From Amycolatopsis alba DSM 44262 (GTDB taxonomy: Bacteria; Actinomycetota; Actinomycetes; Mycobacteriales; Pseudonocardiaceae), in NCBI RefSeq assembly GCF_000384215.1, contig NZ_KB913032.1:1-64000 (forward strand): a stretch of 64,000 bases of DNA, read 5' to 3'. The notes below the pieces were generated by a model, which saw only the letters and a program-made list of their open reading frames with translations, made no database searches and was not told where the DNA came from. Below, in pieces: positions 1 through 64,000 of the stretch. Every line of letters starts with the position of its first letter. The stretch's first letter is position 1. Both the position numbers and the translations under genes were made by a program.

Positions 1-227
1 CCCCCCCCCCATCCGCCAGCCGCCAGCCGCCAGCCGCGGACACAGCAAAGGCCACGATCCCGCTAGCAACGAAGCCCGCACCTGCGGTTCCTGGGCGCGG
101 TAAGACAGCGAGCTGGATGGGCCTTCTCTCGCCGTGTGTGGACCACCCCGGACGTGCGCCGCCTTGCCACAGGTAGTGGCTCCTGAGCGCACCATTCACG
201 CCCCTTCATCGACAGGAAGACGGTCCT

Positions 228-1138
228 TTGCTCAGAAAGACTTGGTCGTTCGCGGCCGCTATGGCGGTGAGCATCGCCACCACGCTGGCCGCCCCTGCGG
301 CGACGGCCGTGACCGCCACACCACCGCCACCGATCGAGCCGATGCTGATCGGTGGCCATCCGGCCGCGACCGCGCCGCCGGGGATCACCTCGCTGCAGTA
401 CGACGCACCGGACCATGGTGCGCAGTACGTCGACTACCACACTTGCGGCGCCGTCCTGGTGTTCCGCGGCTGGGTGTTCACCGCCGCGCACTGCGTCACC
501 GACCCGCCCACCCAGGAGGTAGCCGAGCGACCGCCATCCAGTGGTTCAACGCCGACCCCGCACCGATCCCGACCGCGGACAAGAACTTCCACGTCCGGGT
601 CGGCAGCCTTGACCGGCTCGCCGGTGGTGAGACCGCCGCGGTGAGCAAGGTCGTGGTCCACCCCGGCTGGCAATGGGGAGAAGGCGCGCCGAAGAAGAAG
701 GTCTTCGACGCCGCGATGCTCAAGCTCGACTACCTCGTTCAGGAGCCGACCGTGCCGCTCGCCCGCGACGCCGCCCGGCGCGGCGAGAACGTCTCCGTGT
801 TCGGCTGGGGCGTGACCGAGCCTGACAGCACCCGTTCCGGTCTGCCGAGGCGTTTGCAGCAGCTCGACACCCGTGTCACCGCGCCGTCGCGCTGCGCCGG
901 AGCGTTCCTGTCCGCCGCCGAATTCTGCGGCGACAACCCCTCCGGCAGTGACGGCAGCTGTTACGGAGACTCCGGGACACCTGCGCTGGCCACCATCGAC
1001 GGCGTTCCCCAGCTCGTCGGGACCGCCAGCCGATCGGCTGATCCTGGGTTCTGCGGAACCCAGCCCGACGTTTTCACCAGTGACCCGGAGCTGCGGGACT
1101 GGATCTATCACGTCGCCCGCACCGGCAACGCCACCTAG
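228..1138 (+). pseudogene. secreted trypsin-like serine protease, frameshifted
   Basis: The first part (228 to about 510) begins at TTG behind GACAGGAAGA and encodes a signal peptide (RKTW, then an Ala-rich hydrophobic stretch ending near AAPAATA). It continues into an S1 protease with the catalytic-His motif TAAHC. The rest of the enzyme is in another frame from about 530 on: the catalytic-Asp region DAAMLKL, the catalytic-Ser motif GSCYGDSGTP, and a C-terminal helix ending RDWIYHVARTG. All three members of the triad are therefore present but split between frames, with the shift between about 505 and 540. The upstream frame runs on out of phase to a stop at 644. Either the gene is dead or the read has an indel. 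The protein would be exported and degrade peptides outside the cell. Confidence 0.8.
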
Positions 1139-1149
1139 CAACTGACCTT

Positions 1150-1184
1150 GGGGTGCCGTCTCCTACGCAAGGAGGCGGCACCCC
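1150..1184 (+). terminator. hairpin terminator after the protease gene
   Basis: A 15-bp stem (GGGGTGCCGTCTCCT at 1150-1164 pairing with 1170-1184) has one G-T wobble and a 5-nt loop. It lies 12 bases after the protease stop. There is no U-tract, as is usual in high-GC actinobacteria. Confidence 0.75.
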
Positions 1185-1264
1185 TCAGGCCTGAGACACC
1201 CCAGCGCCGATGAACCGCTCAATCCGAACACCACCAGTCACCGTCACCCGCACCCGGGGCCGTC

Positions 1265-1849
1265 ATGGGTAGCCAGAACGCGCACACCGCGTCGTCACAC
1301 CGCCGGAACCTGCGTCCGCCGCCTGGGCTGAGCGTCCGCTACCGAGCCGGCGCCACCCTCCGAGAGCTCGCGGACCTCTACCGCTTGTCTGTCCGGACGG
1401 TGCGCGCCTTCCTGGTCGCGGACGGAGTCCAGATCCGTCGTCCCGGCCGCACAGTCCGCGCACCCACCGTCCCTGCCTCCGCGACGGAACATCATCCCGT
1501 GCGCGCGGGAGCGGCAGTACTGGCGACCGTGCACCCGCTCCGCCCGCGTACTAGTTCCCCTGAATCACAGCTCGGCATGGACGCGCCGTACTGGCCGCGC
1601 TTCGATCTCGACCCCCCACACCAGCCGGGCACGAGACAGGTCCTCGCGGAAGCCACTCCAGGTCAGCACTGTGTCGGTCTCACCGCCCCGTACGACGTGC
1701 ACCAGGTCGACGACAAGCCGATGCCGATCCGAGCCGGCGAGTACACCGCGGTCCTGACCCGATGCGCACGCATCGGCCTCGTCGACGCACCCCTGCCACC
1801 GGACGCGCAGCTCTGCGCCGAATGCCACCCCGAACCACCCACCCTGTGA
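1265..1849 (+). CDS. hypothetical protein with N-terminal helix-turn-helix
   Basis: 194 residues. The segment at about 25-50 (YRAGATLRELADLYRLSVRTVRAFL) reads as a helix-turn-helix of the resolvase/sigma-70 region 4 type, with hydrophobic positions correctly spaced, so DNA binding is likely. The middle is Pro/Arg-rich and probably disordered. The C-terminus ends in a small Cys/His patch (LCAECHPEP) that could bind zinc. It sits 9 bases upstream of the next gene and is probably co-transcribed with it. Function is not recognised; an element-encoded regulator is the simplest guess because a decayed copy of its partner gene lies at the other end of the accessory region (51.2 kb). Confidence 0.65.
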   Translation: MGSQNAHTASSHRRNLRPPPGLSVRYRAGATLRELADLYRLSVRTVRAFLVADGVQIRRPGRTVRAPTVPASATEHHPVRAGAAVLATVHPLRPRTSSPESQLGMDAPYWPRFDLDPPHQPGTRQVLAEATPGQHCVGLTAPYDVHQVDDKPMPIRAGEYTAVLTRCARIGLVDAPLPPDAQLCAECHPEPPTL

Positions 1850-1858
1850 GAGACCACC

Positions 1859-2803
1859 GTGCCGAACCCGCTCCCGTACGACCTGACGAACGACGACGAC
1901 GCCGAGCACTACATCCGCGAAGCCCTCACCCCGTCACACCGCGGCAGATGGGACGCCCTGCTCGCCGACGACCACGTCACGCAGACCTACCGCGTACTCA
2001 AAATCATCGAAGCCAACGCGAACCACGGAGCCACACTCCGCCGCGACAAGATCAAGCTCGCCGAGAAACAACACCGCGCCGGGCTCATGACAGCCCTCGA
2101 GCACGCCACCCAGTATCGCGACTTCATCGCCTGGCGGGAACGCGCCAGCCTCTTCAACACAGTCCTGCACCAGCACCTCGCCCAAGCCGCCGACCGGGTC
2201 CGCAAGCTCCACCGCGACAACGTCGTGGAGTCCCTGAGGCACTCGCTGCTGGCCCTAGCGGTCGCTGTCGACGACCACCGCCAAGCCCATACCGGCGAAG
2301 AATCGCTCGCCGATACCGCACTCTGGGCCCGGCTCCAGCTCCTCCCCTGGCCCACCTCCGACAACGCCAGCTACCTGCTCGCCGACGCCGTAGCCGCCGA
2401 ACGCGGCCGCCGCGGACCCGCCCGCCACATCGAGAACGGACTCATCGAGTTCCAGGGCACACACGTCACCGGCGAGACCGTGGACGTCGCCGACCTCATC
2501 CTCGAGATCACCGACCACGCCCAGCCCACCTGCGACCGCGCCCATCTCATCGAGCTCTGGCACCAGCGAACCCCCGACCTGCTGGACGCACCAGGCGCGA
2601 AGATCGCAGCAGCGAAAGGCAACGGCCGCTACACCACCCAGCGACTCAGCAAATCACTCACCTACCTGGAGTCACAAGGACTCATCACCCGCACGACGGT
2701 GCAGACGAAGTCCAAGATCACGGTCATCAACCGAGCCGCCTTGCTCACCCTGCGCCGACTTTGGGACACCGAGCACTTCCCGCTCGACAACGTCGACGAG
2801 TAA
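1859..2803 (+). CDS. hypothetical protein with C-terminal winged-helix-like region
   Basis: 314 residues starting at GTG. The N-terminal two thirds is predicted helical and charged. The C-terminal 90 residues (from about LIELWHQRTPDLL to LESQGLITRTTVQTKSKITVI) resemble a winged helix, with a recognition-helix-like stretch and a beta-wing. I do not recognise the family. Two separate stretches of this protein (about residues 50-75 and 195-235) recur, degenerate, at 51236-51546. This marks it as a gene carried repeatedly by the local mobile DNA. It probably forms a two-gene operon with the helix-turn-helix gene just upstream, and a strong hairpin follows at 2893. Confidence 0.65.
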   Translation: MPNPLPYDLTNDDDAEHYIREALTPSHRGRWDALLADDHVTQTYRVLKIIEANANHGATLRRDKIKLAEKQHRAGLMTALEHATQYRDFIAWRERASLFNTVLHQHLAQAADRVRKLHRDNVVESLRHSLLALAVAVDDHRQAHTGEESLADTALWARLQLLPWPTSDNASYLLADAVAAERGRRGPARHIENGLIEFQGTHVTGETVDVADLILEITDHAQPTCDRAHLIELWHQRTPDLLDAPGAKIAAAKGNGRYTTQRLSKSLTYLESQGLITRTTVQTKSKITVINRAALLTLRRLWDTEHFPLDNVDE

Positions 2804-2892
2804 GAGCCAGGGTCATCGGGCCCGGCGCTCTGCTCGCGACCATGGCCTTGAAAGCGGGTCAGAAGCCGGAATTCTGACGCGACTTGACGGAA

Positions 2893-2927
2893 TGGCCCGG
2901 CAGTAAGGGGGAGGGACTGCCGGGCCA
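2893..2927 (+). terminator. perfect 12-bp hairpin downstream of 1859-2803
   Basis: TGGCCCGGCAGT (2893-2904) pairs perfectly with 2916-2927 across an 11-nt purine loop. It lies 90 bases past the stop of the upstream gene. Confidence 0.7.
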
Positions 2928-3164
2928 CCACCTAAGTCGCCGCACGCCAGATGGGTGTTACCAAGATCCCGCAAGGCTCCGATGTCTCGCCCGAAACCCG
3001 CGCCGGGCCCATGGCGCGACCCGATCCCCTTAGTCGTTCGAAGGGAAGTTACAGCGCTACACGGCCCCTAACGAGACCTCCGGAGAGTGGCTATCGGCCG
3101 GTCCACGCACGCTGGCGGGACGTGCCCAGCCCACACCTTGGCCTCTCCGTTCCAGACCTCGGCG
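2928..3164. other. intergenic, nothing recognised
   Basis: Short open frames exist on both strands but none has convincing composition, a start with a ribosome binding site, or a recognisable motif. Confidence 0.4.
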
Positions 3165-3467
3165 CTAAAGGCTCTCATCACGCGGTCGGAGCGCGTACCC
3201 CGGAACCCACTGACCTGCCTTCGCTCCGCCGCGCCCCTCATTGATCATGAACTGGACCCAGCCGAACCAGTAGCCGGTCGTGCTGACCTTCCACATCGAC
3301 AGTTCGCCGCGGACCTCCGCCTGGAGATCGAGGCCCTCCGGGATGTCGGCCCTGGGCGGGCCGACGGGGAAGAGCTGGCTCAAGTCCACCCAGACCTTCC
3401 GAGGAGGCCGGAAACCCCGGAAGGTCTTCTCCTCCGGCGGGCCGTCTGACGTGGAGCTATCGAACAT
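3165..3467 (-). CDS. small hypothetical protein
   Basis: 100 residues from ATG 3467. A GTG near 3395 behind GGAAGG (giving a protein beginning MDLSQLF) is an alternative start. The conserved-looking core has regularly placed aromatic and hydrophobic residues (VWVDLSQLFPVGPP, ELSMWKVSTTGYWFGWVQF), which suggests a small beta-rich soluble domain. No catalytic motif is visible and the family is not recognised. It stands alone: about 390 bases on its 5' side (3468-3855) show no gene, only short frames on both strands. Confidence 0.5.
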   Translation of the reverse strand: MFDSSTSDGPPEEKTFRGFRPPRKVWVDLSQLFPVGPPRADIPEGLDLQAEVRGELSMWKVSTTGYWFGWVQFMINEGRGGAKAGQWVPGYALRPRDESL

Positions 3468-3855
3468 GGGTTCGATTATGCATGGTGCCGAGGTGCTCGC
3501 AACCTTGTCTGCTACACCATGTACGCTGAGTCACAGACCTTCGGGTCCGCGCGTGAGTCTGACAAGCTCAAGCCGAACACAGATTGACCATCCGAGCACT
3601 TTTGCAGGAGCCGTGCCAGCCTGTTCTTGGCGGATCGGCAGTATGGTTAGACGTGCATGAGTCGGCAATGTGTCCGGACATGTACCCGTCCAGCAAGTCT
3701 GGGCACCTGTGTTCCGTTTGGCGCGGCACTGCACCATCGAGGCCGGGACATAGGAGCAACACCCCGCCGACGAGTGTCGGCATGTGCAGTACCCCGTACA
3801 CCACCTTTACCGGCTGGTGGAGACGCCTCGGCTCTGCTAGCGGTGAGGGTTGCGC

Positions 3856-4128
3856 GTGTCAGAGTTCGTCGCTCGTGTCTCGACGTTGTCCACAACCGGT
3901 CTTTTTGCCGCCTCGGTCTTTAGCATCACCGTGTTTTTCGGCATCTGGCTCGTCTTGCGCCCGTTCCGTGCCAAGGTGAAGTCGGTTGGCCGCATCCGGA
4001 TCAAGGCGCTGTTCTTCGAGATCGAAATCGGCCCACCGAGCCCCGAAGACACAGAGGACGAGATCTCCGAGCAGCAACCACCCGCTAAGGACGCTCCGAA
4101 AATAGCCGACTCCGATCCGCCGAGTTGA
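3856..4128 (+). CDS. small single-pass membrane protein
   Basis: About 90 residues. GTG 3856 is preferred because GTGAGGG lies 6 bases upstream; TTG 3850 overlaps that site. One transmembrane helix is clear (residues about 15-35, TGLFAASVFSITVFFGIWLVL), followed by a basic stop-transfer patch (RPFRAKVKSVGRIRIK). The acidic, Pro/Glu/Asp-rich tail is probably cytoplasmic by the positive-inside rule. Function unknown. The next gene starts 230 bases downstream, so co-transcription is uncertain. Confidence 0.55.
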   Translation: MSEFVARVSTLSTTGLFAASVFSITVFFGIWLVLRPFRAKVKSVGRIRIKALFFEIEIGPPSPEDTEDEISEQQPPAKDAPKIADSDPPS

Positions 4129-4357
4129 CGTGCCCTGACACTTCCACACCCTGCCCTCACACCATGTACCGGCTCCACATACTTCCAGCGTGGAAACCAG
4201 GCGGGCGATCGCGACGCCCCTGGGTAGCCAGCCGTCCCCATCCCGATGTCAGCCACAGTGCTAGACCCCAACTTCCCGGACAAGCCGAAAGCCGGACAAC
4301 TCCAAATTCGTACTCCGTTACGGGCGTGTTCTCCCCGCACCTGGCACGATCGTCCTC

Positions 4358-5482
4358 GTGACGGTCTATGCCTCCGACGCGACGCGGCAAGTTCTGATCT
4401 GTACGTGGGATACGGGGCTCGGCTGTGTGGCGAGCAACGTCTCCGACCTTCCCGCCACCGCAGCGCACGAGGATCTGCTCCGGCTTGCCGACACCCTGAC
4501 CGGACTGTCCCGCCAGTTGTGGCGTACGTACACGCATCCGGCCAGTGCCGCCGACAGCCTGGAGGAGAACACCGAAAGGTGGCATCGACAAGGTGAGCGC
4601 GACGCGTTCGCCTCCGTGATCCAGGCCTTGACGAAGCCCAACCTCCCGCAAGACGGCTACATGATTCAGTCCTACAACCGCGTCGAGGAAGCAGCACACC
4701 GTGTTGGCCGCGCACTCCACACTCTCGACGACAAGACGCTGACGGAGCAGGTGATTGCCGACGTCGAAGCCGAGCTGCGCGCCGTCGAACAGGCCGAGCG
4801 CGGCGACCTTTCCGAACGAGCGAAACAAGCGGTTCTCCTCACTCGCGCCGACGCCTCCCCGCTCCAGGTGAACGCGGCCAACGATCTCTTCCGCGAGCAC
4901 CCACTCGGATCGGAGAAGCTACTCCACGAGGTCGACCCGACAGCAGCGGCTGTCGCCGCCGCGCACTGGCTCCAGGCCGCGGCCGACATCACCGCCGACC
5001 TCGCCGAGTGCGATCCCGCCGAAGTCGTGATCGAAGCCGACGATATCGAAGCCCTCGCCGTCGAAACGCCGACCCGGGTCCTGGAACGGCTCGGAGCCGG
5101 CGAAAGGCCGCGTGACGTGGTCGTGGATCTCATCCGGAACGCGATGCTCGCCGCCGAAGGCAGGGTCGCCGACCCCAGCTCACTTGCGGACGTCCTCAAG
5201 AACTCACAAGGCCAGGCCGAGGAGAGCCCTCCCGGCGAAGACGACTCGCTTGACACAGCTCAGGCACGTATCAGCCTTCTCGACCCACTCCGGCCCGCCC
5301 ACGACCTGCTCGAAGACCTCCTTGACGGCATTCACGGCTGCCGTCTTCTCTTCCACGAATACTCCGAGCACGACGGAGACTTCGACGACGATGAGACCGA
5401 CGGACTCGCTGAACGGCTCGATAGCGAATTCGAAGCCACTGTTCGCGCTGCGGCCGACGCCGACCATGACCGGCTGTTGTGA
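4358..5482 (+). CDS. hypothetical acidic helical protein
   Basis: 374 residues. The N-terminus (VYASDATRQVLICTWDTGLGCV) could form a beta-hairpin. Most of the remainder is predicted alpha-helical, rich in Ala, Glu and Asp, and the last 40 residues are strongly acidic (HDGDFDDDETDG). No enzyme motif, signal peptide or membrane segment is seen. It converges with the very large helical-repeat gene on the other strand, with only 39 bases between their stops. Family not recognised. Confidence 0.65.
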   Translation: MTVYASDATRQVLICTWDTGLGCVASNVSDLPATAAHEDLLRLADTLTGLSRQLWRTYTHPASAADSLEENTERWHRQGERDAFASVIQALTKPNLPQDGYMIQSYNRVEEAAHRVGRALHTLDDKTLTEQVIADVEAELRAVEQAERGDLSERAKQAVLLTRADASPLQVNAANDLFREHPLGSEKLLHEVDPTAAAVAAAHWLQAAADITADLAECDPAEVVIEADDIEALAVETPTRVLERLGAGERPRDVVVDLIRNAMLAAEGRVADPSSLADVLKNSQGQAEESPPGEDDSLDTAQARISLLDPLRPAHDLLEDLLDGIHGCRLLFHEYSEHDGDFDDDETDGLAERLDSEFEATVRAAADADHDRLL

Positions 5483-5521
5483 TTGACCCGGACAGCACGA
5501 GTTTGTCCCTGTAACCGGCTT

Positions 5522-8500
5522 TCAGGTGTCGGTTGGGTCGGTATACGGGGCGATGTCGGTTGCTTCGGGGTAGCCGCGGTCGATGACCTTGGTGCGGAGT
5601 TCGTCGAAGTTGGGGTCTGACCGTGTGGTGCTGATGGTTCGTAGTGCGTCGATGGAGGCGCGTGCGACGTGGTCCTGTTCCCACGGCGCGCCCTTGCCCA
5701 GGAGCATGAGCAGAATCTTGATGCTGTCGTCTGGGACCGGTGCTGTGCGGCAGCGGTCCGCGACTTCGATGGCGTAGTGGTCCAAGCCGCCGGTGATGGC
5801 GAGTGTTCGGACTGTGAGCTGTGCCCATGTTTCTTCGGGGAGGCCGGCGACGAACGCCCACCGGCCCGCAGCACGGAGCACGTCGGCGGGCACTGTCGCA
5901 CGATTAGCATCGAGCAAGGCTTGCCAGAACTCGGCAGCGACGTCGAGTTCTGGTTCACCGTCGGCGCTGTCCTGCACCAGGACAGCGGCTCCTGAGGATG
6001 CTGCGGTGAGCGCTTCGGGCCAGCCGCGGAGGGCCTGGAGGATGGCGGGAATCTCGTAGCCTGTCTCGCGGTGGAGCATTCCTATGAGGAGGGTGTCGAC
6101 CGCGTTGTCCGCATTTCGTTGTGCCGCGGCGGTCAACTCATCTCGCAGATTGACATAGAGCCAGGGGGTGGGTTGTGCGTACTTTAAGGTCAGCTCGAAC
6201 GTCTCGACGCCCAATTCGGTGTCCCGGAACAGGGTGTCGACGCGTCGGGCGAGCCAGTCCTTCGCGATTGTTTCGAGGAATCTGCGGTTCTGAGCGAGGA
6301 CGGCCCGGTACTCCATGCCGACTGGACCTGGTATCTGGATGAGTTCGTCGAGCAGTTCGACGAACTGAGGGCGGATCACTCCTCCGTTGCGGTATTCCCA
6401 GCCCGCCAGCGAAAGAATTGCCTGTAGCCCTCGTCCGCGGCGGCTGTTGATCGCGCGGAACAGAGCGTCGTGGTCACCGTGAGCAGCGTCTCCACTCTCA
6501 GGTGCCTGGTCGATCAGCTCCAGCGCCCAGGCCCACACGGTGTCGAGGTGGTCGGCAAGTCGGGTGTTGTGATTCGCCAGCGCGCGGACGAGGTCGACTG
6601 TCACCTGCTCGACGCGACGCCAGTCCGGCTCGAAGTCGAAATCGTCCTCCCCGAGAACGATCGGGGTCCAGCGTTCGGTCCGCACGAGCTGGGCCGCCGC
6701 CACGATGTCTGGTGCACTCTCGATGACATCGGCTGCCTTCTTGGCGACCGCGTCGAAATAGTGCAGGACGTACACAGGTTCCCGCAGACCGGTCACGACC
6801 GACACGGGATCGGCCGTCCACGCCTGAGGTTCTGCTTCGACGACACTTTCGAGGGTCCGGGCAAGTTCACGAGCAAGAATCATGCGGCCGCGGCTGTCAC
6901 CGTCGGGCCGCCACCGTGCAACCGTGTCGATGGCGTCGGCGACGGACAGGGAGGACAGTTCTTTTACGCTGTATGCGGATTGCCCCGACATCATGGTGAC
7001 ATGATCAGTCCTGTGCTCGAAGAGCTCCTGCGGGAGGGAGCCGTGGCGCTCCTCCAGTTCCGCGATCCGATCCTGCCAGCTCTCCAGTGCAGAGTCGGGC
7101 AGCACCGTCGACCAGTGCCAAGTGCGACGCAGTGCGTCCGGGATGGACTCGTCCTCACCGAACGGATCGTCTCCCGGTAGGCCGAGCGCTTCGGCCCATG
7201 GCGCGAGAAGGCCAGGCTCAGGGTCTGTAAGGAGCACGGCGTCGATGAGGTCTTTGTCGTCGCCGGTAGGGGCGAACGACGCGAGGCGACGCGTGATGTG
7301 ATCGATCTTGTCGTGGATCGAGACGTCGTCGGCGAGTACGAGGACGCGGCTGGTGATCCTTTCCCCGAGATCGCCGCTGATGTCCTTTGTCCAGTTAAGA
7401 AGGTTCGCGGTGGAGATGCCGAGCTTCGGTGCTTGCTGCAGTAGGCGCGCGAGGCCGTGGGCAAGGATCACGAGATAGTGGCGATCGTGTTCGCCGAGGT
7501 CGGCTGTAAGGCGTGCACTGTCTCGAGTGATCCAGCCGGCCTGAGGATGTTGGGACGCTTCCCGTGTCTTGGCCGCGAGCATGCGAATCCGACTCGTGGC
7601 GTTGTCGCGGTTGAGTCCAGCTTCGAGTCGTTCGAGCACCAGCTTGTAGTAGTAGCGGTCGGTGTCGAGAGGAGCGCCATCCAGGACCCTCCTGGCCACG
7701 GTCTCCACCAGCGGGATCGTCGGATCAGCCTTTTTGATCACGTCGGCGCCGATCACACGAACCGACCGGTTGCTCGAATAGGCCGAGACGATGTCACCGA
7801 CCGCGCTATGTCCGGCAGATCCCAGTTGGGATGCGAACAGCAACAGAGTGAACGCCACGTTCGCCCTGTCCTCTTCGAGCGTGCGCTGCTTGACGTCCTT
7901 CACCAGGCGCGCCAAAACGACGGCAACCTCTGCTGGCGCCGTGCGCCCGAGGCCCTCCAGCAGCGCCGCCCCCGGCCAGGTTCCGCTCGGCGCAGGTAGC
8001 GCGATCACGTCCGCGTCGTGGAGAGGAATAAGCCAGCCAGGGTCGGTCAGCAGCCCGAGAAATAGCCGGAGATGATGTTCGTTCAGCGCCAGATTCCGCA
8101 AACGCTCGACCTGGTCATGGCCGGCCCACGGCTCGGCTGCCAAGGCCCGTAGTGCGCGGACGATCTCATCGGATGGCGTGAACATCCGGACGAACCACGC
8201 CACGGCACGGGAGTAGAACGTGACTGCGGTTTGGGGAGTCGTCTGTGCGTGCAGAGCCTGGTTTGTCTCGCCGTAAAGCCGGGTGTACTCCTTGACCGGG
8301 TCAAGCTCGCCGCCCAGAGGATCGATACCGGCCTTCGACCGGAGATACTGCAACAGACGAGCGGCGTGATACGAGTCCCGATCCCGCTTCTCGGCGACGC
8401 GCCGCAGAACCTCCGTGAGCGCAGCCAGCGATGCCGCGCCGTCATTATCCGGCCGCGCTATCTCCGCTTCATACCTCTGCCAAGCCTCACGCACGACGGA

Positions 8501-8740
8501 AAGACCCCCACCAGGGACCGGGCTGCTCTCCTTAACGACCGCATCGACCGCCTCGCGCACGTTGTAGGCCGCGCTCTCAGCAAGCCGAAGATCTGCCTCG
8601 TCGTCCAGCGAGTAAACAATCAACACCGACGCCGTCCGCAGGCACGCCAAGATCCTCGCACCCTGCGTGGGCAACTCACGCATGATCGTCGACACCACCT
8701 CACCGGGCAGCTCCGGCAACGATCCACCGTCCTCCGTCAT
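5522..8740 (-). CDS. very large helical-repeat protein of unknown function
   Basis: About 1072 residues from ATG 8740 (MTEDGGSLPELPGE), with GGACGGGTGG upstream; an in-frame extension reaches 8800. The sequence is almost wholly alpha-helical, with repeating amphipathic units as in HEAT/TPR-like solenoids. Examples are the stretches around FYSRAVAWFVRMF, RYYYKLVLERLEAGL and HYLVILAHGLARLLQ. There is no P-loop, nuclease motif or membrane segment. Large orphan helical-scaffold proteins of this kind often act as sensors in bacterial conflict systems, and this one lies in an accessory region containing several of them; that is context only. A decayed exonuclease gene follows its 5' end on the same strand. 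Confidence 0.65.
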   Translation of the reverse strand: MTEDGGSLPELPGEVVSTIMRELPTQGARILACLRTASVLIVYSLDDEADLRLAESAAYNVREAVDAVVKESSPVPGGGLSVVREAWQRYEAEIARPDNDGAASLAALTEVLRRVAEKRDRDSYHAARLLQYLRSKAGIDPLGGELDPVKEYTRLYGETNQALHAQTTPQTAVTFYSRAVAWFVRMFTPSDEIVRALRALAAEPWAGHDQVERLRNLALNEHHLRLFLGLLTDPGWLIPLHDADVIALPAPSGTWPGAALLEGLGRTAPAEVAVVLARLVKDVKQRTLEEDRANVAFTLLLFASQLGSAGHSAVGDIVSAYSSNRSVRVIGADVIKKADPTIPLVETVARRVLDGAPLDTDRYYYKLVLERLEAGLNRDNATSRIRMLAAKTREASQHPQAGWITRDSARLTADLGEHDRHYLVILAHGLARLLQQAPKLGISTANLLNWTKDISGDLGERITSRVLVLADDVSIHDKIDHITRRLASFAPTGDDKDLIDAVLLTDPEPGLLAPWAEALGLPGDDPFGEDESIPDALRRTWHWSTVLPDSALESWQDRIAELEERHGSLPQELFEHRTDHVTMMSGQSAYSVKELSSLSVADAIDTVARWRPDGDSRGRMILARELARTLESVVEAEPQAWTADPVSVVTGLREPVYVLHYFDAVAKKAADVIESAPDIVAAAQLVRTERWTPIVLGEDDFDFEPDWRRVEQVTVDLVRALANHNTRLADHLDTVWAWALELIDQAPESGDAAHGDHDALFRAINSRRGRGLQAILSLAGWEYRNGGVIRPQFVELLDELIQIPGPVGMEYRAVLAQNRRFLETIAKDWLARRVDTLFRDTELGVETFELTLKYAQPTPWLYVNLRDELTAAAQRNADNAVDTLLIGMLHRETGYEIPAILQALRGWPEALTAASSGAAVLVQDSADGEPELDVAAEFWQALLDANRATVPADVLRAAGRWAFVAGLPEETWAQLTVRTLAITGGLDHYAIEVADRCRTAPVPDDSIKILLMLLGKGAPWEQDHVARASIDALRTISTTRSDPNFDELRTKVIDRGYPEATDIAPYTDPTDT

Positions 8741-8846
8741 CGACACCACCCGTCCATTGTCGACATCGCCTGTCCGTATTACTCGGCAACGACACGCCAC
8801 CGAGGCGAGTCATCATCGGAACGGCCGCCGCGCCGAGGCCCGAGTC

Positions 8847-9436
8847 CTAGCTGCGGGCGGCTGCGTATTCGGCGTCGAGCCGGGCTTTGAGCGCGGCGGC
8901 GCGGTCAGGAGTGCAAGTTTGGCCAGGCGCGTCGATATCGCAGTGAAGCTTGATCAAGCGGGACCGAATCACCCCTGCGGTGCGCCCGTACTGCTCGGCG
9001 AGCTGGTCGTGCAGCACGGTCGGCGCCGTGGCGGGGTCGGCGGCGAGCCACTGCTCGCGCAGCGCGGCTTCAAGATCAGGTGTCCACGAAGCATGGGACC
9101 GCGCGGGCCCGCATGGCCTGGGGCGGCCGAACCCGCCGGGCTGCTGCAACAGTCGCTGGCAGGAGTGGCCAAGATTTGCCGGAGGCTCGGGTATCGGAGC
9201 TGTAGCTGGAGCCGCTCGATACGAGCGGTGTCACTGCGGGGGACTCCCCGCAGCTTGCGCTCAAGCATCTCGACGCGCGCGTTCTGCTGCTCGCGAAACC
9301 ACTGCGCTTGCCAGCTGTGGAGCACGTGCGGGGCGAGCTGACCGATCCGTTCGGGCTGGTCCTTAGCGAGCTGCCACGCGAGCCGGGCGGCAGCGAGTGC
9401 GTCCTCAGTGCTGTTGTGCGCTTGGTCGAGCCGGAC
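8847..9436 (-). pseudogene. decayed DnaQ-like exonuclease C-terminus plus HTH-like tail
   Basis: Read from 9436 downward, one frame gives RLDQAHNSTEDALAAARLAW. This matches the ExoIII-type His...Asp region that closes DnaQ-family 3'-5' exonucleases. It is followed by a helical region (LHSWQAQWFREQQNARVEML). The frame opens directly after an in-frame stop near 9437 and the N-terminal DxE motif is absent. After about 9150 the sensible frame changes to the one containing SWTPDLEAALREQWLAADP and EQYGRTAGVIRSRLIKLHCD, a Myb/HTH-like tail ending at 8847. A free-standing 100-residue protein from ATG 9149 is also possible. A second, more degenerate copy of the same DNA lies at 20689-21074. Confidence 0.5.
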
Positions 9437-9795
9437 ACCTTAGACCTGCAGAGGTTGGTCAGCGAGCGCTTCTCTTCACGCTGCGCAGGATGCAAGTGGC
9501 GGTCCATGCAGATTCACGTCGGTCGACCGCGCTCCTGCGACCACTGGCCGACCATGATCACGGCGGTGGCCCGGAGACCGCGCAGCACTAAGGTTCACAG
9601 CCAACGTGAGCACACTCAGACATCCTCCACGCTAACCACAATCGAGGCGATCCTGTTCGACAGAACCCCAAACTTGTTGATCACCTCTAATCATCTGTTC
9701 GTTGACGGTTTATTTCCTGCGCATGACTGAAACGTTGCCCCGATCTCCCGCGATCTAACTACACGATCGGCTGCGCATCACCATGGGAGGCACGG
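9437..9795. other. AT-richer intergenic region upstream of the GMC oxidoreductase
   Basis: About 360 bases with no supported gene. The right half is clearly AT-richer than the neighbourhood and contains TTGACG at about 9704 and TTGATC at about 9678, possible -35 elements for the downstream GMC/Nudix operon. No convincing -10 can be fixed by eye. Confidence 0.35.
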
Positions 9796-11334
9796 ATGAC
9801 GTATTTCGGGCGCGAAACGATCGATGTCGTTGTAGTCGGCAGCGGCCTAGTCGGCTCTACTTTCGCTCGTGTTTTAGCAGACTCCGTACCAGGCGCGACA
9901 ATCGAGATCATCGAGGCTGGATCGAGGTTGTCCGAAATATCCGGACTCCACGTTCGGAATTTTCCCACGCTGGACGCCCGAGACGCGGCGATACTGACAG
10001 CCCAGGGACACGACCGACGTGTCCGTTTGCCGATCTCTACGTACTTACCGCCAAAATCGGGTACCGGCGAGACCGGTACGCTTGAGCGGCCAGGACTGTT
10101 CTCGGTCAGTTCCTTGGGAAAACTCCCGCCACACATGGAGATGCCTTCTGTGGCGATGACTTCCTGTGTCGGCGGCATGGGAGTACTGTGGCGTGGGTCC
10201 TGCCCACAACCTCTCGGCAGTGAGGTATCAACACTCGTGCCACCGGAAGAGCATAGCGACAGTATTCACCAAGCTTATCAGCTTCTCGGAATCCCACTGG
10301 GCGAGCGCCCAGATAACCTCACTGCAGAGTTGTGCTCTACATTGATAACTCGGTTGGATATAAATCAAGGGATTCCACCGTCCTCGTCTATCCGAGCATT
10401 ACCGATCGCCGCGACCAATTCGCCGGACGGCACCAGATGGACAGGGCCAGATGTCATCCTGGCCGGTATCGCAGAAAGTCCAAGATCGAATGTGTCAATC
10501 AGAGCAAGCACACATTGCCGAAAGGTTCTCCTGAGAGGCGACCGCGCAGTTGGAGTGGAGGTGGTTGACTTAGAAAGCAAGGAGCTGTACCAAATTCATG
10601 CCCAGGTCATCGTCCTCGCCGCAGACGCGTTTAGGACACCCCAGATTCTCTACAACTCGGGTATCAGACCTGCACATCTGGGGCGACACTTCAATGATCA
10701 TCTACAAGTCACACTGCAAGTGGTTTTGTCACAACCGCTCCAAGAAGTCGCAGCGGTCGCGTCCCAGCAGGTCGACCTCGGGGCACAGGGGTGCTGGATT
10801 CCTTTCGCTGACGAATCAAGACCTTTTCACGGGCAGGTGTTGTACGGGTTTCAAGAGGACCTACGATCTGAGCGACCGCTAGCCGTCACCGCGGGAATAT
10901 CCTTGTATGGCCGAAAGGAAATAACAGGAGATGATCGCGTCATACTCCATGACACTCAACGCGACATCTACGATATGCCTACGATCAGTCTGCATTATCG
11001 GTGGACTCGTCAAGATCGAAAGACGATCGATCATCTGAAATTAAGCGCTTTGGACATTGCCCACCAGTTGGGCGTACCAAGCAGACATGACCCCAACGTG
11101 CTACCTCCAGGCGCTTCGCTTCACTACCAGGGTACGATGCGAATGGGTGCCACTGAACTAGAGTCGGTATGTGACGCCTACGGCCGAGTACATACCCTAT
11201 CTAACGTATACGTGGGAGGTGGCGGATTGATAGAGACCTCCACGGCGTGCAATCCCACACTAACAGCCGTCGCACTCGCGCATCGTTCAGCGAAAAGAAT
11301 TTCCATTGAAATGAAGGGTGGTTCAAAGAAATGA
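9796..11334 (+). CDS. GMC-family FAD-dependent oxidoreductase
   Basis: 512 residues. The N-terminal dinucleotide fold reads VVVVGSGLVGSTFARVLAD with the acidic end of the second strand (IEIIEAG). A mid-region GGMGVLWRG and a C-terminal active-site block with the catalytic His (LHYQGTMRMG) follow, then GGGGLIETSTACNPTLTAVALA, which closes FAD binding. This architecture is the glucose-methanol-choline/pyranose-oxidase type, which oxidises an alcohol (often a sugar or nucleoside hydroxyl) to a carbonyl. It shares the GGMGVLW block and the WTGP motif with the GMC enzyme at 35323, so the two are paralogous. The next gene overlaps by ATGA. Its DNA is clearly less GC-rich than its neighbours, indicating separate acquisition. 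The substrate cannot be deduced. Confidence 0.85.
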   Translation: MTYFGRETIDVVVVGSGLVGSTFARVLADSVPGATIEIIEAGSRLSEISGLHVRNFPTLDARDAAILTAQGHDRRVRLPISTYLPPKSGTGETGTLERPGLFSVSSLGKLPPHMEMPSVAMTSCVGGMGVLWRGSCPQPLGSEVSTLVPPEEHSDSIHQAYQLLGIPLGERPDNLTAELCSTLITRLDINQGIPPSSSIRALPIAATNSPDGTRWTGPDVILAGIAESPRSNVSIRASTHCRKVLLRGDRAVGVEVVDLESKELYQIHAQVIVLAADAFRTPQILYNSGIRPAHLGRHFNDHLQVTLQVVLSQPLQEVAAVASQQVDLGAQGCWIPFADESRPFHGQVLYGFQEDLRSERPLAVTAGISLYGRKEITGDDRVILHDTQRDIYDMPTISLHYRWTRQDRKTIDHLKLSALDIAHQLGVPSRHDPNVLPPGASLHYQGTMRMGATELESVCDAYGRVHTLSNVYVGGGGLIETSTACNPTLTAVALAHRSAKRISIEMKGGSKK

Positions 11335-12437
11335 AATTGTCCGAACAAGAAGCAGCGTGGCTCGAGGTGAGGCGCTACCTTGAGGCCAACCGCTTCGATC
11401 TGGGTGTTGATGCGCAGCACGAATACGTCGATCACGTGAAGTTCTTTGAGACCCCGCTGCTAACAGTGGCGAATTGGCTTCCGCTCTCCCCTATTCCTCT
11501 CTTAGGCATCGACTTGCAGCTTCGGGCTTCTCAGACTACAGCCGGCTCGAGCGTAGATTACGGAGCCAACCTCCCGCTCTCGCTCGACAACACCACGTAC
11601 CAGAACTACGCGGACGTGTTCCAGGCCCTAGCGGCGCCAAGGGCCTTCCAGAACCGCACGACTTACCGACTCGAAGAGGCGGAGCTTACGGATACGTCCA
11701 GATCGCGGCTTGCCTTTTCCCTCGGCAGGTACTTCGACAGCCTGAACACAGGGGAAGCTAGCGCACACGAGTACGCGGCCGCCCGCCTCGGAAGAGGAGA
11801 TGGCGGCATCAGGAAAAATATCAAGGATCCATGCGATCTCGCCCAGCGGCCGGTCAACATGGCGGTGAGCGCACTGACGCTCAAGCGCACCGCGGGCGGC
11901 GAGTTCGAATTCTTCCTTCACTGGCGCGACCCGAAGAAGGTCGGACATGCGGGGGGGCTATACCAAGTAGTTCCATCCGGCGTATTTCAGGCGGCAGGGG
12001 AAGAAGCTCTGCATCAGACGAACGATTTCTCGTTGCTGAAGTTCCTGGCCCGGGAGCTCGCGGAGGAGTTGCTGGGCGAAGCAGAGATCAACAGTGACGG
12101 TTCCAGGGCCCTCGACTACAGCGAGTGGGGGTTGTTCCGCAAGCTGCAGGTTTCGGTCGACGATGGAGGAGCCAGGATGTGGTGCGTCGGTCTGGGAGTT
12201 GATCCACTGACATTCGCCACCGACCTGCTGGCTGTCCTGGTCTTCGAGCACGACGCTTTCGCGGACGTGTTCGGGGAGGTGACGAGGGAGAACGACGAAG
12301 GTCGGGTGCTAGCGGCCAAGCGCTTCGACGAAGCGACTGTGTCGAACTTGGTTCGGAACGAGCGGATGCAAGCGGCGGGCGCAGCGCTGTTGGCCTCGGC
12401 ATGGCACCACAGGGACACCATCCTGAGCCCGTCGTGA
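11331..12437 (+). CDS. Nudix-fold-like protein co-translated with the GMC oxidoreductase
   Basis: 368 residues, start ATG overlapping the GMC stop (ATGA). The C-terminal half contains VPSGVFQ and then RELAEELLGEAE, which fits the REUXEE core of a Nudix box. The spacing from the Gly to the REUXEE is longer than canonical, so catalysis is uncertain. The N-terminal 170 residues (EYVDHVKFFETPLLTVANWLPLSPIPLL and following) have no recognised domain. Coupled translation with a GMC enzyme suggests the two act on the same nucleotide- or sugar-nucleotide-like molecule; this is inference. Base composition is higher in GC than in the GMC gene. Confidence 0.6.
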   Translation: MKLSEQEAAWLEVRRYLEANRFDLGVDAQHEYVDHVKFFETPLLTVANWLPLSPIPLLGIDLQLRASQTTAGSSVDYGANLPLSLDNTTYQNYADVFQALAAPRAFQNRTTYRLEEAELTDTSRSRLAFSLGRYFDSLNTGEASAHEYAAARLGRGDGGIRKNIKDPCDLAQRPVNMAVSALTLKRTAGGEFEFFLHWRDPKKVGHAGGLYQVVPSGVFQAAGEEALHQTNDFSLLKFLARELAEELLGEAEINSDGSRALDYSEWGLFRKLQVSVDDGGARMWCVGLGVDPLTFATDLLAVLVFEHDAFADVFGEVTRENDEGRVLAAKRFDEATVSNLVRNERMQAAGAALLASAWHHRDTILSPS

Positions 12438-12445
12438 CGTGATGC

Positions 12446-12481
12446 TGACTGGCAGAATCAGTGTTCCGCCTTCGCCAGTCA
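12446..12481. terminator. hairpin between convergent genes
   Basis: TGACTGGC at 12446-12453 pairs with GCCAGTCA at 12474-12481 in the 54-base gap between two convergent genes. It could end transcripts from both sides, though the loop is 20 nt. Confidence 0.45.
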
Positions 12482-12491
12482 CCCACAGGAC

Positions 12492-13715
12492 TTACCGCGT
12501 GCTGGTGTCTGAAATCTGATCGAGGAGATGACGCATCCGCTTGAGGGACTTGCGATTCGCGCGCCTGCTGTAGGTGTAGAGAAAGGGCCACTGCTCGCCA
12601 GTGAAGTTCGCCGGGGCGTAGCCCAGTTGCCTGCTCAGGCCTTTTCCCACAGGGTAGACCTGCGCCAGGACTCCCCCAATGGTCGCTACTCCGATCGGGT
12701 CCGTAATGAGTCCGGCGATCATGGAGACCATGCCTACTAGGCCAACCGCTCCTTCGTCCTTGCGCCGAATCAATTCGTTGATGGGTCGCGTCATCTCAGC
12801 CCTCCCGAGGTCATCGCGGAGGAGGTTGAGAATCGTTCCGTCGATCGCACGTGGATTGGTGTCACGCATCAGCCTGCAGACGCTCGAGATCCAGGAGACG
12901 AGCAGTTTGTGCCCTTCACCATGTACAAACTTCGACAGCCTTCGCCCCTCCCCATTACTCGGCGCATGAATGTCCAAGACCTGCAACAATTCAACCAGTT
13001 GCGCCGTGATCGCGGTCATCGATTTCGTCGGATTGTCCGACGCGGTTCTCGTGAAGACAGGAATCGCGTTGCTGGCACAAGGAGTCGTGGCGATGACGTT
13101 CAAGTACTTCACGTCTGTTTCGGACAGCAGGAACGGGACCTCCGCACCTGAATCGACCAGGGCCTGACCGTGATTGTGGGCATCCCTCAGAATCTGTCTC
13201 GCCGCGAGGTAATTATCCCCGCCGTACGCGAGCGCACGATCGCGGATCTGGGACGGGATGAGCATGTGGCCGTTGCGCACCTTCGACAATCGACTCCAAC
13301 GGTCCGAATCCTCGGGCTTTTTGGCCAGGTACTCGTCTGCCCAATCCCACCCTTTCTCGGGCGGACATGCGAGTACTCGTCGCTCCCCAGGGGGCAGATG
13401 CTGATCCTCCTCACATATTCGCTTGATCGGACCGTCGAACTCCGCGAACCACTTCGACTCCGGCCAGCGTTCCGACCCGCGGAACGAGGGGTCGAGCAGC
13501 CATGGCTCCCTGCCAAGCACTCGGACGTACCCTTCCTCAACGTAGGTAACGAATTCCTTCGCTGTGAGGCAAAAGCCGGGCGTGAAGAAGCGGGCTCCGG
13601 ATGGCGCCCAGAGGTTCAGCGGCTTGCTCATCGCCAGCATCCGTGGGATAGAGTTATATCCGGCGTCGCCATACTGGTCTACGTGACAGAAAGTTGGAAA
13701 CCCTTCGAAAGTCAT
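12492..13715 (-). CDS. hypothetical protein, 407 aa
   Basis: The ATG at 13715 is chosen because TTGGAGGT sits 8 bases upstream; the in-frame TTG further upstream lies inside that site. The protein begins MTFEGFPTFCHVDQYGD. It has a mixed alpha/beta N-terminal half rich in Trp and Tyr, and a helical C-terminal half with one weakly hydrophobic stretch (GAVGLVGMVSMIAGLITDPIGVATIGGVL) that could insert into a membrane. No catalytic motif is recognised. A 10-bp perfect inverted repeat lies 42 bases upstream of the start and may control it. Confidence 0.6.
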   Translation of the reverse strand: MTFEGFPTFCHVDQYGDAGYNSIPRMLAMSKPLNLWAPSGARFFTPGFCLTAKEFVTYVEEGYVRVLGREPWLLDPSFRGSERWPESKWFAEFDGPIKRICEEDQHLPPGERRVLACPPEKGWDWADEYLAKKPEDSDRWSRLSKVRNGHMLIPSQIRDRALAYGGDNYLAARQILRDAHNHGQALVDSGAEVPFLLSETDVKYLNVIATTPCASNAIPVFTRTASDNPTKSMTAITAQLVELLQVLDIHAPSNGEGRRLSKFVHGEGHKLLVSWISSVCRLMRDTNPRAIDGTILNLLRDDLGRAEMTRPINELIRRKDEGAVGLVGMVSMIAGLITDPIGVATIGGVLAQVYPVGKGLSRQLGYAPANFTGEQWPFLYTYSRRANRKSLKRMRHLLDQISDTSTR

Positions 13716-13756
13716 GTGAAAAACCTCCAAGGTTCGACGGAATCTTTGGCGTAGAG

Positions 13757-13783
13757 TCTCGCGTATTCCGAGGATACGCGAGA
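13757..13783 (-). promoter_or_regulatory. 10-bp perfect inverted repeat, candidate operator
   Basis: TCTCGCGTAT (13757-13766) and ATACGCGAGA (13774-13783) are separated by 7 bases. They lie 42 bases upstream of the start of the 407-aa gene. The arm length and spacing fit a dimeric repressor site better than a terminator. Confidence 0.5.
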
Positions 13784-13922
13784 AAGGCAGTGACGAGGTC
13801 AGTAGTTTGACACAATGCGACGACTAGATTGTTCCCGATATCGCCACTGCCGACGGTAAGATAATTACACCCCGCACCGAGTCGATGACGGGCCCTGCGG
13901 CGGGTGGCCGACTGTGACTTAC

Positions 13923-14408
13923 CTATGGGGTGGCGATGGCTGTCGACAACAAAGGACGCCGACACCTAGATGCCGACCCGGCCCGTCGGCCGCGGGTCGT
14001 CTCCGTGGGCCGGTTGAGGCTTCGATAGATCCCATCCGTCATCTCCTGCATGTGGCGCCGAGCTTGAGGAGTCCGGCTCCGCTGCACAGCCATCACCACT
14101 GCCAGAGACATGAAGTCCTCGAAGTCGACATCGTCGCCAGGAGCCCAGCCCCTAAGCAAGCGCAGCAGCTTGGCGCATTCCTCGTCGAGCACCGCCAGCA
14201 TGTCCTCGACTTGGTTGTGCTGCCGACCTGAACTGTCCGTGACCCGATAGAAGTTCTCTTTGACGCAGACATCGCGGAGCCCCACCGGCCGGTCCGTCCC
14301 GTCGACCGTATTCAGCACACGCACTCGGCGCTGATCAAAGCTCCACGCCCGCAAGTAGGACTTGGGTACGTAATGATGCCGCTTCGACTTGCTGGCCCTC
14401 GACTGCAA
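13923..14408 (-). CDS. DUF4238-type protein, probably truncated
   Basis: TTG 14408 behind GCGGAG gives about 161 residues. It begins with the family signature SKRHHYVPKSYLRAWSFD followed by RVRVLN, the hallmark of DUF4238, whose members sit in accessory and defence-like loci. The helical body continues to GIYRSLNRPTET. The last 25 residues become Arg/Ser-rich and unlike the family, and the usual length is about 250-300 residues, so the C-terminus has probably been lost to a rearrangement near 14000. Function of the family is not established. Overlaps a 62-codon frame on the same strand. Confidence 0.6.
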   Translation of the reverse strand: MQSRASKSKRHHYVPKSYLRAWSFDQRRVRVLNTVDGTDRPVGLRDVCVKENFYRVTDSSGRQHNQVEDMLAVLDEECAKLLRLLRGWAPGDDVDFEDFMSLAVVMAVQRSRTPQARRHMQEMTDGIYRSLNRPTETTRGRRAGSASRCRRPLLSTAIATP

Positions 14409-14523
14409 GCTCCGCGATACGGCCCATGTACGCTTGGACCTTCGGCGCCAGACTCTGCCCGCCGTCACTGACCAGATCTCGCCCCCACGGGTTGGGGTCG
14501 CTCCCGAGATACTCCCACGTCAT
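14335..14523 (-). CDS. small ORF overlapping the DUF4238 gene start
   Basis: 62 codons from ATG 14523. The first 48 residues (MTWEYLGSDPNPWGRDL, then GGQSLAPKVQAYMGRIAEL) have natural-looking protein composition. The remaining codons overlap the DUF4238 gene in another frame. It may be a small partner gene or the end of a lost larger gene. Confidence 0.35.
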   Translation of the reverse strand: MTWEYLGSDPNPWGRDLVSDGGQSLAPKVQAYMGRIAELAVEGQQVEAASLRTQVLLAGVEL

Positions 14524-14690
14524 GACAGGCCATGGCTTCGCTGTCTGGACGGCTTGATGACCGTGTTCATACGGTACTTGTCGCCAGGCGAGGTCGACTT
14601 GCTACACAGTGGACAGTGCTCAGCATGTCCAGTTGCTCTGGGTTACCCGGGGCCGTGGTCGTCGGCGACCCGCGCGGCCCGGCGTCGACC

Positions 14691-14911
14691 ATGACCTATC
14701 CCGGTATCACGGTCGCCCGCCGCCAGCGCGGGTACGTCGTCGACGAACTCTGGCTCCGGGTCGGAGAAGCCGAACCCACCATCGCCGACGACGAAGCCCT
14801 GATCGCCGTGTTGCGCGCCGCGTGGTGCTGGAGCACTTCAGCCGTGTGAACGAGCGGCCACCGCCCACACTCGGCTCGTTGGCCCATCATCTGCGCCCGA
14901 CGACTACTTAA
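14691..14911 (+). pseudogene. short hypothetical coding remnant
   Basis: From ATG 14691 a frame reads MTYPGITVARRQRGYVVDEL then LRVGEAEPTIADDEALIAVLRAA and stops at 14849. The plausible continuation LEHFSRVNERPPPTLGSLAHHL is in a neighbouring frame and ends at 14911. Together they look like one short gene with a frameshift near 14825. Function not recognised. Confidence 0.35.
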
Positions 14912-15516
14912 AGGGTTAGTTGCAGGGCGCCGCTCGTCTTGCGGGCCTGGGCGGTGAGGGCGACCAGCTCTTTGAGCCACCAGGTCTCTATAGCCAGCCC
15001 GTCGGTATGCGTGTCACGGATCCAGGTCTGGAGGAACTTCAGGCGTACTTCGGCGGTGCGGATGGTGGCGTAGTCGGGATGGGCGGCCAGTTCGGCGACC
15101 AGGTCGTCCTGCCGGGCCTGGAGTTGTTCCGCGCGTTCGGCCGCGAGTTCTCGGACAAGTTCGTCGGCCGCCCTGATGACCGAGGTGATCATCCACGGGC
15201 CGTTGTCCGGGTCATTGCGCAGCTCGGCCAGCGCCGGTAGCTGCTCGGCGACGGAACGGCGTAGGGGATAGCGGGCTCGCCGGAACTCCGGAGACTCAGC
15301 GACCAGCCTGGCCAGCTCCATGACCTTCTCTTCCTCAGCGTCGTCGCTCACGCGGGGTGCGGGAGCCCAGCGCGACGAACGGGCCGGGGTCGTGAGCTCG
15401 TCCAGGGCGTCGTGCCAGGGCGCGGTCACCTCCCATACGTGCAGGACACCGGCGTGGGCGAAGCCGACCTCGATACGGCTGGTCCAACCGACGATCCGCG
15501 CCAGCGCCTTGCTCAC
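14908..15516 (-). CDS. hypothetical protein, 202 aa
   Basis: Starts at GTG 15516, overlapping the stop of the upstream gene by GTGA, so the two are translationally coupled. The N-terminal third may form a beta-sheet (VGFAHAGVLHVWEV). From about residue 60 the protein is predicted helical with charged heptad-like runs (ERAEQLQARQDDLVAEL). No motif is recognised. It lies about 500 bases from the IS element. Confidence 0.55.
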   Translation of the reverse strand: MSKALARIVGWTSRIEVGFAHAGVLHVWEVTAPWHDALDELTTPARSSRWAPAPRVSDDAEEEKVMELARLVAESPEFRRARYPLRRSVAEQLPALAELRNDPDNGPWMITSVIRAADELVRELAAERAEQLQARQDDLVAELAAHPDYATIRTAEVRLKFLQTWIRDTHTDGLAIETWWLKELVALTAQARKTSGALQLTL

Positions 15517-15815
15517 CCGGTTCGCTCCGAGCCTGCGTCGAGTTCCTCCAGCGCGGCGTCCACGGCGTCCTGCGTGACCAGGACGCGGCTCAGGTACAGC
15601 AGGGCGGCGTCCACGGACGCGGCGATAGCCACAGTCTGCTCCGCGGACAGCGTCGCCGAGTCGATTTCGACAACACGATCGGGATCGAGGCGAGCTGGGA
15701 TCACCCGCAGGCCCAGCTCCTGCGCGCCGTGGGTGATTTGTTCGGCCTGGTCAGCGAGGGAATCGGCGGTGGCGGCACGCAGCTGGGCGAGCAGCTCAGT
15801 GAAAACGTCGTTCAT
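15513..15815 (-). CDS. small helical hypothetical protein
   Basis: 100 residues from ATG 15815 (MNDVFTELLAQLRA); the longer open frame upstream is Arg/Cys-rich and unlikely. The protein is an almost continuous amphipathic helix-rich polypeptide. It is the first gene of a two-gene operon with the 202-aa gene. The pairing of a small helical protein with a larger partner is compatible with a toxin-antitoxin or adaptor pair, but no signature supports that. Confidence 0.55.
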   Translation of the reverse strand: MNDVFTELLAQLRAATADSLADQAEQITHGAQELGLRVIPARLDPDRVVEIDSATLSAEQTVAIAASVDAALLYLSRVLVTQDAVDAALEELDAGSERTG

Positions 15816-16013
15816 GAGCACAGATCCGAGCAGGCACCACCGACAGAAACCGGCAACCTCGGCGTGCCCGCTGGACGGGTCCACCCGATCGTAGAGTCCT
15901 TCTTGTCGGCGTCGAAGCCCCACCACGCCACACGTCGCGTGATGCTGGAAACGTCTTCCGGAGGACTAACCGACGGAAGGCGCGGGCGAACGACCTCCGC
16001 GCCCCGCTGACTA

Positions 16014-16959
16014 GGGCGTGTCCTGCGGATCTTTTCCATGATCGTGTGCGGATGATGGATCGTGGTGGGTCGTGGTGAGCTGACGGATAGGGCTTGGGCA
16101 GCGATTGCGCCGTTGCTGCCTGTGGCAGACGGGTCGCAGGGGTGGGCGGTGGCGTAGTCATCGGCAGGTGATCGACGTGATCTTGTGGCATGAGCGGACG
16201 GGTGCGCCGTGGCGTGATCTGCCGGAACGCTATGGGCCGTGGAAGACCGCGCATGAGCGGTTGCGGAAGTGGGCCTCGGACGGAACCTGGGACCGGATCC
16301 TGGAGCACGTCATCGTCAAAGACGACTCGCTGGGCACGCTGGAGGACAACGTCGAGTTCGTGATCAGCGTCGATTCCACGAGTGTCCGGGCGCATCAGCA
16401 CGCGGCCGGCGCCCGGAGAAAAGGGGCTGCGCGGACTGGATCGAGGACCTCGCCGTCGACGGGGAATGCCTCGGGCGCTCGCGGGGCGGATTGACCACCA
16501 AACTCCACCTGGCCGTCGACTCCGCGGGTTTGCCGTTGGCGGTGATCCTCACGCCGGGACAGGCCGGGGACAACCCGCAGCTGCTTCCGCTGCTGGATGA
16601 CATCCGTGACATCGAGGTGGACGGACAGAAAATACGGGTCGGGCGGGTGCTCGCCGACAAGGCCTACACCCACCCGAGCACCCGGATAGCGCTGCGGGAG
16701 CGCGGGATCAAGGCCACCATTCCCGAACGCGCCGACCAGATCGCCCGCCGCGAAGCCAAGGGCAGCGCGGGTGGCAGGCCACCGGCCTTCGACCCCGACC
16801 TCTGCAAGCTCCGCAACGTGGTCGAGCGCTGCTTCAACAGGCTCAAACAATTCCGTGGCCTGGCAACACGATACGCCAAACGAGCCGCCTACCACCGCGC
16901 CGAGATCATCCTCGCCTGCATCGTCCTCCACCTCCGATGAAGATCCCCAGGACACGCCC
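16014..16959 (+). mobile_element. IS5-family (IS427-like) insertion sequence, about 946 bp
   Basis: Terminal inverted repeats begin GGGCGTGTCCTG at 16014 and, as the reverse complement, at 16959. They match over 20 bases with one difference. A TA dinucleotide sits directly outside each end (16012-16013 and 16960-16961), as expected for the target duplication of this group. The element carries one transposase reading on the plus strand in three frame segments. Confidence 0.9.
16065..16940 (+). pseudogene. IS5-family transposase with two frame changes
   Basis: The N-terminus from GTG 16065 (GRGELTDRAWAAIAPLLP) stops at about 16158. The same protein continues one frame over (RWRSHRQVIDVILWHERTGAPWRDLPERYGPWKTAH). 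It then shifts -1 near the AAAAGGGG run at about 16417-16424 into the DDE-bearing C-terminal part (LHLAVDSAGLPLAVILTPGQ, VLADKAYTHPS, VVERCFNRLKQFRGLATRY). The second shift is at a sequence typical of programmed frameshifting in this IS group. The first is not and probably inactivates the enzyme. Confidence 0.85.
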
Positions 16960-17178
16960 TAGCCCGTCGCAGGGCGCCCGCTCGTGCGGGGGACCCAAAT
17001 ACCTGCTGGCCCCCACGAGCAGCTCAGACTTCACACACTCGATGACGTCAGATTTCGAAGTCGCAAGGCGCCATGGCTACGACATCCGTTGACCTTGCCT
17101 GCAAACTCTCTGTTACATGTGCAGCCCTCCGAGCGACACTATGATCGACAACCAACTGGGGCGGAGGGCAAGCACAGC

Positions 17179-18279
17179 GTGACCACGGGTGAACAGCAGA
17201 TCGATCGGCGCGTCACCGTCAGCGACATGCCCATGCCTGCCGACTCGACTCTCTCGGTGGCCCTGGACGGGCCCCCGGTCCCCCCGATGGCGCGCATCAT
17301 GTCGTACTCGCCTGACGACTGGGAAGAGTTCATCTACGAGTGGGCCACTGCCCTGGAGGAGGACTACTTCCAGATCAAGCGCCTCGGCGGAGCGGGCGAC
17401 AAGGGCGCGGACATCGCCGCGTTCAAGACCCACGAGCAGTTCGAGGGGCCGTGGGATTGCTTCCAGGCCAAGCACTACGACAAGCCGCTCAGCTTCGGTG
17501 ACTCCGCGAAGGAGATCCTCAAGGTCTTCGTGTCCACCTTGGAGGGGGCATACACCCTTCCCCGCAGCTACCAGTTCCTGGCGCCGAGAGGGCTTTCCAC
17601 TCAGCTCAACATGCTGGTCAGCAAGCCGACTGCCCTGCGCGCGAAGTTCTTGGACCGGCTCGTCGAAGGCGACGCTCTGGTGAAAGGGCTGGACAAAGCC
17701 GTAATCGAAGCGGTACGGACATTGGTTGCAGGCACCGCCTTCAGCATGTTCAGGTCGGTGGAGGTGCAAGAAGCGCTGACCACTCACTCCCAGACCAGAT
17801 GGCATGCCTCCCGGTTCGGCACGTCACTTCCCGAACGCGGTACCAGCGAGAGCCCGCCGGAGGACTACTCGCCGGACGAGACACGCTACCTCCAGCAGCT
17901 TCTGGCGGTGTACGCCGAACGCCACCCAGGCACGATCACCACCTTGGAATCCGTGGCCGCCGTCCCGAAGATGGCCAGGAACCTACAGCGGCAACGGGTG
18001 CGATTCTTCAAGGCCGAGTCGCTCAAGGCTTACTCCGCCGGAGCGGTGCCGCCGGGCACCTTCGAGAAGCTTCAAGAGGACATCCACGCAGGGGTGGTCG
18101 ACGTCGCCGATGCCGACCACCCGAACGGCTTCGCGAAGCTGAACCAGGTGATGACGCAGGTGGGCAGCCTCGACCTCAGCCGTCACAAGCTCATCAACGT
18201 AACCGAAATCCAAGACCGCCAGGGCGTCTGCCACCAACTAGCCAACGATGACCGCCTGACCTGGGTGGACGAGTCATGA
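17179..18279 (+). CDS. ABC-3C-like system, nuclease-domain component
   Basis: About 366 residues from GTG 17179 (GGAGGG 11 bases upstream). The N-terminal domain (residues about 35-110) has a restriction-endonuclease-like core: DWEEFIYEWA, then GAGDKGADIAAF, then CFQAKHY. These correspond to the D...(E/Q)xK metal-binding signature of Mrr-type nucleases. The C-terminal half, rich in helices and ending TEIQDRQGVCHQL, fits the ABC-three-component C-terminal domain. The next gene overlaps by ATGA and an ATPase gene follows, giving the order expected for ABC-3C conflict systems. Likely role: DNA-cleaving effector gated by the ATPase. IS DNA lies immediately upstream. Confidence 0.75.
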   Translation: MTTGEQQIDRRVTVSDMPMPADSTLSVALDGPPVPPMARIMSYSPDDWEEFIYEWATALEEDYFQIKRLGGAGDKGADIAAFKTHEQFEGPWDCFQAKHYDKPLSFGDSAKEILKVFVSTLEGAYTLPRSYQFLAPRGLSTQLNMLVSKPTALRAKFLDRLVEGDALVKGLDKAVIEAVRTLVAGTAFSMFRSVEVQEALTTHSQTRWHASRFGTSLPERGTSESPPEDYSPDETRYLQQLLAVYAERHPGTITTLESVAAVPKMARNLQRQRVRFFKAESLKAYSAGAVPPGTFEKLQEDIHAGVVDVADADHPNGFAKLNQVMTQVGSLDLSRHKLINVTEIQDRQGVCHQLANDDRLTWVDES

Positions 18280-18764
18280 GAAGCCCCCTCAACGGTCCGC
18301 TCGAATACGGGCTCCGCGTCCTCGTGATGCTGACCGAGGCCTATCCGCAACAGCTGGACATCAACCATCTGGTCCTGCTCGACCACACCGTCCTCCATAC
18401 CGCCGAAATCGGAGGACCGCCCTCCATCCATCCTGACCATCCCCTGCACGCCGGTGAGCTCGGCGTCCGACGGGCCAACGTCGAAGAAGGGCTACGAGTC
18501 ATGCTGCGCGCCGGGCTTATCGACATGCAGGCGCCGAGCACCGGCATCCGATACCAAGCCGGCGAGGAGGCATACAGCTTCGTCAGCGGACTCGCCTCCA
18601 GCTACATCACCGAATTGCGCAACCGCTCCCGGTGGGTGTTCGAGCGGTTCGCGACAATGTCCGACGAGCAGATCAGACAGCAGACTATGGTGATCTTCCG
18701 CAGACGCCCCGCTGACACAGGCACCACCAGCAGCGAGAGGCAGGCAGAGCCATGGAACGGCTGA
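18276..18764 (+). CDS. ABC-3C-like middle component
   Basis: 162 residues, overlapping both neighbours (4 bases at the start, 13 at the end). The sequence (PLEYGLRVLVMLTEAYPQQLDINHLVLLDHTVLH, then HAGELGVRRANVEEGLRVMLRAGLIDMQ) resembles a winged-helix-like fold, as known for the middle component that bridges the effector and the ATPase in ABC-3C systems. Assignment comes mainly from size, position and helical pattern between a nuclease-like gene and a DUF3732-like ATPase. It probably transmits the ATPase state to the nuclease. Confidence 0.7.
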   Translation: MRSPLNGPLEYGLRVLVMLTEAYPQQLDINHLVLLDHTVLHTAEIGGPPSIHPDHPLHAGELGVRRANVEEGLRVMLRAGLIDMQAPSTGIRYQAGEEAYSFVSGLASSYITELRNRSRWVFERFATMSDEQIRQQTMVIFRRRPADTGTTSSERQAEPWNG

Positions 18765-20647
18765 GGCTGCTGCACCTGACCTTCATAGGCCCGTCGGTCG
18801 ACCCCGCCACCGTGGAATTCGGCCCCAAGCTCACCCTCGTCCGCGGACCGTCCGACACGGGGAAGTCACACATCGCCGACTCCCTCGACTTCATGCTGGG
18901 CGGCTCGAAACTCGAGGAACTCCCCGAACACGAAGGCTACGACCAAGTGCTACTCGGCGTGCAGCTGCCCGACGGGGAGCCGGTGACACTGGCCCGGAGC
19001 CCGCACGGTGGCAATTTCAGCCTCTTCCAGGGCGATCACCGCGCCTACCCGTTGCCCGTCGACCGCAAGCCGTTATCGGCGAAGCATAGTGCCAAGAGCA
19101 CCGAGAACCTCTCGCGCTATCTCCTGGGCAAGCTCGGCCTCGATGACAAGGTCATTCGCAAGGATGGCGCCGGGAACACTGTCTCGTTCACTGTTCGAGC
19201 CCTGGCTCCCCTGTTCCTCGTGAACGAAATCAAGATCCAGGCTAAGACCTCACCGATCTCGACAGGGCAGCGCACAGACGAGACCAAAGAAATCTCTGCC
19301 TTTCGCCTGCTGTTGCAGGGCGAGGACGACTCCGCGATCACGCCAGGCGAATCGGAGAAAGACCAGCGCAGGTCCAAGACAGCCAAGAGCGAAGTCATCG
19401 ACACGTTGATATCCGAGCTGCGCGAACAACTCCACAGCAACGAGACTCTTCAACAGATCAACGAACAACGCCAGCGCCTACAGGCGACGATTGCCGGATC
19501 GACAGCGAGCATCGAGCAGGCTGCCGAAGCGAGGCAGCAGTGGGGGCATGCCCTGTCCAACAACGAGCGGCTTGCCACCGCCGCACAGCGAAGCCTGACC
19601 GAACTGGAGACACTCGATGCACGGTTCACACTCCTGCACAAGCAGTACACCTCTGACCTAGACCGGCTGGACGCCGTCGCTGAAGCCGGGACACTACTCG
19701 GCTACTTCAGCCCCGGACGTTGCGTGTTCTGCGGCGCCGACCCCGAACACCAGCACCTCAACGAGGACTGCGCCGACGACACAACTGCGCTCGCCGAATC
19801 CGTGCGCGAAGAAAAGCGTAAGACGACCGCGCTCCGCGGGGACCTGGTTGAAGCCATCGCCGGCCTGCGCGCCGAACGCGACGAGAAAGTTCAGAGGCTC
19901 CAGGCCTTCACCGACCAAGCAGCCCAGGCACGGACAGAGATCGCGCGGCTGGACGACCTGCTCAGCCCCCAGGAAACCGAGCTCAGCGACCTACTCACTA
20001 AGTCATCTCAACTGGAACGCGACGCCGACGCCATCAACCGCATTCAGCGCCTCGAAAGACTCCGCACCGAGATCGAAGAGGCGCCGAAGCCAGACAAAAT
20101 GGAGCGAACGGCAGGTCTGCAACGCATCGCAGTCGCCAACCTCTCCCGCATGATCGCAGCCCGACTAGGGGCCTGGGGCTACCAGGAAGCCGAAACCACC
20201 AGCTACAACTTCGACAAACAAGACATCATGTCCGGCAACCAGCTGCGCTCGGCCCACGGCAAAGGTGTCCGGGCCATCCTGCACGCCGCCTTCACCATAT
20301 CGCTCGCCCAGTACTGCTTCGACAACGACCTCCCCCACCCCGGCTTCGTCATACTCGACTCCCCCCTGGTCGTCTACCGGCCGCCGGACCCGAACGACGA
20401 ACCCGACAACAGCGGCGACATCCTCGACACCACCAGCCTCTCAGCCCTGTTCTTCGCCGATATCCAGACGAACTTCTCCGGCCAAATCATCATCCTGGAG
20501 AACCAGAACCCACCGAACCATCTGGAGTCCGGGACACGGGACATCTCTTTCACCAAAAACGCAGACCATGGACGCTACGGCTTGTTCCCCCGTAACCGGA
20601 CCCACAACGTCAGCTCAGAAGACACGAGTCGTGACACAACCCGGTAA
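18752..20647 (+). CDS. ABC-3C-like ATPase with zinc-hook coiled coil
   Basis: 631 residues. Walker A is GPSDTGKSH near residue 35. A long coiled coil (about 215-465) is interrupted by a cysteine/histidine knuckle (CVFCGADPEHQHLNEDC) resembling a Rad50 zinc hook. The C-terminal half has the Walker B-like VILDSPLVVY, with a preceding region that should hold the ABC signature. This is the SMC/Rad50-like ATPase layout of the DUF3732 group in ABC-3C systems. It is translated with the two upstream genes. It probably senses foreign or abnormal nucleic acid and licenses the nuclease. A degenerate copy of the exonuclease/HTH fragment follows its stop. Confidence 0.8.
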   Translation: MERLRLLHLTFIGPSVDPATVEFGPKLTLVRGPSDTGKSHIADSLDFMLGGSKLEELPEHEGYDQVLLGVQLPDGEPVTLARSPHGGNFSLFQGDHRAYPLPVDRKPLSAKHSAKSTENLSRYLLGKLGLDDKVIRKDGAGNTVSFTVRALAPLFLVNEIKIQAKTSPISTGQRTDETKEISAFRLLLQGEDDSAITPGESEKDQRRSKTAKSEVIDTLISELREQLHSNETLQQINEQRQRLQATIAGSTASIEQAAEARQQWGHALSNNERLATAAQRSLTELETLDARFTLLHKQYTSDLDRLDAVAEAGTLLGYFSPGRCVFCGADPEHQHLNEDCADDTTALAESVREEKRKTTALRGDLVEAIAGLRAERDEKVQRLQAFTDQAAQARTEIARLDDLLSPQETELSDLLTKSSQLERDADAINRIQRLERLRTEIEEAPKPDKMERTAGLQRIAVANLSRMIAARLGAWGYQEAETTSYNFDKQDIMSGNQLRSAHGKGVRAILHAAFTISLAQYCFDNDLPHPGFVILDSPLVVYRPPDPNDEPDNSGDILDTTSLSALFFADIQTNFSGQIIILENQNPPNHLESGTRDISFTKNADHGRYGLFPRNRTHNVSSEDTSRDTTR

Positions 20648-20688
20648 AAGCACATTCACGCCAGCGGGACCCGAGCCGAGCTGAGTAT

Positions 20689-21074
20689 GCGGCCCTTGAG
20701 TTCGGCTGCGCGTTCAGGCGTATCTGTAAGTCCTGGCGCGTCGATGTCACACAAGAGCTTGATCAACCGGGATCGGATCGCCCCGGCCGTGCAGCCATGT
20801 TGTTAGGCGAGTTCGTCGTGTAGAGCGGTTGGACTGGCGAGAGGGTCGCCTCGAGCTATTGTCTGCGCAGTACAGCTTCAAGGTCAGGTGCCCACGAGAC
20901 ATGCGAGCGCGCGGAGCCGCCGGGGCGGGACGGAATGATTCGCTGGGAGGGTGTGGCGGCGGCCGCGGGAAGCAAGAGGCCAGGCTTTGCCGGCGGCCCG
21001 AGTGTCAGCGATTCGGTGTTGAAGTCCGCTCGATAGGTGTGGTGAGGCGTCGATCTCGGTGGTGCTACGTCCAA
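20689..21074 (-). pseudogene. second, more decayed copy of the exonuclease/HTH fragment
   Basis: DNA here aligns by eye with 8850-9220. Shared stretches include GGCGCGTCGAT, GAGCTTGATCAA or AAGCTTGATCAA, and CCACGAG/AGCATG. The reading SHVSWAPDLEAVLRRQ matches SHASWTPDLEAALREQW. The frame carries stops (for example at about 20800) and more indels than the first copy. Both copies are on the minus strand next to a candidate defence gene. Confidence 0.55.
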
Positions 21075-21099
21075 TGGAGACAGCTGATGTCGGGCTTGC

Positions 21100-21420
21100 T
21101 CAGCCGCCGGTGGCCTTGGTGATCCCGTCGGACATGCGTCGTGCGAGCTGCTGAAACCTGGCCCACGAGTCCTGATCTTCGGCCCAGTCGTACATCGTGC
21201 GACTGCAGATGGTTTGATAGAAGGGATGAGCGGGGTCGGCCGCCATTTCCCGCATCAACCTCGCCACCTCGACGGCACGATCGCCGAGTATGCGCACCAT
21301 CCGTTCCGCGGACTCGTCGGCATGTTCTGCCAGATTGTCGTAAATGAACAAGCCGAGTTCGTCGACGTTGTAGTACAGAATGAACTCGTCGAGTAGCGCA
21401 TCCTGCGGGGTTCGTGTCAT
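21100..21420 (-). CDS. putative immunity protein of the WXG-toxin-like gene
   Basis: 106 residues from ATG 21420, 5 bases after the toxin-like gene. It is acidic and helical (DALLDEFILYYNVDELGLFIYDNLAEHADESAE, written across two helices). No signal peptide or enzyme motif is present. A small acidic protein placed directly downstream of a WXG-plus-C-terminal-domain gene is the usual position for an immunity factor. The family itself is not recognised. Confidence 0.5.
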   Translation of the reverse strand: MTRTPQDALLDEFILYYNVDELGLFIYDNLAEHADESAERMVRILGDRAVEVARLMREMAADPAHPFYQTICSRTMYDWAEDQDSWARFQQLARRMSDGITKATGG

Positions 21421-21425
21421 TGGGC

Positions 21426-22514
21426 TCACGGCTCCGGAAAGTAGGTGACTGGGCGCCACTCGTTCGCGCTCGGCACGTATTCGTAGCTGACAGTGGCGGT
21501 CTTCTGGGGTGCGACGATGAGATCAGGAATACGACTGCCATTAGCATCCAGCGCGGGAGGGCTACCCAGCCCACCGACCCTACGCGCGACTTGCGCTGAT
21601 TCGCCGAACCCGCGAGGGTCGTTCGTGGGCACACTGACTCTGTGCCGGACCGGTATCCCAGTAGCCGGATGGACATAGAGCTGTTGACCCGTCACAGGAT
21701 CAGTGTGGAAATCCACCGTGCCGTTGCGAAGGTCGGCTTCGAGCTGGGTACGTGCCCGTCCCAACGCTTCAGCTTCAGCTTGGGCGCTACGGAATCGGGA
21801 CGCGCGGACGGGGTGCGGTTTCACGCGCAGACCGTTCGGGGCTCTGCCGGTGCGTACCCGGGTGGCTTGCTGTTCGTCAGTTGTCTGGTAGCCATGCCTG
21901 CTGTGGCCGTGGCCCTTCTTCGCCGCCGTTGGCTTCGGGTTCTCCAGCGGTTGGTCAACGTTGTCGACCGACCGTTCGGCACGCCGGCAAGATCGCTCCG
22001 CCTGCCATTTTTCGCGCGTCGTGGACCGGTCGCCCGGAGCAGGAGCACCGATGGAACGGCTATTACCCGCATCGTGGGTGACGCCCTGGCCCCCAGTGTC
22101 GACGTTGTGCGCGTGTTCATACGGTGCATTTCGGTCTCTATCAGAGCCTTCCTTATCATCTGAGACGCTGCTCGGCGCATCAGATGAGACTGCATTGACG
22201 TCGCCTTGCGGCGGCGAAAGCGTGCCTACCTTGTTGCCTGACTTGCCGCAGTGTGCGGCTATGTATTTCTCGGCATGCTGGGAAGCTTGCAGGAGGCTCT
22301 GTGTCGCGAGACGGCACTTGTGATCGGCTTCGAGGAGGCGTTGGGCGATCTGTTGCCCAGCGGATGATGCTTGGCGCTCTCGACTCAAGAGTGCCACCGC
22401 TTGTTGCCACGCTGCGTTCACTGCACGATGGGCGGCTTCCAGACGCCGGGCGTACTGAAGAGCGTCGCGCCGGATTTCCTCCAGCGCGCCGCACAGATCT
22501 TGCAGGCGTGACAC
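21426..22514 (-). CDS. WXG-like protein with variable C-terminal domain, putative T7SS toxin
   Basis: 362 residues from GTG 22514. Residues 1-95 are helical and end LLQASQHAEKYIAAHCG, echoing the end of the adjacent 86-aa WXG100-like protein (ALQQAAATANKYASSL). A Pro/Ser/Asp-rich low-complexity linker (about 95-210) follows. The compact C-terminal domain (about 225-362) begins with a helix (AEAEALGRARTQLEADL) and contains HTDPVTGQQLYVHPATGIPV and VSYEYVPSANEWRPV. Helical export module, linker and small C-terminal domain is the layout of type VII polymorphic toxins. The C-terminal fold and target are unknown. Confidence 0.55.
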   Translation of the reverse strand: MSRLQDLCGALEEIRRDALQYARRLEAAHRAVNAAWQQAVALLSRERQASSAGQQIAQRLLEADHKCRLATQSLLQASQHAEKYIAAHCGKSGNKVGTLSPPQGDVNAVSSDAPSSVSDDKEGSDRDRNAPYEHAHNVDTGGQGVTHDAGNSRSIGAPAPGDRSTTREKWQAERSCRRAERSVDNVDQPLENPKPTAAKKGHGHSRHGYQTTDEQQATRVRTGRAPNGLRVKPHPVRASRFRSAQAEAEALGRARTQLEADLRNGTVDFHTDPVTGQQLYVHPATGIPVRHRVSVPTNDPRGFGESAQVARRVGGLGSPPALDANGSRIPDLIVAPQKTATVSYEYVPSANEWRPVTYFPEP

Positions 22515-22526
22515 GAGCGTCTGTCG

Positions 22527-22787
22527 CTACAGTGAGCTGGCGTACTTGTTGGCGGTTGCCGCCGCCTGTTGCAGGGCTGCGACCGCGGAGCTGACCTGTT
22601 TCTCTGCCGCTTGCAGGGCAGCGATCATGTTCTTGTCAACTTGTTGAGCGCTGCCGCCGATGGTGGCGTTGACTTGCCCGACAGCTTGCGAGAATTTTGA
22701 TTTGAATCCGGCGAGGCCGTCTGCTGTGCTTTTTGCTTGCTGTCCGACTGCTGAGATCTGGCCTTTGAGTCGCGCCAACTCCGACAT
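22527..22787 (-). CDS. WXG100/ESAT-6-like protein
   Basis: 86 residues, nearly all helix (LARLKGQISAVGQQAKSTADGL, AALQAAEKQVSSAVAALQQAA), the size of a WXG100 protein. The central WXG is not obvious; GGSAQQ occupies the turn. It lies 12 bases upstream of the toxin-like gene and downstream of an FtsK-type ATPase gene. This matches the usual substrate-ATPase arrangement of type VII-like secretion. Confidence 0.6.
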   Translation of the reverse strand: MSELARLKGQISAVGQQAKSTADGLAGFKSKFSQAVGQVNATIGGSAQQVDKNMIAALQAAEKQVSSAVAALQQAAATANKYASSL

Positions 22788-22864
22788 TTATCCGAGCTCC
22801 GATCGTTCCTGTTGTTTGGTGGCAGTGATGATGAGGGCAAGAATTTAGTTGCATGGACAGATGA

Positions 22865-23311
22865 CTACCGCAGCCACTTGCGGCGGCGTCGCGATGCGAT
22901 CGGTCTTTCGGGGCTGACGTATCCGACTTGACTTGCCTGGTTTGTGGCAGCCTGGTACGAGAGAACCGCACGCTGCAATGCTTCGACCGCTTGTTGTTGT
23001 GCGTAGACGGCGGCGACGACTTCGTGCTCGATGGGCGGCGGCACTGGTGCAGGCTGCACTGCGAGGGGCAGCATGTGCGTCTGTCCCACCGAGGACAAGG
23101 CCTCCAGGGCCCAGGAGTAGTGCTGCTGGACGTGGCGACGGAGTTCCCGCTCTTTGGCCGAGGTCGCCGTGCGGGCGTGTTCGACACCCAGTCGATGCGT
23201 AGCGAGGACACGGTCGCGGCGACGCTCTGCCTCGCGGAGCTTGTTCCTGGCCGCAGGGCCGATTCTGGTCAGTCCCACAATGGCACCCAGATAGTCTCCA
23301 TAAGTAGTCAC
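22865..23311 (-). CDS. helical hypothetical protein of the type VII-like locus
   Basis: About 148 residues from GTG 23311, overlapping the FtsK stop by GTGA. The protein is helical, with a basic, charged middle (RNKLREAERRRDRVLATHR) and a second helical half (VYAQQQAVEALQRAVLSYQAA) and a basic C-terminus (RRRRKWLR). Translational coupling to the ATPase suggests a structural or chaperone role for the same secretion locus. Family not recognised. Confidence 0.55.
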   Translation of the reverse strand: MTTYGDYLGAIVGLTRIGPAARNKLREAERRRDRVLATHRLGVEHARTATSAKERELRRHVQQHYSWALEALSSVGQTHMLPLAVQPAPVPPPIEHEVVAAVYAQQQAVEALQRAVLSYQAATNQASQVGYVSPERPIASRRRRKWLR

Positions 23312-26196
23312 TGGTCCCAGTCCGTTTCCGTCAGGGCGTTGTAGATGTCGCGGTTCAGCGGCATCAGAGGGATCAGGGTGACTGGCGCGGGCAGTTGGGT
23401 GCGGTCGAAGAGAAGGCCGCGGTTGTCGCGGGGGGACCATGTGACGGTGTGCCCCATGAGATCGGTGATATCTCGTTGCTCAGCGCGTAGTGCCAGGATC
23501 GAGTCCATCGCGGTGGTCGGGTCGTAGCCGAGGTGCGCTTTGAACATGCCGATGCTGGACCACCAGCCGAGGATGTGTGTTCCGTGTGCTGGGCCGTCGC
23601 GCAAGATCGCCTGAAGGTCTTCGACAGGCTGGTTGAACGACTCGTCCGGCTGGTTGAGCGCGCCTGCCCTGTCGAGGGCGAACGCGACCACGTAGTGCGC
23701 GGATCCAGTTGAGTGGGCACTGTCCTGTGCGATCCGTGGCAGTTCGGCGGTCGCGTCCTGGTGTTGCAGCAGGCGTGCCTGGCAGCTGAAATGATGGAGA
23801 AGGTCCAGCAGGAGGGGCATTCCGGAGTCAGCGGACTCTGAGTCGGTCAGGTAGCTGAGGACTGTGAAGGACGCATCTCCGGTGGGATGCTGGATTGCCA
23901 GTGAGATGGCTGCGGCCTGCAGCGCGCCGATGGCGAGGTTCGGCTCGGTGCGGTGGCCGATTCCGAGTGGCTGGGCTCGGTGGCCGGCTCCGACGACGGC
24001 CAGGTGCCTGCCTGGTGTCGCGGGCAAGGGGACCCCGATCGGCGAATCCGTGATCGCGATCGGCATTCCGAGCAGGCCGGTTTTCGTCGCAGTCGTCGCG
24101 CGCGTGCTGGCGCGTAACTCACGCAGCTGCGGGATGGCTCCGACCAGCGTCGCCGTGCTGCTGCCGAGGAATACCGAGGGTGGCGCGGCACCGGCGGGGC
24201 GCTGGTTCCAGCATTGCATGCGGAGGGCCGTGAGGTCGTCGTCCTCGGCTACTGCGATGACCGCCCGCCGGTTCCCTTCGATCTGACCGAAGTCAAGATT
24301 GACGACAGCCTCGCCTCGGAATCGTAACCGCGCGGCCTCGGTGTTCTTGGTGTCCAAGACTGCCTGGGACTCGCTGGAAGAGTTCTTCAGCGCGACGCGG
24401 ATCGGGAACTGCGAGTAGATCCCGCCTTCCTTGGCCATCAGCGCGGTGATGCCTGAGATCGTCTGAGACGCCAGCACAAGGTGGATACCGTAGGCGCGAC
24501 CCCGGCGAGCGAGCCGCTCCAGAAGCTGAACAGCTCGGTCGGTAAGGGGATCGTCTTCCTCGAATAGCACCTGGAACTCGTCGATCACCGCGACGATGCG
24601 CGGCATCTTCGCGTCGGGGACCTGTCTTCGGTAGGTGGCGATTTGATCGCCGTGCGGCTTGATGACGCGTGCCCGGCGGTCGAACTCCGCGAACAGGTAC
24701 TCCAGGACGGCGATTCCGTAGTCACGGTCGCTTTCCAAACCGATGAGCCTGACGTGCGGAAGCCAGTCCGGGGAGGTGTCACTGGGAGCCAAGGGGTAGA
24801 AGGTGACACCATCTTTGAAATCGAGCAGGCACAGTTCCAGCTCATCGGGCCCGTACCGGACCGCGAGGCTGTGGATGAAGACTTTGAGGAAGTTCGACTT
24901 GCCCTGGCCTACGGCACCGGTCACCAGCACGTTGTGCCGCTGCTCGCGGTCATCGCCCAGTGTCAGGCTCACCACGTCGTGCCCTACGCGGCCGACTGCC
25001 GCGGTAATCCCGTCGGCCGACTTTTCCGTCCACAACTGCTCAGTCGACTGGATCTCGGCGAACGAAATTCGTGGTGCGGTCGCCGACCGGGCGCGAGTCG
25101 CGATCACAGAGATTGTGCTCTGGAGCTGCTGGCCCGTAGGTACCTCAAGTCGCGCCATCGCGTGCGGGGCTCCTGACCATTTGACGGTGCCCGCCCCCCA
25201 GTTGACCGTCACCGTTTGGGCATACCGGTCAAGCTGATCAAGGACTTCACCCAGCATGACAGCATTCTTGGAACTGGAGTTGTGGTGGATCACAAAACTG
25301 ATCCCGTGTGCGGGCCCGCTGCGCAGCAAGCTGACCAGGGTACGGGCGGAGCGTTCGGAGACACCTTGAGGAAAGTCCAGCAGAGTCACCAATTGATAGG
25401 ACTCGAGGGGTTGGCCCGTGGCCCGTCGCAACGCACCGAGGCTGGAGGCCTGTCCCCTGCCGAGGTCGCCAACACGGCGCACGTCATCGACAAGCTGATC
25501 GAGCAGCTCCTCCAAGTTCTCAGGAAGCGCTCCAGAGCTGGCGAACAGCTCGTCACTGACCTCGCGCAGCGGCATGAACGGCGCCAAGTAGCCACGCAGG
25601 CAAGGGTCGAATACTCGAAGCATTAACTGACCAGGTCCGGTGCCGGCCAACGCGCGAACGACGATATTGTGGATGACGCCCTTCAACGGCGGCACGTCCT
25701 GCCCGGATCTCAACACAACATTGCCCTCGTCGAGCAACGGCACGATAAGCGGGATCTCGGCGCTCATGTCGATATCAGGCACATCCAACGTACCCAGCCG
25801 CACGTATCGGGCTGCAGCCAGCGGATCGGTGACATCGGGCAGAGGACCCGATGTCACCCAACGTGTCCCGAAATCGTCCGGCGCGAGCTCCGACACCGCA
25901 GCGGTGATCCGGTGCATGCCTTTCGTCGTCGATCGAGCTACCCGGCGACGGACTACGGCGACCTCATCGTCATACGCCGAGTTCGCGTCATCGATGCACT
26001 GTTGACTCGCCCTGGCACCGTCATCCGCGAGCCAGCTGCGCAATGCACCCGCCGCACGCCCCGTTGCAGTGAACACTTGGCCGGCGGCCTCGTGCAGGGC
26101 GTGCAGCTCGGCATCACCGGGCTCACTAGACCGATCTCCATCCCCCGGCCACGACGCCTTTCCCGCTCCCGCGGCCGCCCCCTCATTATCGACCAT
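23308..26196 (-). CDS. FtsK/SpoIIIE-type ATPase, EccC-like
   Basis: About 962 residues from ATG 26196 (GGGGAG 12 bases upstream); the frame stays open to 26568. A helical N-terminal region is followed by a degenerate ATPase-like segment (VVLRSGQDVPPLKGVIHNIV). The active FtsK domain has Walker A VTGAVGQGKSNFL and Walker B VAVIDEFQVLFEEDD. A third, degenerate domain (GRHLAVVGAGHRAQPLGIG) follows. Tandem FtsK domains with WXG100-like genes next door are the signature of the type VII secretion motor. No membrane anchor is evident, unlike classical EccC, so it may use a separate anchor or act on another substrate. Confidence 0.75.
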   Translation of the reverse strand: MVDNEGAAAGAGKASWPGDGDRSSEPGDAELHALHEAAGQVFTATGRAAGALRSWLADDGARASQQCIDDANSAYDDEVAVVRRRVARSTTKGMHRITAAVSELAPDDFGTRWVTSGPLPDVTDPLAAARYVRLGTLDVPDIDMSAEIPLIVPLLDEGNVVLRSGQDVPPLKGVIHNIVVRALAGTGPGQLMLRVFDPCLRGYLAPFMPLREVSDELFASSGALPENLEELLDQLVDDVRRVGDLGRGQASSLGALRRATGQPLESYQLVTLLDFPQGVSERSARTLVSLLRSGPAHGISFVIHHNSSSKNAVMLGEVLDQLDRYAQTVTVNWGAGTVKWSGAPHAMARLEVPTGQQLQSTISVIATRARSATAPRISFAEIQSTEQLWTEKSADGITAAVGRVGHDVVSLTLGDDREQRHNVLVTGAVGQGKSNFLKVFIHSLAVRYGPDELELCLLDFKDGVTFYPLAPSDTSPDWLPHVRLIGLESDRDYGIAVLEYLFAEFDRRARVIKPHGDQIATYRRQVPDAKMPRIVAVIDEFQVLFEEDDPLTDRAVQLLERLARRGRAYGIHLVLASQTISGITALMAKEGGIYSQFPIRVALKNSSSESQAVLDTKNTEAARLRFRGEAVVNLDFGQIEGNRRAVIAVAEDDDLTALRMQCWNQRPAGAAPPSVFLGSSTATLVGAIPQLRELRASTRATTATKTGLLGMPIAITDSPIGVPLPATPGRHLAVVGAGHRAQPLGIGHRTEPNLAIGALQAAAISLAIQHPTGDASFTVLSYLTDSESADSGMPLLLDLLHHFSCQARLLQHQDATAELPRIAQDSAHSTGSAHYVVAFALDRAGALNQPDESFNQPVEDLQAILRDGPAHGTHILGWWSSIGMFKAHLGYDPTTAMDSILALRAEQRDITDLMGHTVTWSPRDNRGLLFDRTQLPAPVTLIPLMPLNRDIYNALTETDWDQ

Positions 26197-26638
26197 AAGC
26201 TGTAGCTGCTCCCCCGTTTCGCTGCTAGCTGTCGCCGTCCTCCCGCACCCAGACCAAATTGGCTGATCGAGTGTGCTGATCTCTCCGCCATATTTGATCA
26301 GCCTGCTGAGGCCCGGCGCTGACGCTAGGTCACCGAGTTGGCGCGCAGAGTTTAGACCAAAAGGCGCAGCGTTGTGAAGGGCTTCACCAAGCCGCACCGC
26401 TGCCCACAAGGACAGCCTCATAACGGAGCGAGCCGCGCAGACGCAGGTCGTGAAGTGCACTGTTCGCCCCCTCCAATGGGTGATCTCGGTAGCCTCTAGC
26501 AACGCGGCGATCATGCCGCCAGCTGAGCAAGTAGCACGCCGCAGAAGAAGCCGACGCAGGCCGACCACGCCACAAGCTGGGCGAGGGTTCGTATCGAGCA
26601 GAGGATCTTCATCCGGCCGCCCTCCAAGACGAAAAAGT

Positions 26639-26657
26639 CACAGTGACAAGTACTGTG
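26639..26657 (+). promoter_or_regulatory. inverted repeat upstream of the Nudix-winged-helix gene
   Basis: CACAGT (26639-26644) and ACTGTG (26652-26657) flank 7 bases, about 70-85 bases before the start. A possible -35 (TTGACG) begins at about 26663, immediately after it. Placement fits an operator, possibly autoregulatory because the downstream protein resembles NrtR-type regulators. Confidence 0.4.
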
Positions 26658-26725
26658 CGTCTTTGACGGTAGCGCGCCGCACTCATTCTAGTCAAGATGA
26701 CCAGAAGAGGGTTATGGTGGGCTAC

Positions 26726-27472
26726 ATGAGCAGGCGAGACAGGTTTCGGTACGCGGTCGCGGTCGACATGATCGTGCTGACGGTGCGCGAGCAAGCGCTG
26801 CAGGTGCTGGTCATCGAGCGCGCCAGGAAGCCCTTTCTCGGCAAGCTCGCGCTTCCTGGGGGGTTCCTGGAGGATGGCGAGAATCTTGACCAGGCCGCCC
26901 ACCGTGAACTCGCGGAAGAGACAGGCCTGGACGCGGAGACACTGCACATCCGGCAGTTCCGGACCTACGGCGACCCGGACCGTGACCCCCGGGGTCCGAT
27001 CCTGTCCGTGGCCTATGTTGCGCTGATGCCCGATCTGCCGATTCCGATCGCCGGAGGCGACGCCAGCGCCGCACGCTGGACGCCAGCAGACGACCTGCTT
27101 TCCGATCCCGCTGTACTGGCGTTCGACCATCACCGGATCCTCAGTGACGCGGTCGACAGCGCCCGCGATCTGCTGTCCCACACCACACTCGCGACGACGT
27201 TCTGTCCACCAGAGTTCACCATCAGCCAGCTGCGCGAGGTCTACGAAACCGTCTGGGGCATCGAACTGGAACCATCGAACTTTCACCGCAAGATCACCCG
27301 GGCCGACGGCTTCGTCACCCCCACCGGAGGCAAAGCTTCCAGCGACGGTGGCCGTCGCGCCACCCTCTACCGCGCGGGACCCGCAACCCAGCTGTATCCG
27401 GCGCTGCTGCGCGAGCACCACCCGAAGAACGCCCGCCAGGCCGGTGAGCACCAGGAGCTGTCCACGTTGTAG
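26726..27472 (+). CDS. Nudix hydrolase with C-terminal winged helix, NrtR-like
   Basis: About 248 residues from ATG 26726; ATG 26714 is an alternative. The Nudix box is complete (GGFLEDGENLDQAAHRELAEETGL). The C-terminal 90 residues (PPEFTISQLREVYETVWGIELEPSNFHRKI) match the winged-helix end of NrtR/ADP-ribose-pyrophosphatase regulators. It probably binds or hydrolyses an ADP-ribose-type nucleotide and may regulate transcription. The next gene, 30 bases downstream, encodes a nucleosidase-STAND protein, so a joint role in sensing or clearing nucleotide signals is plausible. Confidence 0.8.
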   Translation: MSRRDRFRYAVAVDMIVLTVREQALQVLVIERARKPFLGKLALPGGFLEDGENLDQAAHRELAEETGLDAETLHIRQFRTYGDPDRDPRGPILSVAYVALMPDLPIPIAGGDASAARWTPADDLLSDPAVLAFDHHRILSDAVDSARDLLSHTTLATTFCPPEFTISQLREVYETVWGIELEPSNFHRKITRADGFVTPTGGKASSDGGRRATLYRAGPATQLYPALLREHHPKNARQAGEHQELSTL

Positions 27473-27502
27473 CACCCGATGGTTCACGCACGGGAGGACT
27501 CG

Positions 27503-30373
27503 ATGACCACAGGCAATGACACCACCAACCTGGGCACCGTAGTGATCTGCACCGCGCTGGACGTGGAATACCAAGCCGTCCGCGACCACCTACACGGTTC
27601 CCTGAAAGAAAAAGAGGGACCCGGAGGCACACTCTACGAAATCGGCACCTTCCACACCGACCGTGGCAGCTGGACGGTCGCGCTCGCCCAATCCGGCGCC
27701 GGGAACACCCAAGCCGGAATCGAGATCGAGCGCGCGATCACCGTGTTCCACCCACGTTACGTGCTGTTCGTCGGGGTTGCCGGCGGCCGCAAAGACGTCG
27801 CCCTGGGTGATGTGGTCATCGCCGACTACATCTACGACTACGACACAGGCAAAGACACCGCCACTGGCCGCCTCCCCCGCATCAAAACCCATACGCCAGC
27901 CAATCGGCTTCTTCGGCGAGCTCAGAAGCTCGCTCGCGACCGCGAGTGGCAACACCGCATTCTTCCCCGCCAGCCGGAAACCCTGCCTGAGGCAATCGTG
28001 AAACCAATCGCCGCGGGCAGCACAGTCGTAGCCGACCACAACTCCGCCACCGCCCACTACCTCGACAGGCACTGCGGTGACGCCGCTGCCGTCGAAATGG
28101 AAGGCTTCGGTTTCCTCTATGGCGCCTACGCCAACGATGCCGTCGAAGCCCTCGTCGTTCGCGGTATCTCCGACCTGCTCTCCGGCAAAACCGAGACCGC
28201 TGACCAGCACTGGCAACCCACAGCCTCGCAGCACGCCGCCGCTTTCGCCTTCGAGCTCCTCGCCAACGTCATTCCACCCCCCTCGCCCCGCACTCCCCCG
28301 CAACAACTGCACGCCGCTCCGGCGAGGTTCGTTGGCCGCGAGTCGGAACTCACCGAACTCAACGCCCAGCTTGACGCCCGTACGGAAGACGGTGGAGCCG
28401 TCATGATCTCCTCACTCGCAGGTACGGGCGGCATCGGGAAGACATGGCTCGCGCTGCACTGGGCCCACCAGAACATCAACCGCTTCCCCGACGGGCAGCT
28501 TTTCGTAGATCTGCGCGGGTTCAGCCCTTTGGGAGAACCGATGACGTCCGGGGCGGCGGTACGTGGGTTCCTCGCTGCCCTGGGAGTTGCCCCTGACCGG
28601 ATCCCGCCGGATCTGGATGCCCAGGCCGCGTTGTATCGAAGCGAGGTTGCGGGCAAGCGAATGCTGGTCATGCTGGATAATGCCGCCACCACTGACCAGA
28701 TCACCCCTCTGCTACCCGGTAGTCCGACCTGCACTGTACTGATCACCGGACGACACAAACTCGCCTCCCTCATCGACCGGCATGGCGCCCGCCACCTCAC
28801 CCTCGGTGTTCTTACTCGAAAGGAGGCGCGCGCTCTGCTGGCTGAACGCGTCGGTGCTGACCGTGCCGCCAATGAGCCCGACGCTATCGACGAACTGGTC
28901 GACCTGTGTGGCAGGTATCCGCTGGCGCTGGCGATCGCCGCCCGCAACGCCTCAACCCGGCCAGGCATCCCGCTGGCCGAGGTCGCCGCAGAGCTGCGCG
29001 AGCTTGGCCTGGAGATGCTCGATCACGACACTGATCCCGCCGCGAGCCTCCCCGCCGTGCTGTCCTGGTCTTTGCGCTACCTGACTGACGAACAACGCAC
29101 AGTCTTCGCGCTACTGGGCATCGCCCCCGGCCCCGACACAACCCTGCCCGCCGTCGTCTCCCTTGTAAATCTGTCCTCGAGCCGCGCGCGTAAGTCACTC
29201 TCCGCGCTGGAGGAGGCGTGCCTAGTGGAGCGGCAAGCCTACGGCCGATACGCGATGCACGACCTGGTCCGTGAATACGCCACCACTATCGCCCATGCCC
29301 TTCCAGCGACCGTATGCGAGACGGCCCGAGCACGGGTGGTCGACTTCTACCTGCACACCGCCCACAACGCAGACCGCTTGCTGAACCCTCACCGTCATCT
29401 CATCAGCCTTGGACCATGCGCCCCTGGTTGCTCCCCCCAACCACTCCGTGATCCCGCAGCAGCGTTGGCTTGGATGGATCGCGAGCACGCATGCGTGTTG
29501 GCAATTAGGGAAATAGCCACCGCATCCGGCCGTTACGCGGCTGTATGGCAGTCGGCATGGGTTCTTGGCACCTTCCATGACCGCCGAGGACTACGACATG
29601 ACAATCTCGCCGTGTGGCGGACCGCGCTAGACGCAGCCCACTACCTTCCTGACCCCGCCACCCGTATCCGCATTCGGCGGCTCCTCGGCCATGCCTACGC
29701 CATCGTAGGGCGGCACGAAGACGCGATTGAACACCTGTCCCTGGCTCTCGCTCTGGCTGAACAACACAGTGTCTCTAACGAACAGGCTGATACGAACCGG
29801 ACACTCGCACGGGCCTGGGGAATGAATGGCAATGATCGCCGAGCCCTGGAACATGCCATAGTCGCTCTTCGCCTCTATCAGATACTCGAACGTCCAGCAG
29901 CGGAAGCACAGACACTAAACCTGATGGGCCACTTTGCTGCCAGGCTCGGCGACTACCACCAAGCTCGCGAGAGGTGTCAATCGGCGTTGATTCTCTTCCG
30001 CCTCCGCCGGAACTTGTATGGCGAGGCAAATGCCCTGGACAATCTCGGCTACATCGCCCGACAAACTGGGAGCAACAGTCGCGCCCTTGACCACTACCAG
30101 GAGGCCCTCGCGCTGCGCCGCGTCCTCGGTCACCTTCCGCAAGCCGCCGACAATCTGGACAGCATAGGACTTTCTCATGTCGCACTTGGCCAACTCGATC
30201 AAGCGCGTGCCGTCTGGCTAGAGGCGCTTGAACTGTACCGAGAACAAGGGCGTGACGATGCCGCCGCAAGCGTCCAACAACAACTCGACAACCTCGACGC
30301 TGGCAACCAACCCACTCCTCTGTCTGGCGGGCCTTCACGTGCGCGAGACCACAGAACGACTCGACTTCGATGA
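27503..30373 (+). CDS. nucleosidase (MTAN/PNP-like)-NB-ARC-TPR STAND protein
   Basis: About 956 residues from ATG 27503 (GGGAGG 5 bases upstream). Residues 10-235 are a PNP/UDP phosphorylase-type nucleosidase: VVICTALDVEYQAV, FVGVAGGRKDVALGDVVIA, VEMEGFGFLYGA, and VVRGISDLLSGK with the catalytic Asp. Then an NB-ARC NTPase with P-loop GTGGIGKTWLA (about 310), MLVMLDNA (Walker B-like) and TVLITGRHK, a winged-helix region, and C-terminal TPR units (ALDHYQEALALRRVLG, ARAVWLEALELYREQG). This effector-NTPase-repeat order is that of STAND immune sensors, also seen in fungal NLR-like proteins. Ligand binding to the TPRs is expected to oligomerise the NTPase and activate nucleoside or nucleotide cleavage. 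Confidence 0.85.
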   Translation: MTTGNDTTNLGTVVICTALDVEYQAVRDHLHGSLKEKEGPGGTLYEIGTFHTDRGSWTVALAQSGAGNTQAGIEIERAITVFHPRYVLFVGVAGGRKDVALGDVVIADYIYDYDTGKDTATGRLPRIKTHTPANRLLRRAQKLARDREWQHRILPRQPETLPEAIVKPIAAGSTVVADHNSATAHYLDRHCGDAAAVEMEGFGFLYGAYANDAVEALVVRGISDLLSGKTETADQHWQPTASQHAAAFAFELLANVIPPPSPRTPPQQLHAAPARFVGRESELTELNAQLDARTEDGGAVMISSLAGTGGIGKTWLALHWAHQNINRFPDGQLFVDLRGFSPLGEPMTSGAAVRGFLAALGVAPDRIPPDLDAQAALYRSEVAGKRMLVMLDNAATTDQITPLLPGSPTCTVLITGRHKLASLIDRHGARHLTLGVLTRKEARALLAERVGADRAANEPDAIDELVDLCGRYPLALAIAARNASTRPGIPLAEVAAELRELGLEMLDHDTDPAASLPAVLSWSLRYLTDEQRTVFALLGIAPGPDTTLPAVVSLVNLSSSRARKSLSALEEACLVERQAYGRYAMHDLVREYATTIAHALPATVCETARARVVDFYLHTAHNADRLLNPHRHLISLGPCAPGCSPQPLRDPAAALAWMDREHACVLAIREIATASGRYAAVWQSAWVLGTFHDRRGLRHDNLAVWRTALDAAHYLPDPATRIRIRRLLGHAYAIVGRHEDAIEHLSLALALAEQHSVSNEQADTNRTLARAWGMNGNDRRALEHAIVALRLYQILERPAAEAQTLNLMGHFAARLGDYHQARERCQSALILFRLRRNLYGEANALDNLGYIARQTGSNSRALDHYQEALALRRVLGHLPQAADNLDSIGLSHVALGQLDQARAVWLEALELYREQGRDDAAASVQQQLDNLDAGNQPTPLSGGPSRARDHRTTRLR

Positions 30374-30390
30374 AAGCCGCCGTCCGTGCT

Positions 30391-30556
30391 TAGTGGTTGC
30401 CATCGGAAGTCCTTCGGGGTATTCGGCGGATCCAGGTTTCCGTTGGGCGTGCGGCCTCGAGGTCCTCGTACCGGGTCTACTCGGCCTCGCGGCCGTGCAT
30501 CCAGCGGGAAGCTGAGCCGTCGAGACCCCCAAAGGACTTCTGATGGCAACCGCTTA
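30391..30556. terminator. very large imperfect hairpin between convergent genes
   Basis: Positions 30395-30419 (GGTTGCCATC then GAAGTCCTT) pair with 30527-30551 with two mismatches. Weaker pairing continues inward for most of the 166-base interval. It fills the gap between the STAND gene and the DUF2637-fragment stop. It may end transcripts from both sides, but it is far longer than a normal terminator. Confidence 0.6.
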
Positions 30557-30799
30557 GGAAGCAGACTCCGCTGCGACTTGCGACGGCTCGCGCCATTCCG
30601 CGCGAACGACACGAGTCAGGACTCGGGAGCGCTCAGCTCCAACGCCCAGGGCTTTACGAAGCGCCTCGGCCGAGATCGGCCGCTGGCGCAGCTCCCGATG
30701 CCGAGCATCCATCTCCCTGGCTCGCTCAACCAAGTCGTCGTCAAGTCCGGCCAGGTTCCAGCCTGATGCCTCCGATGAGACCTCCCGCACCGCGGTCAT
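30554..30799 (-). CDS. C-terminal HTH half of a split DUF2637-type protein
   Basis: 81 residues, start ATG overlapping the upstream frame's stop by ATGA. The sequence RPISAEALRKALGVGAERSRVLTRVVRAEW is the helix-turn-helix tail normally fused to the C-terminus of actinobacterial DUF2637 membrane proteins. Either a frameshift split one gene into two, or the halves are made separately by coupled translation. Confidence 0.6.
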   Translation of the reverse strand: MTAVREVSSEASGWNLAGLDDDLVERAREMDARHRELRQRPISAEALRKALGVGAERSRVLTRVVRAEWREPSQVAAESAS

Positions 30800-31212
30800 C
30801 GGTGCAATAACAGCAGGAGCTGCGTGCCCTCCCGAAGGTCAGCGAGCGCCTGAAGCAAGCCCGGGCCGACCTCAGAACAACCGATCAGTAGCAACGGCCC
30901 CACCGCATCGAATAGGGCCTTACCGATCTCTCCAGCAATCAGGGGCTCGGCCACGTTCAACGCCAGCGTCACTGCGCTCGCGAGAACGAGGAGCCGCCGC
31001 GCTGAGCGCTGAACCGCAGGGGCTGTTCCATGCGCCGAGAGGCGGCGGATGGCCACCAGTAACGCCACGACCGTCAGATCCACCGCGGGCGCGACCAAGG
31101 GCGCGACCCACACCGGGACACCGAGTCGGAGAGCTAGCGCGAAGACATTACCGAACCCGAAGAGGAACGTCAGCCCGACCACGATCCCCACCATCGTGCT
31201 CACCGCCGACAC
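30796..31212 (-). CDS. DUF2637-type membrane protein, N-terminal half
   Basis: 138 residues with about four membrane helices (MVGIVVGLTFLFGFGNVFAL, APLVAPAVDLTVVALLVAI, LLVLASAVTLALNVAEPL, DAVGPLLLIGCSEVGPGLL). The APLVAPAVDLTVVALL segment is typical of DUF2637 proteins of actinomycete integrative/conjugative elements. The normal HTH tail is in the overlapping downstream frame. It probably belongs to a decayed element; phased repeats lie just upstream of the start. Confidence 0.65.
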   Translation of the reverse strand: MSAVSTMVGIVVGLTFLFGFGNVFALALRLGVPVWVAPLVAPAVDLTVVALLVAIRRLSAHGTAPAVQRSARRLLVLASAVTLALNVAEPLIAGEIGKALFDAVGPLLLIGCSEVGPGLLQALADLREGTQLLLLLHR

Positions 31213-31343
31213 AACCCAGATCGCTCCGATCCCACACCGTCATCGTCCACACCACCCGACAACGCAGGCATCCAAGACGGCTGGACCAAGCGACAGAACC
31301 CGGCATCCGCGAGCCCGAGACGAGCCCGAGAGGTTCGAAACAG

Positions 31344-31432
31344 TCCGACACCAGGCGACATACCCCGACACCTCGGACATGCTGCGACCAGACGAAAAGG
31401 TCTTGTCCGACATCATTCGACACCATCCGACA
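31344..31432. repeat. two triplets of 10-bp-phased CGACA heptamers
   Basis: TCCGACA at 31344, GGCGACA at 31354 and CCCGACA at 31364 form one triplet. TCCGACA at 31406, TTCGACA at 31416 and TCCGACA at 31426 form a second, 62 bases after the first. Spacing of exactly 10 bases places all copies on one face of the helix. The array lies 130-220 bases upstream of the DUF2637 start and could be an operator or an iteron of the old element. Confidence 0.5.
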
Positions 31433-31548
31433 TAGAAAGCAGCTCACTCTTAACCAGCTGGTTGCCGACAGCCGATTCGCAGACTGAGGGACTACCTCAA
31501 ATCGAAGATCATGGTCGTCCATCCTCATGTCTTTCAGCCACCCTGAAC

Positions 31549-32015
31549 TCTCACACCAATTTTCCTGGAGCAGCTCTGGAGCACCGCGTCGATCACAGCT
31601 ACACCCAACGACGCCGAACCGCATCGAACAGCCCACAGCTACTCCAGCCAACCAGCGGGTTCTCGATAACCGCAGGTCAGCGCCCTGTCCGGACCTGACT
31701 GGCAGTGAGGGGGTCAACGATGCTGTTCTCGCAGTTCAGAAGGCTTCCACTGGAGTGACTACAAGAGCGGCACACTGAACGCTGCCACAGCCAGGATCTT
31801 CACCGCACCTCGCGTACCCCGCTGGCGACCCCACGTCCGGTTGAGCCACCCGGACGCCGGTATCGCCGCACAAGCGGCACATCAGGGTGACCACTGGGCG
31901 GGCGTCAAAATCGACATTAAATCGCACCTAGACCCCAGACACGAAGAAGCCCAGGCCACCTGACCTGGGCTTGTACTCCCCCGCTTGGACTCGAACCAAG
32001 AACCCTACGGTTGAC
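31549..32015 (+). repeat. left copy of a diverged direct repeat flanking the biosynthetic island
   Basis: About 470 bases alignable by eye to 50699-51206 in the same orientation. Shared blocks include CTCTCACACCAAT at the start, ACCAGCGGGTTCTCGATAAC, AGCGGCACATCAGGG, GGCGTCAAAATCGACA and TAAATCGC. The repeat ends in ACTCCCCCGCTTGGACTCG and AAGAACCCTACGGTTGAC. Reversed, this reads like the T-arm and 3' acceptor of a tRNA, a common integrase attachment site. The 336 bases before it (31213-31548) hold no gene apart from the phased repeats. Confidence 0.75.
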
Positions 32016-32128
32016 AGCTTGAACACCAGCAGTCGCCCCGCGCAGCCTTCCAATTTGGAGGCGGCGCTTCTGGCAGTTCGGGGCCGGTTTTCCCTGCGCG
32101 GTTCCGGCACTGCCACGTTAGTGCTTTG

Positions 32129-32400
32129 TTAGTCGCGCCGGGTGGCGTGCAGTTGCGCGAAGGGCTCTCGGAGGTTGTGGTCGGCGATCTGATCGTCGTC
32201 GACATAGAGGCCGCGGAAGATCGCCTGGTTGAGCATGCGGCATTGCTGTTCGCCGCATGCGGCGGTAGAGCTCTTGGGGGTTCTCCAGCAACGCGAGCGC
32301 GGCTTCGATGAGTCGGGCACTGTCGGAGAGGTTCTCGGGCGTGGTGGTGAGGCGTTCGGTCAGACGTCGTCGGCGGCGGGCGCCTCGCCCCGGATTTCCT
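32129..32400 (-). pseudogene. fossil C-terminus of a large serine integrase
   Basis: One minus-strand frame gives RLTERLTTTPENLSDSARLI then ALALLENPQELYRR. A neighbouring frame continues MLNQAIFRGLYVDDDQIAD and LREPFAQLHATRRD to the stop at 32129. This order and the closing NQAxF...YVDDD...EPF block are typical of the C-terminal end of large serine recombinases. The catalytic and zinc-ribbon parts are absent. No gene is supported between 32401 and 32710. Confidence 0.6.
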
Positions 32401-32710
32401 TCAGCCTATCTGTGTCGCTCAGCGCGCGTCGACACGAGCGACGACGGCGAGACCCAGATCGGGCAGCAACCCTTCGGACCCGGAAGTCGAAGCAGTCGCC
32501 TGAGCTGCGGGAACGTGCTGTTGCGTCGCTGTTTGAGCAGGCCGGGCTCTGTACGAGCTAGGCGACCTGACCAGTCTGGTCGCCTAGCCCCAGTTAACGA
32601 GTCTCTGCCGAACCCGAGGCGTGCCTGGCGTCAATCGCACCAGCGTATACAGGATTGCCCGATCCGCCCACGACGGACACGGCCTACCACCTGCCGCACA
32701 CGGGCGCAGG

Positions 32711-33214
32711 CTATCCGCAAGCACCACCGAAGGCGAAGGAGGCGAGATTCCGCGAATCATGCCGCTCGTACCAGTTGAGATCGGCCTGTCCGATCTTGGT
32801 GGTGATCGGAAGGAGTGTCTGGATGTCGTGCGTTCCCCCCGCAGGGTCGCGGCCCCAGGAGTACTCGACGGTCAGGTGAGGTGGGTAGGGAGTCACGGGA
32901 AGGCCGGGCAGAGATGCGATCAGGCGTTCCAGCGGTTCCAGCGGTTCGGGGGTGAGATACGTGCCACCCTCGGGCGTCAGCTGGGGAGTTGGCCGGAAGG
33001 TAAGAGAAATCGGCGATATCCGAGCGAAGTGGCTTGTCAGGACATCGAGCAGGGCGGGATTGAGGGAGTCCTCCTGGATGGCGTCACTCAGGCTGACGTG
33101 AGCATGAGTGACGTTCGGGCCTGAGAACATCAGTGAGGGCAAGGCACGCTGCATTCGAGGGCGAATCAGCGGTTCTAAAGCTGGGACTGGGATGACGAGG
33201 GCGGCGTGTCCCAA
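32711..33214 (-). CDS. 2H phosphoesterase / 2'-5' RNA ligase-like protein
   Basis: About 167 residues. TTG 33214 is preferred because GGAGGA lies 6 bases upstream; the start overlaps the end of the MFS gene by 40 bases. The two half-motifs of the 2H fold are present: HAHVSLSD and PPHLTVEY, each HxS/T within a beta-strand, so a cyclic-phosphodiester or RNA-end activity is likely. It closes a two-gene operon with the exporter. In a biosynthetic cluster it could process a cyclic phosphate intermediate or provide resistance; neither is shown. Confidence 0.65.
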   Translation of the reverse strand: MGHAALVIPVPALEPLIRPRMQRALPSLMFSGPNVTHAHVSLSDAIQEDSLNPALLDVLTSHFARISPISLTFRPTPQLTPEGGTYLTPEPLEPLERLIASLPGLPVTPYPPHLTVEYSWGRDPAGGTHDIQTLLPITTKIGQADLNWYERHDSRNLASFAFGGACG

Positions 33215-34479
33215 GACTGTTCCTCCGCTGCGGTAAAGGCTTTCACTGACAGGGTGCGCCACACGATGATCGCGGCGATAGCTTGCAGAGCGGCGGCCAA
33301 CAACCATACCGCGCGAAGGTTCCAGGCCGCAGCGATGAGCCCGCCGGTGAGAGCACCCAAAGGAGTAAGGCCCCATGCCAAGGCTCGGTGACTGGTCAAG
33401 ACCCTGCCCAAAATCCTCGGCGGGGTAAGACGCTGCCTACTGGCTTGAGAGCAGACATTCCAGACGAGAGTGGTGCCCGCCGAGGCGGCAAGCAGAACGC
33501 CGATCAGTAGGGGCCACGGTGGCGCTGTGGCTATGCAGAGCGGAATGACAGCCGTGATGGTTTGCGCGGCCCGCATGGCATTGGGGATGCCGAACCGAGT
33601 CACTATCCGGTCCACGACGAACGACGAAGCGAGCCATCCCACGGCCAGGCAAGCCAGCATGAGACCGTAGCCCAACGGTCCCAAAGAGAGGATTTCGGTG
33701 ATGTATAGGACGAGAACAGCACTCGTCCCACTGGCGGCGAACGAGCCCAGAGCAACCGTAACCGTGATGGAACGCAGCACAGGCGTGGACACGAGGGCGC
33801 GCAATCCTTCGGAGATCTCCCGCAAAGGACGGCCGCCGGTCGTACCGATAACGGCCGCCGGGATCGTCTTGGCCAAGGCGATACCAGCGAGTGCACCGAC
33901 GCACGCGGCCCACGCGGGCAGGCCCGCGGCTAGAGCAAGCAGCAAGCCGGTCAGCGGCGGAACCATGAACTGGACCGCGCCTTGGCCGATCACCTGTAGG
34001 CGGGTGTTGGCGGCAATGAATCGTTCCGGCGGCAGCAATTCGGGGACCAGCGCCCCGGTGGCCCCGTCGCCGAGGACCTGTGAAGACGCGACGACGAACG
34101 ACACCACCAGCAGCAACGGGATCGTCAACCAGGAGCCCGCTGCAGCGAGACCCAAGATCAAAGCCGCGCCGACTTGCAGCGTACACGCCAGTATCAGAAC
34201 CGTGGTGCGGCGGACACGGTCGATCAACAGGCCGGCGAACAACGACAACAGGAGCCAAGGCGCTTTCGCCGCAGCGTTCACCAGGGAAACCGCGCGCGGG
34301 TCGGTCGTCAATGATACAGCTAGCAGCGGCAATGCGGCCAAAAGAAGGCCTTCGCTCGTCGCCATCGCGAGAACGGTGGCTTGAAGACGAATCCAGCGGC
34401 TCCGGTTTGAGTCCGGACTTGCTTTGCCCGCAACACTTTTCAGCACCCCAGAATCCCCCCCATGGTGTTGCTTGACCAC
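33175..34479 (-). CDS. MFS transporter, putative exporter
   Basis: 434 residues from GTG 34479; GTG 34446 is an alternative that would leave more room for a divergent promoter. About 12 hydrophobic helices are visible, with the cytoplasmic loop LIDRVRRTTVLI after helix 2 (variant of the MFS DRxxRR motif) and a charged central loop (GGRPLREISEGLRAL). This is the enterobactin-exporter/macrolide-efflux style of MFS. It is divergent from the nucleotidyltransferase gene only 25 bases away. Likely exports the cluster product. Confidence 0.8.
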   Translation of the reverse strand: MVKQHHGGDSGVLKSVAGKASPDSNRSRWIRLQATVLAMATSEGLLLAALPLLAVSLTTDPRAVSLVNAAAKAPWLLLSLFAGLLIDRVRRTTVLILACTLQVGAALILGLAAAGSWLTIPLLLVVSFVVASSQVLGDGATGALVPELLPPERFIAANTRLQVIGQGAVQFMVPPLTGLLLALAAGLPAWAACVGALAGIALAKTIPAAVIGTTGGRPLREISEGLRALVSTPVLRSITVTVALGSFAASGTSAVLVLYITEILSLGPLGYGLMLACLAVGWLASSFVVDRIVTRFGIPNAMRAAQTITAVIPLCIATAPPWPLLIGVLLAASAGTTLVWNVCSQASRQRLTPPRILGRVLTSHRALAWGLTPLGALTGGLIAAAWNLRAVWLLAAALQAIAAIIVWRTLSVKAFTAAEEQSWDTPPSSSQSQL

Positions 34480-34504
34480 CTGGGATCTTACAGAAAGTCA
34501 CACT

Positions 34505-35326
34505 ATGACACAAACGCGTGAAATTCCCCAGCAAGCGGGAAGGGCTTGCGTGGCACTGGTAACGTACGGTGTCGTGTTCACAACAGTCGAGCGAGACCGT
34601 GTCCGTGACGAGTTGGTGGCGGCGGCGAAGGCCGAACCAAGGATTACAGCGGCGGGATTCGCCGGATCAAGCGCACACGGCAAAGAAGACCGCTGGTCGG
34701 ACATCGACTTGGCGCTGCGATTGGCTCCCGACGTCGACTACGACGAATTCGTCGCACACTGGACCGACTTGCTCTACCAGAAGTACAACGCGGTCACCCA
34801 CCTGGATGTGCAGGCGGGAAACACGCTGTTCAGGGTGTTCTTGCTGCCGGGCACTCTCCAAGTCGATATCGCGTTCTGGCACGACGAAGACTTCGGCGCG
34901 ACCGGGCCGAAGTTCGAGGTACTTTTCGGCGAAGCGAATGACGTCGAGAAGACGAAGACGCCCTTGGCGAGGGACCTCATCGGTTGGGCTTGGCTCTACG
35001 CGCTGCATGCCAGGTCAAGCATCGCCAGGCGGCGAGTCCGGCAGGCGGAGTACATGATCAGCGGAATGCGCGACGAGATTTTCAATCTCGCTTGCCTGCG
35101 CCACGATGTGCCTGCCACACAAGGCCGGGGCATTGACGATCTCCCCTCCGAGATGGCCGACCCGATCATGGAAGCGCTGGTGCGCTCACTGGACCCCGCC
35201 GAACTGACCCAGGCGTTCACCGCCGCATGCGAGGCTTTGCTGGCCGAGGCCGAGCACGTCGATCCGGAATACGCCGAGCGGCTCGCACCCTCACTCCGCG
35301 AGTTGGCCGCCAGCGCAAACCCGTGA
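34505..35326 (+). CDS. nucleotidyltransferase, KNTase/MNT-like
   Basis: 273 residues from ATG 34505. The nucleotidyltransferase signature is complete: GSSAHGKEDRWSDIDLALRL, the G-S...D-x-D metal site, with a third acidic residue in LQVDIAFW. The remainder is helical, like aminoglycoside adenylyltransferases. The stop overlaps the GMC start by GTGA. It may transfer a nucleotide to the pathway product (self-resistance or a protecting step) or to a biosynthetic intermediate oxidised by the GMC enzyme. Confidence 0.75.
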   Translation: MTQTREIPQQAGRACVALVTYGVVFTTVERDRVRDELVAAAKAEPRITAAGFAGSSAHGKEDRWSDIDLALRLAPDVDYDEFVAHWTDLLYQKYNAVTHLDVQAGNTLFRVFLLPGTLQVDIAFWHDEDFGATGPKFEVLFGEANDVEKTKTPLARDLIGWAWLYALHARSSIARRRVRQAEYMISGMRDEIFNLACLRHDVPATQGRGIDDLPSEMADPIMEALVRSLDPAELTQAFTAACEALLAEAEHVDPEYAERLAPSLRELAASANP

Positions 35327-36624
35327 CCGACGCGGACGTCGCGATCGTAGGTTTCGGGATCATCGGCGCGGTTCTCGCGCGCTGTCTGGCCGATCGGGGT
35401 GCTGCCGTGGTCGTTCTCGACGCCGGCTCTCCGATGACCAGCCGCGCAGGCTCGCATCTGCGCAACCTTCCGATTTCCCCGGCGGATCCAGGCTACCTCA
35501 ACGACCTCGTCAGCGTTCATCTGCGAAGAGCCACCGTCGGTTCTGCACCGACGTCGGCCATGGCGGCCGCGAGGACGACAAACCTGCTGGGCGGCATGGG
35601 CGTCCTCTGGAATTGCGTAGTCCCGCGCCTGGTCACCCAAGAACGGTGGCCAGGCATCGCCGACGGCGAATGGGACCGTCTGCATCGTCGAGCCGAAGAC
35701 CTGCTGCGGGTCGCCCCGAGCCCGACCGGCCAACGGCAAAGCTCGGTGATCTCGGCTCTTGGAGGAGCCGAGCCCGCACCGATCGCCTTCGACGGTCTAC
35801 AGTGGACCGGGCCGGCCGAAATCGCCCCCGACGTAGAGGTCGTACCCCATCGCGCGGTCCGCAAGCTGATCCGCCGGGGCGACCGTGTCATCGCAGCCGA
35901 GACCGTCGACATCGCCACAAGCAAGCCGCACACGGTCACCGCGGACAACTTCGTCATAGCGGCAGGAGGACTGCGCACCCCTGCATTGCTGTGGACATCC
36001 GGAATCGGGAGGGGCCTGCCCGTCGGCCATTACCTCACCGACCATCCTCTTTCGTACGCCCAAGTCATGCTCGACGACTTCCCCGCCGGCGACCCCGATC
36101 CGGTCGCGATCGTCCCGATGAGCGACGACCATCCGTTTCACGGCGTGCTACTCACCGATTCCCACGGCTCGCCTCTGCTCGAGGGGATCGACGAACGCAG
36201 GGTTCTTTCCCTGTACTGGTACACCGCGACAGAGCAACGACGGGACAACCGGCTCGTATTCACCGAAGCACCGACCGATCTTTTCGGACTGCCCCGGCCC
36301 ACGTTCGAGTACACCTTCACCGCGCACGACGAGGCAAAGCGTGCGGACACTCTGGCCGCTGTCACGGCTGCCGGCAAGCAGATCGGCGCTTTCGTCCCGA
36401 CCGGCAAACCCCGGAGGCTCACCGCGGGCAACTCGATGCACGTCATGGGTACCACCCGGATCGGTACCGATGGAATCGACAGTGTCACCGACGGCTACGG
36501 CCTGGTATGGGGAATGGAAAACCTCTATCTCGGAGGCACTGGGCTCATCCCGACGGCCACCGCCACCAACCCGACCCTGGCCGCAGCAGCCATCGCCGTA
36601 CGGACGGCCGAACATCTCGGCTGA
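35323..36624 (+). CDS. GMC-family FAD-dependent oxidoreductase of the biosynthetic cluster
   Basis: 433 residues from GTG 35323. FAD fold VAIVGFGIIGAVLARCLAD with VVLDAG, mid-block GGMGVLWNCVVPR, catalytic-His block SMHVMGTTRIG, and C-terminal GGTGLIPTATATNPTLAAAA. Paralogous to the enzyme at 9796 (shared GGMGVLW and WTGP blocks) but about 80 residues shorter. Such enzymes oxidise sugar or nucleoside alcohols. Translation is coupled to the nucleotidyltransferase, and a bidirectional hairpin follows before the minus-strand NRPS operon. Confidence 0.8.
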   Translation: MTDADVAIVGFGIIGAVLARCLADRGAAVVVLDAGSPMTSRAGSHLRNLPISPADPGYLNDLVSVHLRRATVGSAPTSAMAAARTTNLLGGMGVLWNCVVPRLVTQERWPGIADGEWDRLHRRAEDLLRVAPSPTGQRQSSVISALGGAEPAPIAFDGLQWTGPAEIAPDVEVVPHRAVRKLIRRGDRVIAAETVDIATSKPHTVTADNFVIAAGGLRTPALLWTSGIGRGLPVGHYLTDHPLSYAQVMLDDFPAGDPDPVAIVPMSDDHPFHGVLLTDSHGSPLLEGIDERRVLSLYWYTATEQRRDNRLVFTEAPTDLFGLPRPTFEYTFTAHDEAKRADTLAAVTAAGKQIGAFVPTGKPRRLTAGNSMHVMGTTRIGTDGIDSVTDGYGLVWGMENLYLGGTGLIPTATATNPTLAAAAIAVRTAEHLG

Positions 36625-36632
36625 ACAGATCA

Positions 36633-36689
36633 GGCATCTTGTGACCGCCCGTCCCAAACCGGTGGTCCGGTCGGGCGGGCCAAGATGCC
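36633..36689. terminator. bidirectional hairpin between the GMC and carrier-protein genes
   Basis: GGCATCTTG (36633-36641) pairs with CAAGATGCC (36681-36689), and inside it CCGCCCG (36645-36651) pairs with CGGGCGG (36672-36678). It fills the 66-base gap between convergent stops. Confidence 0.8.
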
Positions 36690-36690
36690 G

Positions 36691-36945
36691 TCATTTGCCA
36701 TGGAACCCGCGGCGCTCGGTGCACAAATCGACCAGCTCACCGAATTTGCAGGTCATGAGTTCGATCATGGTCGGGCGGAAGTCCCATGCCAGTTCGACCC
36801 TGTTGGCCAGCATCGTCGCGATCAGCGAGTTGCCACCGATGTCGAGGAGCAGGTCATCCTGCCCGACTTCCTCGATGCCGATGAGTTCTTGTACGTACCC
36901 GCCAAGGATGTCACGGGTGTCGTTCGCTGTCGTACTGTCGCTCAT
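36691..36945 (-). CDS. free-standing carrier protein (PCP/ACP)
   Basis: 84 residues from ATG 36945, overlapping the hydroxylase stop by ATGA. The phosphopantetheine site is DIGGNSLIATML, with Ser preceded by GGN. Helices on both sides have the expected length. A free carrier next to an A-T protein that has only one carrier implies a second thioester-bound building block. No second adenylation domain is present in the window, so it must be loaded in trans. Confidence 0.85.
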   Translation of the reverse strand: MSDSTTANDTRDILGGYVQELIGIEEVGQDDLLLDIGGNSLIATMLANRVELAWDFRPTMIELMTCKFGELVDLCTERRGFHGK

Positions 36946-37811
36946 CGTTCGTCCGCCTTCCACAGAACCGGGCACACCGCGGGGTCGGCGTAATCCGGGT
37001 CGCCGTTGTCGTCCTTGCGGCAGAGAAAGTCGTTGAGGTGGACCAAGCGCTTCCCGTTCCCGTCAAGGACGGAGGTGTAGCGGTTGGACTCGTCCTGCAT
37101 GTGGACCGCGAGAGCCACCCTGGGCCGGTCCGAATTGTTGGGCCTGCTGCCGTGGATCGTGCGGCAGTGATGGAAACTGACCTGACCGGCGTCCAGCACC
37201 AGCGGAACCTCGGTGAGCGGCTCGGCTCCGCGCTGGATCTTCGCCGCCACGCCTGCGAGGTCCGGCTCGTGGAAGAACTCCAGGCGGTCGTTGCCTCCCC
37301 ACCGATGGCTGCGGTCCAGGACCGTCATCGGGCCCATGTCGGAAGTGACAGGCTGGAACGGTACCCATGCCGTAATCAGGTTCCTTGACGAACAGGTCTT
37401 CCAGTAGGCGATATCCGTGTGCCAGCCGACGGTCGCGACCGAGTCGGAAACCTGCGGCGGCTTGTAGACGAGCTGATCGTGGAACAAGCGGACCTCCGCC
37501 GTGCGCGCCAGGATCGCCGCGCTGAGCGCGACCAGTGGATGCTCGACCACCATACGCAGTTGCTCGATCTGCAGCGATACGTAGTCGTTCTGGCGTAGCA
37601 CGTTTCCACGGCTGCTGTTCCAGTCGGTGCCGGCCTCGAACAACAGGACGGCATCACGCTCGCCGCTGTAATAGCGGTCGACACCGAACCTGGCGTCGTC
37701 GATGACTTCGTCTTCGACGATGCGCGGCGAGATCCACCAGCCGTGCTCTTCATAAAATCGGATGTCGTGCTCCGACGGCAGCAGCTCGAGCTGCTCCTGG
37801 GTGAGGTTCAC
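36942..37811 (-). CDS. PhyH-type Fe(II)/2-oxoglutarate oxygenase
   Basis: 289 residues from GTG 37811, overlapping the condensation gene stop by GTGA. The facial triad is visible: WHTDIAYW (HxD) and the distal His in FHHCRTIHGS. An Arg that would bind 2-oxoglutarate lies in SDRPRVALAVHMQD. It is about 40-50% identical by eye to the paralogue at 42641 (shared CSSRN/DxxTAW and SFHHCRTIHGS). It probably hydroxylates an amino acid, free or carrier-bound; given the proline-like adenylation pocket in this cluster, a proline ring position is a candidate. Confidence 0.85.
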   Translation of the reverse strand: MNLTQEQLELLPSEHDIRFYEEHGWWISPRIVEDEVIDDARFGVDRYYSGERDAVLLFEAGTDWNSSRGNVLRQNDYVSLQIEQLRMVVEHPLVALSAAILARTAEVRLFHDQLVYKPPQVSDSVATVGWHTDIAYWKTCSSRNLITAWVPFQPVTSDMGPMTVLDRSHRWGGNDRLEFFHEPDLAGVAAKIQRGAEPLTEVPLVLDAGQVSFHHCRTIHGSRPNNSDRPRVALAVHMQDESNRYTSVLDGNGKRLVHLNDFLCRKDDNGDPDYADPAVCPVLWKADER

Positions 37812-39304
37812 GGTGCGCCCCCTTCCCACCGCGGGCGGTGCCACACGCCGACGGGACTGATCGCGTCGACCGGACCGATCTCGGTCATTCTCTTCAATCT
37901 CCCCGACGGACCGAACCCACCCGCCGGGGCCGGGGCCGGGTCGGGAACAGGGTTGGGGAGCTCGAGTTCGGGTGCGACCGACTCGGGCGCGTCGCACAAC
38001 GCCACGAGTATCTCGACATAGGCGCGGATCGCAGCGCGGATCGACTCGTCGTCGAACGAGGTCGCGGAGTAGAGCACCGAGAGGGTGAGGTGCGTGCCGG
38101 TCTCGCGGACGAAGTACGTCAGGTCGGCCGATGTGGCGGCGGGGATCGTGCTCACGTCGCGGCCGTCATCGATGTACAGGCCGGTCACGGCGCATCCGGC
38201 CAGGGCCAAGCCCTCCATCGGGTATCGGTCCATCTGAAACATCACCGCGGGCGCGGCGGCCCAGCCGTACTCGCGCTCGACCTGGCCCGCCAGTATCGCG
38301 TACGGCAGTCGCTGGCGGTCGAGCGCGGACAGCGTGCGCTCCGCCGTGCGCATCAGGCATTCCAGCAGCGACAAGGCCCCGTCGAGGTCGGTGTTGAGCA
38401 ACAGCGGGTTGTAATGAGCGCCGAGTACCTCCGCGCTGTCGGCGGTCGGGCGGCTCGCCGCCAAGGTGCCGACCACGACGTTCGCGCATTTCGACCAACG
38501 CTCGATCAGCACTTCGAACGCGGTCAGCAGCACGACGAACACCGATACCCGCATCTGTTTGGCCAGCGCGGTCAACTCGGCGGTCAACTGGCGCGGCAGT
38601 GCCTCGACCTGTCTACGGACTTCACCCACCGTTCGGTGAACGCCGAGCAGCGCGGGCCGCTCCGTCGCCCCGCGCAGCCGGTCTTTCCACCAGTTCAGCT
38701 CCACGTCGACGGCCGGTCCGCTCAGCCACTCCCGCTGACGCCGTGCCTGTTCCAGACACTCGGTCCGGGGTGGGTTCGGCCTGAAGGGTTCGCCACGCAC
38801 AGTCGACGCGTAGCAGCGAGTGAGATGCTCTCGCAGCACGAAGATCGACCAGCCGTCACCCACGATATGGTGCAGCGACAGCAGTAGAATGTGCCTGCCC
38901 GGCCCGAGATGGAGCAGGGAAGCCCGGATCGGCGCTCCGGCCGTGAGATCGAACGGCTTAACGCGATCCTCGCGGATGAGCCGCACCGCCTCGGGCTCGT
39001 CGGCGGAGCGCGGCGTCAGCTCAACGGCAGCCAGCGCGACTTCGGCCGGGCCGACCTGGGCGACGACGTTGTCCCCGACCTTGCGGTAGACCGTCCGCAG
39101 TGGCTCGTGCGTGCGCACCAGACTCCGGAACGCCTCGGCGAGCGCGGCGACATCGAGCGGGCCGTCCACCGCGATCGCATAGCTCAGATTGAGCGCTCCG
39201 GGGTCGGGTTCACGTTGGTGCAGCTCCCACATCTGTTGCTGTGCCACGGTGAGCGGCCCTCGCCGGGCAGGGGCGGGCGCGGGCGACCGTGTCGTGCTGT
39301 TCAC
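37808..39304 (-). CDS. free-standing NRPS condensation domain
   Basis: 498 residues from GTG 39304, overlapping the stop of the A-T-MT gene. The active-site motif is intact (HHIVGDGWS), along with the early LTVAQQQMWELHQ motif and later blocks NPLLLNTDL and YAILAGQVEREYG. The C-terminal 50 residues are Pro-rich. It should form an amide or ester between a carrier-bound donor and acceptor, probably the prolyl-type unit on the adjacent A-T protein and the group on the free carrier. Confidence 0.85.
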   Translation of the reverse strand: MNSTTRSPAPAPARRGPLTVAQQQMWELHQREPDPGALNLSYAIAVDGPLDVAALAEAFRSLVRTHEPLRTVYRKVGDNVVAQVGPAEVALAAVELTPRSADEPEAVRLIREDRVKPFDLTAGAPIRASLLHLGPGRHILLLSLHHIVGDGWSIFVLREHLTRCYASTVRGEPFRPNPPRTECLEQARRQREWLSGPAVDVELNWWKDRLRGATERPALLGVHRTVGEVRRQVEALPRQLTAELTALAKQMRVSVFVVLLTAFEVLIERWSKCANVVVGTLAASRPTADSAEVLGAHYNPLLLNTDLDGALSLLECLMRTAERTLSALDRQRLPYAILAGQVEREYGWAAAPAVMFQMDRYPMEGLALAGCAVTGLYIDDGRDVSTIPAATSADLTYFVRETGTHLTLSVLYSATSFDDESIRAAIRAYVEILVALCDAPESVAPELELPNPVPDPAPAPAGGFGPSGRLKRMTEIGPVDAISPVGVWHRPRWEGGAP

Positions 39305-42300
39305 GGGCGCACCGCGTAGACGAAGTGCACGACGGTACCGGCGTGCAGCGGATTCTGCTCCACTTCGACATGGAAGCCCTTGGACTTCAACAACGTGACG
39401 ATCCGGTCGAGTCGCCCCGCCAGGTCATGTGCCTCTACGACGACCTGGTCGATCTTGCCCCAGTCCTCGTCCGCGACGCCCTCGAGTACCTCCAGCTCAG
39501 CCTTTTGCACGTCGATCTTGAGCAGGTCGACATGCTCGATCCCGGATTCGGCGAGAGCCGTGCTGAGCGTTTTGCGCGCACAGGTGTACGTCACGGCCGC
39601 CAGGCGCTCGTCCAGATACTGATGTGACCCGGCCAGCCGCGCGCCCTCGCCACCGCCGTTCAGATGAGCACTGTTGCCGAGGATCGCCGACAACAGTGCT
39701 CGCTCCTGGGCGTCGTCCGGATGGAACGACGACATACCGGTGAGATCGGGATAGTAGGTGAACCGGGCGGAGTCCGCCTTTGCTCCGAGCGCGAACGCAT
39801 GGAGCTCGACGCCGTCCAGCTCGCCGGTGGTACGCCGCAGCGCATCGAACAGCGGCGGGCACGGCTCGAACGCCAGCACCCGCAGCGCGGGCGACTTCGA
39901 CTTCGCGTACAACGTGAACAGGCCGATGTGCGCCCCGACGTCGATCACCACGCCGGTTTCCGGGTACCGCACGCCACCCCGGTCGTAGGTCCTGTGCTCG
40001 AAGACGTCTTGGTACAGGTACTCGGTTTCGGAGGGTTGCGGCGAGTACACCTTCAGCCCACCGGGTAGCTCGACCGCTTGAACCGTGGCGTTTCCGGACG
40101 GAGCCTCGGCGGGATTCCGGTCGTCCGCCTCGTCGCGCCCACGGGCAGCGTCGATCTCGACGGCCAAGGCCGCGACCGTCGTGCCACGCAACAGAGTGCG
40201 AAGCGGGAGCGAGATCGAGAACAGCTCGTTGAGCTGCGCGACGACGTGGATGCCGACGAGTGAATGCCCACCCAGCTCGATGAAGTCCGAGTCCCGGCCG
40301 ACGCTGTCGAGCCCGAGTGCCGTCGCCCAGACCTTGGCGACGGTCTCCTCGGTGTCGCCCTCCGCGACGGCCGTCGCGGAGGCGGCGGCGCGCGGCAGGG
40401 GTGGCAGCTCGCGCCGGTTCACCTTTCCGGTCAGGGTGAGCGGCAGGGCGTCGGTGAACACGAACCCCGATCTCGCCGGGACCATGTGTCCGGGCAGGTC
40501 CTCCAGCATGCGGCGGCGCAAATCGACGGGGTCCAGCTCGTGGTCGGCGACGACGAACGCGGCCAGCTGCTTGCCCAGCGCTTCGGTCTCGTGCACCACG
40601 GCCGCCGCCATCCGCACGCCCGGCTGCCTGGCCAGTACCGTCTCGACCTCGCCGAGCTCGATCCGATAACCGCGGATCTTGACCTGGTCGTCGTAGCGGC
40701 CGAGAAACTCGATTTCGCCGTCCTCGGTGAACCGTCCGCAGTCCCCCGTGCGGTAGAGCCGCTCGCCCTCGGTGCCGAACGGGTCAGGAATGAACCGCCC
40801 GGCGTGCGCCTCCTCGTCCAGGTAGCCCTCGGCCGGGCCGATGCCCGCGACGTGGATCTCGCCGGGTACGCCGGGCGGTACCGGCCGCGACCACGGGTCC
40901 AGAACGTGCACGCGCACGTTGCGCACCGGCTTGCCGATCGGTGGCGCGGCAGGCCACCGCATGCTCGGCCCAGTGAGCTCGAACGCGGTCACGACGTGGG
41001 TCTCCGTCGGCCCGTACTGGTTGTCTAGCGAGCAATCGAGCTGGTGGAACAGGCGGCGGATCGGCATCGAGATGTGCAACTGCTCGCCTGCCACGACGAT
41101 CTCGCGCAGCGAGCTCATCGCTCGCTGTTCCAGGGTCGCCGTCACCGCCATCTGGTTCAGCGCCACCGGAGGCAGGAACAGCCTGGCGATGCCGTAGCGC
41201 TCGACGTGCTCGGGCAGCAGCGAGACGTCGTCCCGGACCTCGTCCGACGCGACGACGAGGCTGCCGCCGAAGCCGAGTGTCGAGAAGATCTCTTGGAAGC
41301 TGACGTCGAAGCCGATCGACGTGCGCTGCAGCGTTCGCCTACCGGCTGGGTCCTCTCCCCGCTCGCGCTGCCAGCGCACCAGGTCGACGAGCCGCCGATG
41401 CTCCACGACCGTCCCCTTCGGACGGCCGGTCGACCCAGACGTGAACAACACGTACAGCGGATCGGCGGCGGTGACGCCCGAATCGGGGTCGGTCTCGTCG
41501 GCGTCGGCGATCCGCTCGGCGTCGCGGTCGATACTGACCACCTCCGGGCCCGGTGCGCCGAACCGGTCCGACAGCGACGAATCGGTGACCACTAGCGCCA
41601 TCCCGGAGTCCTCGACCGTCATCCGGTTCCGCGAGTCGGGAAACGTCGGCACGATCGGCACCACCGCGGCGCCGGACTTGAGCACGCCGAGCGTGCTGAT
41701 GGTCAGCTCGGGCGTTGCTGGAACGCACAGGCCGACGCGCGTGCCAGGCCCGGCGCCCAGCGATCGCAGATGGTTGGCCAGCCGGTTAGCACGCGCGTTC
41801 AGCTCGCCGTAGCTGATCACCTGGTCGCCGTAGACGAGCGCTTCCCGATCGGGTCGCGCCCGCGCCTCGAACTCGAAAAGCCGGTGCAGGGTTACTCCGT
41901 CGGACTCCCTGTGTTCGCCCTGTCCCCAGGCGGACAACGCCGTACGATCTTCGTCGAGCAGGTAGTCCACCGCACGGACCGACGTTCCCAGCGCGGAACG
42001 GCCTTGTTCGGCGAAAGCGAGGACATGTCCGCCGAACCGGGCGATCGTCGCCTCGGTGTGCACGTTGGCGTTGTACTCCAGTTCCAGCGCGTCGGCGGCG
42101 ACCATCACCGTGACGTCGTTGCGCAGATCGGAGATCGTGCTGTGCCGACCCTCGACACGCAGGACGACGGAGAACAGCGGATGCCGGTCGGTGACCTCCT
42201 CGACGCCGAGCGCCGCCCACAGCTCGTCGATCGTGAAATCCGTCCTCGACTCACTCTCGGCGATCACCTCGGCCGCGCCGTCGACTAGCTGGCCGAACGG

Positions 42301-42627
42301 CGTCGCCGGGTCGACCTCGAGCAGCATCGGCAGTGCGGTGTCGACCTCGCCGGTTCCGGAAGGCGGCGACCCGACGACGATCCCTTCCACCTCGGCGCCG
42401 CCCCGGTACCGATGCAGCACGGCGGCCGTCGCGGCAAGGAACACCGCGTGCGTCTCGGCGGCGGGGACCACCACGTTCGAAGGCAGCCGTACGGTCATGC
42501 TCTTGCGGCGGTACACGCTGCTCCGCTTGCGAAACAGCGGCGGACCGGCCTCCGCTCCCCTGCGGACCAGCCGCTCGGCCCACCAGGCGTTGTCGCCGCG
42601 CAATAGCGTGCTCGTCGTCTCGGTCAA
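39301..42627 (-). CDS. NRPS: partial C - A (proline-like code) - T - FkbM methyltransferase
   Basis: 1108 residues from TTG 42627 (AAAGGA 8 bases upstream). Residues 1-230 are the C-terminal half of a condensation domain lacking HHxxxDG. The A domain (about 245-740) has LFTSGSTGRPKGT, SIGFDVSFQEIF, NQYGPTET, YRTGDCGRF and LTGKVNRREL. Aligned to GrsA, pocket residues are D235 V236 Q239 F278 V299 A301 Q322 V330 V331, close to the proline code DVQLIAHVV. The carrier site is LGGHSLVGI (about 787). The last 220 residues are an FkbM-type SAM methyltransferase (VIDVGAHIGLFTLYA, VDLLKIDVQKAELEVLEG). No thioesterase or reductase is present, so release is in trans. Confidence 0.85.
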   Translation of the reverse strand: MTETTSTLLRGDNAWWAERLVRRGAEAGPPLFRKRSSVYRRKSMTVRLPSNVVVPAAETHAVFLAATAAVLHRYRGGAEVEGIVVGSPPSGTGEVDTALPMLLEVDPATPFGQLVDGAAEVIAESESRTDFTIDELWAALGVEEVTDRHPLFSVVLRVEGRHSTISDLRNDVTVMVAADALELEYNANVHTEATIARFGGHVLAFAEQGRSALGTSVRAVDYLLDEDRTALSAWGQGEHRESDGVTLHRLFEFEARARPDREALVYGDQVISYGELNARANRLANHLRSLGAGPGTRVGLCVPATPELTISTLGVLKSGAAVVPIVPTFPDSRNRMTVEDSGMALVVTDSSLSDRFGAPGPEVVSIDRDAERIADADETDPDSGVTAADPLYVLFTSGSTGRPKGTVVEHRRLVDLVRWQRERGEDPAGRRTLQRTSIGFDVSFQEIFSTLGFGGSLVVASDEVRDDVSLLPEHVERYGIARLFLPPVALNQMAVTATLEQRAMSSLREIVVAGEQLHISMPIRRLFHQLDCSLDNQYGPTETHVVTAFELTGPSMRWPAAPPIGKPVRNVRVHVLDPWSRPVPPGVPGEIHVAGIGPAEGYLDEEAHAGRFIPDPFGTEGERLYRTGDCGRFTEDGEIEFLGRYDDQVKIRGYRIELGEVETVLARQPGVRMAAAVVHETEALGKQLAAFVVADHELDPVDLRRRMLEDLPGHMVPARSGFVFTDALPLTLTGKVNRRELPPLPRAAASATAVAEGDTEETVAKVWATALGLDSVGRDSDFIELGGHSLVGIHVVAQLNELFSISLPLRTLLRGTTVAALAVEIDAARGRDEADDRNPAEAPSGNATVQAVELPGGLKVYSPQPSETEYLYQDVFEHRTYDRGGVRYPETGVVIDVGAHIGLFTLYAKSKSPALRVLAFEPCPPLFDALRRTTGELDGVELHAFALGAKADSARFTYYPDLTGMSSFHPDDAQERALLSAILGNSAHLNGGGEGARLAGSHQYLDERLAAVTYTCARKTLSTALAESGIEHVDLLKIDVQKAELEVLEGVADEDWGKIDQVVVEAHDLAGRLDRIVTLLKSKGFHVEVEQNPLHAGTVVHFVYAVRP

Positions 42628-42640
42628 GGCGCAATTCCTT

Positions 42641-43501
42641 TCAAACGGGCCAGAGAACCGGGCAGATGTCTGGGTCGGCGTAGTCAGGCAACCCCGCGTC
42701 GTCCTTGCGGCACAACAGATCATTGATGTGCACGGTCCGGTTCCTGGACGAGTCGGTGTGCGGCACGTAGCGGTTGGCCCGGTCCTGGAAGTGCAGCGCC
42801 AGCGCCACCCGGTCTCGAGAGCTGCGGTTGGCGTCACTGCCGTGGATCGTGCGGCAATGGTGGAAGCTGACCTGTCCCCGTTTGATCCGCAGCGGCACCT
42901 TGTGCACCGGTGCCGCGCCCGCGAAGGACCGCTCCAGCTCCGTCATGTCGTGCTCGGTGAAGGTGCGCATCCACTCTGTGTCGTCGCGACGGTGACTACC
43001 GTCCACAAAGGAGATCGCCCCGATGTCGTCGTCGCAATCCTGGAAGGGAATCCAGGCGGTGAGCATGTCCCGCGAGGAGCAGGTCTGCCAGTAAGCCGCG
43101 TCCACGTGCCAACCCACGGTCGATTCGCTCGGAGCCATCCCGGCCGGCTTGCAGATCAGTTGGTCGTGGAAAAGCCGGATCTGGTCGGTCCCGGCAAGCC
43201 GCGCCGCGATCCCGGCGATCACCGGCAGGTCGACCAGCTGACGGAGATCGTCGTTCTGCAGCGACACGTAATCGTTGAGACGGATGACATCGCCGTGCTG
43301 CGGCCGCCAATCCAGATATCCGCCGGTGATCAGCAGTTCATGGTCACGCTCGCCCGCGTAGTGCCGCTCAGCTCCCAGCTGCGCGGTCTCCAGCACTTCG
43401 TCGGGGATGACCACGTCGCTGGTCCACCAGCCATGCTCGGCATAAAAGGCGACATCCTCCGCAGTGGGCAGCAGATCGCCGGTCGCCGTCGTCGGTGTCA
43501 T
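42641..43501 (-). CDS. second PhyH-type Fe(II)/2-oxoglutarate oxygenase
   Basis: 286 residues, ATG overlapping the ThDP-enzyme stop. The iron-binding motif is WHVDAAYW and the distal His is in FHHCRTIHGS; the probable 2-oxoglutarate Arg is in SSRDRVALALHFQD. Paralogue of the enzyme at 36942. Two related oxygenases in one short pathway suggest two oxidations on the same residue, or one hydroxylation followed by a further oxidation. Confidence 0.85.
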   Translation of the reverse strand: MTPTTATGDLLPTAEDVAFYAEHGWWTSDVVIPDEVLETAQLGAERHYAGERDHELLITGGYLDWRPQHGDVIRLNDYVSLQNDDLRQLVDLPVIAGIAARLAGTDQIRLFHDQLICKPAGMAPSESTVGWHVDAAYWQTCSSRDMLTAWIPFQDCDDDIGAISFVDGSHRRDDTEWMRTFTEHDMTELERSFAGAAPVHKVPLRIKRGQVSFHHCRTIHGSDANRSSRDRVALALHFQDRANRYVPHTDSSRNRTVHINDLLCRKDDAGLPDYADPDICPVLWPV

Positions 43502-45249
43502 CGGGCCTCCTCAATCGGCGCGCGGAACTCCATGGCGGTGATCGGCGCGCCGAACGGGACGTTGGGATAGACGTTCAGTTCGGTCGGTACCCGCACGTGC
43601 AGCAAAGCGGGTTCCCTATCGTCCCGCCACAACCAGCGCAGAGCGTCGTCCACCACGTCCGGCTCGGACACCGACGCGGCGGACATCCCGTAGGCCTCAG
43701 CCACCTTGACGAAATCGGGCGCGTCGTAGCCGTGAACGGCCGAGGGATACCTGCCGTCGAAAACCGCCTCTTGCAGTTGACGGACCGATCCGTGGCAGCC
43801 GTTGTCGACGACCACGATCTTCACCGGCAGGTGGTTGCGCATCACTGTCTGCAGTTCCTGGATGTTGAACTGGAACGCGCCGTCGCCGACGAACAGAACG
43901 ACCGGGCGGTTCGTGGCCTCGGCGACACCGATCGCGGCAGGGAACGCCCAGCCGCACGGCCCCATCCCGAGCGCGGGCATGAACCGCTGCCCCTCCGCCG
44001 GCTGGATCGACTGGCAGGCCCACCACAGGTGCTGCCCGTCGTCGACGACGATCGCCGCGGCGCCTGCCGACGCGGCGGAGAGCCGGCGCACAAGTGAATT
44101 CGGGTTGATGCCCGGAGAATCGGGCAGCTCGGCGGTATCCGGCCAAGCGGCGCCGAGCCCGGCCAGGTGCTCCGCCCACGCCGTCCGGTCAGGGAACCGC
44201 CGTTCACGGGCCACGGGCACCGCCGCGTCGAGGAACGCGCCCAGGTCGGCCGTGATCGTCCGGGCGCCGCGGACCCGCCGCATCTCCCCAGGGTCGCAGT
44301 CGACCTGGAACGTGGTGCGGCCGCGGCCCCAAGCGGTGACGTCCGCCCCGATCGTGCCGAAGTCGAGCCTGGTGCCCAGCGCGACGACCAAGTCCGCCTC
44401 CGCGACAGCGTGGTTGACCCAGCGGTTGCCGTACATACCGATCATGCCCAGCCGCAGCGGGTGGGCCGCGGGGAGCACGTCGAGCGCCATCACCGACGCG
44501 GCGACCGGCACGGCGAGCTCCTCGATGAAGGTCCTGGTCCGACCAGCCGCCCGCGCGGCGTGGGCCCCGCCGCCTATCAGCAAGAGAGGCCGTTGCGCGG
44601 AGGCGACGGCGTCCAGCATTTCGTCGATGGCCTCGGCCTCCGTGAACTCCGGTGGCCGCGGCACGGACGGGTTCGGCTCGGCGTCGGCGAGGACGGGCAT
44701 GGTCTGCACGTCCGCCGGGAGCTCCACCAGCACCGGCCCTGGGCGCCCGCTCGCGGCCAGCGTCATCGCGCGGTCCAGCAACTCCGGCAGCTGTGCGCCG
44801 GACCGCGCCCGCCAGGCCGCCTTGGTCACCGGCTCGGCCATCGACAGCACGTCGCACTCCTGAAAACCGAACTGGCGCACAGGCCTGTCGCCCTTGAGCA
44901 GGTAGCTTTGGACCTGGCCGACCAGGAACACCGCGGGGACGGAGTCGAGGTAGGCACTGCCGATTGCCGTCAGCATGTTGGTCGCCCCCGGCCCCGCGGT
45001 CGCGATCGCCACCGCAGGCGCTCCGGTGTACCGACCGACGCCGTCCGCGGCGAAGGCGACAGCCTGTTCGTGGTGCATGGTGACGATCCGCACCCCTCCG
45101 TCGCGGTGGATGGCGTCGAGCAGGGCGGCGATCATTCCACCGGGCAGGGTGAAGATCTGGGAGATCTCGTTGGCGCGGAGCCAGCTGACGACGTAATCGC
45201 TGACCGTCCGGGCTGTCGTCCCGGTCTTTGTGGGTGGGGCGTCGATCAT
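43498..45249 (-). CDS. ThDP-dependent acetolactate synthase-like enzyme
   Basis: 583 residues from ATG 45249 (GGAG 9 bases upstream). N-terminal Pyr domain IFTLPGGMIAALLDAI with the catalytic Glu in MHHEQAVAFAADG, central domain RPLLLIGGGAHAA, and C-terminal ThDP/Mg motif GDGAFQFNIQELQ...VVVDN. The usual housekeeping ALS partner (ilvN) is absent, so this is a pathway enzyme. Relatives condense pyruvate-like donors with aldehydes or keto acids (acyloin formation), or add carbon to amines as in carboxyethylarginine synthase. It may make the acyl unit carried by the free PCP. Confidence 0.8.
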   Translation of the reverse strand: MIDAPPTKTGTTARTVSDYVVSWLRANEISQIFTLPGGMIAALLDAIHRDGGVRIVTMHHEQAVAFAADGVGRYTGAPAVAIATAGPGATNMLTAIGSAYLDSVPAVFLVGQVQSYLLKGDRPVRQFGFQECDVLSMAEPVTKAAWRARSGAQLPELLDRAMTLAASGRPGPVLVELPADVQTMPVLADAEPNPSVPRPPEFTEAEAIDEMLDAVASAQRPLLLIGGGAHAARAAGRTRTFIEELAVPVAASVMALDVLPAAHPLRLGMIGMYGNRWVNHAVAEADLVVALGTRLDFGTIGADVTAWGRGRTTFQVDCDPGEMRRVRGARTITADLGAFLDAAVPVARERRFPDRTAWAEHLAGLGAAWPDTAELPDSPGINPNSLVRRLSAASAGAAAIVVDDGQHLWWACQSIQPAEGQRFMPALGMGPCGWAFPAAIGVAEATNRPVVLFVGDGAFQFNIQELQTVMRNHLPVKIVVVDNGCHGSVRQLQEAVFDGRYPSAVHGYDAPDFVKVAEAYGMSAASVSEPDVVDDALRWLWRDDREPALLHVRVPTELNVYPNVPFGAPITAMEFRAPIEEAR

Positions 45250-45273
45250 AAGCACGGTCTCCTCAGGTCTTCT

Positions 45274-46506
45274 CTAGCCGGACAGCCGCTGTGCGAGCTC
45301 CGCCGAGGCGGGGACCGTCGGATCGACCCGGCACGACAATGAGCTGTAGTGGGCCGCCCGCTCGCGATCCCCCAGTTCGTCGTGGATCCACGCCAGGTAA
45401 TAGGCGGCGCGGGCGACCGGTAGACCGCCGAGCGGGATCGCCCGCGCGAACGCCTCCGCCGCCTCCCCAAGCCGGCGGGCGGCGAGGAGCGCCTGCCCGC
45501 GCGCGGCCCAGGTCCGTTGATCGTTGGGGCTCAGTTCCACCAGCCGCGCGGTCGCTTCGACAGCCTGCTCTTCGTCACCCGAGCGCAGATGCGTCTTGGC
45601 GATCGTCTCGTAGAGCGGAAAAGCGTGGTCAATCCATGCCAGCTCACGCAGCGGACCGGTCACTTCCGCCTCGGCCGTCTTTTGGTGTGCCTCGGCCAGT
45701 TCCAGTGCCCGGAGCGCGCCGTCGACGTCGCCGCGCACGAACGGGACGTACGCAGTCGCACGGTGGACCGTCTGCGCGGCGAGGTTCTCGGCGAACGGAT
45801 CGGCCTCCCACTCGCCGGAGGCCGCGAGTGCCAGCTCGGCGGCCTCGTGGAGGGCAGGCGTATCGGCGCCACGCCGTCCATTGCGCACGACCACGTAGTT
45901 GGCCGCGATCATCCTCACTCTGGCGCCGTGCGACCGGTCACGGGCGAGCTCCAGTGCCCGGCGCTCCAGCACCGCCGGATCATGACGACGGCGCACGAAA
46001 ACGGTCAGCTCCGCGATCGCGCACTCTCGGCTGAACTCGTGTGCCGTTGGATCGGCCGCGTCCATTCCGAGCACCCGCGCCGCTTCCTTGGGATACCCCA
46101 GTCTCAGCATCAAGTCGCTCGCGTTCGCGCGCTCCGGCGGCTCGAGTTCGGCGGGGTCGGCGACCAGTTCGGCCACCCGGCGCCACAGATCGCCGGCCAG
46201 GTCGCCGGGAAAGTCGGCCATCGTGTCGCTCAGCGCGTCGACTCGGTTGTGCGAAGCGACTGCGAGCACCCGTAAGATCGGCGGTGGATTGGTGTTGAAA
46301 TGCGGCAACTCCACCGATCTCCCGGCGACGTACCGCGCACGGGCGTGGGTCGACTCGGCGTGCTTCGCCGAGGCCGGGCCAGGGTCGGCCAATCCTCGAT
46401 ATACCCCGCAAGCCACCGGGACTCCAGCGGTGGTCAACGCACGCAGGCGCGCGGCCAGCGGTTTAGAGCCCGCAGGAGGCCGGTATGCCGGTGGTCCAGT
46501 GATCAC
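45274..46506 (-). CDS. TPR-containing protein of unknown function
   Basis: About 410 residues from GTG 46506 (GGGAG 5 bases upstream). The first 95 residues (ITGPPAYRPPAGSKPL, GRSVELPHFNTNPPPIL) are unlike known domains. The remainder is a helical-repeat solenoid whose last repeats are TPR-like (AVEATARLVELSPNDQRTW, AAEAFARAIPLGGLPVA). No enzymatic motif. It is the second gene of the operon, right after the 22-residue peptide gene, and could bind that peptide or scaffold the free-standing NRPS parts. Related TPR proteins also serve as regulators. Confidence 0.6.
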   Translation of the reverse strand: MITGPPAYRPPAGSKPLAARLRALTTAGVPVACGVYRGLADPGPASAKHAESTHARARYVAGRSVELPHFNTNPPPILRVLAVASHNRVDALSDTMADFPGDLAGDLWRRVAELVADPAELEPPERANASDLMLRLGYPKEAARVLGMDAADPTAHEFSRECAIAELTVFVRRRHDPAVLERRALELARDRSHGARVRMIAANYVVVRNGRRGADTPALHEAAELALAASGEWEADPFAENLAAQTVHRATAYVPFVRGDVDGALRALELAEAHQKTAEAEVTGPLRELAWIDHAFPLYETIAKTHLRSGDEEQAVEATARLVELSPNDQRTWAARGQALLAARRLGEAAEAFARAIPLGGLPVARAAYYLAWIHDELGDRERAAHYSSLSCRVDPTVPASAELAQRLSG

Positions 46507-46573
46507 GAGAACTCCCAGGTTCCAACCGTTTGGTTCCACAGCGCGGCCCATTCATCCGGTGCACCGCCTTGAC

Positions 46574-46605
46574 CGGGGGCGCCACCTGCGCGGATGACGC
46601 CCCCG
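46574..46605 (-). terminator. hairpin between the peptide gene and the TPR gene, possible attenuator
   Basis: CGGGGGCG (46574-46581) and CGCCCCCG (46598-46605) form a perfect 8-bp stem with a 16-nt loop, just 7 bases after the peptide stop. There is no U-tract. It could partly terminate transcription so that the peptide is made in excess of the enzymes, or act as an attenuator. Confidence 0.5.
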
Positions 46606-46611
46606 TGCGCG

Positions 46612-46680
46612 TCAGCGGTGCTGCCACTCGCCGAGGGTCTCGAACTCGAACTCCTCGGCTACCATCTCGATGCTCTCCAT
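46612..46680 (-). CDS. 22-residue peptide heading the biosynthetic operon
   Basis: ATG 46680 is preceded by a long purine run, GGAGGAAGGGGGTG, with 6 bases to the start: the strongest ribosome binding site in the region. The peptide starts MESIEM, continues with an acidic aromatic stretch (EEFEFE) and ends LGEWQHR before TGA at 46612. It carries seven Glu (charge about -5), two Phe and one Trp. It may be a precursor or scaffold peptide, a leader peptide controlling downstream genes, or chance; the binding site argues it is translated. It is the first gene of a minus-strand operon running to 36691. Confidence 0.55.
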   Translation of the reverse strand: MESIEMVAEEFEFETLGEWQHR

Positions 46681-47079
46681 GACTTTCACCCCCTTCCTCC
46701 ATTGTGGACTATTTGACGGACAGACGTGTCCGCCACGAATTCAGGGAGGATGAGCGAATAGATTCGTTGCCCCAGTGCGAACTTGAGTCAATATTCGACC
46801 GTACACACGACATACGATCACGACAAGTGGTCATTCGAGAACTACGAGATCTACTGTAGACAAAGACAGGTATGAGTCGATTATGGATCCGCGAGCTGAT
46901 CGAGAATCCGGAATTCGTATCATGATCACTCAACGTCATAACACTGCTCAGCTAGACCCGGACGGCTCATTGACGGACCTGACATTGCCTGATTCAGTGA
47001 ATCGGGGGCTTCGCGAGTACATCTTCGCAAAAACACACCGCGCTCAGGACGGTCACGAAGGGAGGCGTCGCGATCCACG
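46681..47079. promoter_or_regulatory. divergent control region of the biosynthetic cluster
   Basis: About 400 bases, AT-richer than the flanks, between the peptide gene (minus) and the condensation-like gene (plus). A near-palindrome CGGACA-GACG-TGTCCG lies at 46717-46732, about 37 bases upstream of the peptide start. TTGACG at 46971 could be a -35 for the rightward gene. Short open frames on both strands here lack ribosome binding sites. This is the only plausible common promoter region for both arms of the cluster. Confidence 0.5.
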
Positions 47080-48411
47080 ATGGCCGACGTACCGAAGACC
47101 GCACGCTCCAGCGCCGCGGGCGAGCGGGTATACCCAGCGAGCCAAGGACAACTGCGCTTTGCCGAGGGCGACGCCCAGCTTGGCAACCGCTCGGTTCTGA
47201 ACGTCGCGCTGCGCATCAGCATCGCGGGTCCGCTCGACCCGGCCGCGCTGGCTACCGCAGTATCGGTTCTCGTCGAGCGCAGACATGTGCTCAGGACACG
47301 ATTCCGCCGCGACGGCACCGGGTTCAGCCAGCAGGTCATGCCTGCCGTGCCGGTGGAACTGCCGGTCACCGATCTCCCGACGGACGACGGCGCAGTGTCC
47401 GTGTGGTGCGAACGACAGGCCATGGAACCGTTCGACCTGCACCATGGGAAAGTCGCGCGATTCGCGCTGGCCCGTGCGGGCGCGGATCGGTGGGTACTGA
47501 TGTTCGTGCAGCACCACATCGTCACGGACGCGATGTCACTGAGCATCCTCATGGCGGACCTGGCCGAAGGCTACCGAGCCGCGGTTTTAGGCGTCGCCGA
47601 AAACCGCGGGCAACCTGTGCAGCTGGCGGAGTTCGTCAGGTGGGAACAGGAGCATTTGGCCAGCGAGGAGGGGCGGAGGTCCATCGAGTTCTGGCGCACG
47701 GAACTCGATGGCGCGGAACTGTCGATACCGTTGCCGGGCGACCGGCCTCGCCCAGCTGTGCTGAGCGGGCATGGGACTTTACAACCCTTCGACGTCGACA
47801 CGAACCTTGCGCGCGAGCTCACCCGCTGGGCCGAAGCGCACCACGTCACGCTCTACGCGGTGCTGTTGACAGCTTTCGGCCAGCTGTTGCGCGGCCTTGT
47901 GAACCGGAACGAGGTGGTGGTGGTCGGCGCGTTCCCGAATCGAACCCGACAGCAGTTCGAGGACCTCGCCGGCCCGCTCACCAACTCATTGGCACTGCGC
48001 CTGCCTGGCCATCCGGACCACACCATCGGCGAAACCGTTCTGGGCGTAGCACGTCACCTATGGACGCTGGCAGACCATGTCACCGTGCCGTTCTCGGTCG
48101 TGCTCAACGAGGCAGACGTCCTCACGAGGCCGGGGGCGGACCAATTCCCGCAGGTGTGGTTCTCCCTCCACCCCGATCCGGGACGACGGCTGGCCCTACC
48201 AGGTCTGCGGGCCACCGCCGAAGAGATCGCCATCCCCGGTGTGCGTTCCGATCTCGGTGTCCTGGCGATACCCGACGTGAAAGGCATCCGACTATGGACC
48301 GAAGCAGCGCACTACATCGCGCCGCAGACCGTCTCACGCTGGATGACCGACTACGAGCGTCTGCTGCGACAGTTGGTCGACCACCCCGCCACACAGCTGC
48401 GCGAATGGTGA
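47080..48411 (+). CDS. condensation-like protein with altered HHxxxDG motif
   Basis: 443 residues from ATG 47080; GGGAGG lies 14 bases upstream, rather far. The fold is a full condensation domain: VYPASQGQLRFAEG, the active-site block HHIVTDAMS, the DFxxG-like region FEDLAGPLTNSLALRL, and a final latch region (PFSVVLNEADVL). The motif reads HHxxxDA instead of HHxxxDG, and the usual Trp is Met. The two His and the Asp are kept, so it could still acylate. It may use a non-carrier acceptor, as other free C-like enzymes do. It is co-oriented with the flavin monooxygenase gene. Confidence 0.75.
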   Translation: MADVPKTARSSAAGERVYPASQGQLRFAEGDAQLGNRSVLNVALRISIAGPLDPAALATAVSVLVERRHVLRTRFRRDGTGFSQQVMPAVPVELPVTDLPTDDGAVSVWCERQAMEPFDLHHGKVARFALARAGADRWVLMFVQHHIVTDAMSLSILMADLAEGYRAAVLGVAENRGQPVQLAEFVRWEQEHLASEEGRRSIEFWRTELDGAELSIPLPGDRPRPAVLSGHGTLQPFDVDTNLARELTRWAEAHHVTLYAVLLTAFGQLLRGLVNRNEVVVVGAFPNRTRQQFEDLAGPLTNSLALRLPGHPDHTIGETVLGVARHLWTLADHVTVPFSVVLNEADVLTRPGADQFPQVWFSLHPDPGRRLALPGLRATAEEIAIPGVRSDLGVLAIPDVKGIRLWTEAAHYIAPQTVSRWMTDYERLLRQLVDHPATQLREW

Positions 48412-48448
48412 CAACGCCGGAGGACCACGATCACGAGAGGGGCGTGAC

Positions 48449-49507
48449 ATGCACGTCGGCTTCGAGGCGGCCTTTCAGCACAGAGGCAGCTATCCTGATG
48501 CGGACTTCATGCGCAAGGAACTGCACGCCTGCGTCCAAGCCGAGACACTCGGCTTCGACTCCATCTGGCTGACCGAGCACCACTTCAGTAACTACGGCCT
48601 AATCGCCGACCCGCTCCAAGCCTTGTCTTATCTGGCCGCGCGCACGAGCCGTGTTCGCCTCGGCACTGCGGTTCTCGTGCTTCCATGGCACGATCCGGTC
48701 CGGCTTGCCGAACAAATCATCCTTGCCGATCACTTGTCCGGCGGGCGGCTCGTTCTCGGCCTGGGCCGGGGGTTGGCCAAGGACGAGTTCGAAGGCTTTC
48801 GCGTGCCGCTCGACGAGTCCCGTGCCCGTTTCGCCGAATGCGCCGAGTTGGTGCTGCCTGCGCTTGAAACCGGTTTTATCGAAGGTGGCGAGACAACTCG
48901 CCAGCCTCGGCGCGAACTGCGGCCAAGGCCGCTGAAGTCTTTCCAGGGAAGGGTGTTCAGCGCGTCGGTGTCGCCGGAATCCAGTCCGCTGGTCGCCAAG
49001 ATGGGATTGGGCATGATGCTCATCATCTTCAAACCCCTTCACCTCATGGAGCAGGATGTCCAGCGTTACCGCGGCACCTGGTCGGACCTGCACGGCATGG
49101 CCAGCGAACCACCCGGCCCGCTGCTGTCCGTCGTCGTGGTAGTCGACAAAAGCACCGACCGGGCGTTGGAGATTGCCAAAAAGCACAACGACCGAAGTCA
49201 TGACGTCGCGGTGGCACACTACGGGATGGCGGACAAGGACTTTGGCAGGACGGAAGGATACGAGTTCTACCAAAGCATGCGGCCTGTGGCACGTACCGAC
49301 CTCGACCTGACTCCCAGCACCGTTGTGCACGGCACACCGGATCAAGTGCTAGAACAGTTGGAGACCTTGCACCGCACGTTCGACCTTCAGGGCCTTCTGA
49401 CGATCTTCCACGGCATTCCGGACCAAGACGGTCACGACAGCCTGCACACCTTCGCCGAATATTGCCTGCCCGAACTCAAGAGTTGGCCAGCGGAATCCAC
49501 CTTTTGA
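48449..49507 (+). CDS. luciferase-like (LLM) flavin-dependent monooxygenase
   Basis: 352 residues from ATG 48449, 37 bases after the condensation-like gene. TIM-barrel pattern of bacterial luciferase/alkanal monooxygenases: CVQAETLGFDSIWLTEHHFSN, LAARTSRVRLGTAVLVLPW, DHLSGGRLVLGLGRG, and a C-terminal VHGTPDQVLEQLE. Group members use FMNH2 from a separate reductase. In natural-product clusters they hydroxylate carrier-bound acids or amines. It probably tailors the same product as the two PhyH enzymes. Confidence 0.8.
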   Translation: MHVGFEAAFQHRGSYPDADFMRKELHACVQAETLGFDSIWLTEHHFSNYGLIADPLQALSYLAARTSRVRLGTAVLVLPWHDPVRLAEQIILADHLSGGRLVLGLGRGLAKDEFEGFRVPLDESRARFAECAELVLPALETGFIEGGETTRQPRRELRPRPLKSFQGRVFSASVSPESSPLVAKMGLGMMLIIFKPLHLMEQDVQRYRGTWSDLHGMASEPPGPLLSVVVVVDKSTDRALEIAKKHNDRSHDVAVAHYGMADKDFGRTEGYEFYQSMRPVARTDLDLTPSTVVHGTPDQVLEQLETLHRTFDLQGLLTIFHGIPDQDGHDSLHTFAEYCLPELKSWPAESTF

Positions 49508-50107
49508 CACCCCTGCGGCCATGTCAGCACCACCGCGACATCCCACAGCGGGATCAAATGCCTCCCGGTCGGGAGCTTCGGCGAACGTTGGCGACGCTCC
49601 AGCGGCGCCTGGCGACCGGGGTCTCGTGCACGGCACCGGCTGGACTGCCACACCGTTTCAGCCAAGTCCGTCAAGGGAGGTCCAGTGGTACGACGAGGTC
49701 GGCGTCGTGGCGCATGCGCCAGTCGAGATGACACCGGCCACAGAACGGATCCCTGCACTGTTCGCCCAGCGCAGGTACGTCGTGACCGACTTCAGTACCG
49801 ATTTCACGCGCGCACGGCCCCAGGTAAGCCGGACGCCCAGGCCGAGGGGTCAGGCGGTGGGCCTTCGGGCGATGTCGACGACGTACGCCGCGCGGCAGGC
49901 TCACGCTTCGGAGCTCCAGTCGGCCGCGACGATATCGCTGAGGCCGAGCAGGTGGCTCGGGACCGCCGGTCGGCAGCTGCGCGGAGGGTTCATCATCGCG
50001 GCGTTGCGGGCCGGGCGGGTCAGATGCCCAACGGCCGGAGGCGCTGCAGGAGTGCACTTTCGGTGACAGGTTGTCCGGGCGCCATCGGAATCAGCGGCCT
50101 GACCGCC
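49508..50107. other. region without a supported gene
   Basis: Overlapping open frames on both strands (for example plus 49521-50066 and minus 49671-50057) look like composition artefacts. One minus-strand piece (CRDPFCGRCHLDWRMRHD then ADLVVPLDLP) is Cys/His-rich and may be a scrap of a real gene. Probably decayed DNA at the island edge. Confidence 0.35.
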
Positions 50108-50490
50108 TCACACCGCCAGAACGCGACGGTCATCCCACGAGAGCCCGCCCTTATCCTTCGCCCAGGCGAGTCCACGTACCCCTGCCGGATTCAGGATCTC
50201 CTGCCGCATCCTGACGGGGATGGTGAAACCGGGTGACCTGTCAGGTCCGGTTACGACAGTCCTGCCAGGCTGGGACTCCGCACTTTTGAGCAGGCCGCAG
50301 CCGCGCATGCGTTCCACGCTCGACGGAGCGCGGCGTCAACGGTTCCGGGGTCAAGGCCAGCTGGTTTCGCCTCAAGGGTGACGTACCCTAACACCAGCCA
50401 ATGGTTGGAGGAGAGCCGGGTGTCGTACTTCTGCCACTCCGGTGACCGAATGCGGCCCAGTTCTAGCGCGACCCCGACATCGGCCGCGCG
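50108..50490 (-). pseudogene. remnant of an unidentified gene
   Basis: One minus frame reads ADVGVALELGRIRSPEWQKY then SNHWLVLGYVTLEAKPAG and ends at 50251. A second frame continues SPGFTIPVRMRQEILNPAGV and AWAKDKGGLSWDDRRVLAV to 50108. Both have natural protein composition and together suggest one frameshifted gene. No family is recognised. Confidence 0.35.
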
Positions 50491-50698
50491 AGGCTCGAAG
50501 GTGCTCGGACAGAAACAGCTGTGTGTTACGTAGGCCCCCAGAGGTACTGGCCGCTCATCGGCATGAGCGCACGCTGTAGACAACGGCATGCACGGGCAGA
50601 CTGAAAATTGCGAGCAGTGGTCCGCCGACGCCCACAGACAGCCAAGTAGCGCGTCCACGGCGAAAGCAATCACCCACGGCTACTACTGGCAGTCCGAC

Positions 50699-51206
50699 TC
50701 TCACACCAATTTCCTAGAGCAAATCTGGAACACGCGTCGGTTATAGCAGCACCCAACGCTACCGGACGTCATCGAACAACGCGCAACTGCGCCAGCCGAC
50801 CAGCGGGTCCTCGATAACCTCACGTCAGCGCCTTGCCTGAACCTGACTGGCGGGGAGCGAGGGATCAGGATTACTGTTTTCTCAGGTCAGAAAGCTTCGA
50901 TTTGAACGACTCCGCTCCCCCGAAGAGATCCATACTCTGTAGCCAGCTGTCCGAGATCAGCACACTGAGTGTTGCCGCAGCCACGATCGCCACCACGCCT
51001 CGCACGCTCCTTCCGGAGGCCCAACGTCCAGTCTGCCCCACCCTGCGGCCAACGTGGCTGCATCAGCGGCACATCAGGGCAGACAAAGGGCAGGCGTCAA
51101 AATCGACACTAAATCGCCCCGAGCCCAGATACAAAGAAGGCCCAGGTCGTTGACTCGGGTCTTGTGCTCCCCCGATTGGACCCGAATCAAGAACCCTCCG
51201 GTTGAC
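50699..51206 (+). repeat. right copy of the diverged direct repeat flanking the island
   Basis: Matches 31549-32015 in order and orientation: CTCTCACACCAAT, ACCAGCGGGTCCTCGATAAC, AGCGGCACATCAGGG, GGCGTCAAAATCGACA, TAAATCGC, and a tRNA-3'-end-like terminus (GCTCCCCCGATTGGACCCG, AAGAACCCTCCGGTTGAC). It is longer than the left copy by about 40 bases of internal insertions. The distance between copies is about 19.1 kb. Confidence 0.75.
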
Positions 51207-51235
51207 TGGCCCAGTCGGTACCTGGTCTCCGCCCG

Positions 51236-51546
51236 ACGCCGGCTTGTTCGAAGCCAAAGCGGACCACGAGTACACCCAACACCCCAAACAGATCGAACTC
51301 GCAAACACCAACACAACGCCGAGCTCATGACTCCATCGGGTACGCCACGCTCTACGTCAAGTTCACCGCCTGACATGACCGCGTCGGTTCCAAAATGCGC
51401 AGTGCGAGGCTGAAACCGTGGACGCCACTGGCCTTCTGCTCGGGAACACGGATCACGCCCAGCCGACCTGCGACCACACTCAGCTTGTCCAGCTGTGGAA
51501 GCAAAGAACTCCGGACCTGCCGAAGTCCCCACCGCAGCGATTGTGA
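51236..51546 (+). pseudogene. internally deleted fossil of the 1859-2803 gene
   Basis: FEAKADHEYTQHPKQIELAN (from about 51250) corresponds to IIEANANHGATLRRDKIKLAE of the 314-aa protein. After a shift, ETVDATGLLLGNTDHAQPTC then TQLVQLWKQRTPDL (51409-51500) corresponds to ETVDVADLILEITDHAQPTC and AHLIELWHQRTPDL. About 120 residues between them and the whole C-terminal region are missing, and the frame ends at 51546. Confidence 0.7.
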
Positions 51547-51700
51547 CGAGGAAACAGAAAGGCTGCTACGCCACCAACCGGCCCCGCAGAGCACACCGGA
51601 GCAAACGGAGACATAACGGAGCCCAGCCACGATCGACGCCAAGGCGAGATCGCCGCCGAAGGACCAACGTTCCTGCAGGTCGGCGGCGATGTTGATGTTG

Positions 51701-51774
51701 TGGGCCGGGTCGGGCTCGAACCGACGGCCAAGGGATTATGAGTCCCCTGCTCTAACCAACTGAGCTACCGGCCC
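51701..51774 (-). tRNA. tRNA with CAT anticodon, probably tRNA-Ile2 (lysidine type), possibly Met
   Basis: 74 nt on the minus strand. Acceptor GGGCCGG pairs with CCGGCCC; D-arm GCTCAGTTGGTTAGAGC; anticodon arm GGGGA-CTCATAA-TCCCT; T-arm GTCGG-TTCGAGC-CCGAC; discriminator A, no encoded CCA. The G27-U43 pair and the variable loop TGG after the stem resemble bacterial tRNA-Ile2, whose CAT anticodon is modified by TilS, more than elongator tRNA-Met. It lies at the junction between accessory DNA and conserved-looking genes. Confidence 0.85.
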
Positions 51775-52032
51775 CAAGGGTGCCCTGACACCTCCGCGGG
51801 AGCCGCCCCAGCCCCGAACAGCGGGTTTGCGAACGCACAGAAGTCCCAGTTCGCTCCAAGTTATCACAGCGCTCACCTGCCACGATCGCCTAGGCCAAAC
51901 AGCTGGTTTCCGGCACGGAACAAAGGCCGCTCGTCTAAGTTGCAGAGACCAACGCCGAGCGGCTCACGTTCGGGGCACGCTGACCATCGGGACGGGCCTG
52001 GACCATCGCGCCCGCCGGGCAGGGAGGCGCTC

Positions 52033-52188
52033 GTGGCGAGTTCGGTCGCCATCGGGCTCGGTCTCGTGGCCGCCGTCGGCGTGGCGTTGTCACTGAGGGC
52101 GAGCTTCCGGGTACTGCGGCGGGCCAGTGGCCGTATCGACGCGATCTTCGCCGAAGAGCTGGACGACCGGCCGCCGACGCACCCTTGA
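52033..52188 (+). CDS. small single-pass membrane protein
   Basis: 51 residues from GTG 52033 with AGGGAGG 5 bases upstream. One membrane helix (SSVAIGLGLVAAVGVALSL), then a basic segment (RASFRVLRRASGRID) and an acidic end. The longer in-frame extension upstream is Arg/Pro-rich and lacks a start signal. The 51775-52032 interval before it has no other supported feature. Function unknown. Confidence 0.6.
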   Translation: MASSVAIGLGLVAAVGVALSLRASFRVLRRASGRIDAIFAEELDDRPPTHP

Positions 52189-52204
52189 AGTCCTTTTTGG
52201 ACGG

Positions 52205-52657
52205 TCAGCCGAGCGGTGTGGGCTCGGGTGTCGTAGCAGTCGGCAGTGTGGTCTTCGTCGGCGTGGTTTTCGTCGGCGTCGCGGTCGGCTTCGGCGCACC
52301 GCCGTAGGCCGCATAGCTGAACCAGATCGTCCCTCCCGCCTTCGGCGTGGTCTGGTTGAACATCGCCCGCACCTGGAACGTGGTCGCCGTGTACGAGCCC
52401 TGCACCGTGTTCAGCATGTACGCGTTGAACTGCCCCGGCGTGTTCGGCGACACGACCACCACCGCCGGGACCGCGCCCAGCGCGTGCGGCACGGTGCAGA
52501 GCCCGGCACCGTCGGTCACGCACGACGTCTCGGCAGCCTCCACGCTCGGCGACGGCGACGGGCCGACCGCGCCGGACGTCCCGGCGAACACCGTTCCCCC
52601 GGCCGCCGCGACGGCCAGCCCCGCCACCGCGAGCGCGGCCTTCTCCCTCGTTCTCAT
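52205..52657 (-). CDS. secreted protein with Thr/Pro-rich C-terminus
   Basis: 150 residues from ATG 52657. Signal peptide MRTREKAALAVAGLAVAAAG followed by an Ala-rich cleavage region. A compact domain with two Cys (ETSCVTDGAGLCTVPHALG) and beta-rich sequence (FQVRAMFNQTTPKAGGTIWF) continues to about residue 115. The tail repeats PTKTTPTKTT, a wall-spanning or glycosylated stalk type. Function not recognised. Confidence 0.65.
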   Translation of the reverse strand: MRTREKAALAVAGLAVAAAGGTVFAGTSGAVGPSPSPSVEAAETSCVTDGAGLCTVPHALGAVPAVVVVSPNTPGQFNAYMLNTVQGSYTATTFQVRAMFNQTTPKAGGTIWFSYAAYGGAPKPTATPTKTTPTKTTLPTATTPEPTPLG

Positions 52658-52753
52658 GTCCGTCCTCCCTCTGTCCGGGCCGATGGGCCCAACAGCAGGG
52701 GTCGGCCACCGTGCCGCGATCGTTACGCCGCCGGTTCCCGCCGGTCGTCCGAT

Positions 52754-52808
52754 GTCCGTGAAGGCCTCCTTGAGGGACTCTGAGTCCCTCAAGGAGGCCT
52801 TCACGGAC
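52754..52808. repeat. 55-nt perfect palindrome (27-bp arms)
   Basis: The left arm (52754-52780, GTCCGTGAAGGCCTCCTTGA and on) is the exact reverse complement of the right arm (52782-52808), with a single central base. It lies between the start of the secreted-protein gene and the end of the NmrA-like gene. Such palindromes recur in intergenic DNA of Amycolatopsis-type genomes and may act as terminators. Confidence 0.85.
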
Positions 52809-52831
52809 TTGCGATCGCCCAGCGGCCGAAG

Positions 52832-53650
52832 TCACTTGAACGCCGCCGAGTTCCGGGCCGCCCACTCCGCGAAGGTCCGCCCCGGCCGTCCGAGCACCCG
52901 CTCGACGTCGGGGCTGACACGCTGTTCGTCCTCCGTCGGCTTGCCGAGGATGGCGAGCGTGGCCTCCACGACCGTCGGCGGCATGAACCGCGACATCGCC
53001 GCCCGCGCCTCGTCTTCGCTCAGTTCGGCGAATCGCACCGGTTCGCCCAGCGCGTCGCCGAGGTCCGCCGCCTGCCGCCGGGGCGTGATCGGCTCGGGTC
53101 CGGTCAGCACGTAGGTCCGGCCGTGGTGGCCGGTTCCCCGCAGTACGGCCGCCGCGACGTCGGCGATGTCGGCCGGGTCGATCACGGGCAGCGCGACGTC
53201 GCCGAACGGCGCCGCGACAAGGCGATCGGACTGGACCGCCGTCGCCCACTGGAAGGCGTTCGACGCGAAGCCGCCCGGCCTCAGCACTGTCCATTCCGGA
53301 CTCGACGCTTTGACTGCCTCTTCGTACACCGGCGCGTGCCGTCCGCTCCCGACTCCTTGGGAGGACAACAGCACGACACCGGCTCCCCCGGCCGCCGCGA
53401 CGACTTCCGCGACATCACCGCCCGCCGCCAGGAACTCCCCCGACGTCAGGAGGAAGACCCGGTCCGCGCCGTCGAAAGCCGCCTTCAGGTCGCCGGGCAC
53501 CGCGAGGTCGGCCCGGACGGTCCGCACCCCCTCCGGCACGTCCGCCTGCGAGATCCGGCGCGACACCGCCGTCACCTCTTCTCCTTCAGCGGCAAGGGTT
53601 TCCACCAGTCGCCTGCCCACATTCCCGGTCGCTCCAGTCACCACGATCAT
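52832..53650 (-). CDS. NmrA-like NAD(P)-binding protein
   Basis: 272 residues from ATG 53650 (GAGGAGCG just upstream). Rossmann start IVVTGATGNVGRRLVETL (GxxGxxG), then TVRADLAVPGDLKAAFDG, VFLLTSG and LRPGGFASNAF. This is the atypical short-chain dehydrogenase group including NmrA and quinone oxidoreductase QOR2 types. No catalytic YxxxK is seen. Probably a soluble NADPH-binding reductase or redox sensor. Confidence 0.8.
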   Translation of the reverse strand: MIVVTGATGNVGRRLVETLAAEGEEVTAVSRRISQADVPEGVRTVRADLAVPGDLKAAFDGADRVFLLTSGEFLAAGGDVAEVVAAAGGAGVVLLSSQGVGSGRHAPVYEEAVKASSPEWTVLRPGGFASNAFQWATAVQSDRLVAAPFGDVALPVIDPADIADVAAAVLRGTGHHGRTYVLTGPEPITPRRQAADLGDALGEPVRFAELSEDEARAAMSRFMPPTVVEATLAILGKPTEDEQRVSPDVERVLGRPGRTFAEWAARNSAAFK

Positions 53651-53796
53651 GGTCGCTCCTCGTTCCGCGTTTCGTTGACGCGACCGAAGCTACCTTCCTG
53701 GGGATAGTAGGTACCTAGAGGAAAGTATTGGGAAAACCGGGGCTTTCGTGAGCGTGATCACAACTTCGGAGCCGCCGACGCCTTAGGGTCCGGCTC

Positions 53797-54933
53797 ATGC
53801 CCGAAACCGCACTCGGCCCCCTGCGCGTCCTCGACTTCTCTCGGGTGCTCGCCGGCCCGTTCGCCACCATGCTGCTGGCCGACCTCGGCGCGACGGTGAT
53901 CAAGGTCGAGCGGCCGGGCACCGGCGACGACACCCGCAGCTGGGGGCCGCCCTACGACGCGACCGGCCAGGCGACGTACTTCCAGTCGGTGAACCGGAAC
54001 AAGACGAGCGTGGCACTGGACCTCGGCGATCCGGACGGCCTCGCCCAGGCTCGCGCGCTCGCGCTGGAGGCCGACGTCGTGGTCGAGAACTTCCGGCCCG
54101 GCGTGATGGACCGGCTCGGCCTCGGCCCCGAGACCCTGCGGGCGGCGAATCCCGGCCTCGTCTATTGCTCAGTCACGGGTTTCGGCTCCGGCGGCGGTGC
54201 CGCGCTGCCCGGCTACGACCTGCTCATCCAGGCGGTCGGCGGGCTGATGAGCATCACCGGCGACCCCGAGGGCGAGCCGCAGAAGGTCGGCGTCGCGCTC
54301 GTCGACGTGCTGGCCGGGCTGTTCGCGAGCGTCGGCATCCTCGCCGCGCTACGCCACCGCGACCGGACCGGGCTGGGGCAGCGCGTCGAGATCGACCTGC
54401 TGTCCAGCCTGCTCGCCGCGCTGGTCAACCAGGGCAGCGCGTACACCTCGGGCGGGACGGTCCCGGCGCGGATGGGCAACCGGCACCCCAGCATCGCCCC
54501 TTACGAACTCGTCCCCTGCGCCGATCACGAACTCGCGCTCGCCGTCGGCAACGACCGGCAGTTCGCGGCGTTGTGCGAGGTCATCGGCCTTCCGGGCGAC
54601 CCGCGGTTCGCGACCAATCCGGCGCGGGTCGAGCACCGCGCCGAACTCCGCGCACTGCTGGAGGACCACTTCGGCCGTCGTCCGGCCGCCGAGTGGGCGG
54701 CGGAACTGAGCGCGGCCGGGGTGCCCGCCGGGGAGGTCAACGACGTCGCGGGGGCGTTCGCCCTGGCGGAACGGCTCGGCCTGAGCCCGACAGTCGACCT
54801 CCCCCGGCCCGACGGCACCACCGTGCGGCTGACCCGCAACCCGATCGGGCTGTCGGCGACGCCGCCGCGCTACGAGTCCGCGCCACCGGACGACCCAGGG
54901 CAACTCACCCTCCCTTTGCCCGGCTGGAGCTGA
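53797..54933 (+). CDS. CaiB/BaiF family CoA transferase
   Basis: 378 residues. N-terminus LRVLDFSRVLAGPFATMLLADLGATVIKVERP, with the catalytic-Asp region YDLLIQAVGGLMSITGDP and the family block ENFRPGVMDRLGL. Full-length class III CoA transferase, moving CoA between carboxylic acids. It is followed 58 bases later by an FAD monooxygenase gene and may be in one operon with it. The acid substrate is not inferable. Confidence 0.9.
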   Translation: MPETALGPLRVLDFSRVLAGPFATMLLADLGATVIKVERPGTGDDTRSWGPPYDATGQATYFQSVNRNKTSVALDLGDPDGLAQARALALEADVVVENFRPGVMDRLGLGPETLRAANPGLVYCSVTGFGSGGGAALPGYDLLIQAVGGLMSITGDPEGEPQKVGVALVDVLAGLFASVGILAALRHRDRTGLGQRVEIDLLSSLLAALVNQGSAYTSGGTVPARMGNRHPSIAPYELVPCADHELALAVGNDRQFAALCEVIGLPGDPRFATNPARVEHRAELRALLEDHFGRRPAAEWAAELSAAGVPAGEVNDVAGAFALAERLGLSPTVDLPRPDGTTVRLTRNPIGLSATPPRYESAPPDDPGQLTLPLPGWS

Positions 54934-54991
54934 CCGGCGGCCGTCAGCGGACTGTCAGCGCTTCGTCAACGCCGGCCGCGAAGCTCCTGCC

Positions 54992-56152
54992 ATGACGAAC
55001 AAGACAGTCCTCATCTCCGGTGCCAGCATCGCCGGACCCGCCCTCGCCTTCTGGCTCTCCCGCCAGGGTTACGCGGTCACCGTCGTGGAACGGTCGCCGG
55101 AACTCCGCACCGGCGGCCAGGCGGTCGACTTCAAGGGCGCCACCCACCGCACCGTGCTGGAGCGGATGGGCATCCTCGACGAGATCCGACGGAACCAGAC
55201 CGGTGGTCAGGACCAGACCTTCATCGACGCGGAAGGTCGGCCGCTGGCCGTCATGCCCGGCGAGTTCACCGGCGGCGACGTCGAGATCCAGCGCGGTGAC
55301 CTGGCCCGGATCCTCTACGAGCGGACCGTTCAAGACTGCGAGTACGTCTTCGGCGACTCCATCGCCTCGCTGACCGAAACGGCCGACAGCGTCGACGTCA
55401 CCTTCGAGCGCGGAGCCCCGAGGCGGTTCGACCTCGTCTTCGGCGCGGACGGCATCCATTCCACCGTGCGGCGGCTGGCGTTCGGCCCGGAAGCCGACTA
55501 CGTGAAACACCTCGGCTACTACTACGCCTTGGTCCGGACAGCCGACTTCGGCGACTCCGCGGTGCTGTACAACGAGCCCGGCCGCCTGGCCTCCACCGGC
55601 GGCCCCAAGGCGCCCGCGTTCTTCGTGTTCGCCTCCCCGGAACTCGGCTACGACCGGGACGACACCGAGCAGCAGAAGGAGATCCTGGCCGCCGCGTTCG
55701 ACGGCGGAGGCTGGCGGGTGCCCGAATTGATGGAGGCGGTGAAGCGCTCGGACGACGTCTACCTGGACTCGATCGGCCGGGTCTCGATGGACGGGTACTC
55801 CACCGGCCGGGTCGCGCTCATCGGTGACGCGGCGTACGGCAACACCTTGGGCGGCTTCGGCAGCGGGCTGGCCATCGTGGCCGCCTACGTCATCGCGGGC
55901 GAGCTCGCCGCGGCGAACGGCGACCACGAGGTGGCGTTCCGGCGCTACGACGAGAAGTTCCGCGGCTACGCCAAGGTGGCCCGCAGCGCCAACGCGGGCC
56001 CGTTCCTCGCGCCGCCGACGAAACTGCGGATCAAGCTGCGCAACCAGATGTTCCGGCGGCCCCTCATGCTGCGCCTGATGCTGTGGGTGACCGACAAGTT
56101 CGCCACCGACATCGCACTGGACGACTACCCCGTACCCGCCCGTCAGGGCTGA
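54992..56152 (+). CDS. FAD-dependent aromatic-hydroxylase-like monooxygenase
   Basis: 386 residues. FAD motif VLISGASIAGPALAFWLSRQGYAVTVVER (GxSxxG), the DG motif GADGIHSTVR, and the second FAD-binding motif GRVALIGDAAYGNTLGGFGSGLAI. This is the PHBH/TetX-like class A flavoprotein monooxygenase layout. Relatives hydroxylate or degrade polycyclic drugs or aromatic metabolites. Confidence 0.9.
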   Translation: MTNKTVLISGASIAGPALAFWLSRQGYAVTVVERSPELRTGGQAVDFKGATHRTVLERMGILDEIRRNQTGGQDQTFIDAEGRPLAVMPGEFTGGDVEIQRGDLARILYERTVQDCEYVFGDSIASLTETADSVDVTFERGAPRRFDLVFGADGIHSTVRRLAFGPEADYVKHLGYYYALVRTADFGDSAVLYNEPGRLASTGGPKAPAFFVFASPELGYDRDDTEQQKEILAAAFDGGGWRVPELMEAVKRSDDVYLDSIGRVSMDGYSTGRVALIGDAAYGNTLGGFGSGLAIVAAYVIAGELAAANGDHEVAFRRYDEKFRGYAKVARSANAGPFLAPPTKLRIKLRNQMFRRPLMLRLMLWVTDKFATDIALDDYPVPARQG

Positions 56153-56307
56153 CCGTCCTGACTTCGGGGTGCGCGATCCGCCGCGCCGTGGTCGGCTGGA
56201 CGAGGTTTCCCGCGTGACGTTTCCGGGGAAGCCGTGTCTTACGGATATCACCAGGCGTAGGTGATGGGAGGGAGCTTCGGCATGGCGGCACTGCACAGGT
56301 GCGCTCG

Positions 56308-56889
56308 ATGACGACGTCGGAGAGAGAAGAAGCGCCCGCCGCCGGCGAGACGGTGCTCGACGACGCCACGCTGGTGGCCAGGGCCCGCGACGGCGAGATC
56401 CGCGCGTACGAGCAGCTCGTCCTGCGGTTCCAGGGGTCGATGTACCGGCTGGCCCTGCGGATACTGGGGAACAAAGGGGACGCCGAGGACGTCGTCCAGG
56501 AGGTGTTCCTCGGTGCCTGGCGACGCCTCGACCAGCTCCAGGAGGACGCGGCGTTCGTAGGCTGGCTCTACCGGACGACGACCAACCGGTGCCTGAACGT
56601 GATCCGCGCCAGGAAGCCGGTGGCCGCCGTCGAGCTGGACCAGCAGGAATCCACCGGTTCGGCCGGACGGCCGGATCGGGAGGCCGAGACGAGCGCGCAG
56701 ATGACGGCGCTCACCGGAGCACTGGGGGAACTGACCGCCGAGCAACGGGCCTGCTGGCTGTTGCGCGAGGTCCACGGCCGCTCCTACGACGAGATCGCGC
56801 AGGCGATCGGGGCGACCCCCACCGCGGTGCGCGGACGCATCGCGCGAGCACGAGCACAGTTGGCGGAGGTGATGGCGCCATGGCGATGA
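56308..56889 (+). CDS. ECF-type RNA polymerase sigma factor
   Basis: 193 residues from ATG 56308 (GTG 56299 also possible). Region 2: LVARARDGEIRAYEQLVLRF, GDAEDVVQEVFLGAWRRL. Region 4: LTAEQRACWLLREVHGRSYDEIAQAIG, TPTAVRGRIARARAQL. It overlaps the next gene by 10 bases. That gene has a zinc-binding HxxxCxxC-type N-terminus typical of anti-sigma factors, so the pair probably forms a stress-response switch for the downstream Asp23-like genes. Confidence 0.9.
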   Translation: MTTSEREEAPAAGETVLDDATLVARARDGEIRAYEQLVLRFQGSMYRLALRILGNKGDAEDVVQEVFLGAWRRLDQLQEDAAFVGWLYRTTTNRCLNVIRARKPVAAVELDQQESTGSAGRPDREAETSAQMTALTGALGELTAEQRACWLLREVHGRSYDEIAQAIGATPTAVRGRIARARAQLAEVMAPWR

Positions 56890-57449
56890 ACCACGCGACT
56901 CAGGACGACTACCTACTGCCGTGCGGCCGTGACGTGGAACAGATCTGGGACCGGCTCGACGAGGTCGACGCCGGCCGGGCGGACGCGCACGAACTCGACT
57001 GCCCGCACTGCCGGGCGACCCGCGAAAGCCTCCGGGTGCTGCGCGGGCTGACCCAGGAACTGGTCGAGGACGACGCCGAGCCGTCGCCGGATCTCGCGGG
57101 CCGGATCATGTTCGCGGTCCGAGCCGAGGTGCGGCGCCGGGATCTGGTGCCGCTGGCCAGCCCGGAACCCGGCGAGGTGCGGGTGAGCGATCAGGCGGTC
57201 GCGGCGGTGCTGCGGTTCGCGGCGGACTCCGTGAACGGCATCCGCGCGCGACGATGCCGCGTCATCCGTACGCCGGACATGACCGACGCGCACACCGTGG
57301 ACGTGGAACTGAGCGTCGCGATCGCGCATGATTTCGACAGTGCCTCGCTGGAAGTGGTCCGCGAGCGGGTCATGGCGGCGGCGGGCGCCAGGGTGGGGCT
57401 CCGGCTGGCACGGCTCGACCTGACGGTGGAGGACATCTATGACGCGTGA
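56880..57449 (+). CDS. zinc-finger anti-sigma-like N-terminus with Asp23/Gls24-like C-terminus
   Basis: 189 residues. HELDCPHCRATRESLRVL (residues about 38-55) is a ZAS-type HxxxCxxC motif. The C-terminal 100 residues (SDQAVAAVLRFAADSVNGI, VDVELSVAIAHDFDSASLEVVRERV) have the alternating strand-helix pattern of Asp23/Gls24 proteins. No membrane helix, so a soluble anti-sigma factor. The coupling to the sigma gene start supports this. Confidence 0.7.
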   Translation: MAMNHATQDDYLLPCGRDVEQIWDRLDEVDAGRADAHELDCPHCRATRESLRVLRGLTQELVEDDAEPSPDLAGRIMFAVRAEVRRRDLVPLASPEPGEVRVSDQAVAAVLRFAADSVNGIRARRCRVIRTPDMTDAHTVDVELSVAIAHDFDSASLEVVRERVMAAAGARVGLRLARLDLTVEDIYDA

Positions 57450-57840
57450 GCAGGCCCCGGCCGGGCAACTGGTCGAGACGGTGATCTCCCCGCCGGTGAT
57501 CGCGGCCGTCGCCGCGCACGCCGCGGCGCGGGTCCCCGGCGTGGTACGCCTGGAACCCGGACTGCGCGGACTGGCAGGCTCACTGAGCCGGATAGCGCGG
57601 CAGCGGATCAAAGGTCTCAACCCGGCACCGACCGAAGGGGTCCGCGCGTTCGTCGAGCACGATCCGCCGGACCTCCGGGTGGAGATCGACCTTTCGGTCT
57701 CCGGGCTGGACCAGGCGGCCGCGACGGCTCAGGCGGTCCAGCGCGCTGTCGGTAAGGCGGTCACCGAGGCGACCGGGCTCACCCCGTCGGCCGTCTCGGT
57801 GTCCATTTTGGACATCGAAATCCGTGGAGGACTGTTGTGA
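57439..57840 (+). CDS. Asp23/Gls24 family envelope stress protein
   Basis: 133 residues, overlapping the previous gene by 11 bases and the next by 4. Family features: GQLVETVISPPVIAAVAAHAAARVPGVVRL at the N-terminus and LRVEIDLSVSGLDQAAATAQ and AVSVSILDIEI in the second half. Members associate with the cell envelope in Gram-positive bacteria. Confidence 0.85.
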   Translation: MTREQAPAGQLVETVISPPVIAAVAAHAAARVPGVVRLEPGLRGLAGSLSRIARQRIKGLNPAPTEGVRAFVEHDPPDLRVEIDLSVSGLDQAAATAQAVQRAVGKAVTEATGLTPSAVSVSILDIEIRGGLL

Positions 57841-58142
57841 CCGCACGTTCCGAGCTGACCGCGTCGCTGCTCAGCACGCTCCGAGACGTACCGGGCCTGC
57901 GCGCGGCGACGCCGTCCACCACGGCCGCCGCCTCGGCGGTGCCGTGGGATCTGGACGTGATGGCCGTCGACATCTCCGAGAACGTCGTCGAGATCCGCGT
58001 GGTCGCGCTGGAGGTGCCGATCCCGCCGCTGACGGAAGTCGCCGGGGCCGCCTTGCGCGCGGTGCTGACCGGAACCCCTTGGGAGAAAGCGAGCCTGCGG
58101 CTCGTGGTGACCGACGTGGACGCCGCCGCCCTCGTTCCCTGA
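57837..58142 (+). CDS. small partner protein of the Asp23-like operon
   Basis: 101 residues from GTG 57837, overlapping the Asp23-like stop. It has the two-strand pattern DLDVMAVDISENVVEIRVVALEVPIPPLTEVAG then LRLVVTDVDAAAL, similar in topology to its neighbours. Last gene of the operon, closed by a hairpin at 58151. Specific function unknown. Confidence 0.7.
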   Translation: MTARSELTASLLSTLRDVPGLRAATPSTTAAASAVPWDLDVMAVDISENVVEIRVVALEVPIPPLTEVAGAALRAVLTGTPWEKASLRLVVTDVDAAALVP

Positions 58143-58150
58143 CACACGAC

Positions 58151-58190
58151 GATCGCGGTGGCCACGTCCGAGGGCGTGACCACCGCGATC
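58151..58190. terminator. bidirectional hairpin after the sigma operon
   Basis: GATCGCGGTGG (58151-58161) pairs perfectly with 58180-58190, and CACG/CGTG extends the stem inward. It lies between convergent genes ending at 58142 and 58204. Confidence 0.85.
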
Positions 58191-58203
58191 ATGGTGCGGG
58201 GAC

Positions 58204-58875
58204 CTAGTTCTTGTTGGTGCCGGGGGTCAGCACCTTGTCGATGACGAAGACGGTGGCGTTCTTGGTGGGGATGTTGCCGCACAGGACCTTCGCGCCGTTG
58301 ACGGTCAGGTTGTCGCCCGAGCCCTCGATCTTGAGCGGGCCGCCCGCGGTGTTCAGGCTCTCCAGCGACTTGGCCGATTCCAGGCCCTTGGCGTCGTAAC
58401 GCTTGCCGACGACGTGGTACTGCAGGATCGGGGCCAGCTGGTCCGGCTTGCCGGCGAGCTCGTTGAACTTCGCGTCACCGAGGGCGGCGAAGGCCGGGTC
58501 GGCCGGGGCGAACACGGTGATGGCCTGCTGGCTGTTGAGGGTGTCCACCAGGTCGGTGGCCTTGACCGCGGCGACCAGCTTGGTCAGCAGCGGGTTGGTC
58601 GAAGCGGCGCTGGCGACCGGCTGCGGGCCCATCGAGTCCAGCGAACCGGGCGCACTGCCCTGCGGCAGCTGCGAACAGGCCGGGCCGAACACGTCGGCGT
58701 TGGTGGTGACGCCGTCACCGGAGGCGGCGCTGGACATCGGGGCGGACATCGAGCTCGAAGGTGCCGGCGCGCTGCTGGAGCTGCCCGACGAAGCGGTGTC
58801 GTTGCTGCTGCAGGCGGTCAGCGCCAGTGCGGCGACCGCGGTGAAACCGATTCCTGCGACGCGAAGCTTGCTCAC
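58204..58875 (-). CDS. fasciclin (FAS1) domain lipoprotein
   Basis: 223 residues. Lipoprotein signal MSKLRVAGIGFTAVAALALTACSS (lipobox LTAC), Ser-rich linker, then one FAS1 domain with LVAAVKATDLVDTLNSQQ, ITVFAPADPAFAALGD and LQYHVVGKRYD, ending in ATVFVIDKVLTPG. Resembles mycobacterial MPT70/MPT83. It is anchored outside the membrane. It is followed upstream on the same strand by a sulfite-oxidase-like gene. Confidence 0.9.
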   Translation of the reverse strand: MSKLRVAGIGFTAVAALALTACSSNDTASSGSSSSAPAPSSSMSAPMSSAASGDGVTTNADVFGPACSQLPQGSAPGSLDSMGPQPVASAASTNPLLTKLVAAVKATDLVDTLNSQQAITVFAPADPAFAALGDAKFNELAGKPDQLAPILQYHVVGKRYDAKGLESAKSLESLNTAGGPLKIEGSGDNLTVNGAKVLCGNIPTKNATVFVIDKVLTPGTNKN

Positions 58876-58963
58876 GGAAAATCACTCCATTTGTTTTTCG
58901 GACTCTTACCGGATATTCGGAACCGCCACGAAATCGGATTGCCACTCTTTCGAGTGACGCCGA

Positions 58964-60526
58964 TCACCGTGCGGTGAAACTGATGACATGCCAGCCCGTC
59001 GCACCGTCCGGAACGGTTCCGGCGCGGGCGTCGGTCTGGGTGTAGCCGGATTTGTCGACGGCCCGGACCGTGACCTGATGACTGCCGGCCGGGACGTCGA
59101 ATTCGGTCCACCACATCCGCCACGTGTTGCGGCCGACCTCACGGGAAAGCATTGCGGGCTGCCAATTCCCGCCCGAGCCGAGCCGGACTTCGACTCGCTC
59201 GACGCCCGTGTGCTGAGCCCACGCGACACCCGAGATCCGGACCTTGCCCGCGGGTACCGTTTCGAATCCTTTCGGACTGTCGATCCTGGACTGCGTTTTG
59301 ATCGGAGCCTGTTCACCCCAGCCGCGGTCGAGCCAGTAGGCACGGCGCGCTTTCCAGGTGGTGATCTCCAGGTCTTTGACCCATTTCGTCGCCGAAACAT
59401 AGCCGTAAAGACCGGGGATGACCATTCGGGCGGGAAAACCGTGTTCGACCGGCAGTGGTTCCCCGTTCATCCCGATCGCCAGCATCGCGCCGCGCTCCGG
59501 ATCGAGCGCGGCCACGACCGGGCTTCCCGCCGTCCAGCCGTCGACACTGGTGGAGAAGATCTGCTCGGCACCGGGCAGGATTCCGGCCTCCCGCAACAGC
59601 TCTCCCAGGTCCACGCCGATGAAGTTCGCCGTGGACACGTAGGTCCCGCCGACCTCGTTGGACACGCAGGTCATGGTGATCGTGCGCTCGATCAGCGGAC
59701 GGTTGCGGATGTCGTCGTAGCTGAACCGTTTTTCGTTGCGCACCATGCCGTGCAGCTTGAGACTCCAGTCCTCCGCCCGGACCTGGGGCACCGACAACGC
59801 GGTGTCGACGCGGTAGAAGTCGCGGTTCGAGGTGAGGAACGTCGGCGTGCCCAGCTTGGCGAAATCCGCGTCGGCCGGAATCGGCGGCGCCGGCGTGGCG
59901 GGGACCAGCCGACCGATGGCCGTCCGGGAGGATTCCGCGTCCCTCGTCCCGGCGAGAAGCTGACCTCCCGCACCCGCCGCGCCCGCGGCCACGACGGCAC
60001 CCGCGCCCGCCAGCAGCACCGACCGGCGTGACGGCGCCGCGCCTTCGGCAGCCTCCACGGCTTGCGACCTGGCCGTGGCCAGCCGATGCAACCAGAAGAA
60101 GACGCCGACTCCGGCGACCAGGCTGGCCAGCGGTGCCAGCAACGCGACCGCGGTGAGGTCGGGTCGTTGCGAGACGGCGAGGCCGCCCAGCAGCCCGAAC
60201 GCGGCGATCAGCACGATCCCCGGAACGGGTGAACGACGGGAGGCGATCCCGGCCACCGCGGCGGCCAGCACCATCACCGCAGCCATTCCGCCGAGCAGCA
60301 CGAGTTTGTCGTAGACACCGAACGTCCGGACCGCGAATTCCTTCAGTTCCACCGGGGTCAGGTCGATCGCCCCGTTGCCGACCGCCAGGTACGGCGAGGC
60401 GTTGGCGCCGATGAACCCGGCCACCAGATGCCCGGCCGCCAGGGCGGCGGCAAGGGCGACGACACCGATCAGCGCCGCCCCGGCCAGCGGGAGACGTGGC
60501 CCCTGACCGGCTCGCGAAGTCTTCAT
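58964..60526 (-). CDS. membrane-anchored sulfite-oxidase-like molybdopterin oxidoreductase
   Basis: 520 residues from ATG 60526. Five or so membrane helices (LAGAALIGVVALAAALAAGH, LVLLGGMAAVMVLAAAVAGI, and others) precede a Tat-like or anchor region (RRSVLLAGAGAVVAAGAAG). The molybdopterin domain has the Mo-ligand Cys in TITMTCVSNEVGG, then GVDLGELLREAG and the C-terminal dimerisation domain (VRISGVAWAQHTGVERVEVRL). The catalytic domain is external. Likely oxidises or reduces a sulfur compound such as sulfite or methionine sulfoxide. Confidence 0.85.
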   Translation of the reverse strand: MKTSRAGQGPRLPLAGAALIGVVALAAALAAGHLVAGFIGANASPYLAVGNGAIDLTPVELKEFAVRTFGVYDKLVLLGGMAAVMVLAAAVAGIASRRSPVPGIVLIAAFGLLGGLAVSQRPDLTAVALLAPLASLVAGVGVFFWLHRLATARSQAVEAAEGAAPSRRSVLLAGAGAVVAAGAAGAGGQLLAGTRDAESSRTAIGRLVPATPAPPIPADADFAKLGTPTFLTSNRDFYRVDTALSVPQVRAEDWSLKLHGMVRNEKRFSYDDIRNRPLIERTITMTCVSNEVGGTYVSTANFIGVDLGELLREAGILPGAEQIFSTSVDGWTAGSPVVAALDPERGAMLAIGMNGEPLPVEHGFPARMVIPGLYGYVSATKWVKDLEITTWKARRAYWLDRGWGEQAPIKTQSRIDSPKGFETVPAGKVRISGVAWAQHTGVERVEVRLGSGGNWQPAMLSREVGRNTWRMWWTEFDVPAGSHQVTVRAVDKSGYTQTDARAGTVPDGATGWHVISFTAR

Positions 60527-60622
60527 GCCAGGTATTCGCTGCCACCTCGCTCGCGGACTGGTTTCCTTTTGCCGCAAGGGAAATCGCCGTTTTCGATAAA
60601 GGCCTTCGCGAGGTATTCGTGA

Positions 60623-62317
<1,695 letters not shown>

Positions 62318-62353
62318 ATCAACACGGACCGACCCGAACAAGCGGGACGCGAA

Positions 62354-62393
62354 AGCGCCGGGCGCGCGGCATCGAAGCCGTTCGCCCGGCGCT
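62354..62393. terminator. rho-independent terminator after argG
   Basis: AGCGCCGGGCG (62354-62364) pairs with CGCCCGGCGCT (62383-62393), followed on the plus strand by GTTCTTTTC. It lies between convergent genes. Confidence 0.9.
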
Positions 62394-62413
62394 GTTCTTT
62401 TCGGGTGACCGGG

Positions 62414-63715
62414 TCACTTGCCGCCGAGCTTCGACCGCCGCTCCGCGAGTTCGTCGACGAGCCGGGTGATCTCGACCTGCCCGATCGCTTCGGCCACCAC
62501 GGAAACCGACGCGATGCTCTCGATCCGGTATTGGACCGGCACCCCGCCGGCGGCCCGTGACTGCGCCTCGGCGTCGGCTTTCTTCTCCGCTTCGACGGCT
62601 GAGAAAACCCCACCGGCCTCGCTGTCGACGCAGCTGATCGAGCCCGCGCTGTTCAGCGACAGGGTCGCCGTGTTCCGGCAGCTGCCCGCCGCGCGGCCGC
62701 CGATGGTCACGTTGGCGGTCATCGTGGCGTTGACCTGGCCGGTGACCTTCCCGCCGCTGTTCGCCGACGCGGAGTTGGACACGTTCGCGGTCACCGTGCA
62801 GCCCGAGGCGCCGCACGCGACCGTGGCCGCGCCGTCCATGTCGAACCGCACCCCGGTGTCGACGGCGCCGGACAGCTTCCTGGTGTTCGACATCAGGTCT
62901 TCGTAGACGGTGACGGTCTCTTCCGGTGACAAAGCGTCCACATCGGACTCGCCGAGCCCCGCGCCCGGAGGCATCGGCGGCCGTGAGCCCGCGTCGGGCA
63001 TCGTCGGCACCCTCGGCACGGACGGCATCCCGCCGGGCATCTTCACGGAGTAGCGGAGGAGCCGGTGCGGCGCCTCCTTCGAGACATACAGATCACCGAT
63101 CGGCGTGCTCGCCTTGAGCGCCGGGACGTCCCGGACGGACTCGTTCTGGTCGCCCTGGATCTTCTCCGCCCGCTCCAGGGCCTCGCGCAGGCGGGCGGCG
63201 AGTTTCTCCGGGGACTCGAACTGCTGCAGGACGGGCCCGAACAGCGCGTCCTCGCCGGTGATCCAGCGGTCCTTGAGGTCCCCGGTCCCGGACGAATCCG
63301 CTCGCGCCCCCGGCAGCATGCCGTCGGGCGCCTTGAAGTAGACCTTGCCGCCGACGACCAGGATCTCGATCTTCTTGCCCTGGAAGGACATCGTGCCGGA
63401 CGTCTCGCCGTACGCGGTGGTCTTGACGTCCGTGGTGATCATCCCGCCGACCGAGGAGGTGCTGTTCCGCACCGCCGGCGCCGAGGAAAGCCCGGCCAGC
63501 GCCTGTTCGAAGGGCTCACGGCCCGCGTTCGACGGCCAGAGCAGCCAGGTCGTCAGCCCGGCGAGGAGCACCACCACGAGTCCGGCGATACCGCCGAACA
63601 GCGGCCACCGGGATTTCCGGGCGGGCGGAGCCGGTACCGGTTGCGGGACCCAGCCCTGCGGCGGCGGCCACTGCGCGCCTCCGGGTGGGAATGCTTGCTC
63701 CACGTCGTCCTCCAT
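62414..63715 (-). CDS. membrane-anchored extracellular protein of unknown function
   Basis: 433 residues from ATG 63715. A Pro/Gln-rich cytoplasmic N-terminus (QWPPPQGWVPQPVPAPP) is followed by one membrane helix (LFGGIAGLVVVLLAGLTTWLL) and a large external domain. The external part has an LppX/LprG-like start (VRNSTSSVGGMITTDVKTTA, KIEILVVGGKVYFKAPDGML) and Cys pairs (CGASGC, CRNT...CVD). It probably binds a lipid or acts in the envelope; that is fold-level inference. Confidence 0.75.
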   Translation of the reverse strand: MEDDVEQAFPPGGAQWPPPQGWVPQPVPAPPARKSRWPLFGGIAGLVVVLLAGLTTWLLWPSNAGREPFEQALAGLSSAPAVRNSTSSVGGMITTDVKTTAYGETSGTMSFQGKKIEILVVGGKVYFKAPDGMLPGARADSSGTGDLKDRWITGEDALFGPVLQQFESPEKLAARLREALERAEKIQGDQNESVRDVPALKASTPIGDLYVSKEAPHRLLRYSVKMPGGMPSVPRVPTMPDAGSRPPMPPGAGLGESDVDALSPEETVTVYEDLMSNTRKLSGAVDTGVRFDMDGAATVACGASGCTVTANVSNSASANSGGKVTGQVNATMTANVTIGGRAAGSCRNTATLSLNSAGSISCVDSEAGGVFSAVEAEKKADAEAQSRAAGGVPVQYRIESIASVSVVAEAIGQVEITRLVDELAERRSKLGGK

Positions 63716-63777
63716 AGCCGTAACCACCTGAGGCGCATCACGCTAGGGACGGATGATGAAAACTTGATGAAACGCGA

Positions 63778-64000
63778 TCAGGTGAAGCGGTAGGGCGCGG
63801 GAGCCGGGGCGCTCAGCGCGTACCGGACGGCTTCGGCGCGCGAATGGAAGCCCGCCTTCGCGAACAGGTTGTTGATGTGGGTCTTGACGGTGGCTTCGCT
63901 GATCACCAGCCGCGCGGCGATCTCCGGGTTCCGCAGCCCTTCGCCGATCAGGCCGAGGATCTCCTTCTCCCGCGAGGTGAACCCGAACCGGTCGCCCTCC
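63778..64000 (-). CDS. LuxR-family response regulator, C-terminal part (cut by window end)
   Basis: The last 73 codons are present. They form a complete GerE/LuxR helix-turn-helix: FTSREKEILGLIGEGLRNPEIAARL, ISEATVKTHINNLFAKAG and RAEAVRYAL. The receiver domain, if present, lies beyond the window. It probably works with a sensor kinase encoded further on. Confidence 0.9.
   Translation of the reverse strand, partial: EGDRFGFTSREKEILGLIGEGLRNPEIAARLVISEATVKTHINNLFAKAGFHSRAEAVRYALSAPAPAPYRFT

What the first reader, a model, noticed from the sequence alone, without database searches (positions are those of the whole stretch)
46612..46680. A 22-codon peptide gene with an exceptional ribosome binding site heads the NRPS-type operon
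The sequence shows ATG 46680 behind GGAGGAAGGGGGTG, a peptide starting MESIEM and ending LGEWQHR, a stop at 46612 and a hairpin 7 bases later. It is followed by a TPR protein gene and then the ThDP/oxygenase/NRPS genes, most overlapping or nearly so. A tiny, acidic, highly translated first gene is expected for a precursor or scaffold peptide or a leader peptide, and is unusual at the head of an NRPS operon. A hybrid ribosomal/nonribosomal pathway, with the TPR protein binding the peptide, would be new to me.
Basis: partly seen in the sequence, partly recalled or inferred. Interest (0 to 1): 0.75.

Follow-up and report, generated by a model that had tools for sequence, protein, structure and literature searches.

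The report
Tiny scaffold-like peptide with TPR partner
The 22-codon gene at the head of this antibiotic-type gene cluster looks real: related tiny acidic peptides lie just before the same kind of partner-protein gene in three other bacterial genomes and one gene away in a fourth, which suggests a ribosome-made starting or scaffold peptide that serves several different natural-product pathways, here one with nonribosomal-type enzymes.

Summary
Observation confirmed. MESIEMVAEEFEFETLGEWQHR (46680..46612, minus) has a strong Shine-Dalgarno, a hairpin 7 bases after its stop, then the 410-aa TPR gene. It is conserved: related 20-23-aa acidic peptides lie directly before TPR homologues in two genomes of the same family (G114, G213) and a Burkholderiales-labelled MAG (L007), and one gene before it in Streptomyces flavotricini (L008), there in tandem (three complete identical copies, a fourth cut by an N-run). 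A profile built without the window ranks the window peptide first of 2298 small ORF starts (E 2.1e-8). In 390 family genomes the full peptide occurs in three, each time beside this TPR gene (all three supplied profile rows). A clade of peptide-less TPR proteins is nested among the peptide-bearing ones.

Neighbouring enzymes change (2OG oxygenase; Mur ligase; ThiF and hydrolase; here ThDP, two PhyH, NRPS parts); peptide and TPR recur. Best reading: a ribosomal precursor/scaffold peptide read by the TPR superhelix, a RiPP-like module with no PEARL nearby. That the NRPS builds on the peptide is plausible but unproven. Attenuation is disfavoured. No translation, binding or product data exist here.

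The parts
46612..46680 (-). 22-codon gene of the acidic precursor/scaffold-like peptide MESIEMVAEEFEFETLGEWQHR
   Evidence: homologues in L007, L008, L013/L041, L014/L042; leave-one-out E 2.1e-8
46687..46700 (-). Shine-Dalgarno stretch GGAGGAAGGGGGTG; holds an alternative GTG start at 46689
   Evidence: sequence
46572..46608 (-). hairpin after the peptide stop, no T-run; like-placed hairpins of different sequence in L007, L013, L014, and a hairpin after the last L008 copy but none marked after an internal L008 copy
   Evidence: single-base-shuffle z: window -1.6, L007 -3.3, L013 -2.0, L014 -4.6, last L008 copy -4.1, internal L008 copy -0.2
45274..46506 (-). 410-aa TPR protein, predicted all-helical; presumed binding partner
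43498..45255 (-). ThDP enzyme of the acetolactate-synthase superfamily
   Evidence: the NCBIfam models listed score below their cut-offs
42641..43501 (-). PhyH-type Fe(II)/2OG oxygenase 1
39301..42837 (-). NRPS protein: partial condensation domain in which no HHxxxDG was found, A, T, FkbM methyltransferase (longest ORF; true start probably later)
37808..39304 (-). free-standing condensation domain with HHIVGDG
36942..37997 (-). PhyH-type oxygenase 2 (longest ORF; start probably near 37811)
35227..36624 (+). GMC/pyranose-oxidase-like oxidoreductase, probably same cluster
33175..34479 (-). MFS exporter; 62% and 57% identical to the MFS proteins beside peptide and TPR in G114 (L041) and G213 (L042)
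47080..48411 (+). free-standing condensation domain (HHIVTDA), divergent from the peptide gene; membership of the cluster inferred
48449..49507 (+). luciferase-like monooxygenase, divergent side; membership inferred

Best explanation
The ORF encodes a ribosomally made precursor or scaffold peptide. Its conserved acidic N-terminal part (M..[I/V]..[V/I]A.E[F/Y], probably an amphipathic helix) docks in the groove of the TPR protein, and its variable C-terminal end (here LGEWQHR) is offered to the tailoring enzymes of the cluster. The hairpin behind the stop probably raises peptide message over enzyme message, as is common for peptide precursors (recalled). The modified end is then released and exported, probably by the MFS protein. 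Shown: the gene, its conservation, its link to this TPR family, the predicted helical TPR fold. Inferred: translation, binding, modification, release, export. In this genome the modifying set would include PhyH oxygenases, a ThDP enzyme and NRPS parts; whether the NRPS works on the peptide is open.
For: Same peptide family directly upstream of TPR homologues in L007, L013, L014, and in tandem one gene upstream in L008. Leave-one-out: window E 2.1e-8, L007 4.9e-7, L013 7.8e-14, L014 8.3e-10, L008 0.035, each rank 1 among the small ORFs of its locus. Full-length profile hits in 3 of 390 family genomes, each beside the TPR gene. Tree: 30 peptide-less rows form one clade (support 100/98) nested among peptide-bearing ones. 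Net charge -5 or -6 in all 5; summed helical moment of residues 2-15 reached by 1 of 5000 shuffles. Tailoring or export genes beside the pair elsewhere: 2OG oxygenase (L041, L042), LysE (L041), MFS (L041, L042, L008), ThiF, hydrolase, flavin reductase (L008), Mur ligase (L007). Precedent in kind: BhaC1/AmmC1.
Against: No translation, binding or product data. 30 of the 33 TPR-positive family genomes have no full-length peptide, so the TPR protein can serve without it. No enzyme diagnostic of a known RiPP class was recognised among the window genes scanned. The L008 peptide is placed by sequence only weakly, and there a hydrolase gene lies between it and the TPR gene. Singly, the window peptide's helical moment is not significant (0.23 of shuffles reach it). 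The TPR protein is not net positive (48 K/R, 54 D/E), and docking was not modelled. All three genomes with hits supplied rows of that profile, so the count shows specificity only; the leave-one-out test is the independent one. Distant TPR relatives (L050, L083, L084, L086, L087, L097) lack the profile peptide.
Confidence: 0.64

Rival explanations
1. The peptide is an unmodified partner of the TPR protein: an intracellular regulator, folding or assembly factor, or a signal read by a Rap-like TPR receptor.
For: The TPR fold resembles LGN and Rap peptide receptors; the N-terminal part of the peptide looks better conserved than the C-terminus; TPR proteins without the peptide exist.
Against: By eye there is no export signal on the peptide (no program was run), and Pfam shows no DNA-binding domain in the TPR protein; identical tandem copies in L008 and changing tailoring genes fit a substrate better.
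Confidence: 0.2
2. Transcription-attenuation or translation-coupling leader ORF whose hairpin controls the operon.
For: Short first ORF with a hairpin directly behind its stop in window, L007, L013, L014.
Against: Amino-acid sequence conserved across deep TPR branches and, by its label, a second phylum; no run of codons for one amino acid; no T-run; no Rfam match at E 1 in 45000-48000; three complete identical copies in L008.
Confidence: 0.07
3. Two pathways share an operon: peptide and TPR protein (and MFS) make a RiPP-like product with one or both oxygenases, while the NRPS and ThDP genes make something else or only a building block.
For: No homologue of the window's ThDP or C proteins was found at E 1e-5 in L007, L008, L041 or L042; only AMP-binding enzymes lie some kb away in L007 and L041.
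Against: Genes downstream of the TPR gene overlap or nearly do, which suggests one unit.
Confidence: 0.09

Closest known systems
Pearlin pathways (ammosamide, bha): acidic scaffold peptides AmmA/BhaA with TPR proteins AmmC1/BhaC1 and AmmC2 (PMC12424672, PMC9850906, PMC11002830; passages seen)
   Same: Acidic scaffold peptide; a TPR domain modelled to hold it; the peptide end is worked on and released.
   Different: Those use PEARL ligases and longer scaffolds (BhaA-Ala-Trp is numbered to Trp41); BhaC1 is an FMN enzyme with residue numbers to at least 654. Here no PEARL hit lies near the TPR gene, the peptide is 22 aa and the TPR protein 410 aa. Sequence kinship to BhaC1, AmmC1 or AmmC2 was not tested.
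PEARL-NRPS pathway sna of Stackebrandtia (PMC11212132, listing and start of abstract only)
   Same: Joins an enzyme family of scaffold-peptide pathways with an NRPS.
   Different: Depends on a PEARL; I saw nothing about a short scaffold like this one.
ThiF-type RiPPs (microcin C and related kinds; PMC12250964, passages)
   Same: L008 has a ThiF-family gene beside tandem short peptide genes.
   Different: No ThiF match among the window ORFs scanned; in the review the terms TPR and tetratricopeptide occur 0 times.
Biphenomycin-type MNIO clusters with a TPR-containing arginase (PMC12257519, PMC12707348; passages)
   Same: Precursor peptide, MFS exporter and a TPR-containing protein in one cluster.
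   Different: There the TPR-containing protein is an arginase; no arginase or MNIO match in the window ORFs scanned.
RRNPP/Rap peptide receptors
   Same: TPR superhelix of similar fold.
   Different: No HTH by Pfam, biosynthetic neighbourhood; the peptide does not look like an exported signal (by eye).

Membership tests
RiPP (general) | Ribosomal precursor peptide gene in the cluster | tested here: inconclusive
   Conserved ORF with Shine-Dalgarno; translation and precursor role not shown
RiPP (general) | Conserved N-terminal leader, variable C-terminal core | tested here: inconclusive
   Five peptides fit by eye; too few to test
RiPP (general) | An enzyme modifies the peptide | not testable with these tools
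   needs co-expression and mass spectrometry
Pearlin | PEARL (PF04738) in the cluster | tested here: not met
   6 of 7 genomes have PF04738 hits, at other contigs or far from the TPR locus; in G000 they lie at 6.9 Mb
Pearlin | TPR protein homologous to BhaC1, AmmC1 or AmmC2 | not tested
   their sequences were not fetched
Attenuation leader peptide | Run of codons for the regulated amino acid | tested here: not met
   sequence
Attenuation leader peptide | Intrinsic terminator with T-run | tested here: not met
   hairpin without T-run; terminators without T-runs exist in actinobacteria (recalled)
RRNPP signalling | Receptor with HTH or Rap-type role and exported pro-peptide | tested here: inconclusive
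   No HTH by Pfam, fold similar to Rap; no signal-peptide program was run
Named NCBIfam precursor family | Match to a curated model | tested here: not met
   0 families at E 1 for the window, L007, L014 and L008 peptides and the L050 ORF (the L013 peptide was not submitted)

The most novel reading that the evidence does not exclude
A hybrid ribosomal/nonribosomal assembly line: the TPR protein holds a 22-residue ribosomal scaffold while free-standing condensation domains join an NRPS-activated unit to its C-terminal end, PhyH oxygenases tailor it, and the product is clipped off. The TPR family would then be a leader-reader, standing in for RREs, that serves many chemistries (2OG, ThiF, Mur ligase, perhaps Asn synthase).
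Probability: 0.28. Interest if true: 0.88.

Novelty: new variant of a known kind. Interest (0 to 1): 0.7.

Why it matters
It gives a concrete, small handle (20-23-aa peptide, about 410-aa TPR protein, hairpin behind the peptide gene) to find clusters that mining by precursor or by enzyme would easily miss, because the peptide is so short and the TPR proteins carry only general names. If TPR proteins serve as leader-readers for unlike chemistries, a general question in peptide natural products (what recognises a precursor where no RRE is found) becomes testable. If the NRPS acts on the peptide, it would be a rare hybrid of the two ways of making peptides.

Tried and rejected
Considered and set aside: chance ORF; attenuator; pearlin proper; presence of the family on plasmids (no match for the TPR protein or the L008 peptide in 72,556 plasmid records). 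The first window PhyH has relatives at 42-47% identity in the five listed of 31 plasmid records, three of which I looked at and found in unlike clusters; the ThDP protein has relatives at about 37% in the five listed of 1654 records. Neither was informative. Structure and PDB sequence searches gave general TPR folds; residues 1-118 are barely tested by them. The proline-like reading of the A domain (D-V-Q-F-V-A-Q-V-V-K, by eye, code recalled) is weak and carries no weight here.

Led nowhere or weak: a genus search around G452 gave 2 of 343 (the genus is unnamed, Streptomyces is my inference), the phylum draw 1 of 396 (own genome only), the class draw 2 of 364 (own and G118). The distant TPR relatives L050, L083 and L097 carry other short ORFs that do not match the profile. 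Partial profile hits in 47 other genomes (E 0.003 to 0.9) were treated as noise. Left out of the tree: four TPR-positive genomes with broken-up hits (G272, G274, G277, G289), the short proteins P0027 and P0028, and the weak relatives L084, L086, L087 and L097.

Full report
What is there. On the minus strand, ATG 46680 opens a 22-codon frame, MESIEMVAEEFEFETLGEWQHR, that stops at 46612. GGAGGAAGGGGGTG lies six bases before the ATG. A GTG inside it (46689) sits six bases behind GGAGG and could start a 25-residue form. A hairpin begins seven bases behind the stop, without a T-run. The TPR gene follows from GTG 46506 (410 aa), then ThDP, PhyH, an NRPS protein (partial C, A, T, FkbM), a C domain and a second PhyH; several of these ORFs overlap. 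A divergent C domain and a luciferase-like enzyme lie on the other side, a GMC oxidase and an MFS exporter beyond the end.

Is it conserved? A TPR alignment (A1) brought four loci from 84,980 species genomes. Directly before the TPR gene, L007 (MAG labelled Burkholderiales) has MDFIDQVALEYASDCSSEWSHI. In 390 genomes of the window's family, 33 have the TPR protein at E 1e-20; G114 (L013) and G213 (L014) have MDSIEQVAVEFAHETLSEMPHVL and MEDIARIAEEFAHETLSEMPHLL just before it. A profile scan of the small ORFs of loci L007 to L050 pointed to one more: Streptomyces flavotricini L008, MQFVEIVAEEFEALNNIEYA, three complete identical copies in tandem plus one cut by an N-run, each complete copy with GGAGG before it, between a ThiF gene and a hydrolase gene that precedes the TPR gene. 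The other two loci (L009, L010) have no such peptide.

Is that more than chance? Leaving each peptide out of the profile in turn, the left-out one was the top ORF of its locus every time: window E 2.1e-8 (2298 small ORF starts), L007 4.9e-7, L013 7.8e-14, L014 8.3e-10, L008 0.035. L008 is thus weak by sequence and rests on position and tandem copies. Searching the 390 family genomes with the four-peptide profile gave three full-length hits (E below 1e-11), in G000, G114 and G213, each beside the TPR gene; 50 of 390 genomes had any hit at E 1, the rest partial. All three genomes supplied rows of that profile, so this shows specificity, not fresh discovery. The peptides are too short and too far apart for a firm synonymous test: for L013 against L014, the pair with most shared residues, differences by codon position are 4, 4 and 7 over 22 codons, and 4 of 15 shared residues use different codons.

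The TPR tree. Of 60 rows, the five peptide-bearing TPRs fall on four branches; the peptide-less loci (28 rows, two pairs of them identical, plus P0023 and P0026) form one clade with support 100/98, sister to L013/L014. Leaving aside the distant L050 and L083 rows, all five rows outside that clade whose surroundings could be read have the peptide: 5 of 5. These rows were partly found through the peptide's neighbourhood being read, not through the peptide itself; the context of the metagenome rows is unknown. The root is drawn at the midpoint only. Loss of the peptide in one clade is the simplest reading. Weaker relatives outside the tree (L084, L086, L087, L097) and L050 and L083 do not have the profile peptide.

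What the partners tell. L041 and L042 (the larger stretches of G114 and G213) share the peptide, the TPR gene, a 170-aa 2OG-Fe(II) oxygenase (62% identity) and a divergent MFS exporter that is 62% and 57% identical to the window's MFS protein at 33175. L041 adds a LysE exporter and, about 5 kb from the peptide, an AMP-binding enzyme. L007 has a Mur-ligase-type ORF behind the TPR gene and an AMP-binding enzyme about 9 kb off. L008 has ThiF, hydrolase, MFS, flavin-reductase and PNPOx-like genes. So the constant part is peptide plus TPR, with an MFS protein on the same locus in window (12 kb away), L041, L042 and L008; no likeness to the window's MFS was found in L007 (not all of its ORFs were scanned with Pfam). 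The chemistry varies. With the window's own proteins as queries, no ThDP or C-domain homologue was found in L007, L008, L041 or L042.

How it most likely works. The peptide is made in excess, docks by its N-terminal helix in the TPR groove, and its C-terminal end is modified, released and exported. All these steps are inferred. That the NRPS parts act on the peptide rests only on their standing in one apparent operon.

Novelty. In the listings and passages I saw from ten searches of the held papers there was no description of this peptide or of this peptide-TPR pair; most subscription papers are not held. NCBIfam has no model for the four peptides submitted. In 5.8 billion proteins a search found 29 members of the TPR family proper (P0002 to P0030; 36 proteins at E 1e-10 in all). 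That is a lower bound: a capped set of candidates was scored, and family members seen are not all among them.

Noticed in passing
L007 (JADZDA010000079.1), whole locus: A peptide-TPR pair (TPR 62% identical to the window's) in a MAG labelled Burkholderiales; a TctC-type gene on the same locus fits that label (my inference), so horizontal transfer is possible.
   Followed up: partly
L050:3260-3397 and 14587-15639: Locus of the window's own genus with a distant TPR relative, ThiF, a QhpG-like flavin enzyme and a 44-45-codon ORF ending CEYCYGA with a strong Shine-Dalgarno: a likely separate RiPP-type cluster.
   Followed up: partly
L083:4167-4328 and 5893-7734: TPR relative with MFS, an asparagine-synthase-type gene and a 53-codon ORF before the MFS gene; possible further precursor.
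   Followed up: partly
L097, ORF starting at 10309 (minus): 29-codon ORF MSYESWESLADEVEISTGAADCWVCLVDA with a strong Shine-Dalgarno, upstream of a distant TPR relative; AMP-binding, aminotransferase and MFS genes nearby.
   Followed up: partly
window 27479-30373: 964-aa protein with nucleoside-phosphorylase, NB-ARC and TPR matches, a defence- or signalling-type architecture.
   Followed up: no
L093 (Burkholderia stagnalis plasmid), 1-3070: DUF692/MNIO gene beside a short hypothetical ORF and a tetratricopeptide repeat gene, another RiPP-like grouping.
   Followed up: no
Peptide-less TPR loci in genera g34 and g51 (for example L043, L047): The TPR protein is found in many genomes of these genera without the peptide; its role there is unexplained.
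   Followed up: partly
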